Shown piece by piece: positions 1 to 64,000 of a DNA stretch of 64,000 nt. Under the pieces are notes generated by a model, which saw nothing but the letters and a program-made list of their open reading frames with translations, ran no database searches and had not been told where the DNA came from. This DNA comes from Pagrus major (lineage: Eukaryota; Chordata; Actinopteri; Spariformes; Sparidae). The DNA is taken from contig NC_133221.1 in the NCBI RefSeq assembly GCF_040436345.1, positions 22,578,665 to 22,642,664 of the forward strand, in the 5' to 3' direction. How positions within the stretch are numbered: position 1 is the first letter of the stretch; each line of letters begins with the position of its first letter. The position numbers and the translations under genes are program-made.

Positions 1-1583
1 GTCATTCAGCTCATTCAGACAGTGGAAGAGATTGATCTTTTTATCAGCATGACTGTTCTCTTCCTTAATCTTTTCTTTGATGTACTCAATAGTTTCCTTG
101 TTGATCTTCTTGTTATTTTCTTTCTCTTTCAGCAGCCCTTTCAGGAGTTCCTGGTTGCTCTCCAGGGAGAGGCCTAGCAGGAAGCGGAGAAATAGATCCC
201 AGTCTCCATGTTTGATCTCCAAAGCCTTGTTGACTGCTGTCTTGTAGAAGTCTAAGTGGCGCGCAACTTTCGAAAGGGGTTTGGTAAGCAGATTTTCACC
301 TTTGTCATTGAGTGTGTGAATGACATAAAAAGCTGCCAGGAACTCTTGAATGCTCAGATGGACGAAGCAGAAGAGTTTCTGTTCGCTCACTCCACAGCCT
401 TCTCGTTTGATCTGCGTGAATAATCCAGAGAAAACTGCAGCCTCAGTGATGTCAAGACCGCACTCTGTCAAGTCGTCTTCAGTGAAGAGAAGGTTTCCTT
501 CCTCGAGGCTCTCGAAGGCCAGTTTCCCCAGAGAAATGATTGTTTCCTGGTTCTTTTGATTCCAGCATGTCTCAGACCTCCCACCTGTGTCATCTCCAGG
601 ATACTTCACATTTGCCTGTCTGCATTGTAGCAAAAGGAAGTGTATGTACATGTCAGTCAGAGCCTTGGGCATCCTTCCTTCTTGTTCTCTGTCCATAAAG
701 TCCTCCAGGACTTTTGACGTGATCCAACAGAAGACAGGGATGTGACACATGATATTAATGCTTCTTGATTTTTTCACATATGACAAAATTTTCTCAGCCA
801 ACTCCTTGTCACTGAATCTCTTCCTGAAGTACTCTTCCTTCTGATCATCATTGAATCCTCGCACCTCTGTAACCCGGTCAACTGTACGAGCAGGGATACG
901 GTTGGATGCTGCGGGTCGTGAGGTGATCCAGATTTGAGCTTCAGAAAACAGATTTCCTTGGATGAGGTTTGTCAACAGAGCATTCACTGAGGCTGCCTCT
1001 CCAACATCTGTGTGAGAGGTACTTTTACTGAAGTCAAGATCAAGGCGACATTCATCAAAACCATCCAGGACAATCAGAATTCTGAACTTGTCATAGTCTG
1101 TTATTTCTGATGTCTTCATACCCGGAAAAAAGATGTTAATAAGTTCCTCCAAGCTGAGATTTTCCTCTTTTTTCAAATTCAGCTCCCGGAAAGAAAGAGG
1201 AAACATGTAATATATGTCCTCATTGGCCGTACCCTCAGCCCAGTCCAGCATGTACTTCATTGTAGCAAATGACTTTCCAATGCCTGCCACTCCGATCGTG
1301 AGCACGGTTCTGATGGGTCCATTTTCTCCAGATGCTGATTTGAAGATGTCCTGATATTTAATCAATGTTTCTTGTGTCTCTGGTTTGAACTTTGCATCTT
1401 GAACTTGTCTGGTCTCATGTTGTTCATTGACCTCTCCCCTCTCACCCTCTATGATGTAGAGATCTGTGTAGATCTCATTCAGAAGGGCAGAGGTTTTCTG
1501 CTTATCGATCCCCTCAGACACATGGGTTAATTGCTCCTTCAGCTGATTCCTGAGTTTCTGATGACTTCTAATGTAAGGCTTAC
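1..1583 (-). CDS. FISNA-NACHT exon (partial, runs off left edge)
   Basis: Begins after the acceptor CCCCACAG at 1583 with GT completing a codon (phase 1). It codes a FISNA segment (LLNEIYTDLYIIEGE, GEVNEQHE), then NACHT: Walker A GVAGIGKS, Walker B LIVLDGFDECR, sensor-1 region WITSRP, TEVRGF, and the following helical region. It is colinear with the exon at 51279-53070, with a 3-base gain near 250 and a 6-base loss near 577, both in frame, so the exon looks intact. Expected role is nucleotide-dependent oligomerisation of a cytosolic sensor. The final part of the exon and the LRRs are outside the window. An A-type module (3837-4562) lies directly upstream, and T plus GT makes a Cys codon at that join. 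Confidence 0.9.
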
Positions 1584-4500
1584 CTGTGGGGAAACAATTT
1601 TCAAAGTTATTAACAATATGGCGATTAAATGTTTTGGATGCAATCAAGCAGTTAATTAAATCTAAACCATAGCACCAAGAACTAAGTTTTTTTTGTTGTT
1701 TTTTTTTAAAATTTTGTATATGGTTTGTTTAGCTACATACAATTCAGCCAAAAGTCAAGCAGGTCATAAAACATCAGGAATCAGCTTGAGAAGAGCAGCA
1801 CTTGCTTCATTTTTGCTGTCCTCCCATTTTTCGGCTACGCTGATCAGCCAGAACATTTAAAGGACTAACAAGTGAAGTGAATAACACAGATTATCTCGTT
1901 CCAATGCAACATTCTGCCGTGAAACCTTAGGTTCTGACATTCATGTGGATGCAACTTGACACTCAGCACCCACCCACACACCATTGCAGACCAAGCACAC
2001 CTCCTCATGGTAACAACATTCCTGGATAGTGGTGACCTCCCCAGGAGGACAGTGTACCCTGCCACACTGCAAAAACTGCTGAGGAATGGCATCAGGAACA
2101 TGACAAAGAGCTCAAGGCATCAACCTGGGCTCCACATGTCCAGGATCTCAATATGATTGAGCATCTGTGGAACATGCTGGAACAGGTCCGATCCATGGAG
2201 GCCCCACCTCACAACCCACTGGACTCAAAGGATCTGCCGCCAACGCACTGGTGTCAGACACCACAGGACATCCAGAAGTTCTGTGTCTATGCCTCAATAG
2301 GTCAAGTCCGATCCACAGTGGGGCCTTGATGGATCGGACTGGTTCCTACGAGTGGGTGATTGGATTGGGATCTGGGAAATTTGGAGCACAGGTTAACACT
2401 TTTCGCTCTTTGCCTTGGTCCTTTTGCCATTCCTCAGCAGTTTGTGCTGCGTAGCAGTGCACATTGTCCTGCTGGGAAGCCACTTCCATCTGGGAGTGCC
2501 ATTACTTGTACTTGGTCGGCAACTGTGTTTTGGTGGGTGGTTCGTGACAAGTGGCATTCATTAGAAATCCATGACCCAAGTTTGTTCTGGTTGATCAGTG
2601 TCTTGGTTGTGAATCTAAACCAGAGTTTGTTTGGAATTGGGGCTGATCCGGGCATATTTGAGTGGATTGGTATTGGCTAAATAAAGCCGATCCTTACTTC
2701 CTCCTTACTGAACTCTACTTTTGCAGTGCTGTTCTTCATTATGACAGTCTAACGTGCCCTTTTAATTCTTTGCGAGTGAAAAGTGTGTGATTGACTCTTG
2801 GGTTCTGATGGTGCTGCTCACAAAATACACGTTATTTAAACTCAACGGCTAACAACGCTGTTATTTTTCCTTTTTCCTTCTGAACAGCAAAGAGCAGCTT
2901 TCAGGCAATAACGCCTCAACAGATCATTTTAGTTGTCACTGTCAATGTTAACTCTGTGAGAAACTTGGTAAAAGAACAAAATTCAACTTGTCTGTTGTCT
3001 GGTTATTTACTCTCTGCGAGCCAGTGTCTGTACTTGTCAGAGATGGTTTGTAAGAAAAGAAGCTCCTCTCGTAAACACCACTTTGTGATCATCTTATTCT
3101 CTCAGTAAAGTTTGAGCTCTTACCAAATCTGAAACTGGTCTTAAAAACTGATTAAACGTAAACTACTGGATTATAAATTATATTATACTGTCAATAAATG
3201 TTATTTAAGTTGGTGGTGCTTCACTGACATACTGTTAATTTAAAATATGCTTCTTTAAAGACATAAAGCTCCATTTAGTTCTGAGTGAACTCTCCTCTCA
3301 CTTTGAGAAATGTTCAGAAATTGTGTCAGTTTGTTTAAAACTAGGCTAATCTAAAACTATTTCAAAATGTGTAGTCATGAAGAACCAGCTTGGGTTATTT
3401 TGGTTTAAAGCCTGTGCTGCTTGCTCTACAGTGCTGGCAGAAGGTAAATGAATGATTTCAACTGTTATGAATTATATTGTTCTGTTGTTGTTAAACATGA
3501 AAAGTTGCACCACATGTGGTGATGACTGCCTTATGATTTATTTAAGACTAAAAAGTCAATGTTAAGAAATTGTACTAGACTTGTACTGTAAGCCTTGTTC
3601 CTCTCAAGTTAAGGGGTTGGATGAACATTAGGTCTTCATAGCATTCCAGTGCAGCACCATCTCCAACTTACAGCATACATTTGGTTTAATTAGACACCTC
3701 TCTGACATACTGTCTATGTTGGACGCTTCTCATTTTTTTTTCATGGTTCTATGTTTATGTTTCACAGCAGTTTAGAGCATTTGGATATGATTGGACCCTT
3801 ATTTATGACTACCTCCATCCACACCCATGAGCTTACATCGTATTTCTGTCGTCCTGTCGACACATGTATCAGGCAACTGTTTGGCAGCTGAATTTTGGGA
3901 GGTTATCCAGAGCCGGGCAGAAGGAAACAGCTCCCCTCGGATGAGGTTTGTCAGTAGCACATCTACTGAAGCTGGCTCTCTGGTGTCCGTCAAGATGTTA
4001 CAGTTGTCAAAGTCGAGAGGAGGTTGATAATCCTCCAGTCCATCCAAGACAAATACAACTTTGAACTGCTCATAGTTAGAAATCACACACTCCTTTGTTT
4101 CCTTGAAGAAATGCTCAAGAAGTCCCACCAAACTGACTTTTATCTCTTTTATCTTATTGAGCTCAGAGAAGTTCAGTGGAAATATCACTTCTTCATCAGC
4201 TTTGCTCCAAAGGGACTTAACCCAAGTTAAATATGACCCCTTGTCATTTTTAGCCCACTCTGTTTTGAATTCCTGCGCATGGAAGGATTTTCCAATTCCA
4301 GCTTCTCCGATAGTCAGCACAGTCCTGATTGTTTTTTCTTTTGTATCTTTGAAGATGTCAGATGTTGCATTCACTCGTGTCACAGATTTTGTCCCAGGAT
4401 GTTGATTTTTCTCTCCATTATCGACCTCATTACTTTTCTCCCCTCTGATGATGTGTTCTGTGTTTTGTTGGTTCAGATGATTTATGTTTTCATCTTCAGT

Positions 4501-7500
4501 GTTCTCACTAAGAAATCTTCTTCTCAGGGCTGATACCAGCTGCTGCCGTCGCTTCAATGTTTCTGGATAAACAGAATAAATTTCAGCACATTATTGATGA
4601 TGAAGGGTAGATGTAGTTACCTTTAAGTCAGCTAAAGTTATATATGATACAACACAGTGAACAAGTTGCACCACAACAAGAGTTTAAAGTTACCAGTGTT
4701 AAGAATCACGTCACTTTTATTGAAATACATAAATTCACTTTAGTAATGTTTATAAAATCTGTAGTAACATTGTTATATGTCATGGTTGCAACTTGTATAA
4801 TTTTCCAATCTAACAGAAAGAGTGACACAGAGCTTTGAAAATATGTTACTGTTATTGTTTCATACCTCGACATTCTGTCTGTTTCTGAATATATTTAGGG
4901 GGAATCTTCTCAACTCCTGAAGGTTGAGAGACGATCCAGAGACGAGCGGAGGGAAGCAACTTCCCCTTGATGAGGTTTGTTAGCAGCACATCCATCGAGG
5001 CTGGCTTGTGCATATCAGTCAGGTCCTCGTTCTTTTCAAAGTCCAGAGGAAGGTCACATTCTTCCAAACCATCAAGGACAAAAGCTACTTCACATTTGTT
5101 GTACTGGCAAGCTAATCTGTGCTTGTAGTCATTGAGGGGATAACGAAGCAGATCTGTCATGCTTTGATCTTTGTCTTTTCTTGAATTCAGCTCGCTGAAC
5201 TTCAATGACACTATCAGGTCTATGTTGTTGTTGGACTTTCCTTCTGCCCAGTCTACCATGAACCTCCTTGTTTGATGTGTTTTACCAACACGAGGAACTC
5301 CCTTCATTAGCACTGTTCGCACTGTCTTTTGCTCTGAATCGAGAAATAATCTATTATTAGTTTGTTTTGTAGCTTTGTTTTCTTCTCCTATCTCGTAGAG
5401 TTCTGTGTCAGTCTCATGTTTTCTCAGTTCCTCTTCATGCTGATGGCGGATTGTTGCCTTCAGGTCTGCTGTCAGTTCGTGTTTGAAGTCTTTGCCTAAA
5501 GAAATGATAAAGACATTATAGAGAAAACAGAGTACAGTGACTGCAAAAAACACAGTGTCACATTATGCATTTTGTTATACCAGCAGTTAAAGCCCAGAGA
5601 GGAAAATGGCACTAAAACACAAAATGTAAGTAGGAATTTGCAATGACATTAATTTTAGTTGAGTTTACGAAACATCTTCCATTAAAGTGATGTATGTCAT
5701 GGTTTCAGCTTTTACAGTATTTCCTAATCAACATCAACATCAAGAATGACACATGATACAGATCACATGATACATAATATGAGTTATGAGACTAAGTTAT
5801 TGTTATTGTTTCATACCTCGACATTCTGTCTGTTTCTGAATATATTTAGGGGGAATCTTATCCATTCCTGAAGGTTGAGAGACGATCCAGAGACGAGCGG
5901 AGGGAAGCAAATTCCCCTTGATGAGGTTTGTTAGCAGCACATCCATCGAGGCTGTCTGGTCCATATCAGTCAGGTCCTCGTTCTTTTCAAAGTCCAGAGG
6001 AAGTTTACATTCTTCCAAACCATCGAGCACAAAAGCTACTTCACATTTGTTGTACTGGCAAGCTAATCTGTGTTTTCTGTCATTGAGGGAATCACGAAGC
6101 AGATCTGTCATGTTTTGATCTTTGTCTTTTCTTGAATTCAGCTCGCTGAACTTCAATGACACTATCAGGTCTATGTTTTTGTTGGACTTTCCTTCTGCCC
6201 AGTCTACCATGAACCTCCTTGTTTGAAGTGTTTTACCAACATGAGGAACTCCCTTCATTAGCACTGTTCGCACTGTCTTTTGCTCTGAATCGAGAAATAA
6301 TGTATTATAAGTTTGTTTTGTAGCTTTGTTTTCTTCTCCCATCTCGTAGAGTTCTGTGTCAGTCTCATTTTTTCTCAGTTCCTCTTCATGCTGATGGCGG
6401 ATTGTTGCCTTCAGGTCTGCTGTCAGTTCATGTTTGAAGTCTTTGCCTAAAGAAATGATAAAGACATTATAGAGAAAACAGAGTACAGTGACTGCAAAAA
6501 ATACAGTGTCACATTATGCATTTTGTTATACCAGCAGTTAAAGCCCAGAGAGGAAAATGGCAGTAAAACAAAAAATGTAAGCAGGAATTTGCAATGACAT
6601 TAATTTTAGTTGAGTTTATGAAACATCTTCCATAAAAGTGATGTATGTCATGGTTTCAGCTTTTGCAGTATTTCCTAATCAACATCAACATCAAGAATGA
6701 CACGATACAGATCACACAATAGACTAAGTTATTGTTATTGTTTCATACCTCGACATTCTGTCTGTTTCTGAATATATTTAGGGGGAATCTTCTCAACTCC
6801 TGAAGGTTGAGAGACGATCCAGAGATGAGCGGAGGGAAGCAACTTCCCCTTGATGAGGTTTGTTAGCAGCACATCCATCGAGGCTGTCTGGTCCATATCA
6901 GTCAGGTCCTCTTTCTTTTCAAAGTCCAGAGGAAGGTCACATTCTTCCAAACCATCGAGCACAAAAGCTACTTCACATTTGTCGAACCTACAGTCGTCAA
7001 ACCTGCAAACTTCTGGGTGTTTATCATCATTGAGGAAATGACAAAACAGATCTTTCATGCTTTGAACTTCAGCTTTTCTTGAATTCAGCTCGCCAAACTT
7101 CAATGAAACTATCAACTTTATGTTCTTGTTGGACTTTCCTTTTGCCCAGTCTACCATGAACCTCCTTGTTTGAAGTGTTTTACCAACACCAGCAGCTCCT
7201 GTCATTAGCACTGTCTTTGTCCGTGACTTCTGAAATAATTCATCATAGGTTTGTACTTTATTTTCTTTGTTTTCTTCTCCTATGACGTAGAGTTCTGTGT
7301 CAGTCTCAAGTTTCTTCACTTCTTCTTCATGCTGACTGAGGATTCGTCTTTTCAGGTCTGCTGTGAGTTTGGGATTGAAGGCTTTCCCTAAAGAAACAAT
7401 AAAGACAATACAAACAGAGCAGAATGCAGTAATTTCAATAAGTGTCACATTCCTGAACAAATAAATGGCAAACATAAAAAAGTTTTGTCACGTGATGTTT

Positions 7501-10500
7501 TGTGTTGTTATACCTGCAATCAAAGTCGAGGGATTAAAAATGTATGAGAATAAAGAAATGTATCTATGAGTTTGCAATAAAGAAATAAGTGTTAAATATC
7601 TCTATATTCCAGCAGTAACCACTGTTACAAAGTGTTTGGTCAGTAACCATGTCTCTCCTCCTCTTGCTCATGCTGTGGAATAGAAAATAAATTTTCTGGT
7701 ATCCCTGCCCACTTCATCCAATCAGGATAGAGAACTCCATAAAGGGGCGGTCCTGTCTGCTTGTGAACACAGAGAGCAGGATCCTCCTGTTTGCTGCTCT
7801 GTCTGCTGATTAGCACTCTGCGTACATGTGGCGACGTAAAGAGAAGAGAGGGGATTGCTAACTGCAAAACAGACGTTCGCTAAACGATGAATTACAGCAG
7901 CTTTAAGCTGATAAAAGTTTCTGTGTTAGTTTACTGTAACCTTTGCTCGAGGTGTCCACACTGCTGGGCTTAGTGGTGTCTGTTTTCTGATCGGGTAAGC
8001 TTCAACACAAACACAAAACACTTATTACATATTTGTGTTAATAATATATTAGATAGTAGTAGTGCACATTGTCCTGCTGGGGAGGCCACTGCCATCGGCA
8101 TCCCCTCATCCTGCTGGTCTAATTTCAAAGTTATTTATTTTGTAAGTTATATTATAGTGTCAATAAGTGTTCTTTAAGTTGGTGGTGCTTCACTGACATA
8201 CTGTTAATTTGAAATATGCTTCTTTAAAGACATAAAGTTCCATTTAGTTCTGAGTGAACTCTCCTCTCACTTTGAGAAATGTTCAGAAATTGTGTCAGTT
8301 TGTTTAAAACTAGGCTAATCTAAAACTATTTCAAAATGTGTAGTCATGAAGAACCAGCTTGGGTTATTTTGGTTTAAAGCCTGTGCTGCTTGCTCTATAG
8401 TGCTGGCAGAAGGTAAATGAATGATTTCAACTGTTATGAATTATATTGTTCTGTTGTTGTTAAACATGAAAAGTTGCACCACATGTGGTGATGACTGCCT
8501 TATGATTTATTTAAGACTTAAAAGTCAATGTTAAGAAATTGTACTTGACTTGTACTGTAAGCCTTGTTCCTCTCATGCAAGTTAAGATGTTGGACGAACA
8601 TTATAAAGGTCTTCATAGCATTCCAGTGCAGCACCATCTCCAACTTACAGCATACATTTGGTTTAATTAGACACCTCTCTGACATGCTGTCTATGTTGGA
8701 CGCTTCTCATTTTTTTTTCATGGTTCTCTGTTTACATTTCACAGCAGTTTAGAGCATTTGGATATGATTGGACCCTTATTTATGACTACCTCCATCCACA
8801 CCCATGAGCTTACATCTTATTTCTGTCGTCCTGTCGACACATGTATCAGGCAACTGTTTGGCAGCTGAATGTTGGGTGGTTATCCAAAGCCGGGCAGAAG
8901 GAAACAGCTTCCCTCTGATGAGGTTTGTCAGTAGCACATCTACTGAAGCTGGCTCTCTGGTGTCAGTCAAGATGTTACAGTTGTCAAAGTCGAGAGGAGG
9001 TAGATAATCCTCCAGTCCATCCAAGACAAATACGACTTTGAACTGCTCATAGTTAGAAATCACACACTCCTTTGTTTCCTTGAAGAAACGCTCAAGAAGT
9101 CCCACTAAACTGACTTTTGTCTCTTTCATCTGATTGAGCTCAGAGAAGTCCAGTGGAAATATCACTTCTTCTTCAGCTTTGCTCCAAAGGGACGTTACTG
9201 AATTGACAAACCGAGTTAAAACCCTCTTGTCATTTTTAGCCCACTCTGTTTTGAATTTCTGCGCATGGAATGATTTTCCAATTCCAGCTTCTCCGATAGT
9301 CAGCACAGTCCTGATTGTTTTTTCTTTTGTATCTTTGAAGATGTCAGATGTTGCATTCACTCGTGTCACAGATTTTGCCACAGGACTTCCATTTTTCTCT
9401 CCATTATCGACCTCATTACTTTTCTCCTCTCTGATGATGTGTTCTGTGTTTTGTTGGTTCGGATGATCTTTGTTTTCAACTTCAGTGTTCTCACTAAGAA
9501 ATCTTCTTCTCAGGGCTGATACCAGCTGCTGCCGTCGCTTCAATGTTTCTGGATAAACAGAACAAATTTCAGCACATTATTGATGATGAAGGGTAGATGT
9601 AATCACCTTTAAGTCAGCTAAAGTTATTCATGATACAACACAGTGAACAAGTTACACCACAACAAGAGTTTAAAGTTACCAGTGTTAAGAATTATGTCAC
9701 TTTTGTTGAAACATAAATTCAGTTTAGTAATGTTCATAAAATCTGCAGTAACATTGTTATATGTCATGGTTGCAACTTACAGTATTTCCTACCCATAATT
9801 TTCCAATCTAACAGAAAGAGTGACACAGAGTTATGAGACTAAGTTATTGTTATTGTTTCATACCTCGACATTCTGTCTGTTTCTGAATATATTCAGAGGG
9901 AATCTTATCAACTCCTGAAGGTTGAGAGACGATCCAGAGACGAGCGGAGGGAAGCAAATTCCCCTTGATGAGGTTTGTTAGCAGCACATCCATCGAGGCT
10001 GGCTTGTGCATATCAGTCAGGTCCTCCTTTTTTTCAAAGTCCAGAGGAAGGTCACATTCTTCCAAACCATCAAGGACAAAAGCTACTTCACATTTGTTGT
10101 ACTGGCAAGCTAATCTGTGTTTTCTGTCATTGAGGGAATGACGAAGCAGATCTGTCATGCTTTGAACTTTTTCTTTTCTTGAATTCAGCTCGCTGAACTT
10201 CAATGACACTATCAGGTCTATGTTCTTGTCGGACTTTTCTTCTGCCCAGTCTACCATGAACCTCCTTGTTTGATGTGTTTTACCAACACGAGGAACTCCC
10301 TTCATTAGCACTGTTCGCACTGTCTTTTGCTCTGAATCGAGAAATAATGTATTATCAGTTTGTTTTTCATCTTTGTTTTCTTCTCCTATCTCGTAGAGTT
10401 CTGTGTCAGTCTCATGTTTTCTCAGTTCCTCTTCATGCTGATGGCGGATTGTTGCCTTCAGGTCTGCTGTCAGTTCATGTTTGAAGTCTTTGCCTAAAGA

Positions 10501-13500
10501 AATGATAAAGACATTATAGAGAAAACAGAGTACAGTGACTGCAAAAAATACAGTGTCACATTATGCATTTTGTTATACCAGCAGTTAAAGCCCAGAGAGG
10601 AAAATGGCAGTAATACACAAAATGTAAGTAGGAATTTGCAATGACATTAATTTTAGTTGAGTTTATGAAACATCTTCCATAAAAGTGATGTATGTCATGG
10701 TTTCAGCTTTTGCAGTATTTCCTGATCAACATCAACATCAGAAATGAAACATGATACAGATCACATGATACATAATATGAGTTATGAGACTAAGTTATTG
10801 TTATTGTTTCATACCTCGACATTCTGTCTGTTTCTGAATATATTCAGAGGGAATCTTCTCAACTCCTGAAGGTTGAGAGACGATCCAGAGATGAGCGGAG
10901 GGAAGCAAATTCCCCTTGATGAGGTTTGTTAGCAGCACATCCATCGAAGCTGGCTTGTTCATATCAGTCAGGTCCTCTTTCTTTTCAAAGTCCAGAGGAA
11001 GGTCACATTCTTCCAAACCATCGAGGACAAAAGCTATGCTACAGTCGTCAAACCTGCAAACTTCTGGGTGTTTATCATCATTGACGGAATAATGAAACAG
11101 ATCTTTCATGCTTTGAACTTCAGCTTTTCTTGAATTCAGCTCGCCAAACTTCAATGACACTATCAGGTCTATGTTGTTGTTGGACTTTCCTTCTGCCCAG
11201 TCTACCATGAACCTCCTTGTTTGAAGTGTTTTACCAACACCAGCAGCTCCTTTCATTAGCACTGTTCGCACTGTCTTTGTCAGTGACTTCTGAAATAATT
11301 CATCATAGGTTTGTACTTTATTTTCTTTGTTTTCTTTTCCTATATCGTAGAGTTCTGTGTCAGTCTTAAGTTTCTTCACTTCTTCTTCATGCTGACTGAG
11401 GATTCGTCTTTTCAGGTCTGCTGTGAGTTTGGGATTGACGGCTTTCCCTAAAGAAACAATAAAGACAATACAAACAGAGCAGAATGCAGTAATTTCAATA
11501 AATGTCACATTCCTAAACAATTAAATGGCAAACATAAAAAAGTTTTGTCACGTGATGTTTTGTGTTATACCTGCAATCAAAGTCGAGGGATTAAAAATGT
11601 ATGAGAATAAAGAAATGTATCTATGAGTTTGCAATAAAGAAATAAGCGTTAAATATCTCTATATTCCAGCAGCAACCACTGTTATAGAGTGTTTGGTCAG
11701 TAACCATGTCTCTCCTGCCCACTTCATCCAATCAGGATAGAGAACTCCATAAAGGGGCGGTCCTGTCTGCTTGTGAACACAGAGAGCAGGATCCTCCTGT
11801 TTGCTGCTCTGTCTGCTGATTAGCACTCTGCGTACATGTGGCGACGTAAAGAGAAGAGATGGGATTGCTAACTGCAAAACAGATGTTAGCTAAACGATGA
11901 ATTACAGCAGCTTTAAGCTGATAAAAGTTTCTGTGTTAGTTTACTGTAACCTTTGCTCGAGGTGTCCACACTGCTGGGCTTATTGGTGTCTGTTTTCTGA
12001 TCGGGTAAGCTTCAACACAAACACAAAACACTTATTACATATTTGTGTTAATAATATATTAGATAGTAGTAGTGCACATTGTCCTGCTGGGGAGGCCACT
12101 GCCATCGGCATCCCCTCATCCTGCTGGTCTAATTTCAAAGTTATTTATTTTGTAAGTTATATTATACTGTCAATAAGTGTTCTTTAAGTTGGCGGTGCTT
12201 CACTGACATACTGTTAATTTGAAATATGCTTCTTTAAAGACATAAAGCTCCATTTAGTTCTGAGTGAACTCTCCTCTCACTTTGAGAAATATTCAGAAAT
12301 TGTGTCAGTTTTTTTAAAACTAGGCTAATCTAAAACTATTTAAAACTGTAGTCATGAAGAGACTGTGTTAATTTGGTTTAAAGCCTGTGCTGCTTGCTCT
12401 AGTGCTGGCAGAAGGTAAATGAATGATTTCAACTGTATCATTATGAATTATATTGTTCTGTTGTTGTTAAACATGAAAAGCTGCACCACATGTGGTGATG
12501 ACTGCCTTATGATTTATTTAAGACTTAAAAGTCAATGTTAAGAAATTGTACTTGACTTGTACTGTAAGCCTTGTTCCTCTCATGTAAGTTAAGGGGTTGG
12601 ACGAACATTATAAAGGTCTTTATAGCATTCCAGTGCAGCACCATCTCCAACTTACAGCATACATTTGGTTTAATTAGACACCTCTCTGACATGCTGTCTA
12701 TGTTGGACGCTTCTCATTTTTTTTTCATGGTCTGTTTACATTTCACAGCAGTTTAGAGCATTTGGATATGATTGGACCCTTATTTATGACTACCTCCATC
12801 CACACCCATGAGCTTACATCTTATTTCTGTCGTCCTGTCGACACATGTATCAGGCAACTGTTTGGCAGCTGAAGGTTGGGAGGTTATCCAAAGCCGGGCA
12901 GAAGGAAACAGCTTCCCTCTGATGAGGTTTGTCAGTAGCACATCTACTGAAGCTGGCTCTCTGGTGTCAGTCAAGATGTTACAGTTGTCAAAGTCGAGAG
13001 GAGGTTGATAATCCTCCAGTCCATCCAAGACAAATACAACTTTGAACTGCTCATAGTTAGAAATCACACACTCCTTTGTTTCCTTGAAGAAACGCTCAAG
13101 AAGTCCCACTAAACTGACTTTTGTCTCTTTCATCTGATTGAGCTCAGAGAAGTCCAGTGGAAATATCACTTCTTCTTCAGCTTTGCTCCAAAAGGACATT
13201 ACTGAATTGAAAGCCTGAGTTAAATATGACCCCTTGTCATTTTTAGCCCACTCTGTTTTGAATTTCTGCGCATGGAAGGATTTTCCAATTCCAGCTTCTC
13301 CGATAGTCAGCACAGTTCTGATTGTTTTTTCTTTTGTATCTTTGAAGATGTCAGATGTTGCTTTCACTTGTGTCACAGATTTCTCTCCACTATCGACCTC
13401 ATTACTTTTCTCCTCTCTGATGATGTGTTCTGTGTTTTGTTGGTTCGGATGATCTTTGTTTTCAACTTCAGTGTTCTCACTACGAAACCTTTTTCTCAGG

Positions 13501-16500
13501 GCTGATACCAGCTGCTGCCGTCGCTTCAATGTTTCTGGATAAACAGAATAAATTTCAGCACATTATTGATGATGAAGGGTAGATGTAATCACCTTTAAGT
13601 CAGCTAAAGTTATTCATGATACAACACAGTGAACAAGTTGCACCACAACAAGAGTTAAAAGTTACCAGTGTTAAGAATTATGTCACTGTTGTTGAAACAC
13701 ATAAATTCAGTTTAGTAATGTTCATAAAATCTGCAGTAACATTGTTATATGTCATGGTTGCAACTTGTATAATTTTCCAATCTAACAGAAAGAGTGACAC
13801 AGAGTTTTGAAAATATGTTACTGTTATTGTTTCATACCTCGACATTCTGTCTGTTTCTGAATATATTTAGGGGGAATCTTCTCAACTCCTGAAGGTTGAG
13901 AGACGATCCAGAGACGAGCGGAGGGAAGCAAATTCCCCTTGATGAGGTTTGTTAGCAGCACATCCATCGAGGCTGGCTTGTGCATATCAGTCAGGTCCTC
14001 CTTTTTTTCAAAGTCCAGAGGAAGGTCACATTCTTCCAAACCATCAAGGACAAAAGCTACTTCACATTTGTTGTACTGGCAAGCTAATCTGTGTTTTCTG
14101 TCATTGAGGGAATGACGAAGCAGATCTGTCATGCTTTGAACTTTTTCTTTTCTTGGCAGCTCGCTGAACTTCAATGAAACTATCAAGTCTATGTTCTTGT
14201 TGGACTTTCCTTTTGCCCAGTCTACCATGAACCTCCTTGTTTGATGTGTTTTACCAACACCAGGAACTCCCGTCATTAGCACTGTTTGCACTTTCTCTGT
14301 CCGTGACTTCGGAAATAATCCATCATAGGTTTGTGTTTTTTTTTCTTTTCCCATCTTGTAGAGTTCTGTGTCAGTCTCAAGTTTACTCAGTTCCTCTTCA
14401 TGCTGATGGCGGATTGTTGCCTTCAGGTCTGCTGTCAGTTCATTTCTGAAGTCTTTGCCTAAAGAAATGATAAAGACATTATAGAGAAAACAGAGTACAG
14501 TGACTGCAAAAAATACAGTGTCACATTATGCATTTTGTTACACCAGCAGTTAAAGCCCAGAGAGGAAAATGGCAGTAAAACACAAAATGTAAGTAGGAAT
14601 TTGCAATGACATTAATTTTAGTTGAGTTTATGAAACATCTTCATTAAAGTGATGTATGTCATGGTTTCAGCTTTTGCAGTGTTTCCTGATCAACATCAAC
14701 ATCAAGAATGACACATGATACAGATCACACGATACATAATATGAGTTATGAGACTAAGTTATTGTTATTGTTTCATACCTCGACATTCTGTCTGTTTATG
14801 AATATATTTAGGGGGAATCTTATCAACCCCTGAAGGTTGAGAGATGATCCAGAGACGAGCGGAGGGAAGCAAATTCCCCTTGATGAGGTTTGTTAGCAGC
14901 ACATCCATCGAGGCTGGCTTGTGCATATCAGTCAGTTTATTTTTCTTTTCCTTTTTCATGTCCAGAGGAAGGTCACATTCCTCCAAACCATCAAGTACAA
15001 AAACTATCTTACATTTATCAAACTTGCAAACTTCTGGGTGTTCATCATCACTGAGGGAATAACGAAGCAGATCTTTCATGCTTTGAACTTCATCTTTTCT
15101 TGAATTCAGCTCGCTGAACTTCAATGACACTATCAGGTCTATGTTTTTGTTGGACTTTCCTTCTGCCCAGTCTACCATGAACCTCCTTGTTTGAAGTGTT
15201 TTACCAACACCAGCAGCTCCTTTCATTAGCACTGTTCGCACTGTCTTTGTCCGTGACTTCGGAAATAATTCATCATAGGTTTGTACTTTATTTTCTTTGT
15301 TTTCTTTTCCTATATTGTAAAGTTCTGTGTCAGTCTCAAGTTTCTTCACTTCTTCTTCATGCTGACTGAGGATTCGTCTTTTCAGGTCTGCTGTGAGTTT
15401 GGGATTGACGGCTTTCCCTAAAGAAACAATAAAGACAATACAAACAGAGCAGAATGCAGTAATTTCAATAAATGTCACATTCCTAAACAATTAAATGGCA
15501 AACATAAAAAAGTTTTGTCACGTGATGTTTTGTGTTATACCTGCAATCAAAGTCGAGGGATTAAAAATGTATGAGAATAAAGAAATGTATCTATGAGTTT
15601 GCAATAAAGAAATACGTGTTAAATATCTCTATATTCCAGCAGTAACCACTGTTACAAAGTGTTTGGTCAGTAACCATGTCTCTCCTCCTCTTGCTCATGC
15701 TGTGGAATAGGAAATTAATTTTCTAGTATCCCTGCCCACTTCATCCAATCAGGATAGAGAACTCTATAAAGGGGCGGTCCTGTCTGCTTGTGAACACACA
15801 CAGAGCAGGATCCTCCTGCTTGCTGCTCCGTCTGCTGATTAGCACTTAGTACATGTGGCGATGCAAAGAGGAGAGAGGGGATTGCTAACTGCAAAACAGA
15901 CGTTAGCTAAAACAATGAAAACGTTAACAGCAGCTTTAAGCTGACAAAAGTTTATGTGTTGCTTATTCTAACCTTTGCTCGAAGTGTCCACACTGCTGGG
16001 CTTAGTGGTGTCTGGATTCTGATCGGTTGCGCTTCAACACAAACACAAAACACAAATACATAAATACATGAGATACATTTACTCTAACAAAGATTTAAAT
16101 TATTCATGTTTGAGGTAATGTTTGAGGTGGCACAAACATCATGTCATTTCAAAACAAATAAAGTGTCTTTAATTCATGATGTAACTAATATGATGTATCA
16201 AAATAACACTAAATTAAAGTGCACATTTTGTACATAATGCCAGTACAATATTTAAACAAATAAATAAAATAAAGTGCCTTTTTGTGCATGATGACACTAA
16301 TAACATTTCAAACAACACTAAATAAAAGTGCACATTTTGTGCATAATGCCACTAGGATATTTTAAAAGAAATACATGCACTTTTGTGCAGGATGTCACAC
16401 AGGTAATTTAAAAAAACAGTAAAATAAAAATAAGCTGCATAATAGGAAATCAAATGGTGAAAATGAAAAGTTCACAGCTTTACTTTTGGTTTCTTCTGTA

Positions 16501-19500
16501 TGAAATGTATTGGCCAGCTCTTCTCTCACTTTAATGTGCAACTTAGGTAGAGCTTTCTCTGCAAAATATTCGCCTCTAGGTAGATTATATCTTGGGTCAA
16601 GTGTGTTGATGAGCTTTCTGAATCCGGGCTTTTCAACCACACTCACTGGGGCCATGTCTTTCGCTATGTGGTAGGTTACTGCGGATGTTATCTCCTTCTG
16701 TTTTTGACTATTTTTGTCGTATGGTGTTGTTCTGGAAAAAGAAGACACCAGACTCAACTGCGTCAGTGCTGGTTGCTTCGGCACTTTCTTCGATATGGCA
16801 CCGGCCGGAGATGCGCTCATGCGGAGTTTCAAGCACTCTTCGTTTTCTAGCGGGTGGGTTCTCAAATGGTGATATAAATTTGTTGTACTACCACCTTTTG
16901 TGGCGACGCTTTTGCAGCATACTTTACATATTACAGTTATTTGTTTAACGTCCTCTTGTACCCAAACCACCGCCCAGCCGTAGTTGACACGCTCGCATCT
17001 TTAACAGCCCGAGCGGCACTACAGCGATCATAGATGCCATCATGCCTGTCAGCTGTAAAATCGTCCGGAAACGCAGTTTGCGTCCCAACTGAAATTGAGC
17101 AAGGCAGCAGTGAAACGCAGCCACCCGGTGCTCTGACAGACATCCTCGGTTCAAAACGGAGCATATTTCCAACCCGAGGAAAGAAAGCTGTTGACTAGGG
17201 GTCAGTGAACTTTTCTGTAGATTTACTGAAAAGCCCAGCGTTTGGATGTGTGACAGGGTCAGTGACAGCTGAGCCGCTGCTCGCTCTCTGGAGCTCGCAA
17301 TAATTACCCAATCGTCCAGATAGGCTAATATGCGAACGCCTTTCTCCTGAAGCGGAGCCAAGGCCACCTCGGCACATTTGGTGAATGTTCGGGGGGCGAG
17401 CGACAAGCCGAACAGCAGCACCAGGTATTCATAGGCTGTGCCCTCGAATGCAAACCTCAGAAACTGCCTGTGGTCCGGGTGAATCGCTACGTGAAAGTAA
17501 GCGTCTGTCAGATCGATTGTAAACCAATCTCCTGGTCTGATCGCGCTCAGTAGCTGTCTGAGTGTAAGCATTTTGAACTTGTAAGTTCGTAGGTATTTGT
17601 TTAACACACAAGTCTAGAAAAGGACGGAGCCCTCCTCCTTTCTTCGGAACAACAAAATAACGGCTGTACCAACCTTTGTTCGTTTCCGAAGCGGGAACAA
17701 CTCGGTTCAACAAGTTATTTATTTCTTCCCTCAGAACTGCTGCTGCTTCATCTCCTACAACTGTGTTTATTACAGAGTGGAAGCGAGGCGGCCGTGCCCC
17801 GAACTGTAAATGGTAACCCATGGCAACGGTTCTCTCTACCCAAGGTGAGACTGCGCATGCGCGCCACCGAGGAAGGTGAACAGCTAGCCGACTGACCTGC
17901 AGCACTGTGGGGGAGGGGCTGTCGCCCTCTGGCTTATTTGATTCACAATGTTTTGAGAACAAAACGAAATCTTTATTGAATTCAATAAATGCACATTTAC
18001 AACATTCACACAGTGAACAGGCACCATTTTTGGGGCATTTGTGTGTGAGGGGGTTTTGTGCTTGGTAGACTGTGTTAGGGGAGTGCAGCGCCTCTCGGGA
18101 CTGGACCCCTAAACAAAACATAAACGTGGCCTTTTTGCCGGCAACAACTGAGGGGCAGTAGTGTCTCCCTGCTGCTGGAGCCCCTCTCGAGTCGATCCCG
18201 AAGCTAGGATGACTGCTGCTTCTTCCTCCAGGGCGCTGAGCCCTTCTGGAGGCCAGGTGGCGGGCCCTTGCTCCAAGCCAAGGGGCGTGGGTTCTGACCG
18301 GGTGTTTGTCGCTTCACCGGCTGGGGTCCCAAACTTGCGGGTGTCGTAGTCCTCTTGGGAGGAGGCGGCGGTGCCGGTTTGTGCAGATTGGCTGGCTGTT
18401 TGGGCTTAGCATCACGTCTGGGGATGATGCTGCTCAGAGCCTCGGTTTGCTTCTTCCTCAGCTCAAACTTAGCCTGGATGGCATCGAGCGACTGTCCAAA
18501 CAAACCATCAGCTGACACTGGCCCGTCCAGATAGACAGCTCTGTCCCTGTCTGGAACATCGGAGAGAGTCAGCCACAGGTGCCTCTGTGCCACCACCGTG
18601 GAAGCCATCCCTCTTCCCAGGGAGAGCGCTGCACAGCAGGACACTTGGAGGATGTAATCCGTAGCAACTCTAACCTCAATAAGGAGAGGGGACAGTGGAC
18701 TGTCAGGAGGCATACGCGACCCGAGTTCCGCCAGACACATAGCTTGATATGTCTGAAGCATGGTGACAGAGCTCAGTGCACGGGCCGTGCTTGCTTGTGT
18801 CCGGTAAATCTTCTCCAGCTGGGATGCGGAGAACCTGCCGTGCTTGGATGGGAGAGTGGTGGGGCCGCCGACACCGTGGTTCTGGGCCGGGGCTAGATAT
18901 GCTGCCAGGGACGCCTTCATAGGCGGAGGGTTGACCAAACCAGCTTTTTCAGCTCCATCCAGGTCCAAAAACTGTCCATAGCCGGGCACCGTGGCGCGGG
19001 TAGACAGCGGTTTGTTCCACGTCGAGGTGAGCTCCGCGACAAAATCAGGGAACATGGGCAGGTTGTTCCTGACAGTCGTCGGTTTGGGAGGAAGGAAAAA
19101 CCCCGAGAACCACGACGGCTTCTGAGCCGGTGGAGGAGAGGGCCAGTCCACTTCCAGTTTCTCAGCTGCACGGCAGTACAGTGAGAGGAATGGTGAGAGG
19201 AATGATGTCTCAACCTGGTCAACGGGCGCAGCAGCGGCGGCGTACTGATCCGACGACAGCGGCTCCTGTTCATCCTCCGATAAGCCATGCACATCCAGGC
19301 CAAGGTCCAACACGTCATCGTCCTCATGGTAGGAGGCTAGCCCGGGTAGCGGCTGGCTAGCGCCCTCGGAGGGGGCCGGCTCAAACCCAGCTAGCCCGTC
19401 AGCACACTCCATGTGGTCTGCCCAGCTTCTCACGGGGTCTTCGACCAAGAGCTCCTCGCCGCCGGACTCGGACGAAGCCAGGGCCCCTCGACTCGGAGAG

Positions 19501-22500
19501 GAGGGGGTCGAGCTGTGCAATGGCTGTCTTTCTTAGCACTCTCTCCACAAACTTGACCCGTCTTTCCAGGGTTGAGCTCCGGAGCTGGAGACAGGAATCA
19601 CATGACTCAGGCACAGACAACGCTCTCCTGGTGTGGACAATCCCCAGGCAGACGGGAGACGCTTCGTGGAAGTCTTTCTCGTGCAGGGAGAAGCCACACC
19701 CCTGAGGACAGGGGCGAACAGAAGACTTTCCCTTTGCTCGCTTAGGCTCCGCGCTCATATCGAGACACAAAACCCAGAAAAGCAGACGAAATTAGCGCTC
19801 CGTGGGTAGCCAGCAGCTAACACCAACAGGGGCAGTTAAGCTAATTTCGAGCCGGCAGTAGCCACAACAAGACCAAGCTAACTAGCAGCAGCTGGTTAGC
19901 CTGACTCGGAAGAGGTGTTCTTAGCGAGGTGAACAGCGTAAGAACTGAGGGATGACTGTGGCGGTGCACGTATATATGTGCAGGCGGGGCCTCACATACG
20001 TCATCACAGATCATCTGCCGTAAAGGTGTGAATAGAGGTGTCTTCAGTCATGCCACGCGGGGGCGTGATATCCCATACTATATGTGTTTTACCGAGTGAA
20101 TTGACTGAAAGGGAGATTGAGTGATTTCACAAAAACAAAGTTTAAAATTTTTAACATCTGGGAAAAAAACTTTTTAGCTTCAATGCGAAAACTGCAGTAA
20201 AGTCTGATTACTCTGACAAGTCCTTCTCTAAGTTTTTGTCTTCTGCACTCTGAACCTATCAAACAAAGAACATGACCAAAATATCTTACCCTGGTTTTTC
20301 TTTACTGATGTTCTGAGGTTCACCCATGGACCCGTCACTTTTCATGGAAACATCGTTGGGTACAGAAGAGAATGATCTGTCTCCCTCACATGGACTGTAA
20401 GAAAGATTAGAATTAGAAACTTTTAAACATTAACACATTGTTTACATCTTTGTTATTGTTTTGAGGTGGAACTTCCAGTATTTATTTCACTATTTCAAAT
20501 ACATTCTCGTCAATTTATTTACTCTGTATCTGCCATCCAAGATAATTAAAATATCTTACCCTGATCCTTCTTTGCTGATGTTCTGAGGTTTACTCAACCT
20601 GTCACTTTCCACGGAAACATCGCTGGGTACAGCAGAGACTGCTCTTTCTTGGTCATACGGACTGTAAAACAGATTTAATATGTTTTAAAATTGACAAACC
20701 ATAACACTAGGGATGCACCAATTTATCAGCCTAACATCGGTATAAGCCGATATTTGCCTTGTTTACTGACATCAGCTTTTTGGCAAATAAGATGGCATTC
20801 ACCCACGTTAATCAGTTGTGTCTCATTCATTTTGCACTGGGTACATACGCTGTCCAAACCCATCTTCCCACAAAATGCTGAGCAATGTGCTGTGTGAAGT
20901 GTGAAAGAAAACGTCGGTGGTGTGGGAGTGTTACACTGTGAGAGACAGATCAGCGACTTGTAGTTTGCATGATATCCAGTGACCTTTCCTGACATGATCT
21001 CCTCCGTGAGAGCCCTGAGACGTCTTTTATATCCAGGCTGACACCAACCACAGTGTTAAAACAACAAAGATCACATTATCAGAGACTGTAAACAAATGCT
21101 TTTCTGTTACGGAGTCTGACCCCATATTGTGCATGGTGACGTCACTGGATCCCAGGCATAAGGACCGCTACTTTTACAAGGATGTGTTAAATGACACACA
21201 CAAGCAGCACTTGAAGCCAGCTGGTGGATAGGTCTGCTGCCACAGACGGAGATGTACAGACATGGGACGCACGCTAGAGAGAGCAGATCACCCACAATGG
21301 GCATGAAGGGACAGAGCCCGGTCCACTCAGCATGACATGTTTCAGGAGATTCTGGAGGAACACGGACCAGAAAGGCCAAGTAGGAAGGCATCACAGCAAT
21401 TTGATGGTTTTCTTACATATGTTATTGCTTTTCTGATCCCTTTACTTTTACATTTATTTACGTTCACACAAAAACAATGTTGTTGTCGGGCTATAAGTAC
21501 TGAAAAACTCTCCTGATTGAGTATATAGTTTGAATAGCGGGCTAGAAAGGCTTTTGAAGCAGTTATTTTTTATAAAGAGTCTTTTTCAAAGGTTGTTTCA
21601 TTCATATTTTATACATTTGTAGAATTGAATTTGTGCTTATTTGCAGTAAAGGGCTGAATGACTTTAAAACAGTTCAATTGTTCTGTTGTAAAGAGGATTT
21701 CTTATTTCCTTCAATTTATTTCCTCTGTATCAAAGCAAGAACATAACTAAAATAACTTACCTTGATTCTCCTTTACTGATGTTCTGAGGTTCACCCATGG
21801 ACCTGTCACTTTTCTCGGAAACATCGTTGGGTACAGCAGAGACTGATCTGTCTCCCTCACATGGACTGTAAGAAAGATTAGAATTAGAAACTTTTAAACA
21901 TTGTTTACATCTTTGTTATTGTTTTTGAGGTGGAACTTCCAGTATTTATTTCACTATTTCAAATACATTCTCATCAATTTATTTACTCTGTATCTACCAT
22001 CCAAGATAACTAAAATATCTTACCCTGATTCTCCTTTACTGATGTTCTGAGGTTCACCCAACCTGTCACTTTCCACGGAAACATCGCTGGGTACAGGAGA
22101 GACTGATCTGTCTTGGTCATACGGACTGTAAAACAGATTTAATATGTTTTAAAATTGACAAACCATAACACTAGGGATGCACCAATTTATCAGCCTAACA
22201 TCGGTATAAGCCGATATTTGCCTTGTTTACTGACATCAGCTTTTTGGCAAATAAGATGGCATTCACCCACGTTAATCAGTTGTGTCTCATTCATTTTGCA
22301 CTGGGTACATACGCTGTCCAAACCCATCTTCCCACAAAATGCTGAGCAATGTGCTGTGTGAAGTGTGAAAGAAAACGTCGGTGGTGTGGGAGTGTTACAC
22401 TGTGAGAGACAGATCAGCGACTTGTAGTTTGCATGATATCCAGTGACCTTTCCTGACATGATCTCCTCCGTGAGAGCCCTGAGACGTCTTTTATATCCAG

Positions 22501-25500
22501 GCTGACACCAACCACAGTGTTAAAACAACAAAGATCACATTATCAGAGACTGTAAACAAATGCTTTTCTGTTACGGAGTCTGACCCCATATTGTGCATGG
22601 TGACGTCACTGGATCCCAGGTATAAGGACCGCTACTTTTACAAGGATGTGTTAAATGACACACACAAGCAGCACTTGAAGCCAGCTGATGGATAGGTCTG
22701 CTGCCACAGACGGAGATGTACAGACATGGGACGCACGCTAGAGAGAGCAGATCACCCACAATGGGCATGAAGGGACAGAGCCCGGTCCACTCAGCATGAC
22801 ATGTTTCAGGAGATTCTGGAGGAACACGGACCAGAAAGGCCAAGTAGGAAGGCATCACAGCAATTTGATGGTTTTCTTACATATGTTATTGCTTTTCTGA
22901 TCCCTTTACTTTTACATTTATTTACGTTCACACAAAAACAATGTTGTTGTCGGGCTATAAGTACTGAAAAACTCTCCGGATTGAGTATATAGTTTGAATA
23001 GCGGGCTAGAAAGGCTTTTGAAGCAGTTATTTTTTATAAAGAGTCTTTTTCAAAGGTTGTTTCATTCATATTTTATACATTTGTAGAATTGAATTTGTGC
23101 TTATTTGCAGTAAAGGGCTGAATGACTTTAAAACAGTTCAATTGTTCTGTTGTAAAGAGGATTTCTTATTTCCTTCAATTTATTTCCTCTGTATCAAAGC
23201 AAGAACATAACTAAAATAACTTACCTTGATTCTCCTTTACTGATGTTCTGAGGTTCACCCATGGACCCGTCACTTTTCTCGGAAACATCGTTGGGTACAG
23301 CAGAGACTGATCTGTCTCCCTCACATGGACTGTAAGAAAGATTAGAATTAGAAACTTTTAAACATTGTTTACATCTTTGTTATTGTTTTTGAGGTGGAAC
23401 TTCCAGTATTTATTTCACTATTTCAAATACATTCTCATCAATTTATTTACTCTGTATCTACCATCCAAGATAACTAAAATATCTTACCCTGATTCTCCTT
23501 TACTGATGTTCTGAGGTTCACCCAACCTGTCACTTTCCACGGAAACATCGCTGGGTACAGGAGAGACTGATCTGTCTTGGTCATACGGACTGTAAAACAG
23601 ATTTAATATGTTTTAAAATTGACAAACCATAACACTAGGGATGCACCAATTTATCAGCCTAACATCGGTATAAGCCGATATGTGCCTTGTTTACTGACAT
23701 CAGCTTTTTGGCAAATAAGATGGCATTCACCCACGTTAATCAGTTGTGTCTCATTCATTTTGCACTGGATACATGCGCTGTCCAAACCCACCTTCCCACA
23801 AAATGCTGAGCAATGTACTGTGTGAAGTGTGGTTTGCTGTCAAACAAGAGTGAAAGAAAATGTTGGCGGCGTGAGAGTGTTACACTGTGAGAGACAGATC
23901 AGCGACTTGCAGTTTGCATGATAACCAGTAACCTTTCCTGACATGATCTCCTCCGTGAGAGCCCTGAGATGTCTTTTATACCCAGGCTGACACCAACCAC
24001 AGTGTTAAAACAACAAAGATCACATTATCAGAGACTGTAAACAAATGCTTTTCTGTTACGGAGTCTGATCCCATATTGTGCATGGTGACGTCACTGGATC
24101 CAAAGGTATAAGGACCGCTACTTTAACAAGGATGTTAAATGACACACACAAGCAGCACTTGAAGCCAGCTGATGGATAGGTCTGCTGCCACAGATGGAGA
24201 TGTACAGACATGGGACGCACGCTAGAGAGAGCAGATCACCCACAATGGGCATGAAGGGACAGAGCCCGGTCCACTCAGCATGACATGTTTGAGGAGATTC
24301 TGGAGGAACACGGACCAGAAAGGCCAAGTAGGAAGGCATCACAGCAATTTGATGGTTTTCTTACATATGTTATTGCTTTTCTGATCCCTTTACTTTCACA
24401 TTTATTTACGTTCACACAAAAACAATGTTGTTGTTGGGCTATAAGTACTGAAAAACTCTCCTGATTGAGTAGATAGTTTGAATAGCGGGCTAGAAAGGCT
24501 TTTGAAGCAGTTATTTTTTATAAAGAGTCTTTTTCAAAGGTTGTTTCATTCATATTTTATACATTTGTAGAATTGAATTTGTGCTTATTTGCAGTAAAGG
24601 GCTGAATGACTTTAAAACAGTTCAATTGTTCTGTTGTAAAGAGGATTTCTTATTTCCTTCAATTTATTTCCTCTGTATCAAAGCAAGAACATAACTAAAA
24701 TAACTTACCTTGATTCTCCTTTACTGATGTTCTGAGGTTCACCCATGGACCCGTCACTTTTCTTGGAAACATCGTTGGGTACAGGAGAGACTGATCTGTC
24801 TCCCTCACATGGACTGTAAGAAAGATTAGAATTAGAAACTTTCAAACATTATTTACATCTTTGTTATTGTTTTTGAGTCAGAACTCCCAGTATTTATTTC
24901 ACTATTTCAAATACATTCTCATCAGTTTATTTACTCTGTATCTACCATCCAAGATAATTAAAATATCTTACCCTGATTCTCCTTTACTGATGTTCTGAGG
25001 TTCACCCAACCTGTCACTTTCCACGGAAACATCGCTGGGTACAGGAGAGACTGCTGTTTCTTGGTCATACGGACTGTAAAACAGATTTAATATGTTTTCA
25101 AATTGACAAACCATAACACTAGGGGTGCACCAATTTATCAGCCTAACATCGGTAAAAGCCGATATGCGCCTTGTTTACTGACATCAGCTTTTTGGCAAAT
25201 AAGATGGCATTCACCCATGTTAATCAGTTGTGTCTCATTCATTTTTTAATCATTTTAACATTTTTATTGATATTTTTGAGGTGTAACTTCCAGTATTTCT
25301 ATCACTATTTCAAATACATTCTCATCTATTTAGTTCATTTGGATCAAACATCCAACATAACTAAAATAACTTACCTCGGTTGTCCCTTCCTGAAGTGGAG
25401 AGGTTCACCCATGGACCTGTCACTTCTCATGGAAACATTGCTGGGTACAGGAGAGACTGATCTGTCTCCCTCAAAGGGACTGTAAAACAGATTAGAATTA

Positions 25501-28500
25501 CCAATGTTTGAACACTTTTAACATCTTTATTGTTATTGTTGAGTAGGAACTTCCAGTATTTCTTTCACTATTTTAACGACATTCTTATCAATTGATTTTC
25601 TCTCTGTATCAAACATCCAACACAACTAAAAATATCTTACCCAATCGGACTGTAAGACAGATTTAATATGTTTTAAAATTGACAAACCATAACACTTTTA
25701 ACATCTTTAATGTTCATTTTGAACTTCAAGATAGTATCTACAGTTTATTTTCTCCTTTACTGTGAACCTCTCTGTATCAAAGTACCAACATAACTAAAAT
25801 ATCTTACCCCGGTTGTCCCTTCCTGAAGTGGAGAGGTTCACCCATGGACCTGTCACTTCTCATGGAAACATTGCTGGGTACAGGAGAGACTGATCTGTCT
25901 CCCTCACATGGACTGTAAGAAGATTAGAATTACAAACTTTCAAACATTGTTTACATCTTTATTGTTGTTTTTGAGGTGGAACTTCCAGTATTTCTGTCAC
26001 TATTTCAAATATATTCTCATCCATTGATTTACTCTGTATCAAACATCCAACATAACTAAAATATCTTACCCTGATTTTCCCTTCCTGAAGTGGAGAGGTT
26101 CACCCATGGACCTGTCACTTCTCATGGAAGCATTGCTGGGTACAGGAGAGACTGATCTGTCTTCCTCAAACGGACTGTTAGAAAGATTAGAATTACAAAC
26201 TTTCAAACATTGTTTACATCTTTATTGTTGTTTTTGAGGTGGAACTTCCAGTATTTATTTCACATTTTCAAATACATTCTCATCCATTTATTTACTCTGT
26301 ATCTACCATCCAAGATAATCAAAACATCTTACTCTGGTTCTTCTCTACTGAAGTCGAGAGGTTCACCCAACCTGTCACTTTCCATGGAACCAACGCTGGG
26401 TACAGGAGAGACTGCTCTTTCTTGGTCATACGGACTGTAAAACAGATTTAATATGTTTTAAAATTGACAAACCATAACACTAGGGGTGCACCAATTTATC
26501 AGCCTAACATCGGTAAAAGCCGATATGCGCCTTGTTTACTGACATCAGCTTTTTGGCAAATAAGATGGCATTCACCCATGTTAATCAGTTGTGTCTCATT
26601 CATTTTTTAATCATTTTAACATTTTTATTGATATTTTTGAGGTGTAACTTCCAGTATTTCTATCACTATTTCAAATACATTCTCATCTATTTAGTTCATT
26701 TGGATCAAACATCCAACATAACTAAAATAACTTACCCCGGTTGTCCCTTCCTGAAGTGGAGAGGTTCACCCATGGACCTGTCACTTCTCATGGAAACATT
26801 GCTGGGTACAGGAGAGACTGATCTGTCTCCCTCAAAGGGACTGTAAAACAGATTAGAATTACCAATGTTTGAACACTTTTAACATCTTTATTGTTATTGT
26901 TGAGTAGGAACTTCCAGTATTTCTTTCACTATTTTAACGACATTCTTATCAATTGATTTTCTCTCTGTATCAAACATCCAACACAACTAAAAATATCTTA
27001 CCCAATCGGACTGTAAGACAGATTTAATATGTTTTAAAATTGACAAACCATAACACTTTTAACATCTTTAATGTTCATTTTGAACTTCAAGATAGTATCT
27101 ACAGTTTATTTTCTCCTTTACTGTGAACCTCTCTGTATCAAAGTACCAACATAACTAAAATATCTTACCCCGGTTGTCCCTTCCTGAAGTGGAGAGGTTC
27201 ACCCATGGACCTGTCACTTCTCATGGAAACATTGCTGGGTACAGGAGAGACTGATCTGTCTCCCTCACATGGACTGTAAGAAGATTAGAATTACAAACTT
27301 TCAAACATTGTTTACATCTTTATTGTTGTTTTTGAGGTGGAACTTCCAGTAATTCTGTCACTATTTCAAATACATTCTCATCCATTGATTTACTCTGTAT
27401 CAAACATCCAACATAACTAAAATATCTTACCCTGATTTTCCCTTCCTGAAGTGGAGAGGTTCACCCATGGACCTGTCACTTCTCATGGAAACATTGCTGG
27501 GTACAGGAGAGACTGCTCTGTCTTCCTCAAACGGACTGTTAGAAAGATTAAAATTACCATTGTTTTAATACTTTTAACATCTTTATTGTTATTGTTGAGC
27601 TTCAAGATAGTATCTACAGTTTATTTTGTCCTTTACTGTGAACTTCTCTGTATCAAAGTACCAACATAAGTAAAATATCTTACCCTGGATCACCTTGAAC
27701 CCAGGGGCTGCTGGTCCTTACAGGTGTTGCCATCCTTGAACCACAAAAAAAGGAGATAATTAGGTCTCATAGTTTCATTTTCTGGAACTGAATTCATTGG
27801 CTTCATTAGCTCTTATTGTGGAAACAACACAGACACTATAAAGACAACGTGTCGTACAAAAATGATCAACAGTCGGGAACTAATTTTTCTGATACAGTCA
27901 AGTCAAAATGGCTAACATTAGACAGACTGATGTTAGATCTATGATATCTCATGTTTTTAGATTTAATATTACTGCTGCATTCATGTGCAATCAAGTGTCC
28001 TTTTAATGCTGTAGATGTTTAAGGTTCAGCTCAGTTTAACTACTGTATTTACTGTTGGCTAGTTTTATCCACAGTAATGTGTAAGATTATATAAGATCAT
28101 CATATGTTTGCAGCATGGCTGTCCTGTGAGAGCCATGTATCTGTAAAAAGTCAGAAGAACAGCCTGTTTTCAGCTTTGTGACGATGCTGATGTAAGAGGG
28201 TTTTTAGCTGAAGAAGGGGGGGCATTGAATGAATACTTCATCCTTCAGTTTATCGTTCAAAATAAACAAACCTGGAAATTCATGGCTTTCAATGGACAGG
28301 GAGGAGAGGAAAATAAATAAAATAAAATCTGAAACATAACTAGTAACTAAAGCTGTCAGACTAATGTTGTGGAGTAAAAAGTCAAATATTTGCCTCTGAG
28401 ATGTATTTGAGTAGAAGCATAAAGTAGCATAAAATGGAAATATTGGAGTAAAGTGAGTAAATGTATTATGTCGTATAATAATTATATTTATTGTACATTA

Positions 28501-29319
28501 TCAGGCCCAGTGCCACTGTTCTTAATTTTGCTCCAATAAGTAAGCCAGTTGCCTTTACATCCAAAGGTGTCTTGAGGATGAACTCGTGTGGAAACAGTAC
28601 AATATGACAATATCAGCTGACTGAGGTTAATTTACCGAAGTCACCTTAGTCATCAACATAACAGTTGCCCCCCTGAGAGATTTGGCAGCGGCCACCACTG
28701 CTTGAACCTTTTAGTTGAGAGGTTCACAAAAACATTTTGAGCAGCAACATTTCAGAACAAAACCAGTTAATTTAAATGGAATTTCTGCCATCACATAGTT
28801 GAGGAGGGAAAAAATGTGGCTTCACTTTAGAATCACTTTGTTGAGTTGAAATGCATTTGACTGTGTCACTTTTACAATAATAGTAAATTACAGCTGCTGT
28901 ACATTTGATATATTTTCAGTAACCACTGTTACAGAGTGTTTGGTCAGTAACCATGTCTCTCCTCATCCTGAAGAAAATTAATTTCCTGGTATCCCCGCTC
29001 ACTTTATCCAATCAGGACAGAGAGTCCATAAAGAGGCGGTCCTGTCTGCTTGTGAACACACAGAAAGCAGGATCCTCCTGTTTGCTGCTATGTCTGGTGA
29101 TTACTGCTGCATGTTCACGAGGTGAAGCAGAGGGGAGGGAGGGGACTGCTAATTGCAAAACGGACAGCAAGTTAGCTAAACGAGGACAATGCTTAAAGCA
29201 GCTTTAAGTATGAAGAGTGTGCATGGTACGTAGTGTATCCCAAATAAACTTCTACTTACTTCAGTGTTGATGAGGCTTCAGTCTGCTCCTCAGACATGTT
29301 GATTTTATGGTAGATTGAC
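1..29319 (-). CDS. NLRC3-like multi-half-NACHT NLR gene (left copy), 3' end outside window
   Basis: Gene model read from splice sites and frame, not from a transcript. Order on the minus strand: start exon with ATG at 29297; 51-base exon 27684-27734; 15 peptide-repeat exons from 27535 to 20290 (all phase 2 to 2); linker exon 15973-16031 (phase 2 to 1); ten half-NACHT exons from 15417 to 3837 (all phase 1 to 1); FISNA-NACHT exon from 1583 to the window edge. Summed exon lengths keep frame at every join, giving about 3,300 residues before any LRR. Fish NLRC3-like proteins are cytosolic innate sensors, and their usual form has one FISNA-NACHT. The additional half-domains here are not part of the family architecture I know. 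No CARD, pyrin or other death fold is visible. LRR and SPRY exons would lie below base 1. Whether all exons are used in one transcript is inference. Confidence 0.75.
1935..2345 (+). pseudogene. Tc1/mariner-like transposase 3' fragment
   Basis: Plus-strand reading gives broken Tc1-type transposase: CHTAK, EEWHQEHDKELK, then DLNMIEHLWNMLEQVRSM, the block that carries the third catalytic acid (Glu of IEHLW), followed by PPTHWCQTPQD. Frames change and the N-terminal DNA-binding part is missing, so it is dead. The same fragment sits in the paralogous intron at 53417-53830, so it inserted before the duplication. Confidence 0.75.
2455..2600 (-). pseudogene. Second Tc1-like fragment, opposite orientation
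   Basis: The plus strand reads GTGCACATTGTCCTGCTGGG, then TACTTGGTCGGCAACTGTGTT and a stretch ending CATGACCCAAG. These are antisense versions of the Tc1 transposase region around its QQDNAPCH and ADQV blocks. A shorter remnant of the same piece lies at about 8061-8125, 12071-12135 and 58540-58600. Assignment is by recognition of the family, without alignment. Confidence 0.5.
3837..4562 (-). CDS. Half-NACHT exon, type A (module 10 of left gene)
   Basis: 726 bases, phase 1 to 1: acceptor TTTATCCAG, exon starts AA-ACA-TTG (LKRRQQLVSALRRR), donor at ATACGAT|GTAAGC. About residues 1-75 are a divergent, charged FISNA-like lead with an NEVDN motif. A NACHT P-loop half follows: RTVLTIGEAGIGKSF (Walker A), an insertion-bearing loop (WVKSLWSKADEEV), VVFVLDGLEDYQPPLDF (Walker B), PASVDVLLTNLI, LWITSQNSA, and it stops at TTEIR. 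Everything after the sensor-1 region (HD1, WHD, HD2) is absent. It is nearly identical to 55317-56042 (three residue differences). Confidence 0.85.
4866..5495 (-). CDS. Half-NACHT exon, type B (module 9)
   Basis: 630 bases, phase 1 to 1. Acceptor ATCATTTCTTTAG, start GC-AAA-GAC, donor TGTCGAG|GTATGA. The lead reads KDFKHELTADLKATIRHQHE then ETDTELYEIGEENK, a FISNA-like element comparable to IYTDLYIIEGE of the full exon. NACHT half: GVPRVGKTH, VAFVLDGLEECDLPLDF, LWIVSQPSG, ending QTECR. It differs from 56346-56975 by one residue (SGVEK versus SGVHK). Confidence 0.85.
5817..6446 (-). CDS. Half-NACHT exon, type B (module 8)
   Basis: 630 bases, phase 1 to 1, same splice signals as its neighbour at 4866. 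The whole exon is open from GC-AAA-GAC to TGT-CGA-G; the ATG at 6342 is internal, not a start. Walker A GVPHVGKTL, Walker B VAFVLDGLEECKLPLDF, then LWIVSQPSGMDK. The intron on its 5' side resembles that of module 9, pointing to a local tandem duplication of about 950 bases. Confidence 0.82.
6749..7387 (-). CDS. Half-NACHT exon, type B (module 7)
   Basis: 639 bases, phase 1 to 1. Starts GG-AAA-GCC-TTC after TTTCTTTAG; ends at TGTCGAG|GTATGA. The lead reads NPKLTADLKRRILSQHEEE. Walker A GAAGVGKTL. A short duplication (FDDCRFDK) precedes CEVAFVLDGLEECDLPLDF. It also has LWIVSQPSG. It is the first module after the linker-exon relic at 7941-7999. Confidence 0.85.
7625..7870 (+). promoter_or_regulatory. 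Repeated promoter-like element, copy 1
   Basis: CCAATCAGG at 7718-7726, then CCATAAAGGGGCGG from 7737. One of six copies in the window (others near 11728, 15745, 29008, 58188 and 61972). Orientation is plus, opposite to the NLR gene. Promoter function is inference from the boxes only. Confidence 0.3.
7941..7999 (-). pseudogene. Linker-exon copy inside module array
   Basis: 59 bases after GTTGAAG, open, coding LPDQKTDTTKPSSVDTSSK. It is homologous to the linker exon 15973-16031. Donor is GTTACA, with C instead of G at position +5. It starts in phase 2, so it cannot follow a type A module in frame; only a phase-2 peptide exon could splice to it. Confidence 0.55.
8061..8813 (-). other. Intron with Tc1 scrap
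   Basis: Begins with the short Tc1-like remnant (to about 8125) and continues with sequence homologous to 3180-3780. No exon recognised. Confidence 0.5.
8814..9548 (-). CDS. Half-NACHT exon, type A (module 6)
   Basis: 735 bases, phase 1 to 1, AA start and T|GTAAGC end as in the other A exons. Lead LKRRQQLVSALRRRFLSENT, then EKSNEVDN. Walker A GEAGIGKSF, Walker B VVFVLDGLEDYLPPLDF. The sensor-1 position reads LWITTQHSA. The loop before Walker B is longer than in 3837-4562 (RFVNSVTSLWSKAEEE). Confidence 0.85.
9864..10493 (-). CDS. Half-NACHT exon, type B (module 5)
   Basis: 630 bases, phase 1 to 1. The reading frame is open across the whole exon from GC-AAA-GAC-TTC, although no ATG precedes the NACHT part, as expected of an internal exon. 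Walker A GVPRVGKTH, Walker B VAFVLDGLEECDLPLDF, LWIVSQPSGVDKIPSEY, end QTECR. Confidence 0.83.
10815..11447 (-). CDS. Half-NACHT exon, type B (module 4)
   Basis: 633 bases, phase 1 to 1. Lead NPKLTADLKRRILSQHEEE and TDTELYDIGKENK. Walker A GAAGVGKTL, then CSIAFVLDGLEECDLPLDF and LWIVSQPSG. It corresponds in position and sequence to 6749-7387, the first B module of the neighbouring unit. Confidence 0.85.
11690..11885 (+). promoter_or_regulatory. Repeated promoter-like element, copy 2
   Basis: CCAATCAGG at 11728-11736 followed by CCATAAAGGGGCGG. It lacks about 40 bases present upstream of CCAAT in copies 1, 3 and 6. Confidence 0.3.
11951..12009 (-). pseudogene. Linker-exon copy inside module array
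   Basis: 59 bases, open, with TNKPSSVDTSSK near its end. Same GTTGAAG acceptor and weakened GTTACA donor as the copy at 7941. If used, it would give an in-frame entry into seven downstream modules instead of ten. Confidence 0.55.
12071..12817 (-). other. Intron with Tc1 scrap
   Basis: Homologous to the intron at 8061-8813. No exon seen. Confidence 0.5.
12818..13534 (-). CDS. Half-NACHT exon, type A (module 3)
   Basis: 717 bases, phase 1 to 1, the shortest A exon. It lacks about six codons (around NGSPVAK) after NEVDSGEK relative to the one at 8814. Walker A GEAGIGKSF, Walker B VVFVLDGLEDYQPPLDF, LWITSQPSA, ends TTEIR then T|GTAAGC. Confidence 0.85.
13838..14458 (-). CDS. Half-NACHT exon, type B (module 2)
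   Basis: 621 bases, phase 1 to 1, open from GC-AAA-GAC-TTC-AGA. The lead is shorter than in other B exons and reads KEKKTQTYDGLFPKSRTEKV. Walker A GVPGVGKTH, Walker B VAFVLDGLEECDLPLDF, LWIVSQPSG, end QTECR. The ATG at 14354 is internal. The middle of the lead looks like the other B subtype (7 kb type), so it may be a conversion hybrid. Confidence 0.82.
14779..15417 (-). CDS. Half-NACHT exon, type B (module 1, first of left array)
   Basis: 639 bases, phase 1 to 1. Starts GG-AAA-GCC-GTC after TTTCTTTAG; joins the linker exon (ends AAA-G) as a Gly codon. Walker A GAAGVGKTL. Walker B IVFVLDGLEECDLPLDMKKEKKNK has an inserted basic stretch just after it, unlike the other modules. LWIISQPSG. Confidence 0.85.
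15660..15915 (+). promoter_or_regulatory. Repeated promoter-like element, copy 3 (best TATA)
   Basis: CCAATCAGG at 15745-15753 and an exact TATAAA at 15765-15770 followed by GGGGCGG. It is preceded by ATGTCTCTCCTCCTCTTGCTC, a hydrophobic leader-like start that soon meets a stop. Function unproven. Confidence 0.35.
15973..16031 (-). CDS. Linker exon joining peptide repeats to modules
   Basis: 59 bases, phase 2 in and phase 1 out, the only exon type that converts the peptide-array phase to the module phase. Acceptor GTTTGTGTTGAAG, coding ATDQNPDTTKPSSVDTSSK, donor AAAG|GTTAGA with G at +5. The paralogous exon in the right gene is 62202-62260. Confidence 0.7.
16120..16420. repeat. Imperfect tandem repeat of about 60-65 bases
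   Basis: At least four degenerate units carrying AAAGTGCACATTTTGTGCAT or close variants followed by ATGCCACTA-like sequence. It looks like non-coding terminal sequence of the adjacent hAT element. Confidence 0.5.
16480..16970 (-). pseudogene. hAT (ZBED-like) transposase N-terminal fragment
   Basis: Contains a BED-type zinc finger (VICKVCCKSV with YHHLRTH), a TPYDKNSQKQKEIT linker, and the hAT block AVTYHIAKDMAPVSVVEKPG, then LDPRYNLPRGEYFAEKALP. It stops being homologous near 16485, where AAA|GTAAAG resembles a donor. The catalytic and dimerisation parts are missing and the start is cut by the DIRS junction, so it is a remnant. Confidence 0.8.
16970..18121 (-). pseudogene. DIRS-type reverse transcriptase fragment
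   Basis: The minus strand codes SIDL-type motif FTIDLTDAYFHVAIHP, LRFAFEGTAYEYLVL, FGLSLAPRTFTKC, and the catalytic box YLDDWVII, typical of DIRS1-like tyrosine-recombinase retrotransposons of fish. An upstream part (WYSRYFVVPKKGGGLRPFLD) lies in a different frame, so at least one frameshift is present near 17600. RNase H, methylase-like and tyrosine recombinase regions are absent. Not functional. Confidence 0.85.
18204..19770 (-). pseudogene. DIRS-type ORF1 (gag-like)
   Basis: A 438-codon frame from 19520 (gag-like, proline-rich basic end PPPPPKRTTTPA) continues an upstream frame from 19757 (MSAEPKRAKGKSS, CPQGCGFSLHEKDFHEA, VERVLRKTAIAQLDPL). The two meet with a frameshift near 19500. The acidic centre (DEQEPLSSDQ) and the block RTQASTARALSSVTMLQTYQ are typical of DIRS ORF1 in fish. 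Base composition is clearly more GC-rich than the host introns. Confidence 0.8.
19790..20100 (-). mobile_element. DIRS 5' terminal region
   Basis: GC-rich non-coding sequence upstream of ORF1 with a short TATA-like ATATATGT, ending near TATGTGTTTTACCGAG where host intron resumes. The terminal repeat cannot be confirmed because the 3' end of the element is missing. Confidence 0.45.
20290..20394 (-). CDS. Peptide-repeat exon 15 (left gene)
   Basis: 105 bases, phase 2 to 2, TTACAG acceptor and CCAGG|GTAAGA donor. Codes PCEGDRSFSSVPNDVS then MGEPQNISKEKP. Last repeat before the DIRS/hAT insertion. Confidence 0.8.
20560..20661 (-). CDS. Peptide-repeat exon 14
   Basis: 102 bases, phase 2 to 2. 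Codes PYDQERAVSAVPSDVS then ESDRLSKPQNIS. Short (34-codon) subtype. Confidence 0.8.
20700..21520 (+). mobile_element. hAT-derived remnant, copy 1
   Basis: Starts with the fish hAT-type end AGGGATGCACCAATTTATC. About 430 bases in it codes SLDPRHKDRYFYKD, a hAT transposase motif, then breaks with stops. It is repeated at 22164 and 23628 within tandem units. Confidence 0.65.
21761..21865 (-). CDS. Peptide-repeat exon 13
   Basis: 105 bases, phase 2 to 2; ends AATCAAG|GTAAG. Codes PCEGDRSVSAVPNDVS then EKSDRSMGEPQNIS. Confidence 0.8.
22024..22125 (-). CDS. Peptide-repeat exon 12
   Basis: 102 bases, phase 2 to 2. Codes PYDQDRSVSPVPSDVS then ESDRLGEPQNIS. Confidence 0.8.
22164..22985 (+). mobile_element. 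hAT-derived remnant, copy 2
   Basis: Near-identical to 20700-21520, duplicated with the exon pair around it. Confidence 0.65.
23225..23329 (-). CDS. Peptide-repeat exon 11
   Basis: 105 bases, phase 2 to 2. Codes PCEGDRSVSAVPNDVS then EKSDGSMGEPQNIS. Confidence 0.8.
23488..23589 (-). CDS. Peptide-repeat exon 10
   Basis: 102 bases, phase 2 to 2; same peptide start as exon 12 (PYDQDRSVSPVPSDVS). Confidence 0.8.
23628..24470 (+). mobile_element. hAT-derived remnant, copy 3
   Basis: More diverged than copies 1 and 2 and about 20 bases longer (extra GGTTTGCTGTCAAACAAGAG-like stretch near 23830), so it is the older unit or the outgroup of the recent duplication. Confidence 0.6.
24709..24813 (-). 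CDS. Peptide-repeat exon 9
   Basis: 105 bases, phase 2 to 2. Codes PCEGDRSVSPVPNDVS then KKSDGSMGEPQNIS. Confidence 0.8.
24972..25073 (-). CDS. Peptide-repeat exon 8
   Basis: 102 bases, phase 2 to 2. Codes PYDQETAVSPVPSDVS then ESDRLGEPQNIS. Confidence 0.8.
25375..25479 (-). CDS. Peptide-repeat exon 7
   Basis: 105 bases, phase 2 to 2. Codes PFEGDRSVSPVPSNVS then MRSDRSMGEPLHFRKGQP. Confidence 0.8.
25641..25649 (-). other. 9-base remnant exon between intact splice sites
   Basis: TTACAG | TCCGATTGG | GTAAGA. The first three and last two bases match the ends of full repeat exons; about 96 bases are gone. The length is divisible by three and phase 2 to 2 is kept. May be a deletion relic or a microexon. 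Confidence 0.4.
25808..25912 (-). CDS. Peptide-repeat exon 6
   Basis: 105 bases, phase 2 to 2. Codes PCEGDRSVSPVPSNVS then MRSDRSMGEPLHFRKGQP. Confidence 0.8.
26070..26174 (-). CDS. Peptide-repeat exon 5
   Basis: 105 bases, phase 2 to 2, acceptor TAACAG. Codes PFEEDRSVSPVPSNAS then MGEPLHFRKGKS. Confidence 0.8.
26333..26434 (-). CDS. Peptide-repeat exon 4
   Basis: 102 bases, phase 2 to 2, donor CCAGA|GTAAGA. Codes PYDQERAVSPVPSVGS then ESDRLGEPLDFSREEP. Confidence 0.78.
26736..26840 (-). CDS. Peptide-repeat exon 3
   Basis: 105 bases, phase 2 to 2; duplicate of exon 7 (PFEGDRSVSPVPSNVS). Confidence 0.8.
27002..27010 (-). other. 9-base remnant exon, second copy
   Basis: Duplicate of 25641-25649, with the same splice signals. 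Confidence 0.4.
27169..27273 (-). CDS. Peptide-repeat exon 2
   Basis: 105 bases, phase 2 to 2; duplicate of exon 6 (PCEGDRSVSPVPSNVS). Confidence 0.8.
27431..27535 (-). CDS. Peptide-repeat exon 1 (first repeat)
   Basis: 105 bases, phase 2 to 2, acceptor TAACAG. Codes PFEEDRAVSPVPSNVS then MRSDRSMGEPLHFRKGKS. The repeat type (SVSPVPS..SM.SDRSM..PL.F) is the N-terminal repeat familiar from fish NLRC3-like proteins; its function is unknown. Confidence 0.82.
27684..27734 (-). CDS. Second coding exon, left gene
   Basis: 51 bases between GGTTCAAG and CCAGG|GTAAGA, phase 2 to 2. Codes MATPVRTSSPWVQGDPG after the AA|G junction Lys. It has the same donor sequence as the peptide-repeat exons and looks like a shortened, diverged relative. 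Confidence 0.75.
27735..29259 (-). other. Intron 1 of left gene
   Basis: No exon recognised. AT-rich with a copy of the promoter-like element at its 5' end (28921-29200). Confidence 0.5.
28921..29200 (+). promoter_or_regulatory. Repeated promoter-like element, copy 4
   Basis: CCAATCAGG at 29008-29016 and CCATAAAGAGGCGG after it. This copy is next to the start exon rather than a linker exon; similarity with the other copies ends near CAGCTTTAAG at 29204. Confidence 0.3.
29260..29319 (-). CDS. Start exon, left gene
   Basis: ATG at 29297 codes MSEEQTEASSTL then AA|GTAAGT, phase 2, matching the phase of the next exon. Upstream AACAG at about 29320 may be the acceptor of a 5' UTR intron. The acidic Ser/Glu-rich start resembles other fish NLRC3-like N-termini in style only. 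Confidence 0.65.
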
Positions 29320-29996
29320 CTGTTTTCTCATTTCCAGTGAGTAGTAAGGCAGTCCGTCTCCACACTGACTTATGTCAGCGTCCTCTCGGTCCCCAGACCC
29401 ACTCATTACTGGGCAAATACCTTAACACAAACATATTTACTTTCATCTGACACAAAGGCTGGACAGTAACAACTTCAGGCCTTTAAATCCAGTCGACAAG
29501 TCACCAACCAGAGTGAAGAATTCCCTGAATAAAATAGAAAAATGCATCCAGCTCCTCTGACTTACAGATAGGCCTATCAGCAAATCTGATCAGAGTCTGG
29601 GAGTGGCATCTCACAAGTTATTTCAAAATCATTGTAAGTTAGTGGTAAATGATTAACGTCAGTATGACTGTAACATGTGGACCTTGACCTTGATGTGAGC
29701 TTGATACATAAAATATGGTATGATTAAAAATAAATGCCTGGCAGCCATTAGCCCAAAGGCTTGTGTAAATCAATATAATATACAGTTTATGCATACAAGT
29801 ATAATAATAAGTAATTTCCATTTACAAAACCATAAATGTTTAGCCCAACCTGCAGCTAAATATTATGCTAAGCTAGAAATGTAAAAGGGAGGCACGTGGT
29901 TTGTAATAGGCCAACATGATGGCAAGTTAATAAATCAGAAACACATTAAAAGACGTGATTAAGTACACAGTCATCACAGTTTCTTATCAATCTTAC

Positions 29997-30155
29997 CGGT
30001 ACAGATGACGTTAAAATCCTTCAATCATTTGTTATTCACACAGTTGTTCTCTCAGACGCAGGTGTTATTCTGTCTGTGCTTTCCTCCCTCCCTGCAGAAC
30101 TGACAGCTACACTTTCAATTTCTCTTTGGCTCAGCAGCAACCCCCCTCCCCTCTG
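29997..30155 (-). promoter_or_regulatory. Candidate 5' UTR exon
   Basis: Ends in a strong donor CTGTACCG|GTAAGATT at 29997, about 680 bases upstream of the start exon. Its 5' border is set only by the TATA-like sequence near 30185. No coding sequence. Confidence 0.35.
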
Positions 30156-30190
30156 AGAGCTACTGAACTTTATCCAGTGATTATATAAGG
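30113..30190 (-). promoter_or_regulatory. Candidate core promoter with ISRE-like core
   Basis: Minus strand TTATATAA near 30183-30190, a G-rich run (GAGGGGAGGGGGG) and GAAATTGAAA at 30113-30122, which fits the GAAANNGAAA core bound by interferon regulatory factors. Consistent with an immune gene; the boxes are short and could be chance. Confidence 0.35.
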
Positions 30191-31207
30191 AAATAAATCA
30201 TTACTGTATATGAGATACACAGGTTCTGTATATGTGCATATGTGATTTGTGCTTCTTTCATTATTGTCTTTCTCCTCATATTCTTGTCTTCAGTTACACC
30301 CTGTGTGGCAACTTTTAACCGCTATTTTTAAAAAGGTCTTTGACTCTCTGGACCAATCACAAGCTGCGTTTCTGGGCGGTGAACCATGCAGCTGAGCCAA
30401 TGAGATTCGAATCCCTGACCCTCAACCATGATTGGCAGTGACTGTGTCCAGACAGCACTCTACTGCAGCAGGGATGCTGACGTAGCTGCAAAGATGAAAT
30501 ACATTTGAAGATGGTTATCTGCAGTTCGTCAGAAAAACTGTTGTCGCATTCTGCCATGATCTTTACAATGAAAACATGAATGGACACACTGAAACAGATG
30601 AACAGATGTGAATAGATTGATATGTCTGAACTCATTCCCTGCAGACTTGGGCTGCAGCTTTGATGACAATAAATACATAATTTACTTGCTTGTGCCAAGT
30701 CTTATATTTATTCAAATGTTTACACAGAAAGTGATCCAAGGAACAAATAATGGGGAAAATCTGTTCAGCTTCTCATAAATTATATTTAAATTCACTGCTC
30801 TTCAATAAGTGGGGTTTAGGGTTGTTAATTGGATTGTGTTGGATGATGAAGTATTCTTGCTTTGAAAAATATGTAAGTGTGAGGCAGCAATTACATTTTA
30901 ACTCAAGTACGATATCTTAGACGGTAAGATTGTAAAACCAGCAAGAGAAAGCTTCATTTTTTAAACTATCCAACAAAAAAAAGCCACTCCTATAAAACAC
31001 ATACCTGCACTGCCTGATTACACCGACACTGACTGCCCCCTTACTCTTGCTAGAAAGCTGGGAGAGGTGTTAGCGGCTAGTTCACTATATGTTCCACCAG
31101 CTCTCTTAACATTTTTAGTCAAATAAATACATGAATAAACAACTCTGTTAAATGCCACAAACATACCTCAGTCCGAAAAAGGCTATCTGGTGCAGCAGTC
31201 ACTCCTT

Positions 31208-31335
31208 TGTTGCTGCGGCTGTGTTCTTTGTGCTAACTGAGTTAGCCGCTGTACAAGTCTGTTGCTGCTGCGGCTGTGTTCTTTGTGCTAACTGGGTTAG
31301 CCGCTGTACAAGTCTGTTGCTGCTGCGGCTGTTCT
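31208..31335. repeat. Tandem repeat, about 55-base unit, 2.3 copies
   Basis: The unit GTTGCTGCGGCTGTGTTCTT continues with TGTGCTAACTGRGTTAGCCG and CTGTACAAGTCT. It holds an internal palindrome CTAACTGRGTTAG. Confidence 0.75.
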
Positions 31336-33115
31336 TCAGCTCAGGGACTGTGTACTGAGAGCACAGCCACTGTTGTCATCGCTCACTGTATCCAACTCGC
31401 TCATGTTTCACTCACTTGTAAGAAAACACCAAACATTATCATAGTAAACGTAACAAATGACCATGGCTGCTCACCGCTGTCAAGCTAGCTTTAGTATTGC
31501 TCTGCCACTACTTCGCTTACTCTATCTAAGCTTTAGCAACAAACCCTCTCTCCTCTCTCTCTCGCAACAAAGTCTCTTTGTGTCTGCATACTGCCCTCAA
31601 ACTTCTGCCTACCACCCATCAAACAGTAACTTCCATAAACTTGACTCATGAGAGACAAATTAAAAGAACAATGGTCATAATCGGTGCAGCAGAGGCTGGG
31701 ATGAACTGACTTTTAGCTCCTATTATTAGGTCAAGCTCCAAAGTGCCCACACATCCCATAATGCCTGTAAGTGCCATTTAGGTCTGGCAAGTGTGTTTTT
31801 TATTTGGTTATAGCATAATTTTCAGGAGTAAAGTGATAAATTATATTTAATGGTATTGTTTAGAATAATAGTTCCAGAATAGTTTGACTTTGGTGGATCT
31901 TTGTGGTCGTCCTGTAAGGCCTACCTCTGTGACAAATGAACAGAAAGAGGAAATTCATTGATTAATAAACGCTCATAGCAAGACAAGCTGCATTGTTCTT
32001 AGTGCTGTGGGCTTGTGTGATTTATACCATAACTGTTGTGTTACCTAAAGGGGAGGTTTTAGCAAAAGTAGTTCAGTTAAGATAAGTGAAAGCGTTGCTT
32101 CCTGTCAATGCAGACATTTCCAGTAACCAAGAGCTGCTGTTGCCTAAAAATAACCACAAAAGATTTGCAGTGCCACCAGCTGATATTGTAGGAACACGAG
32201 GAACAAGTGTCAGTCAGTGTTTAACTAATACATTCAACATCAGGGTTTTGATCAGGCAAGTAGTATGTCACATGTTTTGTGACATACATACGTTTTTCCA
32301 CGTTTTTCTGTCAAGCCTCCCACTGTAAGACAGTTTGAACTGAACAGCAACAAGCAATCAGATGACATCTTTGAGAATGAATTATGTTGCTGATTACAGG
32401 CAATAAATTATACGTTGGAAAATCACGTGTTTTAAACTGCTCGATCTTTGTCCCACACTCTGTTGCTATATCTCAAAAAGGAATCAGACAGTCGGAAATA
32501 CTGTGTCTAACTCAGGTCTTCTACAGTTCGCAGGAACTGGTGACAAACAGGAAGTTGTGGTTGAGATGATGCAGCTGCAGGTTGCCGATTCTTACAGCAA
32601 ACTCTTGTCTTGCTGTTTGTGACAGTAGTGTGACAGCCCATACTTAGTCACTTGCTGAATAAAGAACAGACCCAAAGAGCAGCTTGTTGCACATCCCTGT
32701 GGAGAACAATGATTTCTGTACGCTCGAGTCCATTTGTAAATGCTTTGAATAAACTTACAGAATGACGGATCCTCGTTACTGTTATCTGTTTATTATCAGT
32801 GAGAAAGAAAATCATAATCAGTTTACAATCTGTTTAAGTTCACTTGATCAGATATTGTTTTAAACCATCTGCAGAACAAACTAACTGGACAGCTTCACAG
32901 CCAAGACGCTGACAGCACTAAGCTCGAGGTGAAGCCATGTTGTGCTGTGAAGCATGGTGACGTGTGATATGTTACTGGTCACGTCTTGACTCTGAGGTGA
33001 GCGAGGATTTTAAAGGATTAAGAGTGATGAATGAGCAGGGATTTAAGAGGGAAGATTCAACTTTAGACTGACTCTTTTCTAGCGTGTTTGAACTGTTCAG
33101 TCCAGACTGATCAAC

Positions 33116-33161
33116 ATGAGGTGCAGCTTATGCTCACCAGAGGGGAAGAGAGGTATAGAGA
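33116..33161 (+). other. Possible plus-strand first coding exon
   Basis: ATG followed by 15 codons (MRCSLCSPEGKRGIE) and A|GTAAGT. A TTTTAAAGG box lies about 100 bases upstream. No partner exon was found, so this is weak. Confidence 0.2.
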
Positions 33162-33330
33162 GTAAGTGATGTGTAGATATCTACTGCTTTACACAAATCA
33201 TACAGAAAAGTCACAATGTTAATTCATTTCTGCTTGCTCATCGTTTTAAGTAACTGGGAGTTGAAGACAAAACAATATAAATCATATGAAAAGTATTTAT
33301 ATACACACCTTTCAGTGACAGTCTAATGTT

Positions 33331-33860
33331 TAAAGGGACGGTTCACCCACAATTGAGAATTCGGTCATTTTCTACTCACCCCAAACTGATGCAAAGTCGG
33401 GTGAAGTTTTGTAGCCCACAAAACATTTGTGGAGCTTCACAGCAAAACAGTGTGGCAGCATTCTCCTAAACAACTGAAGTAGATGTGGACAAATAAAAAG
33501 AAACAAGCAATAAAAAAAACAACAAACCATAAAATGGCTCCAAACAACGTCTGGTGTATCTGTTGATCACCAGAAGCCCTGAGATCCCATTGATTTGAAA
33601 AGAGGTTATTTACACTCTTTGTGTGAGAGCTGCTAAGCTAAAACTGTTAGCGCATCACACGTCGAGAGTGTAAATAACGTCTTTTCAAATCAGTTTCTTC
33701 TTTGGGGCTCTGGATACTTGGATGATGTCTAACCAATTATATGGAGCCGTTTAAATTTTTTTTGTGACTTTTAAAAAAAATATTATAATTTTTTTAATAC
33801 ATTTTTAAACAAGTCCCCGTCTACTTCAGTTGTTTAGGAGAATGCTGACATGACAGAATG
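33331..33860. mobile_element. Palindromic MITE (fold-back element)
   Basis: Opens with AAAGGGACGGTTCACCCACA, the end of a common fish MITE. GCATTCTCCTAAACAACTGA near 33459 is answered by its reverse complement near 33822, and an inner pair (TTTGAAAAGAGGTTATTTACA / TGTAAATAACGTCTTTTCAAA) sits between. Confidence 0.75.
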
Positions 33861-34186
33861 ATGTAAGTTATTGTGCAGCATGCTGAAGAGAGGCGGGGGT
33901 TTGTGATCTAAAAGAGGCGTTACGGTACACGTCATGATGATGACGTCTGTGTGTTTTTTTCCCCCAGTGTCCTCCTGTTAATCTAAACATGTACCCGCTG
34001 ACTGTTTATAATCATATGGATGCAGTTATAATGTGTTGTGATTGAGATCCTGGAAAGTGACAAAGTTACGTGTTTCACTTTCTAATTACTGGAATCAGCT
34101 CCTCTTCTTTTTTTATCTGATTGTTGATTAAATATGTTAATTGAAAAATGCGCTCATTTGACTCTGACGCAGCATGTTATCTGAAA

Positions 34187-34240
<54 letters not shown>

Positions 34241-35465
34241 TGACCCCTAATCCATTGTATGTGTTGAATCTTTTAGACTATAGATACTAACCAGGATTTT
34301 AAAAAGTGAATGTGTTAGCATTTATGCACACTTTGACCAGTACTGTGTTGTAAGCTATCCAAAAGACGTTTCAGGTCATTGAAGGTGTACAAGATGCTTT
34401 AAAGTGTTCTGAGTGACTGTATTCAAGTTTTATGTTGTGCTATAACGAGGCTAGCATATAATATTGATGTTAATATTAATAATAATCATCAAAATGTCAT
34501 GCTGTCAAATGACATAAATAAAGTAAAGAAGATTCAGAGCTTAAGACTAAACCAGATGAAACTTTGAATTTATAAAATGCCTATTCAATGATTGGTTATG
34601 AGAATTCTTTCAAGGTTATCTCGACCACATGGAGGCCAATAATTTGAAGAGTAAAGTGATTTCAAATCTGAAAACTGGCTGGCGAGTCAGTATTGGTTGG
34701 GAGAGTGTGTCAGGCATAATATTTCCCCAAAAAGTTAATTTGGCACCATCAGTGAGACGAGGTCGACGCTGGAGCCCTTTAAATAGCCCTGAAATTCTGC
34801 CATGAAGGCAAAGTGAGTCTGTACTGACAGTGACGCTCCCCTGCCACAAAACCAACACACTGAACCTGAATCAGTGTGGCAGCGCACACCGGAGGCCGGC
34901 TCGGTTCGACTCTGGCAAGTTACATTAGCAGGCTGAAAGCAAGGAAGAGATGGCTTGATTTGAAAAGTGAGGTTCCCCTGTGGAAAGATGGATACAGTGA
35001 AGTGGACTGAGAGGAAAACAGTGAAGTTGAATCAGTGTGAGAGACACACTGAAACTCTCATCAGCTGGCTATATATTTTGTATTGTGCTGTCTTTTATGA
35101 GTTTGACAAAAAACACAAAACAAAATGACAAAACCATCCATTTCAATATTTGAGAATTTCGCAACAGCCATCAATAACCAGCATTTCATTTTGTATTTTA
35201 ATTTATTGATTGATTTGTTTCCCTTTTCCCACAGCATGGCCTTGAAATAACGCTAACCCATAGATTGGTTGCAGTGAAACAAAGCACAGGTTTTGCTCTA
35301 TACAACCTGTTGTCCCACTGTAAGTGTAAACGGTTCTAAGTTGGCAAATAACTTTTAAGCAGTTTAAGAATGTGCATCAAGAGGGAAAAGGCAAGGCAAG
35401 ATCTTATGTTCTTTAATAGTGCTGTCACTGATTAAGTGTTTTGTAATTTGGTAATTCATATTTTA
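33861..35465. other. Intergenic with one microsatellite
   Basis: AC repeat at 34191-34238; otherwise nothing recognised. Confidence 0.5.
34191..34238. repeat. (AC)n microsatellite
   Basis: About 24 uninterrupted AC units. Confidence 0.95.
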
Positions 35466-36038
35466 TGCCTATAGGGGACAGAGGAGGAAAAATTATTAAT
35501 TAAGTATAAATAAATTATTAATAAATAAATTCATAAATAAATGTATAAATTAATACAGGAATAAATAAATGAATAATTGCATAAATAAGAGTTGGTAATC
35601 AAACAGGGCATACATAAATAAATGTATTACATTGATTTCTACATTTACTACACCTACATTTATTTATTTCTGTATTTTTGTGTCTGTATATTAATGAGGT
35701 GGGAGGTCCTAACAATAACTAACAACCGAAAGCAGGATTGGTCAGAAGCAAACGATTTCTAGTTCATTTTCCCCGTACAGGATATACACTAGCTAACCTA
35801 AACTTCTGTGAGTCGGATGTTAACAAACTAGCGACATGTCAGGGCTTCCAACAGGAGGCTGTGAGTAGATCACACACCTGTAACCAATCCTACTTTAGAC
35901 TGCGGTCAGGACCTCCCACCTCATTAACATACAGACACAGAAATAAAGAAATAATTAAGTGTAGCTGTACGAAAATGTAGAAATAAATGTATTACATTTA
36001 TTTATGTAGTCCTGTTTGACTACCAACTTTATTCATGC

Positions 36039-36069
<31 letters not shown>

Positions 36070-36155
36070 AACTACAACAATTTATGCTTTCATTTAGTTA
36101 TTTCTCTATTTATTTATTTACTTATTTATACTTAATATTTCGTCCTCCATAGGCC
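35466..36155. mobile_element. Long inverted-repeat element, AT-rich
   Basis: The left arm begins CCTATAGGGGACAGAGGAGG and AAGTATAAATAAA; the right arm ends TTTATTTATACTTAATATTT then CGTCCTCCATAGG. Inner arms around GAGGTGGGAGGTCCT and AGGACCTCCCACCTC also pair, so nearly the whole 690 bases can fold back. Includes an (ATTT)n run near 36035-36066. Confidence 0.75.
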
Positions 36156-36214
36156 AAAGACGGGATCGACAATAATACAATTGTGGATGGCAACAGACAT
36201 GTAAGTTCAAGGTT

Positions 36215-36495
36215 TTTGCTACAAATCACATCACACAATCACTGGCAGTAAGCAGCAGGAGCTGCCTGGCTCAGGGGACAGACGCTGTTTTTTTGGACAG
36301 ACATGATGATGGACACTTCTCCACGTATGCGTTCAGTATGTTTTTCCTCATATAAGTTGCCAAAAACTCGAGGTGCTGCCACATTACTGTAGTTTGGTTT
36401 TGTTAGGGTGCTTTAGTGGTTTGAAATCACATCACATAATCACTGGCAGTAAACAGCAGGAGCTGCCTGGCTCTTGCTGCCGGGACAGATGTTGT
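36215..36495. repeat. Direct repeat of about 70 bases
   Basis: AAATCACATCACACAATCAC near 36224 recurs as AAATCACATCACATAATCAC near 36424, each followed by TGGCAGTAARCAGCAGGAGC. Confidence 0.7.
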
Positions 36496-36499
36496 TTTT

Positions 36500-39400
36500 C
36501 GGGTGGAAGTGTGACGGAGAGTCTGTAGGACAGACAGGAAGACAGTGTGGGACATTTCTCTTGTATTTAATGAGTAAAGGATGTGTGCAGTTGCCAGACT
36601 GTGAACGGCATCAGACCGACACACTCCTATCCCGCGCTGCCGGCTAACACTTTCACACAGTGTTCGACTCTCCTGTGTTTACTCGTATTGATCCAGTGTT
36701 TTGTTATCTGCTAAATGATATTTAACGCCACCAAACTTGATCAGGAAATCAGTGTGGCCGGTTGATGGATACACCGAGACCAACACTGTAACAGATAAAA
36801 GCCATATACACGAGGCGCTGGACTGAAGACGTTGCAATGGCTGAGTGGATAATACAGTTGCAAATACAAACAAACTATGTGCTCATGCGCATTGCTCTCG
36901 CCCTCAGTCATGGGTTGATAGGTAGAAGGATTTATAAGACAAACTCTGTGTGACGACTCCCGCAGAGTCTTTTTCTGATGTAGTGTTTTGGTAGGTTTGT
37001 CTTTGACAGCACAACTTTTCTTTTTGATTGAACACGAAGAGCTTTTCAGTCTTTTATTTGTGTCAATGCTTCAAATGACTTGAAAGTAGCCTACGAAGGA
37101 AGGCTCTCACTGGACACTTGTCAGAAGAAGGTAACAACAATGAAATGTGATATATCAAGTGGCATAATAACAAGATAACAATAACAAGAAGCCAGTGTGG
37201 TGGAAACAGTAGGATGGCCCAACACTCAGCCTGGCAGAAGCTCTGTAACCTCACCGAGCACCTTAACAGCCTGTCAAGTATCTCACCTTCAGTTTCACAT
37301 TAAACACAACACAAATAACATGTACACAATAATATAAGGAATGTGTGAGCTTTTTTTGTTGTTGGTCTCACCTCATCTTGAAAAACACACCATCATTCAT
37401 GACACCTGTAAGCAGGTCGCACTGACGGTGATTACAGCCCTTTAGACCATACTGCATATTACATCCAATAGTAATGATAAACAGAGACAGAAAATGGCAC
37501 GCACTGCTGTCTACCACAGTGTCTCCTTGATGCAACCACTGGGGGGCACCAGATGTGTAAATCCAAAGGCCTTCACTCAGTGACTTTCATATGTTAGGAA
37601 CTGTGCACTGAAAACTGCCAGACTCCTCGTGGTAACATGTATAGTTTATTTTCACAGTGAACAATAATTAGAGGCAGAAATAGGAATAGATGGCTGTGGG
37701 AAAATGAGCTTATTATGAGCAAACTGTAAGAAATAGATATGTTATATTCAGATATAAATTAATAAACAATAGCTTTATGTGAGAGGCATATATCAAATAG
37801 TGGCATTAATTTTGGTTGATTTAATTTAATCCACAAATTTTGTATGTGCTCAACCTGAAAAAGTACACAAGATGGATAAAAAGAGGAATATAACAGTGCT
37901 AGCCAGCTATCTGATTATGGCACGTTTCCAGATATCCCAGTTATATTTCTTGCTGCTTTGAGGTTGGTTGCCATAGTGACAACATTGTTGTGATAGCATT
38001 ATAAGTGACAACATCATATACATTTAATTATGATTATAATTATTTGTTATAATTTGTTTTGTTAATCAATCTGTAAACTAGACACTTTAAAGATAATTTA
38101 CTCAAGCAGCAAACTTCATTTCACTGCTATCCTCACAATCATTAATTGCCTTTTATACAATATAATAAATGTTATACGTATATCGAGAAGTTCAGCAACA
38201 CTGAGGCCTGTGTTTAGACTGAATTATTATAGAGGCTACACACACTGTTACCTTTCCCATAAAGCAATGGTTCTCAAACCTGAACAGAAGTACTAATTAA
38301 ACTGAGCAAACACTTGTTTTCATGCAATGCTACAAAGATTTATGCCAACCAACATTTATTCAGACAGGAAAACAATATGTAGAGTATAAAAGATGGGCAG
38401 ATCTGGTAAGTGTGTTGAAAGTGATCGGTGCCGTAAAACTTACACTAATGCAAAAGTATCGTGTGTCCTGTATTTGTAGCATGAAAAAAAACAACAAATG
38501 CTAAAAAGAAAACATGAATAGAAGGTGTTTCTTGTTGTGAAGTGAAAGTTGTCTCAAAACAAGTCACTATATCTCACTGAAATGTTGCCTTCAGGTGATT
38601 GTGTCTCCTATTAGCTGTAGAAATTAGACAAATATACTTGACAAGACTTTGAGTTTTTGCCATAATCTCACCTTGGAGCAGCTTTAGAAATCTTAACAGA
38701 CAGAAGCACAGAAGATTACAGGTAAGTACAGTGAGCTGATGCACAAGTAGACACAGAAATTATTGTTAAAACAGAAGTGCAGTGCAGTCTGATTAGAAAT
38801 AAATGTTTGGGGGTGATGAGAAATCACATAACACCACTCAGAATTTGGAAATATGTCTAGTGTGTGAAAGTATACAGATACAGTTCTACAATCCAGTACG
38901 TTTGCATCTTTATTAGGTTTCTGAAGATTCAGACTTAAATACCATTATAACAGGATTATTACACGTCACAAATACTCAATACTCTATTTCAATAGTGATA
39001 TTGGAGTGTCAGCAATTTTTGAATGTTTTTTTCCTACCCTCCATTGTTGTCCACTCATTTCCATATGATATGAAAATCATGTGGCACACTCGCTTAAGTT
39101 GTTTAATGTGTTAAACTGAACACTAGGACTGCACTATTTTTTTTCTAGAATATTGTGTAATGTTGAGACTTTTCAAATCAGACTGAGCTTAAAAAAATGT
39201 AGACTATATGGTCACTGTTATGGACAGTATGTCTCATGATGATTTCTTTTCATTCATGAATAGTTTTTCCACTTTATGGCCACCAGAGGGCAGCAGAGAC
39301 AGCAGAATGACAAAAACAGTTTTGACAAGATATTTAGAGTGTCTGGTTCCGCCACCTTCTCATTAACAAACTAACAGTGATAATATACCATCCTTTATTT

Positions 39401-42400
39401 TGATAGGGACCTTTCTGACCTCACAAGGAGCCCTTTAGGTTCCCAGACCTCCCTTTGGGAAAGACTAATGAATTAAAAAGAAACAGCTCTACAGCCTTAA
39501 ACGGCTCTTTGAAGCAGCTTGTAACCACACTGGTGTTCCTCTGCTGCTGCTTCTGATGGCCATGACCGCAGACTGAAGGTCAAAGGTCAAAAGTTCAGAC
39601 AAAACAGGGCTGAACTTCTGAGGGCTGACCCATGCAGGGGGTCAAAGGTCATACGTGAACAGAACAGTGATCCCATATAGAACCATGTGGAGCAAGAGAG
39701 CTGATAAGGAAAGTGTAAATGGGGTGTGTTTTTCCTTATTTCAGTTAGTATTTATTGCATTTGTTATGTGATTTAACTGATACTGAAGCACACAGCGAGG
39801 TGAAATTATGGCCCGCAGCTGGATAAATAACTTCAAATTCAGATGTCAGTGAAGCTCAGGGAAACACTCGGCGCTTGTCGACTGTTGGAATGTGCTGTGT
39901 GGATTTTTCTCTCCATCTCCATCCACTCGCTGTCAATCTTTTGACTTGGGTCGAACGTCATTCACAAGTTTCAGTAAGTCAGTCACTATTTTGCATTTGT
40001 TTCAAAAGGAATATTATCTTTTTTTTTTTTTACGAATGATAATATCAGCTAAACAATCTGAATGAAAAGTTAAATCTGAACACACATTCAGAATATAGTA
40101 GCATGTGGTTTGTCCTTTTCTTTAATGAGAGCATGCACTTGCGTTGGCATGGACTCCACAAGTTTGTACAAAATCTGATGACTCATGTTATCCCAGCATG
40201 ATTTGACAGTGTTCACAAGGCTTCTTGTTATTTAAAAACAGGTTTCTGTGTTTTCACATGCTTGATTTTTAGGATATAGGGATAATCAGTTAAACTGATC
40301 CCCCTTTATCTCTCTTCACTCGTCCTTCTGTTACTGGTGGATCAAGGTCATACTCTTTGGTACACTGAAAGACTGCTGCCTTACAGATTTGATGATGTTG
40401 GTGGTATGAAGAACAGAAGTCAGAGAGTTCAGAGGCTGCCATCAGACTGTTACAAGAATGTATTTATTTTTTCTCAATCTGCTTTCGACAATTCTTCCCT
40501 TTCAGTATGAAAAACATTTCACTAAGCAGTGACATTGCTGCCATCAGAGGTTTGCATTCACTCTGCTCCAAGTGGCTTTAGTCCTTCTCTCTTTTATAAT
40601 TGATAAAGTACCTGAAGGTCACGGCTGCAACAATGATTGTACTGTAATAGACAGAAGGAGGAGGTGAGGGGGGAGGAAAGGCTGAGGGAGGCTGAAGGTG
40701 AGAAGGAAGCTGAAAGGATGAGGAAGACAAGGCGACAAGAAGACTAGAAACAAAGTGAGAACACCTCTGACACATAAACACACATGCACACACACACTCA
40801 GTCACATTTAAAATGTTTTGGAGAAGTGACCTGCCTGGGTTAGGGTCAAGTTTAGATTTAAGGTTATGATTTATGTTTGGCTTAGGGTTAGGATAATGGT
40901 AAATTGTTAAATAAACTACGTTCTGGATGACAGTGCAGCTTAAAATGTTTTGTTTAACTGCCTGCCGTGTTCTCTGCAGGTATATTTTAAACAAACACAT
41001 GGCCTATATGCTTTAGATCAGTGGTTCACAGAAAAAAAGGGAATGCATTATCTTCTCAAAAATGTCATCTTGATGTATATTTTTGTCATGGGGTTTAGCA
41101 CATTTTCTGTAATAAAACATCTGAAAGCAAAGTGCTCATCAGATGGTGAAACATTTAGAGAAACATTGCTTTGGATTATATGATTATCTTATAAAATATC
41201 ATTCAGATATATAAACTATCCTATAACTATAGCCCCACCATGAACAGCTACAACAGTAAAATACTATAATGCATCAGTGATAATAATTCACTTTATAATA
41301 TCGAACTCCCAGGAACTATTTTTCTTTTAAAATTCAACAACAGCTATTTTAAAGTACATTTTGCTGATAACATGCACTTTTACTTAAGTGGCATTTCTGA
41401 TGAAGAACTTTCAGTTGTAAACATGTAGCAGTATTTTTATCTTATCTTGCTGTTTTTACTGAAGCAGAAGAGAAACATACAAAAATGCTAAAACAAACAC
41501 AATCTGAAGCAATTTCTACAGTTTCTATTTAGTCTAGCTAATTTCCCAGAATGTGGTTTGTAATTTGATTAAGGCAGAAACTCTTCTGTGTGAGAATAAG
41601 AGAATGTGGGATTTTAATCTGAGGGTTTCTCAGCTTGTCTGTTTGAGCTCAGGAATTATTGCTCTCACATTTATATTGTTTTCAATGGAGAGATTCTTCT
41701 AGTATTGGGTTTAGTCAGACATCGAGCACTTTGGGGTCAGAATTGCAGACCTATGACAACCTCTAATCTGCATCTTATATAAGAAATCACAGAGATCTGT
41801 TTGTGTTTGTTTGTGTTTCTTGTATGTCGAAATGACCAAATGTCTGAGGGGTCTTATCGCTCTTTTTCTGTCAGATCAGCCAATTAAACATGATTAAAGG
41901 CTCCATTAGCTGCCAGAGTGATATAAATTACTAAAAATAACACCAGCATGAAGCTTTGAAACAGTATTTCCTCATCACGTTCAGTTCACACACAAAGTGC
42001 CTTGTCTCCATTCAGTAAACCCACACAAACACTCATTCATTCAGCTCGAATAGGCTCTAATCAAAACAAATCCTCAGAGACGGAGGCAGAGTGAGACAGA
42101 AAGAGCGTGAGGCGCTCTGAATGTGTTGTCAATTAGCAGCAGCAGATCAATGGTGCGACGTAAGAGAAGCCCAAACAGGAAAGATCCTGAGTGAATCAAA
42201 CAGGTCTGTTGCTTTTACGAGGTCTCTGATGTGGACCCAGAACTAAATGTTCAATTGTGGGTTTTTCATCCTCTTCAAAGATTTGGTCAAGAATTAGGTT
42301 CATAGAAACAAAAAGGCCGCTTGTGCAAAGAAACCCTCAGTTTGCTGGTTGCTGCATTGTGCTGGACATTTCCATTCAGCACTAAGTTTCCCCTCTTTTT

Positions 42401-43024
42401 GCTCCAGCTGTCATTCTGGTCTGTCCTTCACGGGTGTTGTTCATTACCTCCTACACTCAGATGCTCACACCCATGCACACAGACTAACACACACATGCAA
42501 GCATGCACATACATGTGGCTGTGAAAAGGCCATGAAGGAATGAACGTTTGCATTAAGTGTTTAATGAACAGGTTCAAGTCTGAGTGCATGTGTTTTTGGT
42601 ATTACAGCAGTGATGTGTAGTTATCGCTGCTTCTGTGATCTGTGATATGAAAATGTGCACCACCCTGAATGTGTAGAGTAAAAAGTGAATTGGCCCCAAG
42701 ACAAGAACCAGAATTTCTTATTTGAGCTGAAACGATGAAATAATATTAAGGAAATTTGACATTTAGTTTCTCGATGTTTGGTTTGGAGACTGAACAGTTA
42801 GCTGTGGGAAGGCTAAAACTGGTTCCCAAAGGAGTCAACATTGTTGTTATATTGTGTAACTGCAGCAGCTCTGGAGATGGAAGTAGACTGGATGAGATAA
42901 AAATAGTAAGCCGACAGAATAAACACACAAATAAAAGGCAAGTCTTTTCTCTTCTCTCTACAATGTGAAGGACGTTAATGGGACTAATTTTTCCCATCAG
43001 GCTCAATCACTGCAACTATTATGG
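36500..43024. other. Intergenic, no gene recognised
   Basis: AT-rich sequence with short low-complexity patches. Small open frames here lack splice support or family resemblance. No RNA gene was seen. Confidence 0.5.
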
Positions 43025-43551
43025 AGCCCCGTAAGGGACATGGGGGGAAAAAAATTGATGGGTGAAAAAAAACAAAAAAAAAAACGTACTTTTGCGAGAT
43101 CTCGCAAAAATGTTTTGATTTAGGTCCATGTATTTCCAGGTCAGGGAAACCTAAAGAAGATTGGCCTCAAATATAAAGACATTAAATCAGTGCTTGGCAG
43201 TAGACACAGTTTTCTCATAAGTGAGAGACATCTAAAGAGACTACTTAACGCAAGGGGACTCTTTCGTCGCAAAGCGTACTCTGACCTTGTATTAGTCACT
43301 ATCCCAGGCTCTGTGTTGTTACGTCATTTTATTGAATGAATTTTATGCCCACCTTGTCTCTTTGCATACGCATAATGTCCTCTTTTGGGACAAAATCCTC
43401 CGCCATGACTCATACTTTTTGCTGATTCCCAAATGGCCAAGTGACAGCAAGCGACCAGCAGTGTTACAGCTTTTGCGAGATCTCGCAAAAAGGACATCTT
43501 TTTTTTTTTTTCACCCATCAATTTTTTTCCCCCAATGTCCCTTACGGGGCT
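43025..43551. mobile_element. DNA transposon remnant with long terminal inverted repeats
   Basis: Terminal inverted repeats of about 85 bases begin AGCCCCGTAAGGGACA and include a 20-base palindrome TTTTGCGAGATCTCGCAAAA at 43090-43109 and 43471-43490. Between them the plus strand codes GLKYKDIKSVLGSRHS then RHLKRLLNARGLFRRK, like the helix-turn-helix part of an integrase-type transposase. The element is internally deleted. Confidence 0.75.
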
Positions 43552-45449
43552 ACGTAAACTATAACTATATCTGTCAGTCTAAATATACTGTTTCAACATC
43601 ACAACATGTCTGTGGGTGTCCATGTAGAATGTATGAATGTAGAACCCACTTATTTATCTCCGTTCACCAGGCTTCTCTCTACGTAACTCAGTGCAACAAA
43701 ACCCACAGCACTTTTCATTTGGATCAAGATTGAAGGAAAATAAAATAAATCTGCTTGACTGTTCTGAGAAAGACATGGAGACACAAAGTGAAAGGAATGA
43801 TTCAGCTTTCTTTAACAGCTGACTATTTCACTTTGAACTTATGATGATGATGATGATGCCTTTTGAACAGGTGTGGTCTTAACGACAAATCATACACTCT
43901 GGTTCTTTGGTACATGTACATGATACAATCAGGTACAATTCAACCATCGACGATAAATCTCAAAGCTGAGCTGAAGATAACATTTAACAGTGAGATAGAC
44001 AAATAAAGTGGATATTTTACAGTGTCAGTTACAAAATTCCCATTTTTGTTGTTATTCTCTGCAATTCAGCATAAAAACACTGTCCATTAAAATGAAAACA
44101 GGAAATTCTGTCATAAAAAGACTGTAACTGTGGAAAATACCCACTTTATTTAATACAGTAAGTTATATATAATATTTTGTTCTGAATGAGAACTGTGGAG
44201 TTTTTCTTCACTTACATTGGAAGCATGTTAAATGGTCAGTATGAGCAGGAGGGATGATTACAGCAAACAAAGATTGTACATATGGGCATGTGACTATTGT
44301 TTTAAGACAAATGTGAACCTACTTTAAGTACTTCTAATGCAGTTCAAGGTTCAGCTTTACTCTTATAGGTAGATTTTATTTTCAACATGTAAAAACAAAA
44401 GAAAACAAAGAGTCAAATGAAAGCTTTCAAAAAACTGAAAACTGAAAATTGAACAACAAAATCTTGTTATATATGCTGTCTTACAATAAAATACAGGATT
44501 GCACAATGTTATCATAAAAACATTATACAACAAATAGAACAGTTATGTACATGTTCTGTATATACAGTATACACACACTATGTTATCTGTACATAGCAAC
44601 ATGAATGCCAGTAAACAACAACTTTTCAGTATCGCTGCATCAGAAGCACATTAGTTGACATATTTCAATCTTAAGTCTCTTCAATATAAGATACATGCGT
44701 TTTAAGCACACCAACGGGTGACTCTGGCATCCACGCATTAGTAATAAAATAAAAAATGAGATCATATTATGGCAGTAGTACAGTGGTTCCCTGCTAACAG
44801 ACTGTGGGTTAACATACATATGTATTCTATGACACTTTAAATTAAAACCCATGTTAATGTGTTCTTACATGAAATACAACCTTGTGTTGTGCACATATGC
44901 TCATATCTCTGGAGCATGTTTGTCCCTCCTGCTCCAACAAGTTTAAGGAATTTTACTTTCATCAATTCAATTATCAAAATACATTATTCATACAGTAATA
45001 AACATTAAGCGTATTCATAATTTTACAGCTCACAAAAAACGACCTGTCAAAGAGGACTCTGTCCAAGTAGTTGTCCTCTGCAGTATCAGAATGACATATT
45101 AGTAAAATTATAAAACATATTAGTGAAAAAAAAAGTTGACTAGGAACATTTTGTATGTTAGGACAGTTAACTAAATGAGAAACGGGTCAAGTTTGTATTT
45201 AACATTTTTACAGAAATCAGTAATTATTTTCTTCATCACATTAGTAACTTAACTACATGAGATTTTCTCTCCCTCCATTTCTTCCTTCACAGTGTTAAAA
45301 TACTCACTTACAGTTGAAAACAGCATCTTTTAAACATGTTTTACATTGTGACATTGAAATGATGCAGGTAAACTAGTGCTAACCTATGGACAAATCAATC
45401 AGAGCATCAAGTGATCACTACATTACACTTTTCCTTGGAGCAGAGGGGT
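43552..45449 (-). other. Sequence 3' of the right gene, probably including 3' UTR
   Basis: No coding sequence recognised. The nearest AATAAA on the minus strand downstream of the stop is near 44373 (plus TTTATT), and another lies near 44155; either would imply a 3' UTR of 1.1-1.3 kb. Confidence 0.4.
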
Positions 45450-45985
45450 TCAGTCAATCTCACACAAGGTCACAGAGCCATTCTTAAACCAGAAGCCTGG
45501 GAAGAGGGGCTCTGTGAATTTAGCCTTGAAAGTGTGTATGAGTCTCAGCTCTCCTGATGTGACACTGTAATATTTCAGAGTACCACCTTCCCAATCCAGA
45601 AACAATGCTATTTTTTCGCATTGGGGCACTTTTATACATTTTGGTTTGCCTTTTTGCTTCCCATGCAAGGGAAGCCATCCTTCCTTATGGCAGAGCAGAC
45701 TCCAGGACTTGTCATTGCATCCTAGACCACCACTACTGTCCCATTTTCGACCCACTCCTTTATACGCCACTGCGATGCCAACCTCCCCTTTCCACTCCAC
45801 CTCCCAGTAGCAGAAGCCTTTCTGGCCCTCCTCACAAAACACCTGACTCCTCTTAAACCTGCCCTCGTTTTCAGGTTGTGGCACCTTCTCCTCCACCTTC
45901 TTTACTGTTTTCACTCTCCTGTTTCCTTCGGACAGGACAAGTCTCTTGCTTGCTGTGTTTTCATCAAACTTCAGATCTGCACCAT
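45450..45985 (-). CDS. PRY-SPRY (B30.2) terminal exon
   Basis: 536 bases after the acceptor TTTCTCTATCAG, ending in TGA/TAA-type stop at 45450. The PRY part reads ADLKFDENTASKRLVLSEGN, then SPRY motifs CYWEVEWKGEVGIAVAYKGV, KSWSLLCHKEG, IALFLDWEGGTLKYYSV, and LFPGFWFKNGSVTLCE. Length and motif order are normal for a complete domain. Phase 1 entry fits the small exon at 47176. Confidence 0.92.
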
Positions 45986-46383
45986 CTGATAGAGAAACAA
46001 ATAACATATTTTAGTGTGTTAATGTGTGTTTACTGTTTTATGTGCATTTGAAATAAAATAAAATTAATAAAAGTATGTTTTATAAAATTAAATCCAAACA
46101 AAATCAATTAAAGATGAAATCTAGAGAAAAGTAAAATTGTTGAGTTGTTTGTAATTTTGAATTAGATTTGAAACCTTTTTATTATTTTACAAATATAATG
46201 ATCATGTACTGTAACAAATATCTAATGGTAAAAAGTGCAAACATGATAATCTATACTACCAGAGGAGTTTGGGAACGGATACATTCATTTTTAAATTCAT
46301 CAGGCTGTCTCGCCCTCCACTTTGAGGGCCAGATAGTGGCAGCCTCTCTCTCCTTTTCTTTCCCTCTCTCCCTTTTTCTCTCT

Positions 46384-46433
<50 letters not shown>

Positions 46434-49400
46434 TCTGGCAGGCTGGAGCATGATGCGGGTGCAGAGCGGACAGGTGCAGCCACTCTGCAATCAGCGGATT
46501 GATCCGTGCGGCGGGGAGGGGAGAGATCTCATTCATTCACCTGCCACCATAAAGACCAGACGCTTTCCACAACCCGACGCCGGACCGTAACTCAATATAC
46601 TTCTCCCTTCCTCGTCTGCACTCCTGGACCTGCCTGTCTCCTGTCTCCTCCGCCGAGGCTTCACCCAGCTCTCCGGATTCCCACTCCCGCTCCCCCCTGG
46701 AAAGCCGCACCTGTCTGCCGCTTCTCCACCTGGCCGCTCCGCATCATCTCCGCCTGCCTTCCCCCCTCCAGCCCCACAGCCAGACGCAGCCCAGCTCTCT
46801 CTCTCTCGTCCGGTCTGGTAGTTGTAAATTCCCTCCTTTCTGATTATTTGTAGACATCGCTTTTTGTTAGTTTACTAGCTGCCTCCTGATTTCCCGTTTT
46901 AGCGTTAGTTTGTACCGAGTTTGTTTCTTTTCTTTTGTTTTGTGCGGGTTTGAATTAGTTCCCGCCAGCCCCTTGGGTGAAGTGTCACTCCTTCCTTGGT
47001 TCTAGTTTTTCTATTGGTGCAGCCTTTTAATAAATTACTTTTGTCTTTGAACTCATCCCAGCCTGTGTCTCCTTGTCTTGCACTTGAGTCTCAGTTTCTG
47101 AACCGTGATACAGGCAACAGCTTCATTTCTAAGCCTTGGTGGCAAGTGTTGGAAATAAAAAAAAAAAAGACTTACACTTCTTCAGGCCTGGCTTTAACCG
47201 ATGCTCTCCACTGTGGTCGAAGCTGTACAAGATGAATAAAAGTGTTGTCACAAACACTCATGTCAACCTTCAGCTTCAATGTGAAAAGACAAGAAGTAGC
47301 CTAAGTGCATTTGATATGGACAGAGTTCATACAGCAGAAAAGTAGGCCTGTCTCATGAGTCATATTTATACCTGGTATTAATAAATGTTGTGTTATCTCA
47401 ATTCTGCCGGCACTGTGACAGGATTAACTGAGTGGAGCTGGCGTTCATATCAACAAACATGCTGCGTACCAGGTATCTGAACTATGAAGCAGGATTTGGG
47501 TTTAGCGAGGTAGTTTTAGGGTTTCATGGTTACAACGGTGGCTCACCTCTTACTAGAGTGCATCACTATTATAGCTTGTTCTGCACACCTTACCTGCTCC
47601 AGAGTAGATTATGTTGGAGTTAACACATCGATACGTATAGAAGCACAGCTAATCAGGAGCTCGATGTCAGATCATGAGGGTTTTCCAGCAGGGCTACTGA
47701 GTTCAGAAACTGGCAAAGCCCATTGGCTTTTCCTGACTGTTTTAAATGACATACAGCGGCAACTGATTTGCTTCAGTTGGATGTGGTTTACTTCTTTGGA
47801 TTTATCTGATATTGTAGCCCCAAGAATACCTGGGTTGACATATTGAGTTCATTACCACCATTGCTTAGCGAGGTTGCCATTAAGAAGCCAGATAATGAAA
47901 AGATATCCTTGGTATGTTGAACTTGAATTATAGTACAGGCCTGTAGTCAAGGACAGCAATGCTATGGATAGGCATCACTCATTGTTGAATGACTTTTTGC
48001 ATGGGAAAACCTGCTAGCTACTAGCAGAAAACCTGCTAGCTACTAGCTTTTGCCAGGCTTGTATACGCTTGTTATAAGAGGTGGGGGTTGAGTGACTGTC
48101 AGCTTGTTGGATGGATTTCTTTCTTAAGAATGTGGCTGCACTGTAAAGATTGCAGCGATGTGTTCTGTGTGCATTTACATCTTGCACTGACATGCGTTTT
48201 TCTTTATCCAGATAAATAGGGTTTGATTGAGGCCGCTAGTTTTGCACAATTTCTCTTATCAACACCAAGGTGATCCTTGAGTTTTGGTAACTAGCCTGCT
48301 AGCTAACAAGATAAAATATTGAGTTCAGATTTTACCTTAGTGTAGATGCACCATCATTATGAAAACCAGCTATATACCTACAAACACATATAAACACACA
48401 TCCTGACATATTAACATACCAGATTGCCAGGCTCATATTTCGATAAGGAGTTGTAGCAGAGAGCGTTGTCACCCCATTGACTCCTGGGTGATTGTAGCTC
48501 AGATCCAGCTGTTTCAGGGAGCAGGTCTTTTTGGACTGGAGAGCTTCAGCCAGGAAAGAGCAGCCTTTCTCTGACACCTGACAACCTGACAACCTGCAGA
48601 CCACACAAACACGTACGCACGCACATCCAGAGACAATTATTTTAAATATTTTAATGAACATTTGTCAATCAAACATTTTCTATGGTCATTTTATAAATGT
48701 CAAAAATAAAACACTGTGATGATCAAATATTATACTTTCTGGTGACTGCCTTTATCCTACTTTTTACAAAATATTTTTTTTATGTGAAAAATAAATTAAT
48801 TGTCATTACAGGCACATTTACAATCTCAAATAGTGAAACTTGATCAAGTTCTGTTCCAGAGGTAAATCTTGTGAACATGGGCAAGTTAACTCCATAGAGT
48901 TATTGCAAGGACGAGTGCTCACTTGCCTTATTTGGAGTTTTTTATTTTATGTTCTGCAGATGCAAATTTACTTTTACGAAATGTTTGCTGCTCTGCTTAA
49001 CTGACCTTTTTTGCAGTTTGGAATAACAATACCTTAAACTACACACAACCCCCCTGTTCATGATATGTACAGTATGTACATGTCATCAAATATACAGTAA
49101 ATGTGATGTACACTTACTTGAGAACCTCCAGTTTACAGTGTATAATCTTCAGGCCATCAGCAAGTTTCTCCACACCTGAATCCAGCAGGTCGTTATGACT
49201 CAGGTCCAGCACTGTGAGATTAGAGGATGCGGAGCTGAGGACGGAGGATGTCAGACCTTTGCAGGATTCTTCAGAGAGCTCACACCAGCTCAGCCTGTGA
49301 AAATATTTGTAATCAGAAATCTGAAAAATCTGTGGTGTCAAAGTGTGTTTACTAAACACACCACTCTGCCGGGTTCAGAAGTTTTTGCTCAGAGCTGGTT

Positions 49401-52400
49401 CATGCATATTTGTCTGACAGAACACCGACAGTACAGTACACAGTACAGTGCTGGGTACTTTACTATTTACTATGGATGTCATGATTTCGTTTTTAAAATC
49501 GAAAACTGATTGAGACGAGTGTTCAATTTTGACTATCGACTTCAAATGCAGTATCAACAATACTGGTTTGCTCTGGACAGGTTTGAGACACCAAACTTTG
49601 TAACTAACTGGTATTTTTTGTAGATCTCTGGAGTCATTATTTCTGTTGAATATTATTTGAACTTGTCTAAGCCTAACCTGCAAGTAGCACCAGGATGAAG
49701 TCAAACGGCTGTTGTTAAATACCCCTATCTTTTAAAAGAAGAATTTGAAAATGTAAATGACAGTCGTCAAATTGAAGTCTAAATTTTTTAAAATCATTAA
49801 TCAAATCGAATTGTGACCTTAAAAGTGAAAGCCAAATTGAGTCGTGATTTGGAGAATTGTGAAACCTCTACTATTTACACATAAACAGTATTATTACTCC
49901 AACACAGACATTCGGCTCTTTCTTCCACTCGGTGCACTGCGCAGCGTAAGTGTCATTGCTAGTTTCAGACCGATGCAGTTGTCGTTTTCAAGCCTAGTGC
50001 CCAAGTTGTGTAGATAGGAAAAGTACCTTCGTCCACCTGTGCGCTCCTGGGTGTGTTGGCATTAAAATGAGGTGTAGTCAGGCGCACTGATGGCAGATTG
50101 CTTTAATGAGGAAGCAGAAATTGACAGCGACATTGACCAACAAAAAGCTGGTCTGCAGTCAAAGGCACAGTAATTTCCCTGCTATCTAAAGGATGCATTT
50201 ATCAGATAGTAAGTTGTGCCTACACAGGCGGCCTCACAAGACGCGTACACTGATTTTATGATGAGACGCTGCTTTCAGTCATTTTAAACATTTTCATGTG
50301 TGCTGTAATGTCACTGTAACAAATACTGTGACACATTGAATCAGCAACACTAAAAAGAAACTCTCCGGAGGAAACAGAATTAATCTTTTATCTTCTGAAT
50401 TAAAATTTTCTGTCTTTCTAAGCGGAGCACAAGTCCCAGGCCCCACAATAAAGACAAGTGTCCCTGTTTATTAGCTATAGCACGCTCCATGTATTGGTGC
50501 ACAAGGCTCTTAAAGGGAATGGGAGATGACACCCTGATTGGTTTAATTTATGTTACACCCAAAACACACCCATGACAAATGAAGAGTCTAAATACTTCCC
50601 CTTTACGCTTTGCATCAGACTTTGTGCCCATGTTGTCTGCCATTTAACTACCAAATGGACTTGGATGCACCCTAAACGCACTTGCACCATGTGCTTTAGA
50701 CTAAGCACCATAGACTATTTAAATAGGGCACTTGCAATCCCCCTTTTTATGCAGATGACAGTCTTGTATGCTTTTGACTCCTCTTCAATTCAAATATTAA
50801 GATTACAATCTGCCCTTAACGTTCTGCAGACATATCTGCATTATCTCAAACTTGTACTGAATGTTGATAAGGAAAAATGTTTTATTTTTAAAGTTTGCAT
50901 CTCTTTGCCATCCGCGGGTTTAATGGTACTGCAATTGAAATGTTGTAACCTTATAAATACAGGAGAAAGACTGCTTTTTAGTGCTGCAGTCTCTTGGAAT
51001 CTATTGCAACATGACTTAAAACTGAATTCTCTAGTGACACTTGGATGCTTTGGGTCTTTATTAAATAACTGTTCAACATTGGCCTGTAACTGTTTTAACT
51101 GACACGTTTGTTGTTTTGTATGTTTGTATTTCTATTTTGATCTGGTTTGCTTTTGTTTGTTTGCTTGATGTCTCTGCTCATGTTCAGCATCATTGAAACT
51201 ACGCTGGTCTCCACTAACAACAAGAAGAGATCTACATTCTATCATTTTTATGAGAGCATCAATTTTGAAAGTACTTACAAAGCAGTGTTGGAGAATTTGA
51301 CCACCGGCAACATTCCTAGAAGAACTTTCTCTGATTTCAGGTATTTTTTTAGATCAAACACATCAAGCTCCTCATCTGATGTCAGCAGCACAAAAGTCAG
51401 AGCTGACCACTCGGCGGTGGAGAAATTTTCAAATGTGACTGTTTCAGAGCGCAGGTACTTTTTGACTTCTTCCACCAGAGAGTGGTCATTCAGCTCATTC
51501 AGACAGTGGAAGAGATTGAACTTTTTATCAGCATCACTGTTCTCTTCCTTAATCTTTTCTTTGATGTACTCAATAGTTTCCTTGTTGATCTTCTTGTTAT
51601 TTTCTCTCTCTTTCAGCAGCTCTTGCAGTAGTTCCTGGTTGGTCTCCAGGGAGAGGCCTAGCAGGAAGCGAAGAAACAGATCCAAGTCTCCATGTTTGCT
51701 CCCCAAAGCCTTGTCGACTGCTGTCTTGTAGAAGTCTAAGTCTGCAACTGTCGAAGTGGGTTTGGTAAGCAGATTTTCACCTTTGTTATTGAATGTGTGA
51801 AAGACATAAAAAGCTGCCAGGAACTCTTGAATGCTCAGATGGACAAAGCAGAAGAATTTCTGTTTGCTCACTCCACAGCCTTCTCGTTTGATCTGCGTGA
51901 ATAATCCAGAGAAAACTGCAGCCTCAGTGATGTCAAGACCGCACTCTGTCAAGTCGTCTTCAGTGAAGAGAAGGTTTCCTTCCTCGAGGCTCTCGAAGGC
52001 CAGTTTCCCCAGAGAAATTATTGTTTCCTTGATCTTTTGGTTCCAGCATGAATCTGTCTCAGACCTCTCACCTGTGTCATCTCCAGGATACTTCACGTTT
52101 GCCTGTCTGCATTGTAGCAAAAGGAAGTATATATACATGTCTGTCAGAGACTTGGGCATCCTTCCTTCTTGTTCTCTGTCCACAAATTCCTCCAGGACTC
52201 TTGACGTGATCCAACAGAAGACAGGGATGTGACACATGATATAAATGCTTCTTGATTTTTTCACATATGACAAAATTTTCTCAGCCAACTCCTTGTCACT
52301 GAATCTCTTCCTGAAGTACTCTTCCTTCTGATCATCATTGAATCCTCGCACCTCTGTAACCCGGTCAACTGTACGAGCAGGGATACGGTTGGATGCTGCG

Positions 52401-55400
52401 GGTCGTGAGGTGATCCAGATTTGAGCTTCAGAAAACAGATTTCCTTGGATGAGGTTTGTCAACAGAGCATTCACTGAGGCTGCCTCTCCAACATCTGTGT
52501 GAGAGGTACTTTTACTGAAGTCAAGATCAAGGCGACATTCATCAAAACCATCCAGGACAATCAGAATTCTGAACTTGTCATAGTCTGTTATTTCTGATGT
52601 CTTCATACCCGGAAAAAAGATGTTAATAAGTTCCTCCAAGCTGAGATTTTCCTCTTTTTTCAAATTCAGCTCCCGGAAAGAAAGAGGAAACATGTAATAT
52701 ATGTCCTCATTGGCCGTACCCTCAGCCCAGTCCAGCATGTACTTCATTGTAGCAAATGACTTTCCAATGCCTGCCACTCCGATCGTGAGCACGGTTCTGA
52801 TGGGTCCATTTTCTCCAGATGCTGGTTTGAAGATGTCCTGATATTTAATTAATGTTTCTTGTGTCTCTGGTTTGAACTTTGCATCTTGAACTTGTCTGGT
52901 CTCATGTTGTTCATTGACCTCTCCCCTCTCACCCTCTATGATGTAGAGATCTGTGTAGATCTCATTCAGAAGGGCAGAGGTTTTCTGCTTATCGATCCCC
53001 TCAGACACATGGGTGAATTGCTCCTTCAGCTGAGTTCTGAGTTTCTGATGACTTCTAATGTAAGGCTTACCTGTGGGGAAACAATTTTCAAAGTTATTAA
53101 CAATATGGCGATTAAATGTTTTGGATGCAATCAAGCAGTTAATTAAATCTAAACCATAACACCAAGAACTAAGTTTTTTTTGTTGTTTTTTTTAAAAATT
53201 TTGTATATGGTTTGTTTAGCTACATACAATTCAGCCAAAAGTCAAGCAGGTCATAAAACATCAGGAATCAGCTTGAGAAGAGCAGCACTTGCTTCATTTT
53301 TGCTGTCCTCCCATTTTTCGGCTACGCTGATCAGCCAGAACATTTAAAGGACTAACAAGTGGAGTGAATAACACAGATTATCTCGTTCCAATGCAACGTT
53401 CTGCCGTGAAACCTTAGGTTCTGACATTCATGTGGATGCAATTTGACACTCGGCACCCATCCACACACCATTGCAGACCAAGCACACCTCCTCATGGTAA
53501 CAACATTCCTGGATAGTTGATCTCCCCAGGAGGACAGTGTACCCTGCCACACTGCAAAAACTGCTGAGGAATGGCCTCAGGAACATGACAAAGAGCTCAA
53601 GGCATCAGCCTGGGCTCCACATGTCCAGGATCTCAATATGATCGAGCATCTATGGAACAGGCTGGAGCAGGTCCGATCCATGGGGGCCCCACCTCACAAC
53701 CCACTGGACTTGAAGGATCTGCCGCCAACGCCCTGGTGCCAGACACCACAGGACACCCAGAGGTTCTGTGCCTATGCCTCAATAGGTCAAGTCCGATCCA
53801 CAGTGGGGCCTTGATGGATCGGACTGGTTCCTACGAATGGGTGATTGGATCGGGATCTGGGAAATTTGGAGCACAGGTTAACACTTTTTGCTCTTTGCCT
53901 TGGTCCTTTTTTCATTCCTCAGCAGTTTTTGCTGTGTAGCAGTGCACATTGTCCTGCTGGGAAGCCACATCCATCTGGGAGTGCCATTACTTGTACTTGG
54001 TGTTTTGGTGAGTGGTTCGTGACAAGTGGCTTCCATTAGAAATCCATGATCCAAGGTTGTTCTGGTTGATCAGTGTCTTGGTTGTGAGTCTAAACCAGAG
54101 TTTGATTTAGAATTGGGGCTGATCCGGGCATATTTTAGTGGATTGTTATTGGCTAAATAAAGCCGATCCTTACTTCCTCCTTACTGAACTCTACTTTTGC
54201 AGCGCTGTTCTTCATTATGACAGTCTAACGTGCCCTTTTAATTCATTTGCGAGTGAAAAGTGTGTGACTGACTCTTGGGTTCTGATGGTGCTGCTCACAA
54301 AATGCACATATTATTTAAACTCAGAGGCTAACGACGCTGTTATTTCTCCTCTTTCCTTCTGAACAGCAAAGAGCAGCTTTCAGCCAATAACATCTCAGCA
54401 GATCATTTTAGCTGTCACTGTCAATGTTAACTCTGTGAGGAACTTGGTAACAGAATTTCAACTTGTCTCTTGTCTGGTTATTTGCTCTCTGCAAGCCAGT
54501 GTCTGTACTTGTCAGAGATGATTTGTAAGAAAAGAAGCTCCACTCATAAACACCACTATGTGATCATCTTATTCTCTCAGTAAAGTTTGAGCTCTTACCA
54601 AATCTGAAACTGGTCTCAAAAACTGATTTAACCTAAACTACTGGATAATAAATTATATTATACTGTCAATAAGTGTTATTTAAGTTGGTGGTGCTTCATT
54701 GACATACTGTTAATTTGAAATATGCTTCTTTGAAGACATAAAGCTCCATTTAGTTCTGAGTGAACTCTCCTCTCAATTTGAGAAATGTTCAGAAATTGTT
54801 TGTTTTGTTTAAAACTAGGCTAATCTAAATCTTTTTCAAACTGTGTAGTCATGAAGAGCCAGCTTGGGTTAATTTGGTTTAAAGCCTGTGCCGCTTGCTC
54901 TACAGTGCTGGCAGAAGGTAAATGAATGATTTAAACTGTATCATTATGAATTATATTGTTCTGTTGTTGTTAAAAATGAAAAAGTTGCCCCACATGTGGT
55001 GATGACTGCCTTATGATTTATTTAAGACTAAAAAGTCAATGTTAAGAAATTGTACTTGACTTGTACTGTAAGCCTTGTTCCTCTCAAGTTAAGGGGTTGG
55101 ATGAACATTAGGTCTTCATAGCATTCCAGTGCAGCACCATCTCCAACTTACAGCATACATTTGGTTTAATTAGACACCTCTCTGACATACTGTCTATGTT
55201 GGACGCTTCTCATTTTTTTTTCATGGTTCTATGTTTATGTTTCACAGCAGTTTAGAGCATTTGGATATGATTGGACCCTTATTTATGACTACCTCCATCC
55301 ACACCCATGAGCTTACATCGTATTTCTGTCGTCCTGTCGACACATGTATCAGGCAACTGTTTGGCAGCTGAATTTTGGGAGGTTATCCAGAGTCGGGCAG

Positions 55401-58400
55401 AAGGAAACAGCTCCCCTCGGATGAGGTTTGTCAGTAGCACATCTACTGAAGCTGGCTCTCTGGTGTCCGTCAAGATGTTACAGTTGTCAAAGTCGAGAGG
55501 AGGTTGATAATCCTCCAGTCCATCCAAGACAAATACAACTTTGAACTGCTCATAGTTAGAAATCACACACTCTTCTGTTTCATTGAAGAAATGCTCAAGA
55601 AGTCCCACCAAACTGACTTTTATCTCTTTTATCTTATTGAGCTCAGAGAAGTTCAGTGGAAATATCACTTCTTCATCAGCTTTGCTCCAAAGGGACTTAA
55701 CCCAAGTTAAATATGACCCCTTGTCATTTTTAGCCCACTCTGTTTTGAATTCCTGCGCATGGAAGGATTTTCCAATTCCAGCTTCTCCGATAGTCAGCAC
55801 AGTCCTGATTGTTTTTTCTTTTGTATCTTTGAAGATGTCAGATGTTGCATTCACTCGTGTCACAGATTTTGTCCCAGGATGTTGATTTTTCTCTCCATTA
55901 TCGACCTCATTACTTTTCTCCCCTCTGATGATGTGTTCTGTGTTTTGTTGGTTCAGATGATTTATGTTTTCATCTTCAGTGTTCTCACTAAGAAATCTTC
56001 TTCTCAGGTCTGATACCAGCTGCTGCCGTCGCTTCAATGTTTCTGGATAAACAGAATAAATTTCAGCACATTATTGATGATGAAGGGTAGATGTAGTTAC
56101 CTTTAAGTCAGCTAAAGTTATATATGATACAACACAGTGAACAAGTTGCACCACAACAAGAGTTTAAAGTTACCAGTGTTAAGAATCACGTCACTTTTAT
56201 TGAAATACATAAATTCACTTTAGTAATGTTTATAAAATCTGTAGTAACATTGTTATATGTCATGGTTGCAACTTGTATAATTTTCCAATCTAACAGAAAG
56301 AGTGACACAGAGCTTTGAAAATATGTTACTGTTATTGTTTCATACCTCGACATTCTGTCTGTTTCTGAATATATTTAGGGGGAATCTTATGAACTCCTGA
56401 AGGTTGAGAGACGATCCAGAGACGAGCGGAGGGAAGCAACTTCCCCTTGATGAGGTTTGTTAGCAGCACATCCATCGAGGCTGGCTTGTGCATATCAGTC
56501 AGGTCCTCGTTCTTTTCAAAGTCCAGAGGAAGGTCACATTCTTCCAAACCATCAAGGACAAAAGCTACTTCACATTTGTTGTACTGGCAAGCTAATCTGT
56601 GCTTGTAGTCATTGAGGGGATAACGAAGCAGATCTGTCATGCTTTGATCTTTGTCTTTTCTTGAATTCAGCTCGCTGAACTTCAATGACACTATCAGGTC
56701 TATGTTGTTGTTGGACTTTCCTTCTGCCCAGTCTACCATGAACCTCCTTGTTTGATGTGTTTTACCAACACGAGGAACTCCCTTCATTAGCACTGTTCGC
56801 ACTGTCTTTTGCTCTGAATCGAGAAATAATCTATTATTAGTTTGTTTTGTAGCTTTGTTTTCTTCTCCTATCTCGTAGAGTTCTGTGTCAGTCTCATGTT
56901 TTCTCAGTTCCTCTTCATGCTGATGGCGGATTGTTGCCTTCAGGTCTGCTGTCAGTTCGTGTTTGAAGTCTTTGCCTAAAGAAATGATAAAGACATTATA
57001 GAGAAAACAGAGTACAGTGACTGCAAAAAACACAGTGTCACATTATGCATTTTGTTATACCAGCAGTTAAAGCCCAGAGAGGAAAATGGCACTAAAACAC
57101 AAAATGTAAGTAGGAATTTGCAATGACATTAATTTTAGTTGAGTTTACGAAACATCTTCCATTAAAGTGATGTATGTCATGGTTTCAGCTTTTACAGTAT
57201 TTCCTAATCAACATCAACATCAAGAATGACACATGATACAGATCACATGATACATAATATGAGTTATGAGACTAAGTAATTGTTATTGTTTCATACCTCG
57301 ACATTCTGTCCATTTCTGAATATATTCAGAGGGAATCTTATCAACTCCTGAAGGTTGAGAGACGATCCAGAGACGAGCGGAGGGAAGCAAATTCCCCTTG
57401 ATGAGGTTTGTTAGCAGCACATCCATCGAGGCTGGCTTGTGCATATCAGTCAGGTCCTCGTTGTTTTCAAAGTCCAGAGGAAGGTCACATTCTTCCAAAC
57501 CATCAAGGACAAAAGCTATGCTACAGTCGTCAAACCTGCAAACTGGGTGTTTATCATCATTGACAGAATAATGAAACAGATCTTTCATGCTTTGAACTTC
57601 ATATTTTCTTGAATTTAGCTCGCCAAACTTCAATGACACTATCAAGTCTATGTTGTTGTTGGACTTTTCTTCTGCCCAGTCTACCATGAACCTCCTTGTT
57701 TGAAGTGTTTTACCAACAAGAGGATCTCCCTTCATTAGCACTGTCCGTGACTTCTGAAATAATTCATCATAGGTTTGTACTTTATTTTCTTTGTATTCTT
57801 TTCCTATGTCGTAGAGTTCTGTGTCAGTCTCAGGTTTCTTCACTTTTTCATGCTGACTGAGGATTCGTCTTTTCTGGCTTGCTGTGAGTTTGGGATTGAC
57901 GGCTTTCCCTAAAGAAACAATAAAGACAATACAAACAGAACAGAATGCAGTAATTTCAATAAATGTCACATTCCTAAACAATTAATGGCAAACATGAAAA
58001 AGTTTTGTCACGTGATGTTTTGTGTTATACCTGCAATCAAAGTCGAGGGATTCAAAATGTATGAGAATAAAGAAATGTATCTATGAGTTTGCAATAAAGA
58101 AATAAGTGTTAAATATCTCTATATTCCAGCAGTAACCACTGTTACAGAGTGTTTGGTCAGTAACCATGTCTCTCCTGCCCACTTCATCCAATCAGGATAG
58201 AGAACTCCATAAAGGGGCGGTCCTGTCTGCTTGTGAACACACAGAGAGCAGGATCCTCCTGTTTGCTGCTCTGTCTGCTGATTAGCACTCTGCGTACATA
58301 TGGTGATGTAAAGAGAAGAGAGGGGATTGCTAACTGCAAAACAGACATTAGCTAAAACGATGAAAACGTTAACAGCAGCTTTAAGCTGATAAAAGTTTCT

Positions 58401-61400
58401 GTGTTAGTTTACTGTAACCTTTGCTCGAGGTGTCCCCATTGCTGGGCTTAGTGGTGTCTGTTTTCTGATCGGGTAAGCTTCAACACAAACACAAAAGACT
58501 TATTACATATTTGTGTTTATAATATATTAGATAGTAGTAGTGCACATTGTCCTGCTGGGGAGGCCACTGCCATCGGCATCCCCTCATCCTGCTGGTCTAA
58601 TTTCAAAGTTATTTATTTTGTAAGTTATATTATAGTGTCAATAAGTGTTCTTTAAGTTGGTGGTGCTTCACTGACATACTGTTAATTTGAAATATGCTTC
58701 TTTAAAGACATAAAGTTCCATTTAGTTCTGAGTGAACTCTCCTCTCACTTTGAGAAATGTTCAGAAATTGTTTCAGTTTGTTTAAAACTAGGCTAATCTA
58801 AAACTATTTCAAACCATGTAGTCATGAAGAGCCTGCTTGAGTTAATTTGGTTTAAAGCCTGTGCTGTTTGCTCTATAGTGCTGGCAGAAGGTAAATGAAT
58901 GATTTCAACTGTATCATTATGTATTATATTGTTCTGTTGTTGTTGTAAATGACCTTTAGTATGTGTATATATTTCTATAAATATGTTGTCTTATGCTTAC
59001 TTATTCATTTTCTGAGCTTTCAGTCAAGGCCAGGTTATTATTTCTTTAATTATAGCAGACGTTAAGTTCGGGGCTTTTATTTTGAAAGCGTCTCGCTGAA
59101 AACGAAAGCTAAAAACATCTGGTCTTCATTGGCGGTGAAAAAGTGTGTCTGCCTAATGTAAGAATGAGAATGAGTTTCATGAGCACTTGGCTGATACAGG
59201 CACAAGGTTTGTTTTTATTACTTTCCATGTGGTGTTGACTGTCTAGCTGGGTTTTGGTGCTTTTGATAGTTCGATACTTTATGATGTGTTTTGGCTAGCG
59301 TGATTAGCATTATCTGACCGATTATATAGCACTCTATTGGAGGTTGTCTATAGGTTAAAATGGGTTAAAATGTGATTTTCCATGATTGTTATTGTAATTG
59401 TAGCAGTTAACAGAATCATAATTTCATTGAGTAAATCTTGTAAGGTTTATTGTTTATTATTATTATAAGGAAAAGTAACTATATTTTTGTTTTGTCCTTT
59501 TCATAGCTCTTACGGTGTGTTCATAATTGAATACGGTCTACAAAATAAAACAATATGAATCATCAGTTAAAGAGTACTACCATCATTCAGCCTGGGATGC
59601 TACAGTTGTTAAACATGAAAAGTTGCACCACATGTGGGTATGACTGCCTTATGATTCATTGAAGACTAAAAAGTCAATGTTAAGAAATTGGACTTGACTT
59701 GTACTGTAAGCCTTGTTCCTCTCATGTAAGTTAAGGGGTTGGATGAACATTATAAAGGTCTTTATAGCATTCCAGTGCAGCACCACCTCCAACTTACAGC
59801 ATACATTTGGTTTAATTAGACACCTCTCTGACATGCTGTCTATGTTAGACTCTTCTCATTTTTTTTTCATGGTTCTCTGTTTACATTTCACAGCAGTTTA
59901 GAGCATTTGGATATGATTGCACCCTTATTTATGACTACCTCCATCCACACCCATAAGCTTACATCTTATTTCTGTTGTCCTGTCGACACATGTATCAGGC
60001 AACTGTTCGGCAGCTGAAGGTTGGGAGGTTATCCAGAGCTGGGCAGAAGGAAACATCTTCCCTCTGATGAGGTTTGTCAGTAGCACATCTACTGAAGCTG
60101 GCTCTCTGGTGTCCGTCAAGATGTTACAGTTGTCAAAGTCGAGAGGAGGTTCATAATCCTCCAGTCCATCCAAGACAAATACAACTTTGAACTGCTCATA
60201 GTTAGAAATCACACACTCCTTTGTTTCCTTGAAGAAACGCTCAAGAAGTCCCACCAAACTGATTTTTGTCTCTTTTATCTTATTGAGCTCAGAGAAGTTC
60301 AGTGGAAATATCACTTCTTCATCAGCTTTGCTCCAAAAGGACGTTACTGAATTGACAAACCGAGCTAAAAATGACCCCTTGTCATTTTTAGCCCACTCTG
60401 TTTTGAATTTCTGCGCATGGAAGGATTTTCCAATTCCAGCTTCTCCGATAGTCAGCACAGTCCTGATTGTTTTTTCTTTTGTATCTTTGAAGATGTCAGA
60501 TGTTGCATTCACTCGTGTCCAAGATTTTGCCACAGGACTTCCATTTTTCTCTCCGTTATCGACCTCATTACTTTTCTCCTCTCTGATGATGTGTTCTGTG
60601 TTTTGTTGGTTCGGATGATTTATGTTTTCAGCTTCAGTGTTCTCACTAAGAAATCTTCTTCTCAGGGATGATACCAGCTGCTGCCGTCGCTTCAATGTTT
60701 CTGGATAAACAGAACAAATTTCAGCACATTATTGATGATGAAGGGTAGATGTAATTACCTTTAGGTCAGCTAAAGTTATTCGTGATACAACACAGTGAAC
60801 AAGTTACACCACAACAAGAGTTTAAAGTTACCAGTGTTAAGAATTATGTCACTTTTGTTGAAACACATAAATTCAGTTTAGTAATGTTTATAAAATCTGC
60901 AGTAACATTGTTATATGTCATGGTTGCAACTTGCAGTATTTCCTAGTCATAATTTTCCAATCTAACAGAAAGAGTGACACAGAGCTTTGAAAATATGTTA
61001 TTGTTTCATACCTCGGCATTCTGTCTGTTTCTGAATATATTCAGAGGGAATCTTATGAACTCCTGAAGGTTGAGAGACGATCCAGAGACGAGCGGAGGGA
61101 AGCAACTTCCCCTTGATGAGGTTTGTTAGCAGCACATCCATCGAGGCTGGCTTGTGCATATCAGTCAGGTCCTCGTTCTTTTCAAAGTCCAGAGGAAGTT
61201 CACATTCTTCCAAACCATCAAGGACAAAAGCTACTTCACATTTGTTGTACTGGCAAGCTAATCTGTGTTTTTTGTCATTGAGGGGATCACGAAGCAGATC
61301 TGTCATGCTTTGAACTTTGTCTTCCAATGAATTCAGCTCGCTGAACTTCAATGACACTATCAGGTCTATGTTCTTGTTGGACTTTCCTTCTGCCCAGTCT

Positions 61401-64000
61401 ACCATGAACCTCCTTGTTTGAAGTGTTTTACCAACAAGAGGAACTCCTGTCATTAGCACTGTTCGCACTGTCTTTGGCCAATAAGTTTTAAATAATTCAT
61501 CATAGGTTTGTACTTTATTTTCTTTTTTTTCTTTTCCTATGTTGTAGAGTTCTGTGTCATTCTTAAGTTTCTTCACTTCTTCATGCTGACTGAGGATTCG
61601 TCTTTTCAGGTCTGCTGTGAGTTTGCGTTTGACCTCTTTGCCTAAAGAAACAATGAGGACAATACAAACAGAGCAGAATGCAGTAATTTCAATAAATGTC
61701 ACATTCCTAAACAATTAAATGGCAAACATAAAAAAGTTTTGTCACATGATGTTTTGTGTTGTTATACCTGCAATCAAAGCTGAGAGATTCAAAATGTATG
61801 AGAATAAAGAAATGTATCTATGAGTTTGCAAGAAAGAAATAAGTGTTAAATAGCTCTATATTCCAGCAGTAACCACTGTTATAGAGTGTTTGGTCAGTAA
61901 CCATGTCTCTCCTCCTCTTGCTCATGCTGTGGAATAGAAAATTAATTTTCTGGTATCCCTGCCCACTTCATCCAATCAGGATAGAGAACTCCATAAAGGG
62001 GCGGTCCTGTCTGCTTGTGAACGCACAGAGAGCAGGATCCTCCTGTTTGCTGCTCTGTCTAGCGATTAGCACTCTACGTACATGTGGCGACGTAAAGAGC
62101 AGAGAGGGGATTGCTAACTGCAAAACAGACGTTAGCTAAAATGATAAAAAAGTTTACAGCAGCTTTAAGCTGATAAAAGTTTCTGTGTTGCTTATTCTAA
62201 CCTTTGCTCGAGGTGTCCACACTGCTGGGCGTAGTGGTGTCTGGATTCTGATTGGGTGAACTTCAACACAAACACAAAACATTTATTACATATTTGTGTT
62301 AATAATATATTAGATACATTTACTCTAACAAAGATTTATATTCATGTTTGAGGTAAAATGCATCTTCGGGCCTTCACTGCTCTGCTTCTTCATTTCATCC
62401 TCATATTGTTACTCCATCTTATTATCTGTTACAGCTGTAATAGTATGCAAACATAAGTTGTTTGTCCTACCTTAGCTCAGACATGAAGTCGAGAGGATCA
62501 TCCTTGGGAACTTTCCTGGATGCAGGGGAGACTGGTCTTCTAGGCTCATGAGGGCTTTAAAACACATTTATTTGAGTGATTTCACAAAAACAAACTCTAA
62601 AATTTTTAACATCTAAAAAAAAACCCTTTTAGCTTCAAGGTGGAAACTGCAGTAAAGTCTGAATACTCTGATAGGTCGTTCTCTTCGTTTTTGTCTTCTG
62701 CTCTCTGAACATATCAAACAAAGAACATGACCAAAACATCTTACCCTGGTTCTCCTTTACTGAAGCTGAGAGGATCATCCTTGGACCTGTCACTTCTCAT
62801 GGACACACTGCTGGGTACAGGAGAGACTGATCTGTCTTGGTCATGCAGACTGTAAGACAGATACAAAATGTTTTAAAATTGACAAACCATTACACTTTTA
62901 ACATCTTAAATGTTCATTTTAAGCTTCAAGGTAGTATCTACAGTTTATGTTTTCCTTTACTGTGAACCTCTCTGTATCAAAGTACCATCATAACTAAAAT
63001 ATCTTACCCTGGTTCTCCTTTACTGAAGTTGAGAGGATCATCCTTGGACCTGTCACTTCTCATGGACACACTGCTGGGTACAGGAGAGACTGATCTGTCT
63101 TGGTCATGCAGACTGTAAGACAGATATAAAATGTTTTAAAATTGACAAACCATTACACTTTTAACATCTTAAAAAGGTGCATTATACATTAGATACATTT
63201 ACTCTAACAAAGGTTTATATTATTTATGTTTGAGGTAAAATGCATCTCTGGGCCTTCACTGCTCTGCTTCTTCATTTCTTCCTCATATTGTTACTCCATC
63301 TTATTATCTGTTTTAGCTGTAATAGTATGCAAGCGTAAGTTGTTTGTCCTACTTTAGCCCAGACCTGAAGTCGAGAGGATCATCCTTGGGAATGGTCCTG
63401 GATGAAGGGGCGACTGGTCTTCTAGGCTCATGAGGGCTTTAAAACAAATTTATTTGAGAGATTTCACAAAAACAAACTTTAACATTTTTAATATCTGGGA
63501 AAAAAACTTTTTAGATTCAAGGTGGAAACTGCAGGAAAGTCTGACTACTCTGATTAGTCATTCTCTTCATTTTTTTCTTCTGCTCTCTGAACCTATCAAA
63601 CAATGAACATGACCCAAAACATCTTACCCTGGTTCTCCTTTACTGAAGTTGAGAGGACCATCCTTGGACCTGTCACTTCTCATGGACACACTGCTGGGTA
63701 CAGGAGAGACTGATTTGTCTTGGTCATGCAGACTGTAAGACAGATATAAAATGTTTTAAAATTGACAAACCATTACACTTTTAACATCTTAAATGTTCAT
63801 TTTAAGCTTCAAGGTAGTATCTACAGTTTATGTTTTCCTTTACTGTGAACCCCTCTGTATCAAAGTACCATCATAACTAAAATATCTTACCCTGGTTCTT
63901 CTTTACTGAAGTTGAGAGGATCATCCTTGGACCTGTCACTTCTCATGGACACACTGCTGGGGACAGGAGAGACTGATCTGTCTGCCTCAAGCTGACTGTA
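45450..64000 (-). CDS. NLRC3-like multi-half-NACHT NLR gene (right copy), 5' end outside window
   Basis: Minus-strand chain: six peptide-repeat exons (63995-62471), linker exon 62202-62260, half-NACHT exons in order B (61012-61641), A (59963-60700), B (57297-57908), B (56346-56975), A (55317-56042), full FISNA-NACHT exon 51279-53070, LRR exons 49118-49294 and 48420-48593, linker 47176-47222, PRY-SPRY exon 45450-45985. All phases agree at every join and the last exon ends in a stop, so the 3' half is complete. The LRR part is unusually short (two exons). PRY-SPRY at the C-terminus is the standard end of fish NLRC3-like proteins and probably contributes ligand or partner recognition. The start exon is beyond 64000. 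Confidence 0.8.
45986..47175 (+). mobile_element. Intron with a GC-rich LTR-like segment
   Basis: From about 46300 to 47113 the sequence is pyrimidine- and GC-rich, carries (CT)n at 46380-46431, and ends with AATAAATTACTTTTGTC, then CTGAACCGTGATACA, resembling the end of a fish retroelement LTR with its polyadenylation signal. No matching start or target-site duplication found, so tentative. Confidence 0.35.
46380..46431. repeat. (CT)n microsatellite
   Basis: About 50 bases of nearly pure CT. It creates long spurious open frames on both strands. Confidence 0.95.
47176..47222 (-). CDS. Small exon between LRR and SPRY
   Basis: 47 bases, phase 2 in and phase 1 out: ATCTTGTACAG | C-TTC-GAC ... 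AAG-AAG-T | GTAAGTC. Codes FDHSGEHRLKPGLKK, the short element that precedes the PRY domain in fish NLRC3-like proteins (the H-GE-R-KPGL-KY motif). Joins give Cys (TG|C) and Tyr (T|AT), so the conserved Tyr is completed across the junction. Confidence 0.88.
47223..48419 (-). other. Intron
   Basis: No exon seen. A 20-base direct repeat (AACCTGCTAGCTACTAGC) sits near 48009-48048. Confidence 0.5.
48420..48593 (-). CDS. LRR exon 2
   Basis: 174 bases, phase 2 to 2, acceptor TGGTCTGCAG and donor ATCTG|GTATGT. Codes LSGCQVSEKGCSFLAEAL then LKQLDLSYNHPGVNGV, two ribonuclease-inhibitor-type leucine-rich repeats. The end (TTPYRNMSLAI) departs from the usual DPxxxLExLR pattern. Confidence 0.85.
48594..49117 (-). 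other. Intron
   Basis: No exon or repeat recognised. Confidence 0.5.
49118..49294 (-). CDS. LRR exon 1
   Basis: 177 bases, phase 2 to 2, acceptor TTTTCACAG, donor CTCAA|GTAAGT. Codes LSWCELSEESCKGLTSSV then LTVLDLSHNDLLDSGVEKLA and CKLEVLK, classic NLR LRR units. Joins to the NACHT exon as TT|G, Leu. Confidence 0.9.
49295..51278 (-). other. Intron with LINE fragment
   Basis: Holds a plus-strand non-LTR reverse transcriptase remnant (50700-51110); the remainder is unassigned repeat-like sequence. Confidence 0.5.
50700..51110 (+). pseudogene. Non-LTR retrotransposon RT remnant
   Basis: TTTATGCAGATGACAGTCTT codes the YADDSL active-site box in one frame; the continuing peptide LQSALNVLQTYLHYLKLVLN then KEKCFIF matches the segment after the box in fish LINE reverse transcriptases. 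A frameshift and stops separate the parts. Confidence 0.65.
51279..53070 (-). CDS. FISNA-NACHT exon, right gene (complete)
   Basis: 1,792 bases, phase 1 in, phase 2 out (ACTGCTTT|GTAAGT). FISNA approx. residues 1-85 (LLNEIYTDLYIIEGE, GEVNEQHETRQ), NACHT approx. 95-260: Walker A RTVLTIGVAGIGKSF, Walker B FRILIVLDGFDECRLDLDF, ITSRPAASNRIPARTVDRVT, then TEVRGFNDDQKEEYFRKRF and the helical and winged-helix region (IYIMCHIPVFCWI, LGKLAFESLEEGN, FVHLSIQEFLAAFYVF). The FVHLSIQEFLAA block is the standard fish NLRC3 motif. It looks fully functional and supplies the domains lacking in the five modules upstream. Confidence 0.95.
53417..53830 (+). pseudogene. Tc1/mariner-like transposase 3' fragment (duplicate)
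   Basis: DLNMIEHLWNRLEQVRSM and PPTPWCQTPQDTQRF on the plus strand, broken frames. Shared with 1935-2345. Confidence 0.75.
53938..54080 (-). pseudogene. Second Tc1-like fragment, opposite orientation (duplicate)
   Basis: Counterpart of 2455-2600, with a deletion of about 17 bases around the TACTTGGT stretch. Confidence 0.45.
55317..56042 (-). CDS. Half-NACHT exon, type A (right gene module 5)
   Basis: 726 bases, phase 1 to 1; direct duplicate of 3837-4562 at offset 51,480 with three residue changes (LVSDLRRR, FFNETEEC). GEAGIGKSF, VVFVLDGLEDYQPPLDF, LWITSQNSA. Spliced to the full NACHT exon, T|GT gives Cys. Confidence 0.85.
56346..56975 (-). CDS. Half-NACHT exon, type B (right gene module 4)
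   Basis: 630 bases, phase 1 to 1; near-identical to 4866-5495. GVPRVGKTH, VAFVLDGLEECDLPLDF, LWIVSQPSGVHK. Confidence 0.85.
57297..57908 (-). CDS. Half-NACHT exon, type B (right gene module 3)
   Basis: 612 bases, the shortest module, phase 1 to 1. The lead is shortened (KSRTVLMKGDP, lacking TVRT before the strand). Walker A GDPLVGKTL, Walker B CSIAFVLDGLEECDLPLDF, LWIVSQPSG. Its last join sequence reads QKWTECR. The near-identity with the left gene stops inside the intron on its 3' side. Confidence 0.83.
58150..58345 (+). promoter_or_regulatory. Repeated promoter-like element, copy 5
   Basis: CCAATCAGG at 58188-58196 then CCATAAAGGGGCGG; same shorter form as copy 2. Confidence 0.3.
58419..58477 (-). 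pseudogene. Linker-exon copy inside right module array
   Basis: 59 bases, open, same GTTGAAG acceptor; donor GTTACA with +5 C. In-frame use would start the protein array at module 3. Confidence 0.55.
58944..59604 (+). mobile_element. Solo LTR with 5-base target-site duplication
   Basis: 661 bases starting TGTAAATGACC and ending GGATGCTACA, flanked by GTTGT on both sides (58939-58943 and 59605-59609). The empty site is preserved in the paralogous introns (for example CTGTTGTTGTTAAACATG near 8451 and 12460). An AAAATAAAAC near 59545 suggests plus orientation. No internal coding region, so it is a solo LTR of an LTR retrotransposon. Confidence 0.8.
59963..60700 (-). CDS. Half-NACHT exon, type A (right gene module 2)
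   Basis: 738 bases, longest module, phase 1 to 1. LKRRQQLVSSLRRRFLSENT, EKSNEVDN, GEAGIGKSF, VVFVLDGLEDYEPPLDF, LWITSQPSAAEQLPD, TTEIR. Most like the A exon at 8814-9548. Confidence 0.85.
61012..61641 (-). CDS. Half-NACHT exon, type B (right gene module 1)
   Basis: 630 bases, phase 1 to 1, start GC-AAA-GAG, end TGCCGAG|GTATGA. Lead KEVKRKLTADLKRRILSQHE, Walker A GVPLVGKTL, Walker B VAFVLDGLEECELPLDF, LWIVSQPSGVHK. The C-terminal half is close to the 4.9 kb type and the lead to the 15 kb type, so it looks like a hybrid of the two B subtypes. Confidence 0.85.
61875..62140 (+). promoter_or_regulatory. Repeated promoter-like element, copy 6
   Basis: CCAATCAGG at 61972-61980 and CCATAAAGGGGCGG. 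Includes ATGTCTCTCCTCCTCTTGCT (MSLLLLLMLWN) on the plus strand, which here stays open for 78 codons. Confidence 0.3.
62202..62260 (-). CDS. Linker exon, right gene
   Basis: 59 bases, phase 2 to 1, acceptor GTTTGTGTTGAAG, coding SPNQNPDTTTPSSVDTSSK, donor AAAG|GTTAGA. Functional counterpart of 15973-16031. Confidence 0.7.
62471..62554 (-). CDS. Peptide-repeat exon, short form (right gene)
   Basis: 84 bases, phase 2 to 2. Codes PHEPRRPVSPASRKVP then KDDPLDFMSEL. A distinct subtype that lacks the SM-SD centre; its left-gene counterpart was lost at the DIRS/hAT insertion. Confidence 0.75.
62745..62849 (-). CDS. Peptide-repeat exon (right gene)
   Basis: 105 bases, phase 2 to 2. Codes LHDQDRSVSPVPSSVS then KDDPLSFSKGEP. 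Confidence 0.8.
63008..63112 (-). CDS. Peptide-repeat exon (right gene)
   Basis: 105 bases, phase 2 to 2. Codes LHDQDRSVSPVPSSVS then KDDPLNFSKGEP. Confidence 0.8.
63353..63436 (-). CDS. Peptide-repeat exon, short form (right gene)
   Basis: 84 bases, phase 2 to 2. Codes PHEPRRPVAPSSRTIP then KDDPLDFRSGL. Confidence 0.75.
63628..63732 (-). CDS. Peptide-repeat exon (right gene)
   Basis: 105 bases, phase 2 to 2. Codes LHDQDKSVSPVPSSVS then KDGPLNFSKGEP. Confidence 0.8.
63891..63995 (-). CDS. Peptide-repeat exon (right gene, most 5' in window)
   Basis: 105 bases, phase 2 to 2. Codes QLEADRSVSPVPSSVS then KDDPLNFSKEEP. Acceptor TACAG lies at the very end of the window. Confidence 0.78.

Follow-up and report, generated by a model that had tools for sequence, protein, structure and literature searches.

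A 64,000-nt stretch of Pagrus major DNA (NC_133221.1 of assembly GCF_040436345.1, forward strand 22,578,665-22,642,664), here called the window, was studied within a wider region of 134 kb that holds three neighbouring NLR genes (genes 0, 1 and 2), all on the minus strand. Upstream of a complete FISNA-NACHT-WHD-HD2 exon these genes carry extra exons that encode only an NBD, referred to as modules: three in gene 0, about 22-24 kb below the window, ten in gene 1, and five in gene 2 within 55317-61641 (Table 1). Exon 1 is identical in all three genes, and an exact-pattern scan of the 134-kb region found one copy per gene and none inside the module arrays. The N-terminal repeat exons (N-repeats), 27 across the three genes, all run from phase 2 to phase 2; they are followed by a C exon, which is 59 nt long in six of six copies and converts phase 2 to phase 1. 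In Pfam searches the complete exons of genes 1 and 2 matched FISNA (E 8.5e-23 and 8.4e-24) and NACHT (E 1.5e-30 and 1e-31), and both matched NOD2_WH and NLRC4_HD2. All three genes gave B30.2 matches, in gene 0 as two pieces. Over 6.5 kb, genes 1 and 2 share 95.5% identity in their 3' parts. Rfam gave no hit in the window at its gathering threshold.

Table 1. Exons of genes 1 and 2 in the window, from 5' to 3' of each gene.
Feature	Gene	Position	Strand	Remarks
Exon 1	1	29260..29297	-	MSEEQTEASSTL, end phase 2
15 N-terminal peptide-repeat exons, ~35 aa	1	20290..27535	-	each phase 2 to 2
Outer C exon	1	15973..16031	-	59 nt, phase 2 to 1; frame converter from N-repeats to modules
NBD module B7 (BII)	1	14779..15417	-
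NBD module B6 (BI)	1	13838..14458	-	structure predicted
NBD module A3	1	12818..13534	-
Inner C exon	1	11951..12009	-	donor weakened (gttaca); out of frame after A module
NBD module B5 (BII)	1	10815..11447	-
NBD module B4 (BI)	1	9864..10493	-
NBD module A2	1	8814..9548	-
Inner C exon	1	7941..7999	-	donor weakened (gttaca)
NBD module B3 (BII)	1	6749..7387	-
NBD module B2 (BI)	1	5817..6446	-
NBD module B1 (BI)	1	4866..5495	-
NBD module A1	1	3837..4562	-
Complete FISNA-NACHT-WHD-HD2 exon	1	1..1583	-	runs on below window; 0 stops in 597 aa examined
N-terminal repeat exons	2	62745..63995	-	4 of 7 inside window, others beyond its edge
Outer C exon	2	62202..62260	-
NBD module B10 (BII)	2	61012..61641	-
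NBD module A5	2	59963..60700	-
Inner C exon	2	58419..58477	-	donor weakened (gttaca)
NBD module B9 (BII)	2	57297..57908	-
NBD module B8 (BI)	2	56346..56975	-
NBD module A4	2	55317..56042	-
Complete FISNA-NACHT-WHD-HD2 exon	2	51278..53070	-	exon 3' end not fixed
LRR exon within open stretch	2	49117..49374	-	Pfam LRR_6
B30.2 (PRY-SPRY) exon within open stretch	2	45453..46010	-

The ten minus-strand exons of gene 1 (3837-15417) were found with exactly the limits given in the original prediction: they measure 621-735 nt, every length is divisible by 3, each runs from phase 1 to phase 1, and they are free of stops between AG/GT flanks at homologous sites. Their description as a FISNA-like lead plus half a NACHT held in part. 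All 15 modules of the window matched Pfam NACHT (E 1.7e-24 to 1.2e-17, six having entered the scan as slightly longer open frames than their exons), and the alignments stop at profile position 139-152 of 167, so that the NACHT is truncated as described; the structure model of B6, however, shows a whole NBD with core strands 1 to 5 rather than an arbitrary half. The FISNA-like lead was a loose term, as no Pfam FISNA match was listed for the 15 modules (E cut-offs: 0.1 for six, 0.001 for nine), although the alignment of the B6 model with NLRP3 begins at residue 134. The A-type model was poor (pLDDT 59.7) and too weak for use. The original prediction did not mention the modules of genes 0 and 2, the converter C exon or the sensor-1 change.

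Walker A (GxxxxGK[ST]) is intact in all 18 modules, and the sensor-1 position is Gln in 18 of 18, whereas 21 of the 22 complete exons have Arg there. The modules terminate at the NBD and lack HD1 and the winged helix, with its sensor 2; compared with the NLRP3 NACHT (PDB 7alv), they are without HD1, WHD and HD2 and have Gln at sensor 1. One complete exon (L028), otherwise ordinary, has Thr there. Orphan 3' halves were not found in the region at E < 1e-3, residues 249-598 of the gene 2 complete exon matching the three complete exons alone. A single split FISNA-NACHT exon misread as modules was rejected because the HD1 half follows no module. The modules probably retain nucleotide binding but would on their own neither switch nor nucleate a ring. 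Loss of the sensor-1 arginine need not make them inert, since NLRP3 R351T still releases IL-1beta at 0.49 of the wild-type level and L028 carries Thr.

Reading from exon 1 to the matched part of the complete exon, joined in silico without the short candidate exons seen by eye at about 27.7 and 25.7 kb (gene 1) and 62.5 and 63.4 kb (gene 2), is open in three of three genes, which bears out the prediction of a single gene with truncated units that precede a complete one and are compatible with it in frame. The join with all modules omitted is also open in all three. As each module runs from phase 1 to phase 1 and its omission keeps the frame, the DNA of gene 1 permits any number of modules from 0 to 10. 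Under neutrality the modules should contain about 18 stop codons, but they contain none; this absence and the NACHT E-values indicate that the modules are not a product of chance. All 14 exon gaps are divisible by 3. Module donors score 2.9-3.3 bits on the scoring table used, lower than the exon-1 donors and 22 of the 23 listed N-repeat donors.

A and B modules share 36-40% identity, and both types are open with intact Walker motifs. The units inside gene 1 differ by about 5-8%. Based on the common phase-1 acceptor, the common donor position and the tree, the module exon would go back to a single event in which the leading portion of a FISNA-NACHT exon acquired a splice donor where the NBD ends; divergence into A and B types would have followed, and amplification in units of C, BII, BI and A. 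Pairwise dN/dS among the 15 window modules gave group means of 0.93, 1.41 and 0.96. Codon models over 18 modules gave omega of 1.12-1.50, which does not exceed 1 significantly (2 x delta lnL against omega of 1: B 3.3, BI 2.5, BII 0.9, A 0.2; that omega was held at 1 was confirmed in the logs for the B set only). Positive selection is hence not claimed, and relaxed constraint with the frame kept is possible.

Excerpts of the papers cited here served for comparison. For the zebrafish NLR-C/NLR-B30.2 family a uniform exon plan is reported, with NACHT in the largest exon (PMC4852459). The Pagrus genes share with the fish genes of that excerpt the single large FISNA-NACHT-WHD-HD2 exon, single-exon N-terminal peptide repeats of about 30 aa (groups 2-4), LRR exons, and the C-terminal B30.2 of many members, but unlike the zebrafish genes they add 3, 5 or 10 NBD-only exons before the complete exon. 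The one-NACHT-exon plan is a regularity reported for zebrafish and not a definition of the family; the Pagrus genes are members of the fish NLR-C family, with the extra NBD exons as a variant feature. Exon modularity also varies the number of domain units in NLRP3, through modular LRR exons and alternative splicing, according to the excerpt of PMC6642158; the modular units there are LRRs and in Pagrus whole NBDs. In the round goby most FISNA-NACHT exons have frameshifts or a large insertion, for which new introns are one reading in the part of PMC6988351 consulted. The literature found on truncated or partial NACHT or on the NACHT exon comprised, in excerpt, PMC11192531, PMC6988351, PMC2268669 and PMC4852459; PMC10648357 was consulted as well. 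A multi-NACHT prediction is already in print, as the excerpt of PMC2268669 notes a Xenopus gene prediction with NACHT domains of multiple NLRs, without the anatomy found in Pagrus. The original prediction knew of no described NLR of this form; for animals none appeared in the titles, abstract openings and passages retrieved, and literature searches for tandem, double or duplicated NACHT found no paper, but plants offer a two-NB precedent in the rice blast receptor Pib (PMC4917536, in excerpt). Pib is a plant NB-ARC protein with one extra unit, whereas Pagrus has NACHT with 3-10, and the two arrangements presumably arose independently.

NLRs work by assembly of rings, with one NBD per chain. 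On balance, the sequence favours three tandem fish NLR-C genes with 5' arrays of bare-NBD exons that would be joined in the mRNA, the modules probably serving as bait and brake in cis. The mRNA would run from exon 1 through the N-repeats, outer C exon, modules and complete FISNA-NACHT exon to LRR and B30.2, its splicing being inferred and its frame demonstrated as far as the complete exon. The proteins of genes 0, 1 and 2 would thereby bear 3, 10 and 5 NBDs at the N-terminus, in which the P-loop and the Walker-B aspartate are retained and the arginine of sensor 1, HD1 and the winged helix are missing. For these the original prediction suggested a decoy or regulatory role, which remains an inference. 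As bait, copies of the NBD surface would be presented in cis to factors that target or dock on NACHT; as brake, the modules would restrain the sole switch-competent NACHT until displaced. Bait and brake in cis seem the likeliest use, and the rapid amino-acid change among recent copies favours bait over scaffold. More tentatively, and with somewhat less confidence, a natural vertebrate poly-NBD receptor can be proposed, in which a converter exon locks the frame and as many as ten switch-dead NBDs would stand before one live NACHT as baits or brake.

Alternatively, the N-repeats could be spliced to a chosen C exon, so that a transcript contains that unit with or without the units downstream. Unit entry would then be frame-locked, because the phase-2 acceptor of C bars an in-frame join after an A module; an inner C exon placed after a gene 1 A module indeed broke the frame (one of the three inner copies was tested). 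The constant length and phases of the C exons and N-repeats agree with such a choice, as do the inner C exons, which remain open with the acceptor sequence unchanged. However, the donors of all three inner C exons are weak (78th percentile) and those of all three outer ones better (97th), and gene 0, being a single unit, needs no choice. The weak donors probably descend from one change and thus count as one piece of evidence rather than three. Choice among cassettes is considered unlikely.

A slightly less probable explanation holds that the modules seldom or never enter mature mRNA and owe their open frames to recent duplication and gene conversion, not function. The frame that stays open without modules in three of three genes, omega of about 1 within recent groups and the moderate module donors are as it would predict, but the missing stop codons and the undisturbed frame of the exon gaps are not. 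Nor can recent conversion between A and B account for the openness of both, given their low identity.

That every unit forms a small gene of its own, driven by a separate promoter and encoding an NBD-only protein, appears highly improbable. An element of about 250 bases lies directly downstream of every C exon and is similar to the DNA immediately following exon 1 in gene 1; its candidacy as a duplicated promoter was dropped when a genome search identified it as a dispersed repeat, 32 of the 40 matches scored among 1187 candidates lying off the locus on many chromosomes. A start for each module, which the original prediction had named as evidence against itself, is disfavoured by the single start exon per gene, the open join, and the lack of a Met upstream of the P-loop in all six A-type modules; the B-type modules have a Met two residues ahead of the P-loop in 12 of 12 and an earlier one in 3 of 12. 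An assembly artefact stringing together unresolved tandem copies, to which the likeness of the units, and of genes 1 and 2 in their 3' parts, might point, is just as hard to credit, for the gene 1 units have diverged, module number differs among the three genes, all of which have N-repeats, C and a complete exon to themselves, and the 35-Mb contig contains no N within the 134 kb.

If the poly-NBD reading is true, nature would have set up an experiment on what licenses or blocks the assembly of rings: a string of switch-dead NBDs, with adjacent genes of 3, 5 and 10 units as a built-in dose series. It would also test whether animals, like plants with their integrated decoys, build copies of attacked domains into receptors. 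The poly-NBD product is predicted to reach about 3,350 aa up to HD2.

Three neighbouring NLR-C genes, gene 1 and gene 2 in the window and gene 0 below it, hold real, maintained and mutually compatible module exons, which code bare nucleotide-binding domains (NBDs). The original prediction of ten tandem half-NACHT exons was borne out in gene 1, where ten minus-strand exons of 621-735 bases, open, phase 1 to 1 and flanked by AG and GT, lie where it had placed them. These modules form two families, A with three copies and B with seven (subtypes BI and BII), sharing a terminal residue position in TE[CI]R. Identity is 36-40% between A and B, and likewise 36-40% between each and the complete FISNA-NACHT exon of its own gene. 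With C denoting a 59-nt exon, the units of gene 1 in transcript order are [C, BII, BI, A], [C, BII, BI, A] and [C, BII, BI, BI, A]. Read beyond the donor, every B module in the window reaches a stop in at most five codons (GMKQ, then stop) and every A module within about 13, so that intron retention would yield short truncated proteins.

Coordinates of features at the locus (C7, assembly-contig numbering outside the window)
Feature	Coordinates	Remark
Complete exons of the three genes	1-1583; 51278-53070; C7:22550267-22552060	
Modules of gene 2	55317-61641	five; second gene copy in window
Modules of third gene	C7:22554216-22556826	three; elsewhere in assembly
Window modules read beyond donors	3799-15490; 55279-61714	
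Dispersed repeat, ~250 bases	15690-15975	homologous stretches at each unit
Retroelement-like stretch	16395-19791	
Amplified N-repeat unit, gene 1	20257-25245	
B30.2 match of third gene (L009)	C7:22545215-22546006	two pieces

The start exon, MSEEQTEASSTL, was found once per gene and identical in all three by exact-pattern scan. N-terminal repeat exons number 5, 15 or 7 per gene and are phase 2 to 2 (27/27), exon C is 59 nt and phase 2 to 1 (6/6), modules are phase 1 to 1 (18/18), and the complete exon acceptor is phase 1 in both window genes; exons coding LRR and B30.2, one each, come after it in gene 2. Since C enters in phase 2 and exits in phase 1, between phase-2 N-repeats and phase-1 modules, it acts as a frame converter. 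In-silico joins that start at exon 1 and extend through the matched part of the complete exon were open in each of the three genes (1463, 3349 and 1987 aa); omission of C gave 103, 227 and 140 stops, and placing one inner C (the kind lying between units) behind gene 1's first unit gave 145 stops, the sole inner-C case tried. Joining without any module was open too (805, 1149 and 875 aa), and because the frame is open with all modules and with none, the DNA allows any module number. The donor is AAG/gttaca in all three inner C exons, which probably inherit a single change, and AAG/gttaga in all three outer C exons, which follow the N-repeats. Scored with a splice-donor table, these donors rank at the 78th and 97th percentiles among all GT sites of the region, and module donors at the 97-98th; the weaker inner C donor favours bypassing inner C, with A joined directly to BII. 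A unit of ~1464 bases is amplified among the N-repeats of gene 1, which has 15 against 5 and 7 in its neighbours. About 180 bases separate the two pieces of the third gene's B30.2 match, a short repeated peptide lies at the edge, and this domain may be broken at the gap.

In a tree drawn with a midpoint root, A and B were split from the three own and 19 ordinary complete exons (bipartition support 98). An AG in phase 1 is found at or near the homologous place in 19 of 19 ordinary exons. The simplest history is one truncation via a new donor, then divergence into A and B and duplication of units. For the substitutions on the trees, about 90 in A and 343 in B, 3.75 and 14.65 stops are expected without selection; none was observed. 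All 14 exon gaps in the nucleotide alignment are divisible by 3, versus none of six in neighbouring introns (two intron sets). The dN/dS between A and B is 0.39-0.48, at high dS, while omega in recent groups is 1.12 (A), 1.50 (BI), 1.20 (BII) and 1.30 (all B), none significantly above 1 in the codon models. The modules stay readable, with amino-acid change running at about the rate of silent change.

In whole-genome searches, 12 B-type and 6 A-type copies were found, all at this locus, inside a stretch of ~86 kb; with 150 of 322 B candidates and 145 of 316 A candidates scored, more distant modules may exist elsewhere. Matches listed outside the locus all lie in open frames of at least 426 aa, like ordinary FISNA-NACHT exons. 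In 20 ordinary NLR-C genes, the roughly 9.3-9.8 kb ahead of the complete exon contain no module (154 N occur in one of these stretches, and another is cut off within the exon); at this locus the nearest lies about 2.2 kb upstream. Compared with 20 ordinary NLR-C exons from this genome, gene 2's complete exon is only 41-54% identical, over 78-244 residues, and the three own complete exons stand apart in the tree, closest to the NLR-C sequence L035.

The modules are most likely spliced, wholly or partly, into the receptor mRNA. A reading of modules as separate genes is weak, since no A module has a Met ahead of the P-loop, a Met lying more than two residues ahead occurs in only 3 of 12 B modules, and the sole promoter-like shared element noticed is a dispersed genomic repeat. 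Most speculatively, if spliced in, the extra NBDs in cis might serve as bait for NACHT-domain binders and, as a brake, restrain the single live NACHT.

Zebrafish NLR-C genes reportedly follow a single exon plan, whose largest exon carries the NACHT domain (PMC4852459), and a Xenopus gene prediction with several NACHT domains is mentioned in print (PMC2268669). Rice Pib has two NB-ARC domains, each with an intron 87 nt after kinase 3a, a smaller parallel to the fish array (PMC4917536), and two NB-ARC domains are likewise ascribed to a candidate NLR of wheat and to rice PibH8 (PMC10027608, PMC12533315). The literature searches turned up no animal NLR for which such an array is described.

The dispersed repeat occurs on many chromosomes; at this locus a copy lies directly downstream of each of the six C exons and, in gene 1 and gene 2, of exon 1 too. 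Between the N-repeats and outer C of gene 1, the retroelement-like stretch matches reverse transcriptase (PF00078, E 2e-19) and, under its cut-off, a BED finger; its open frames overlap one another and are not all in the same reading frame.
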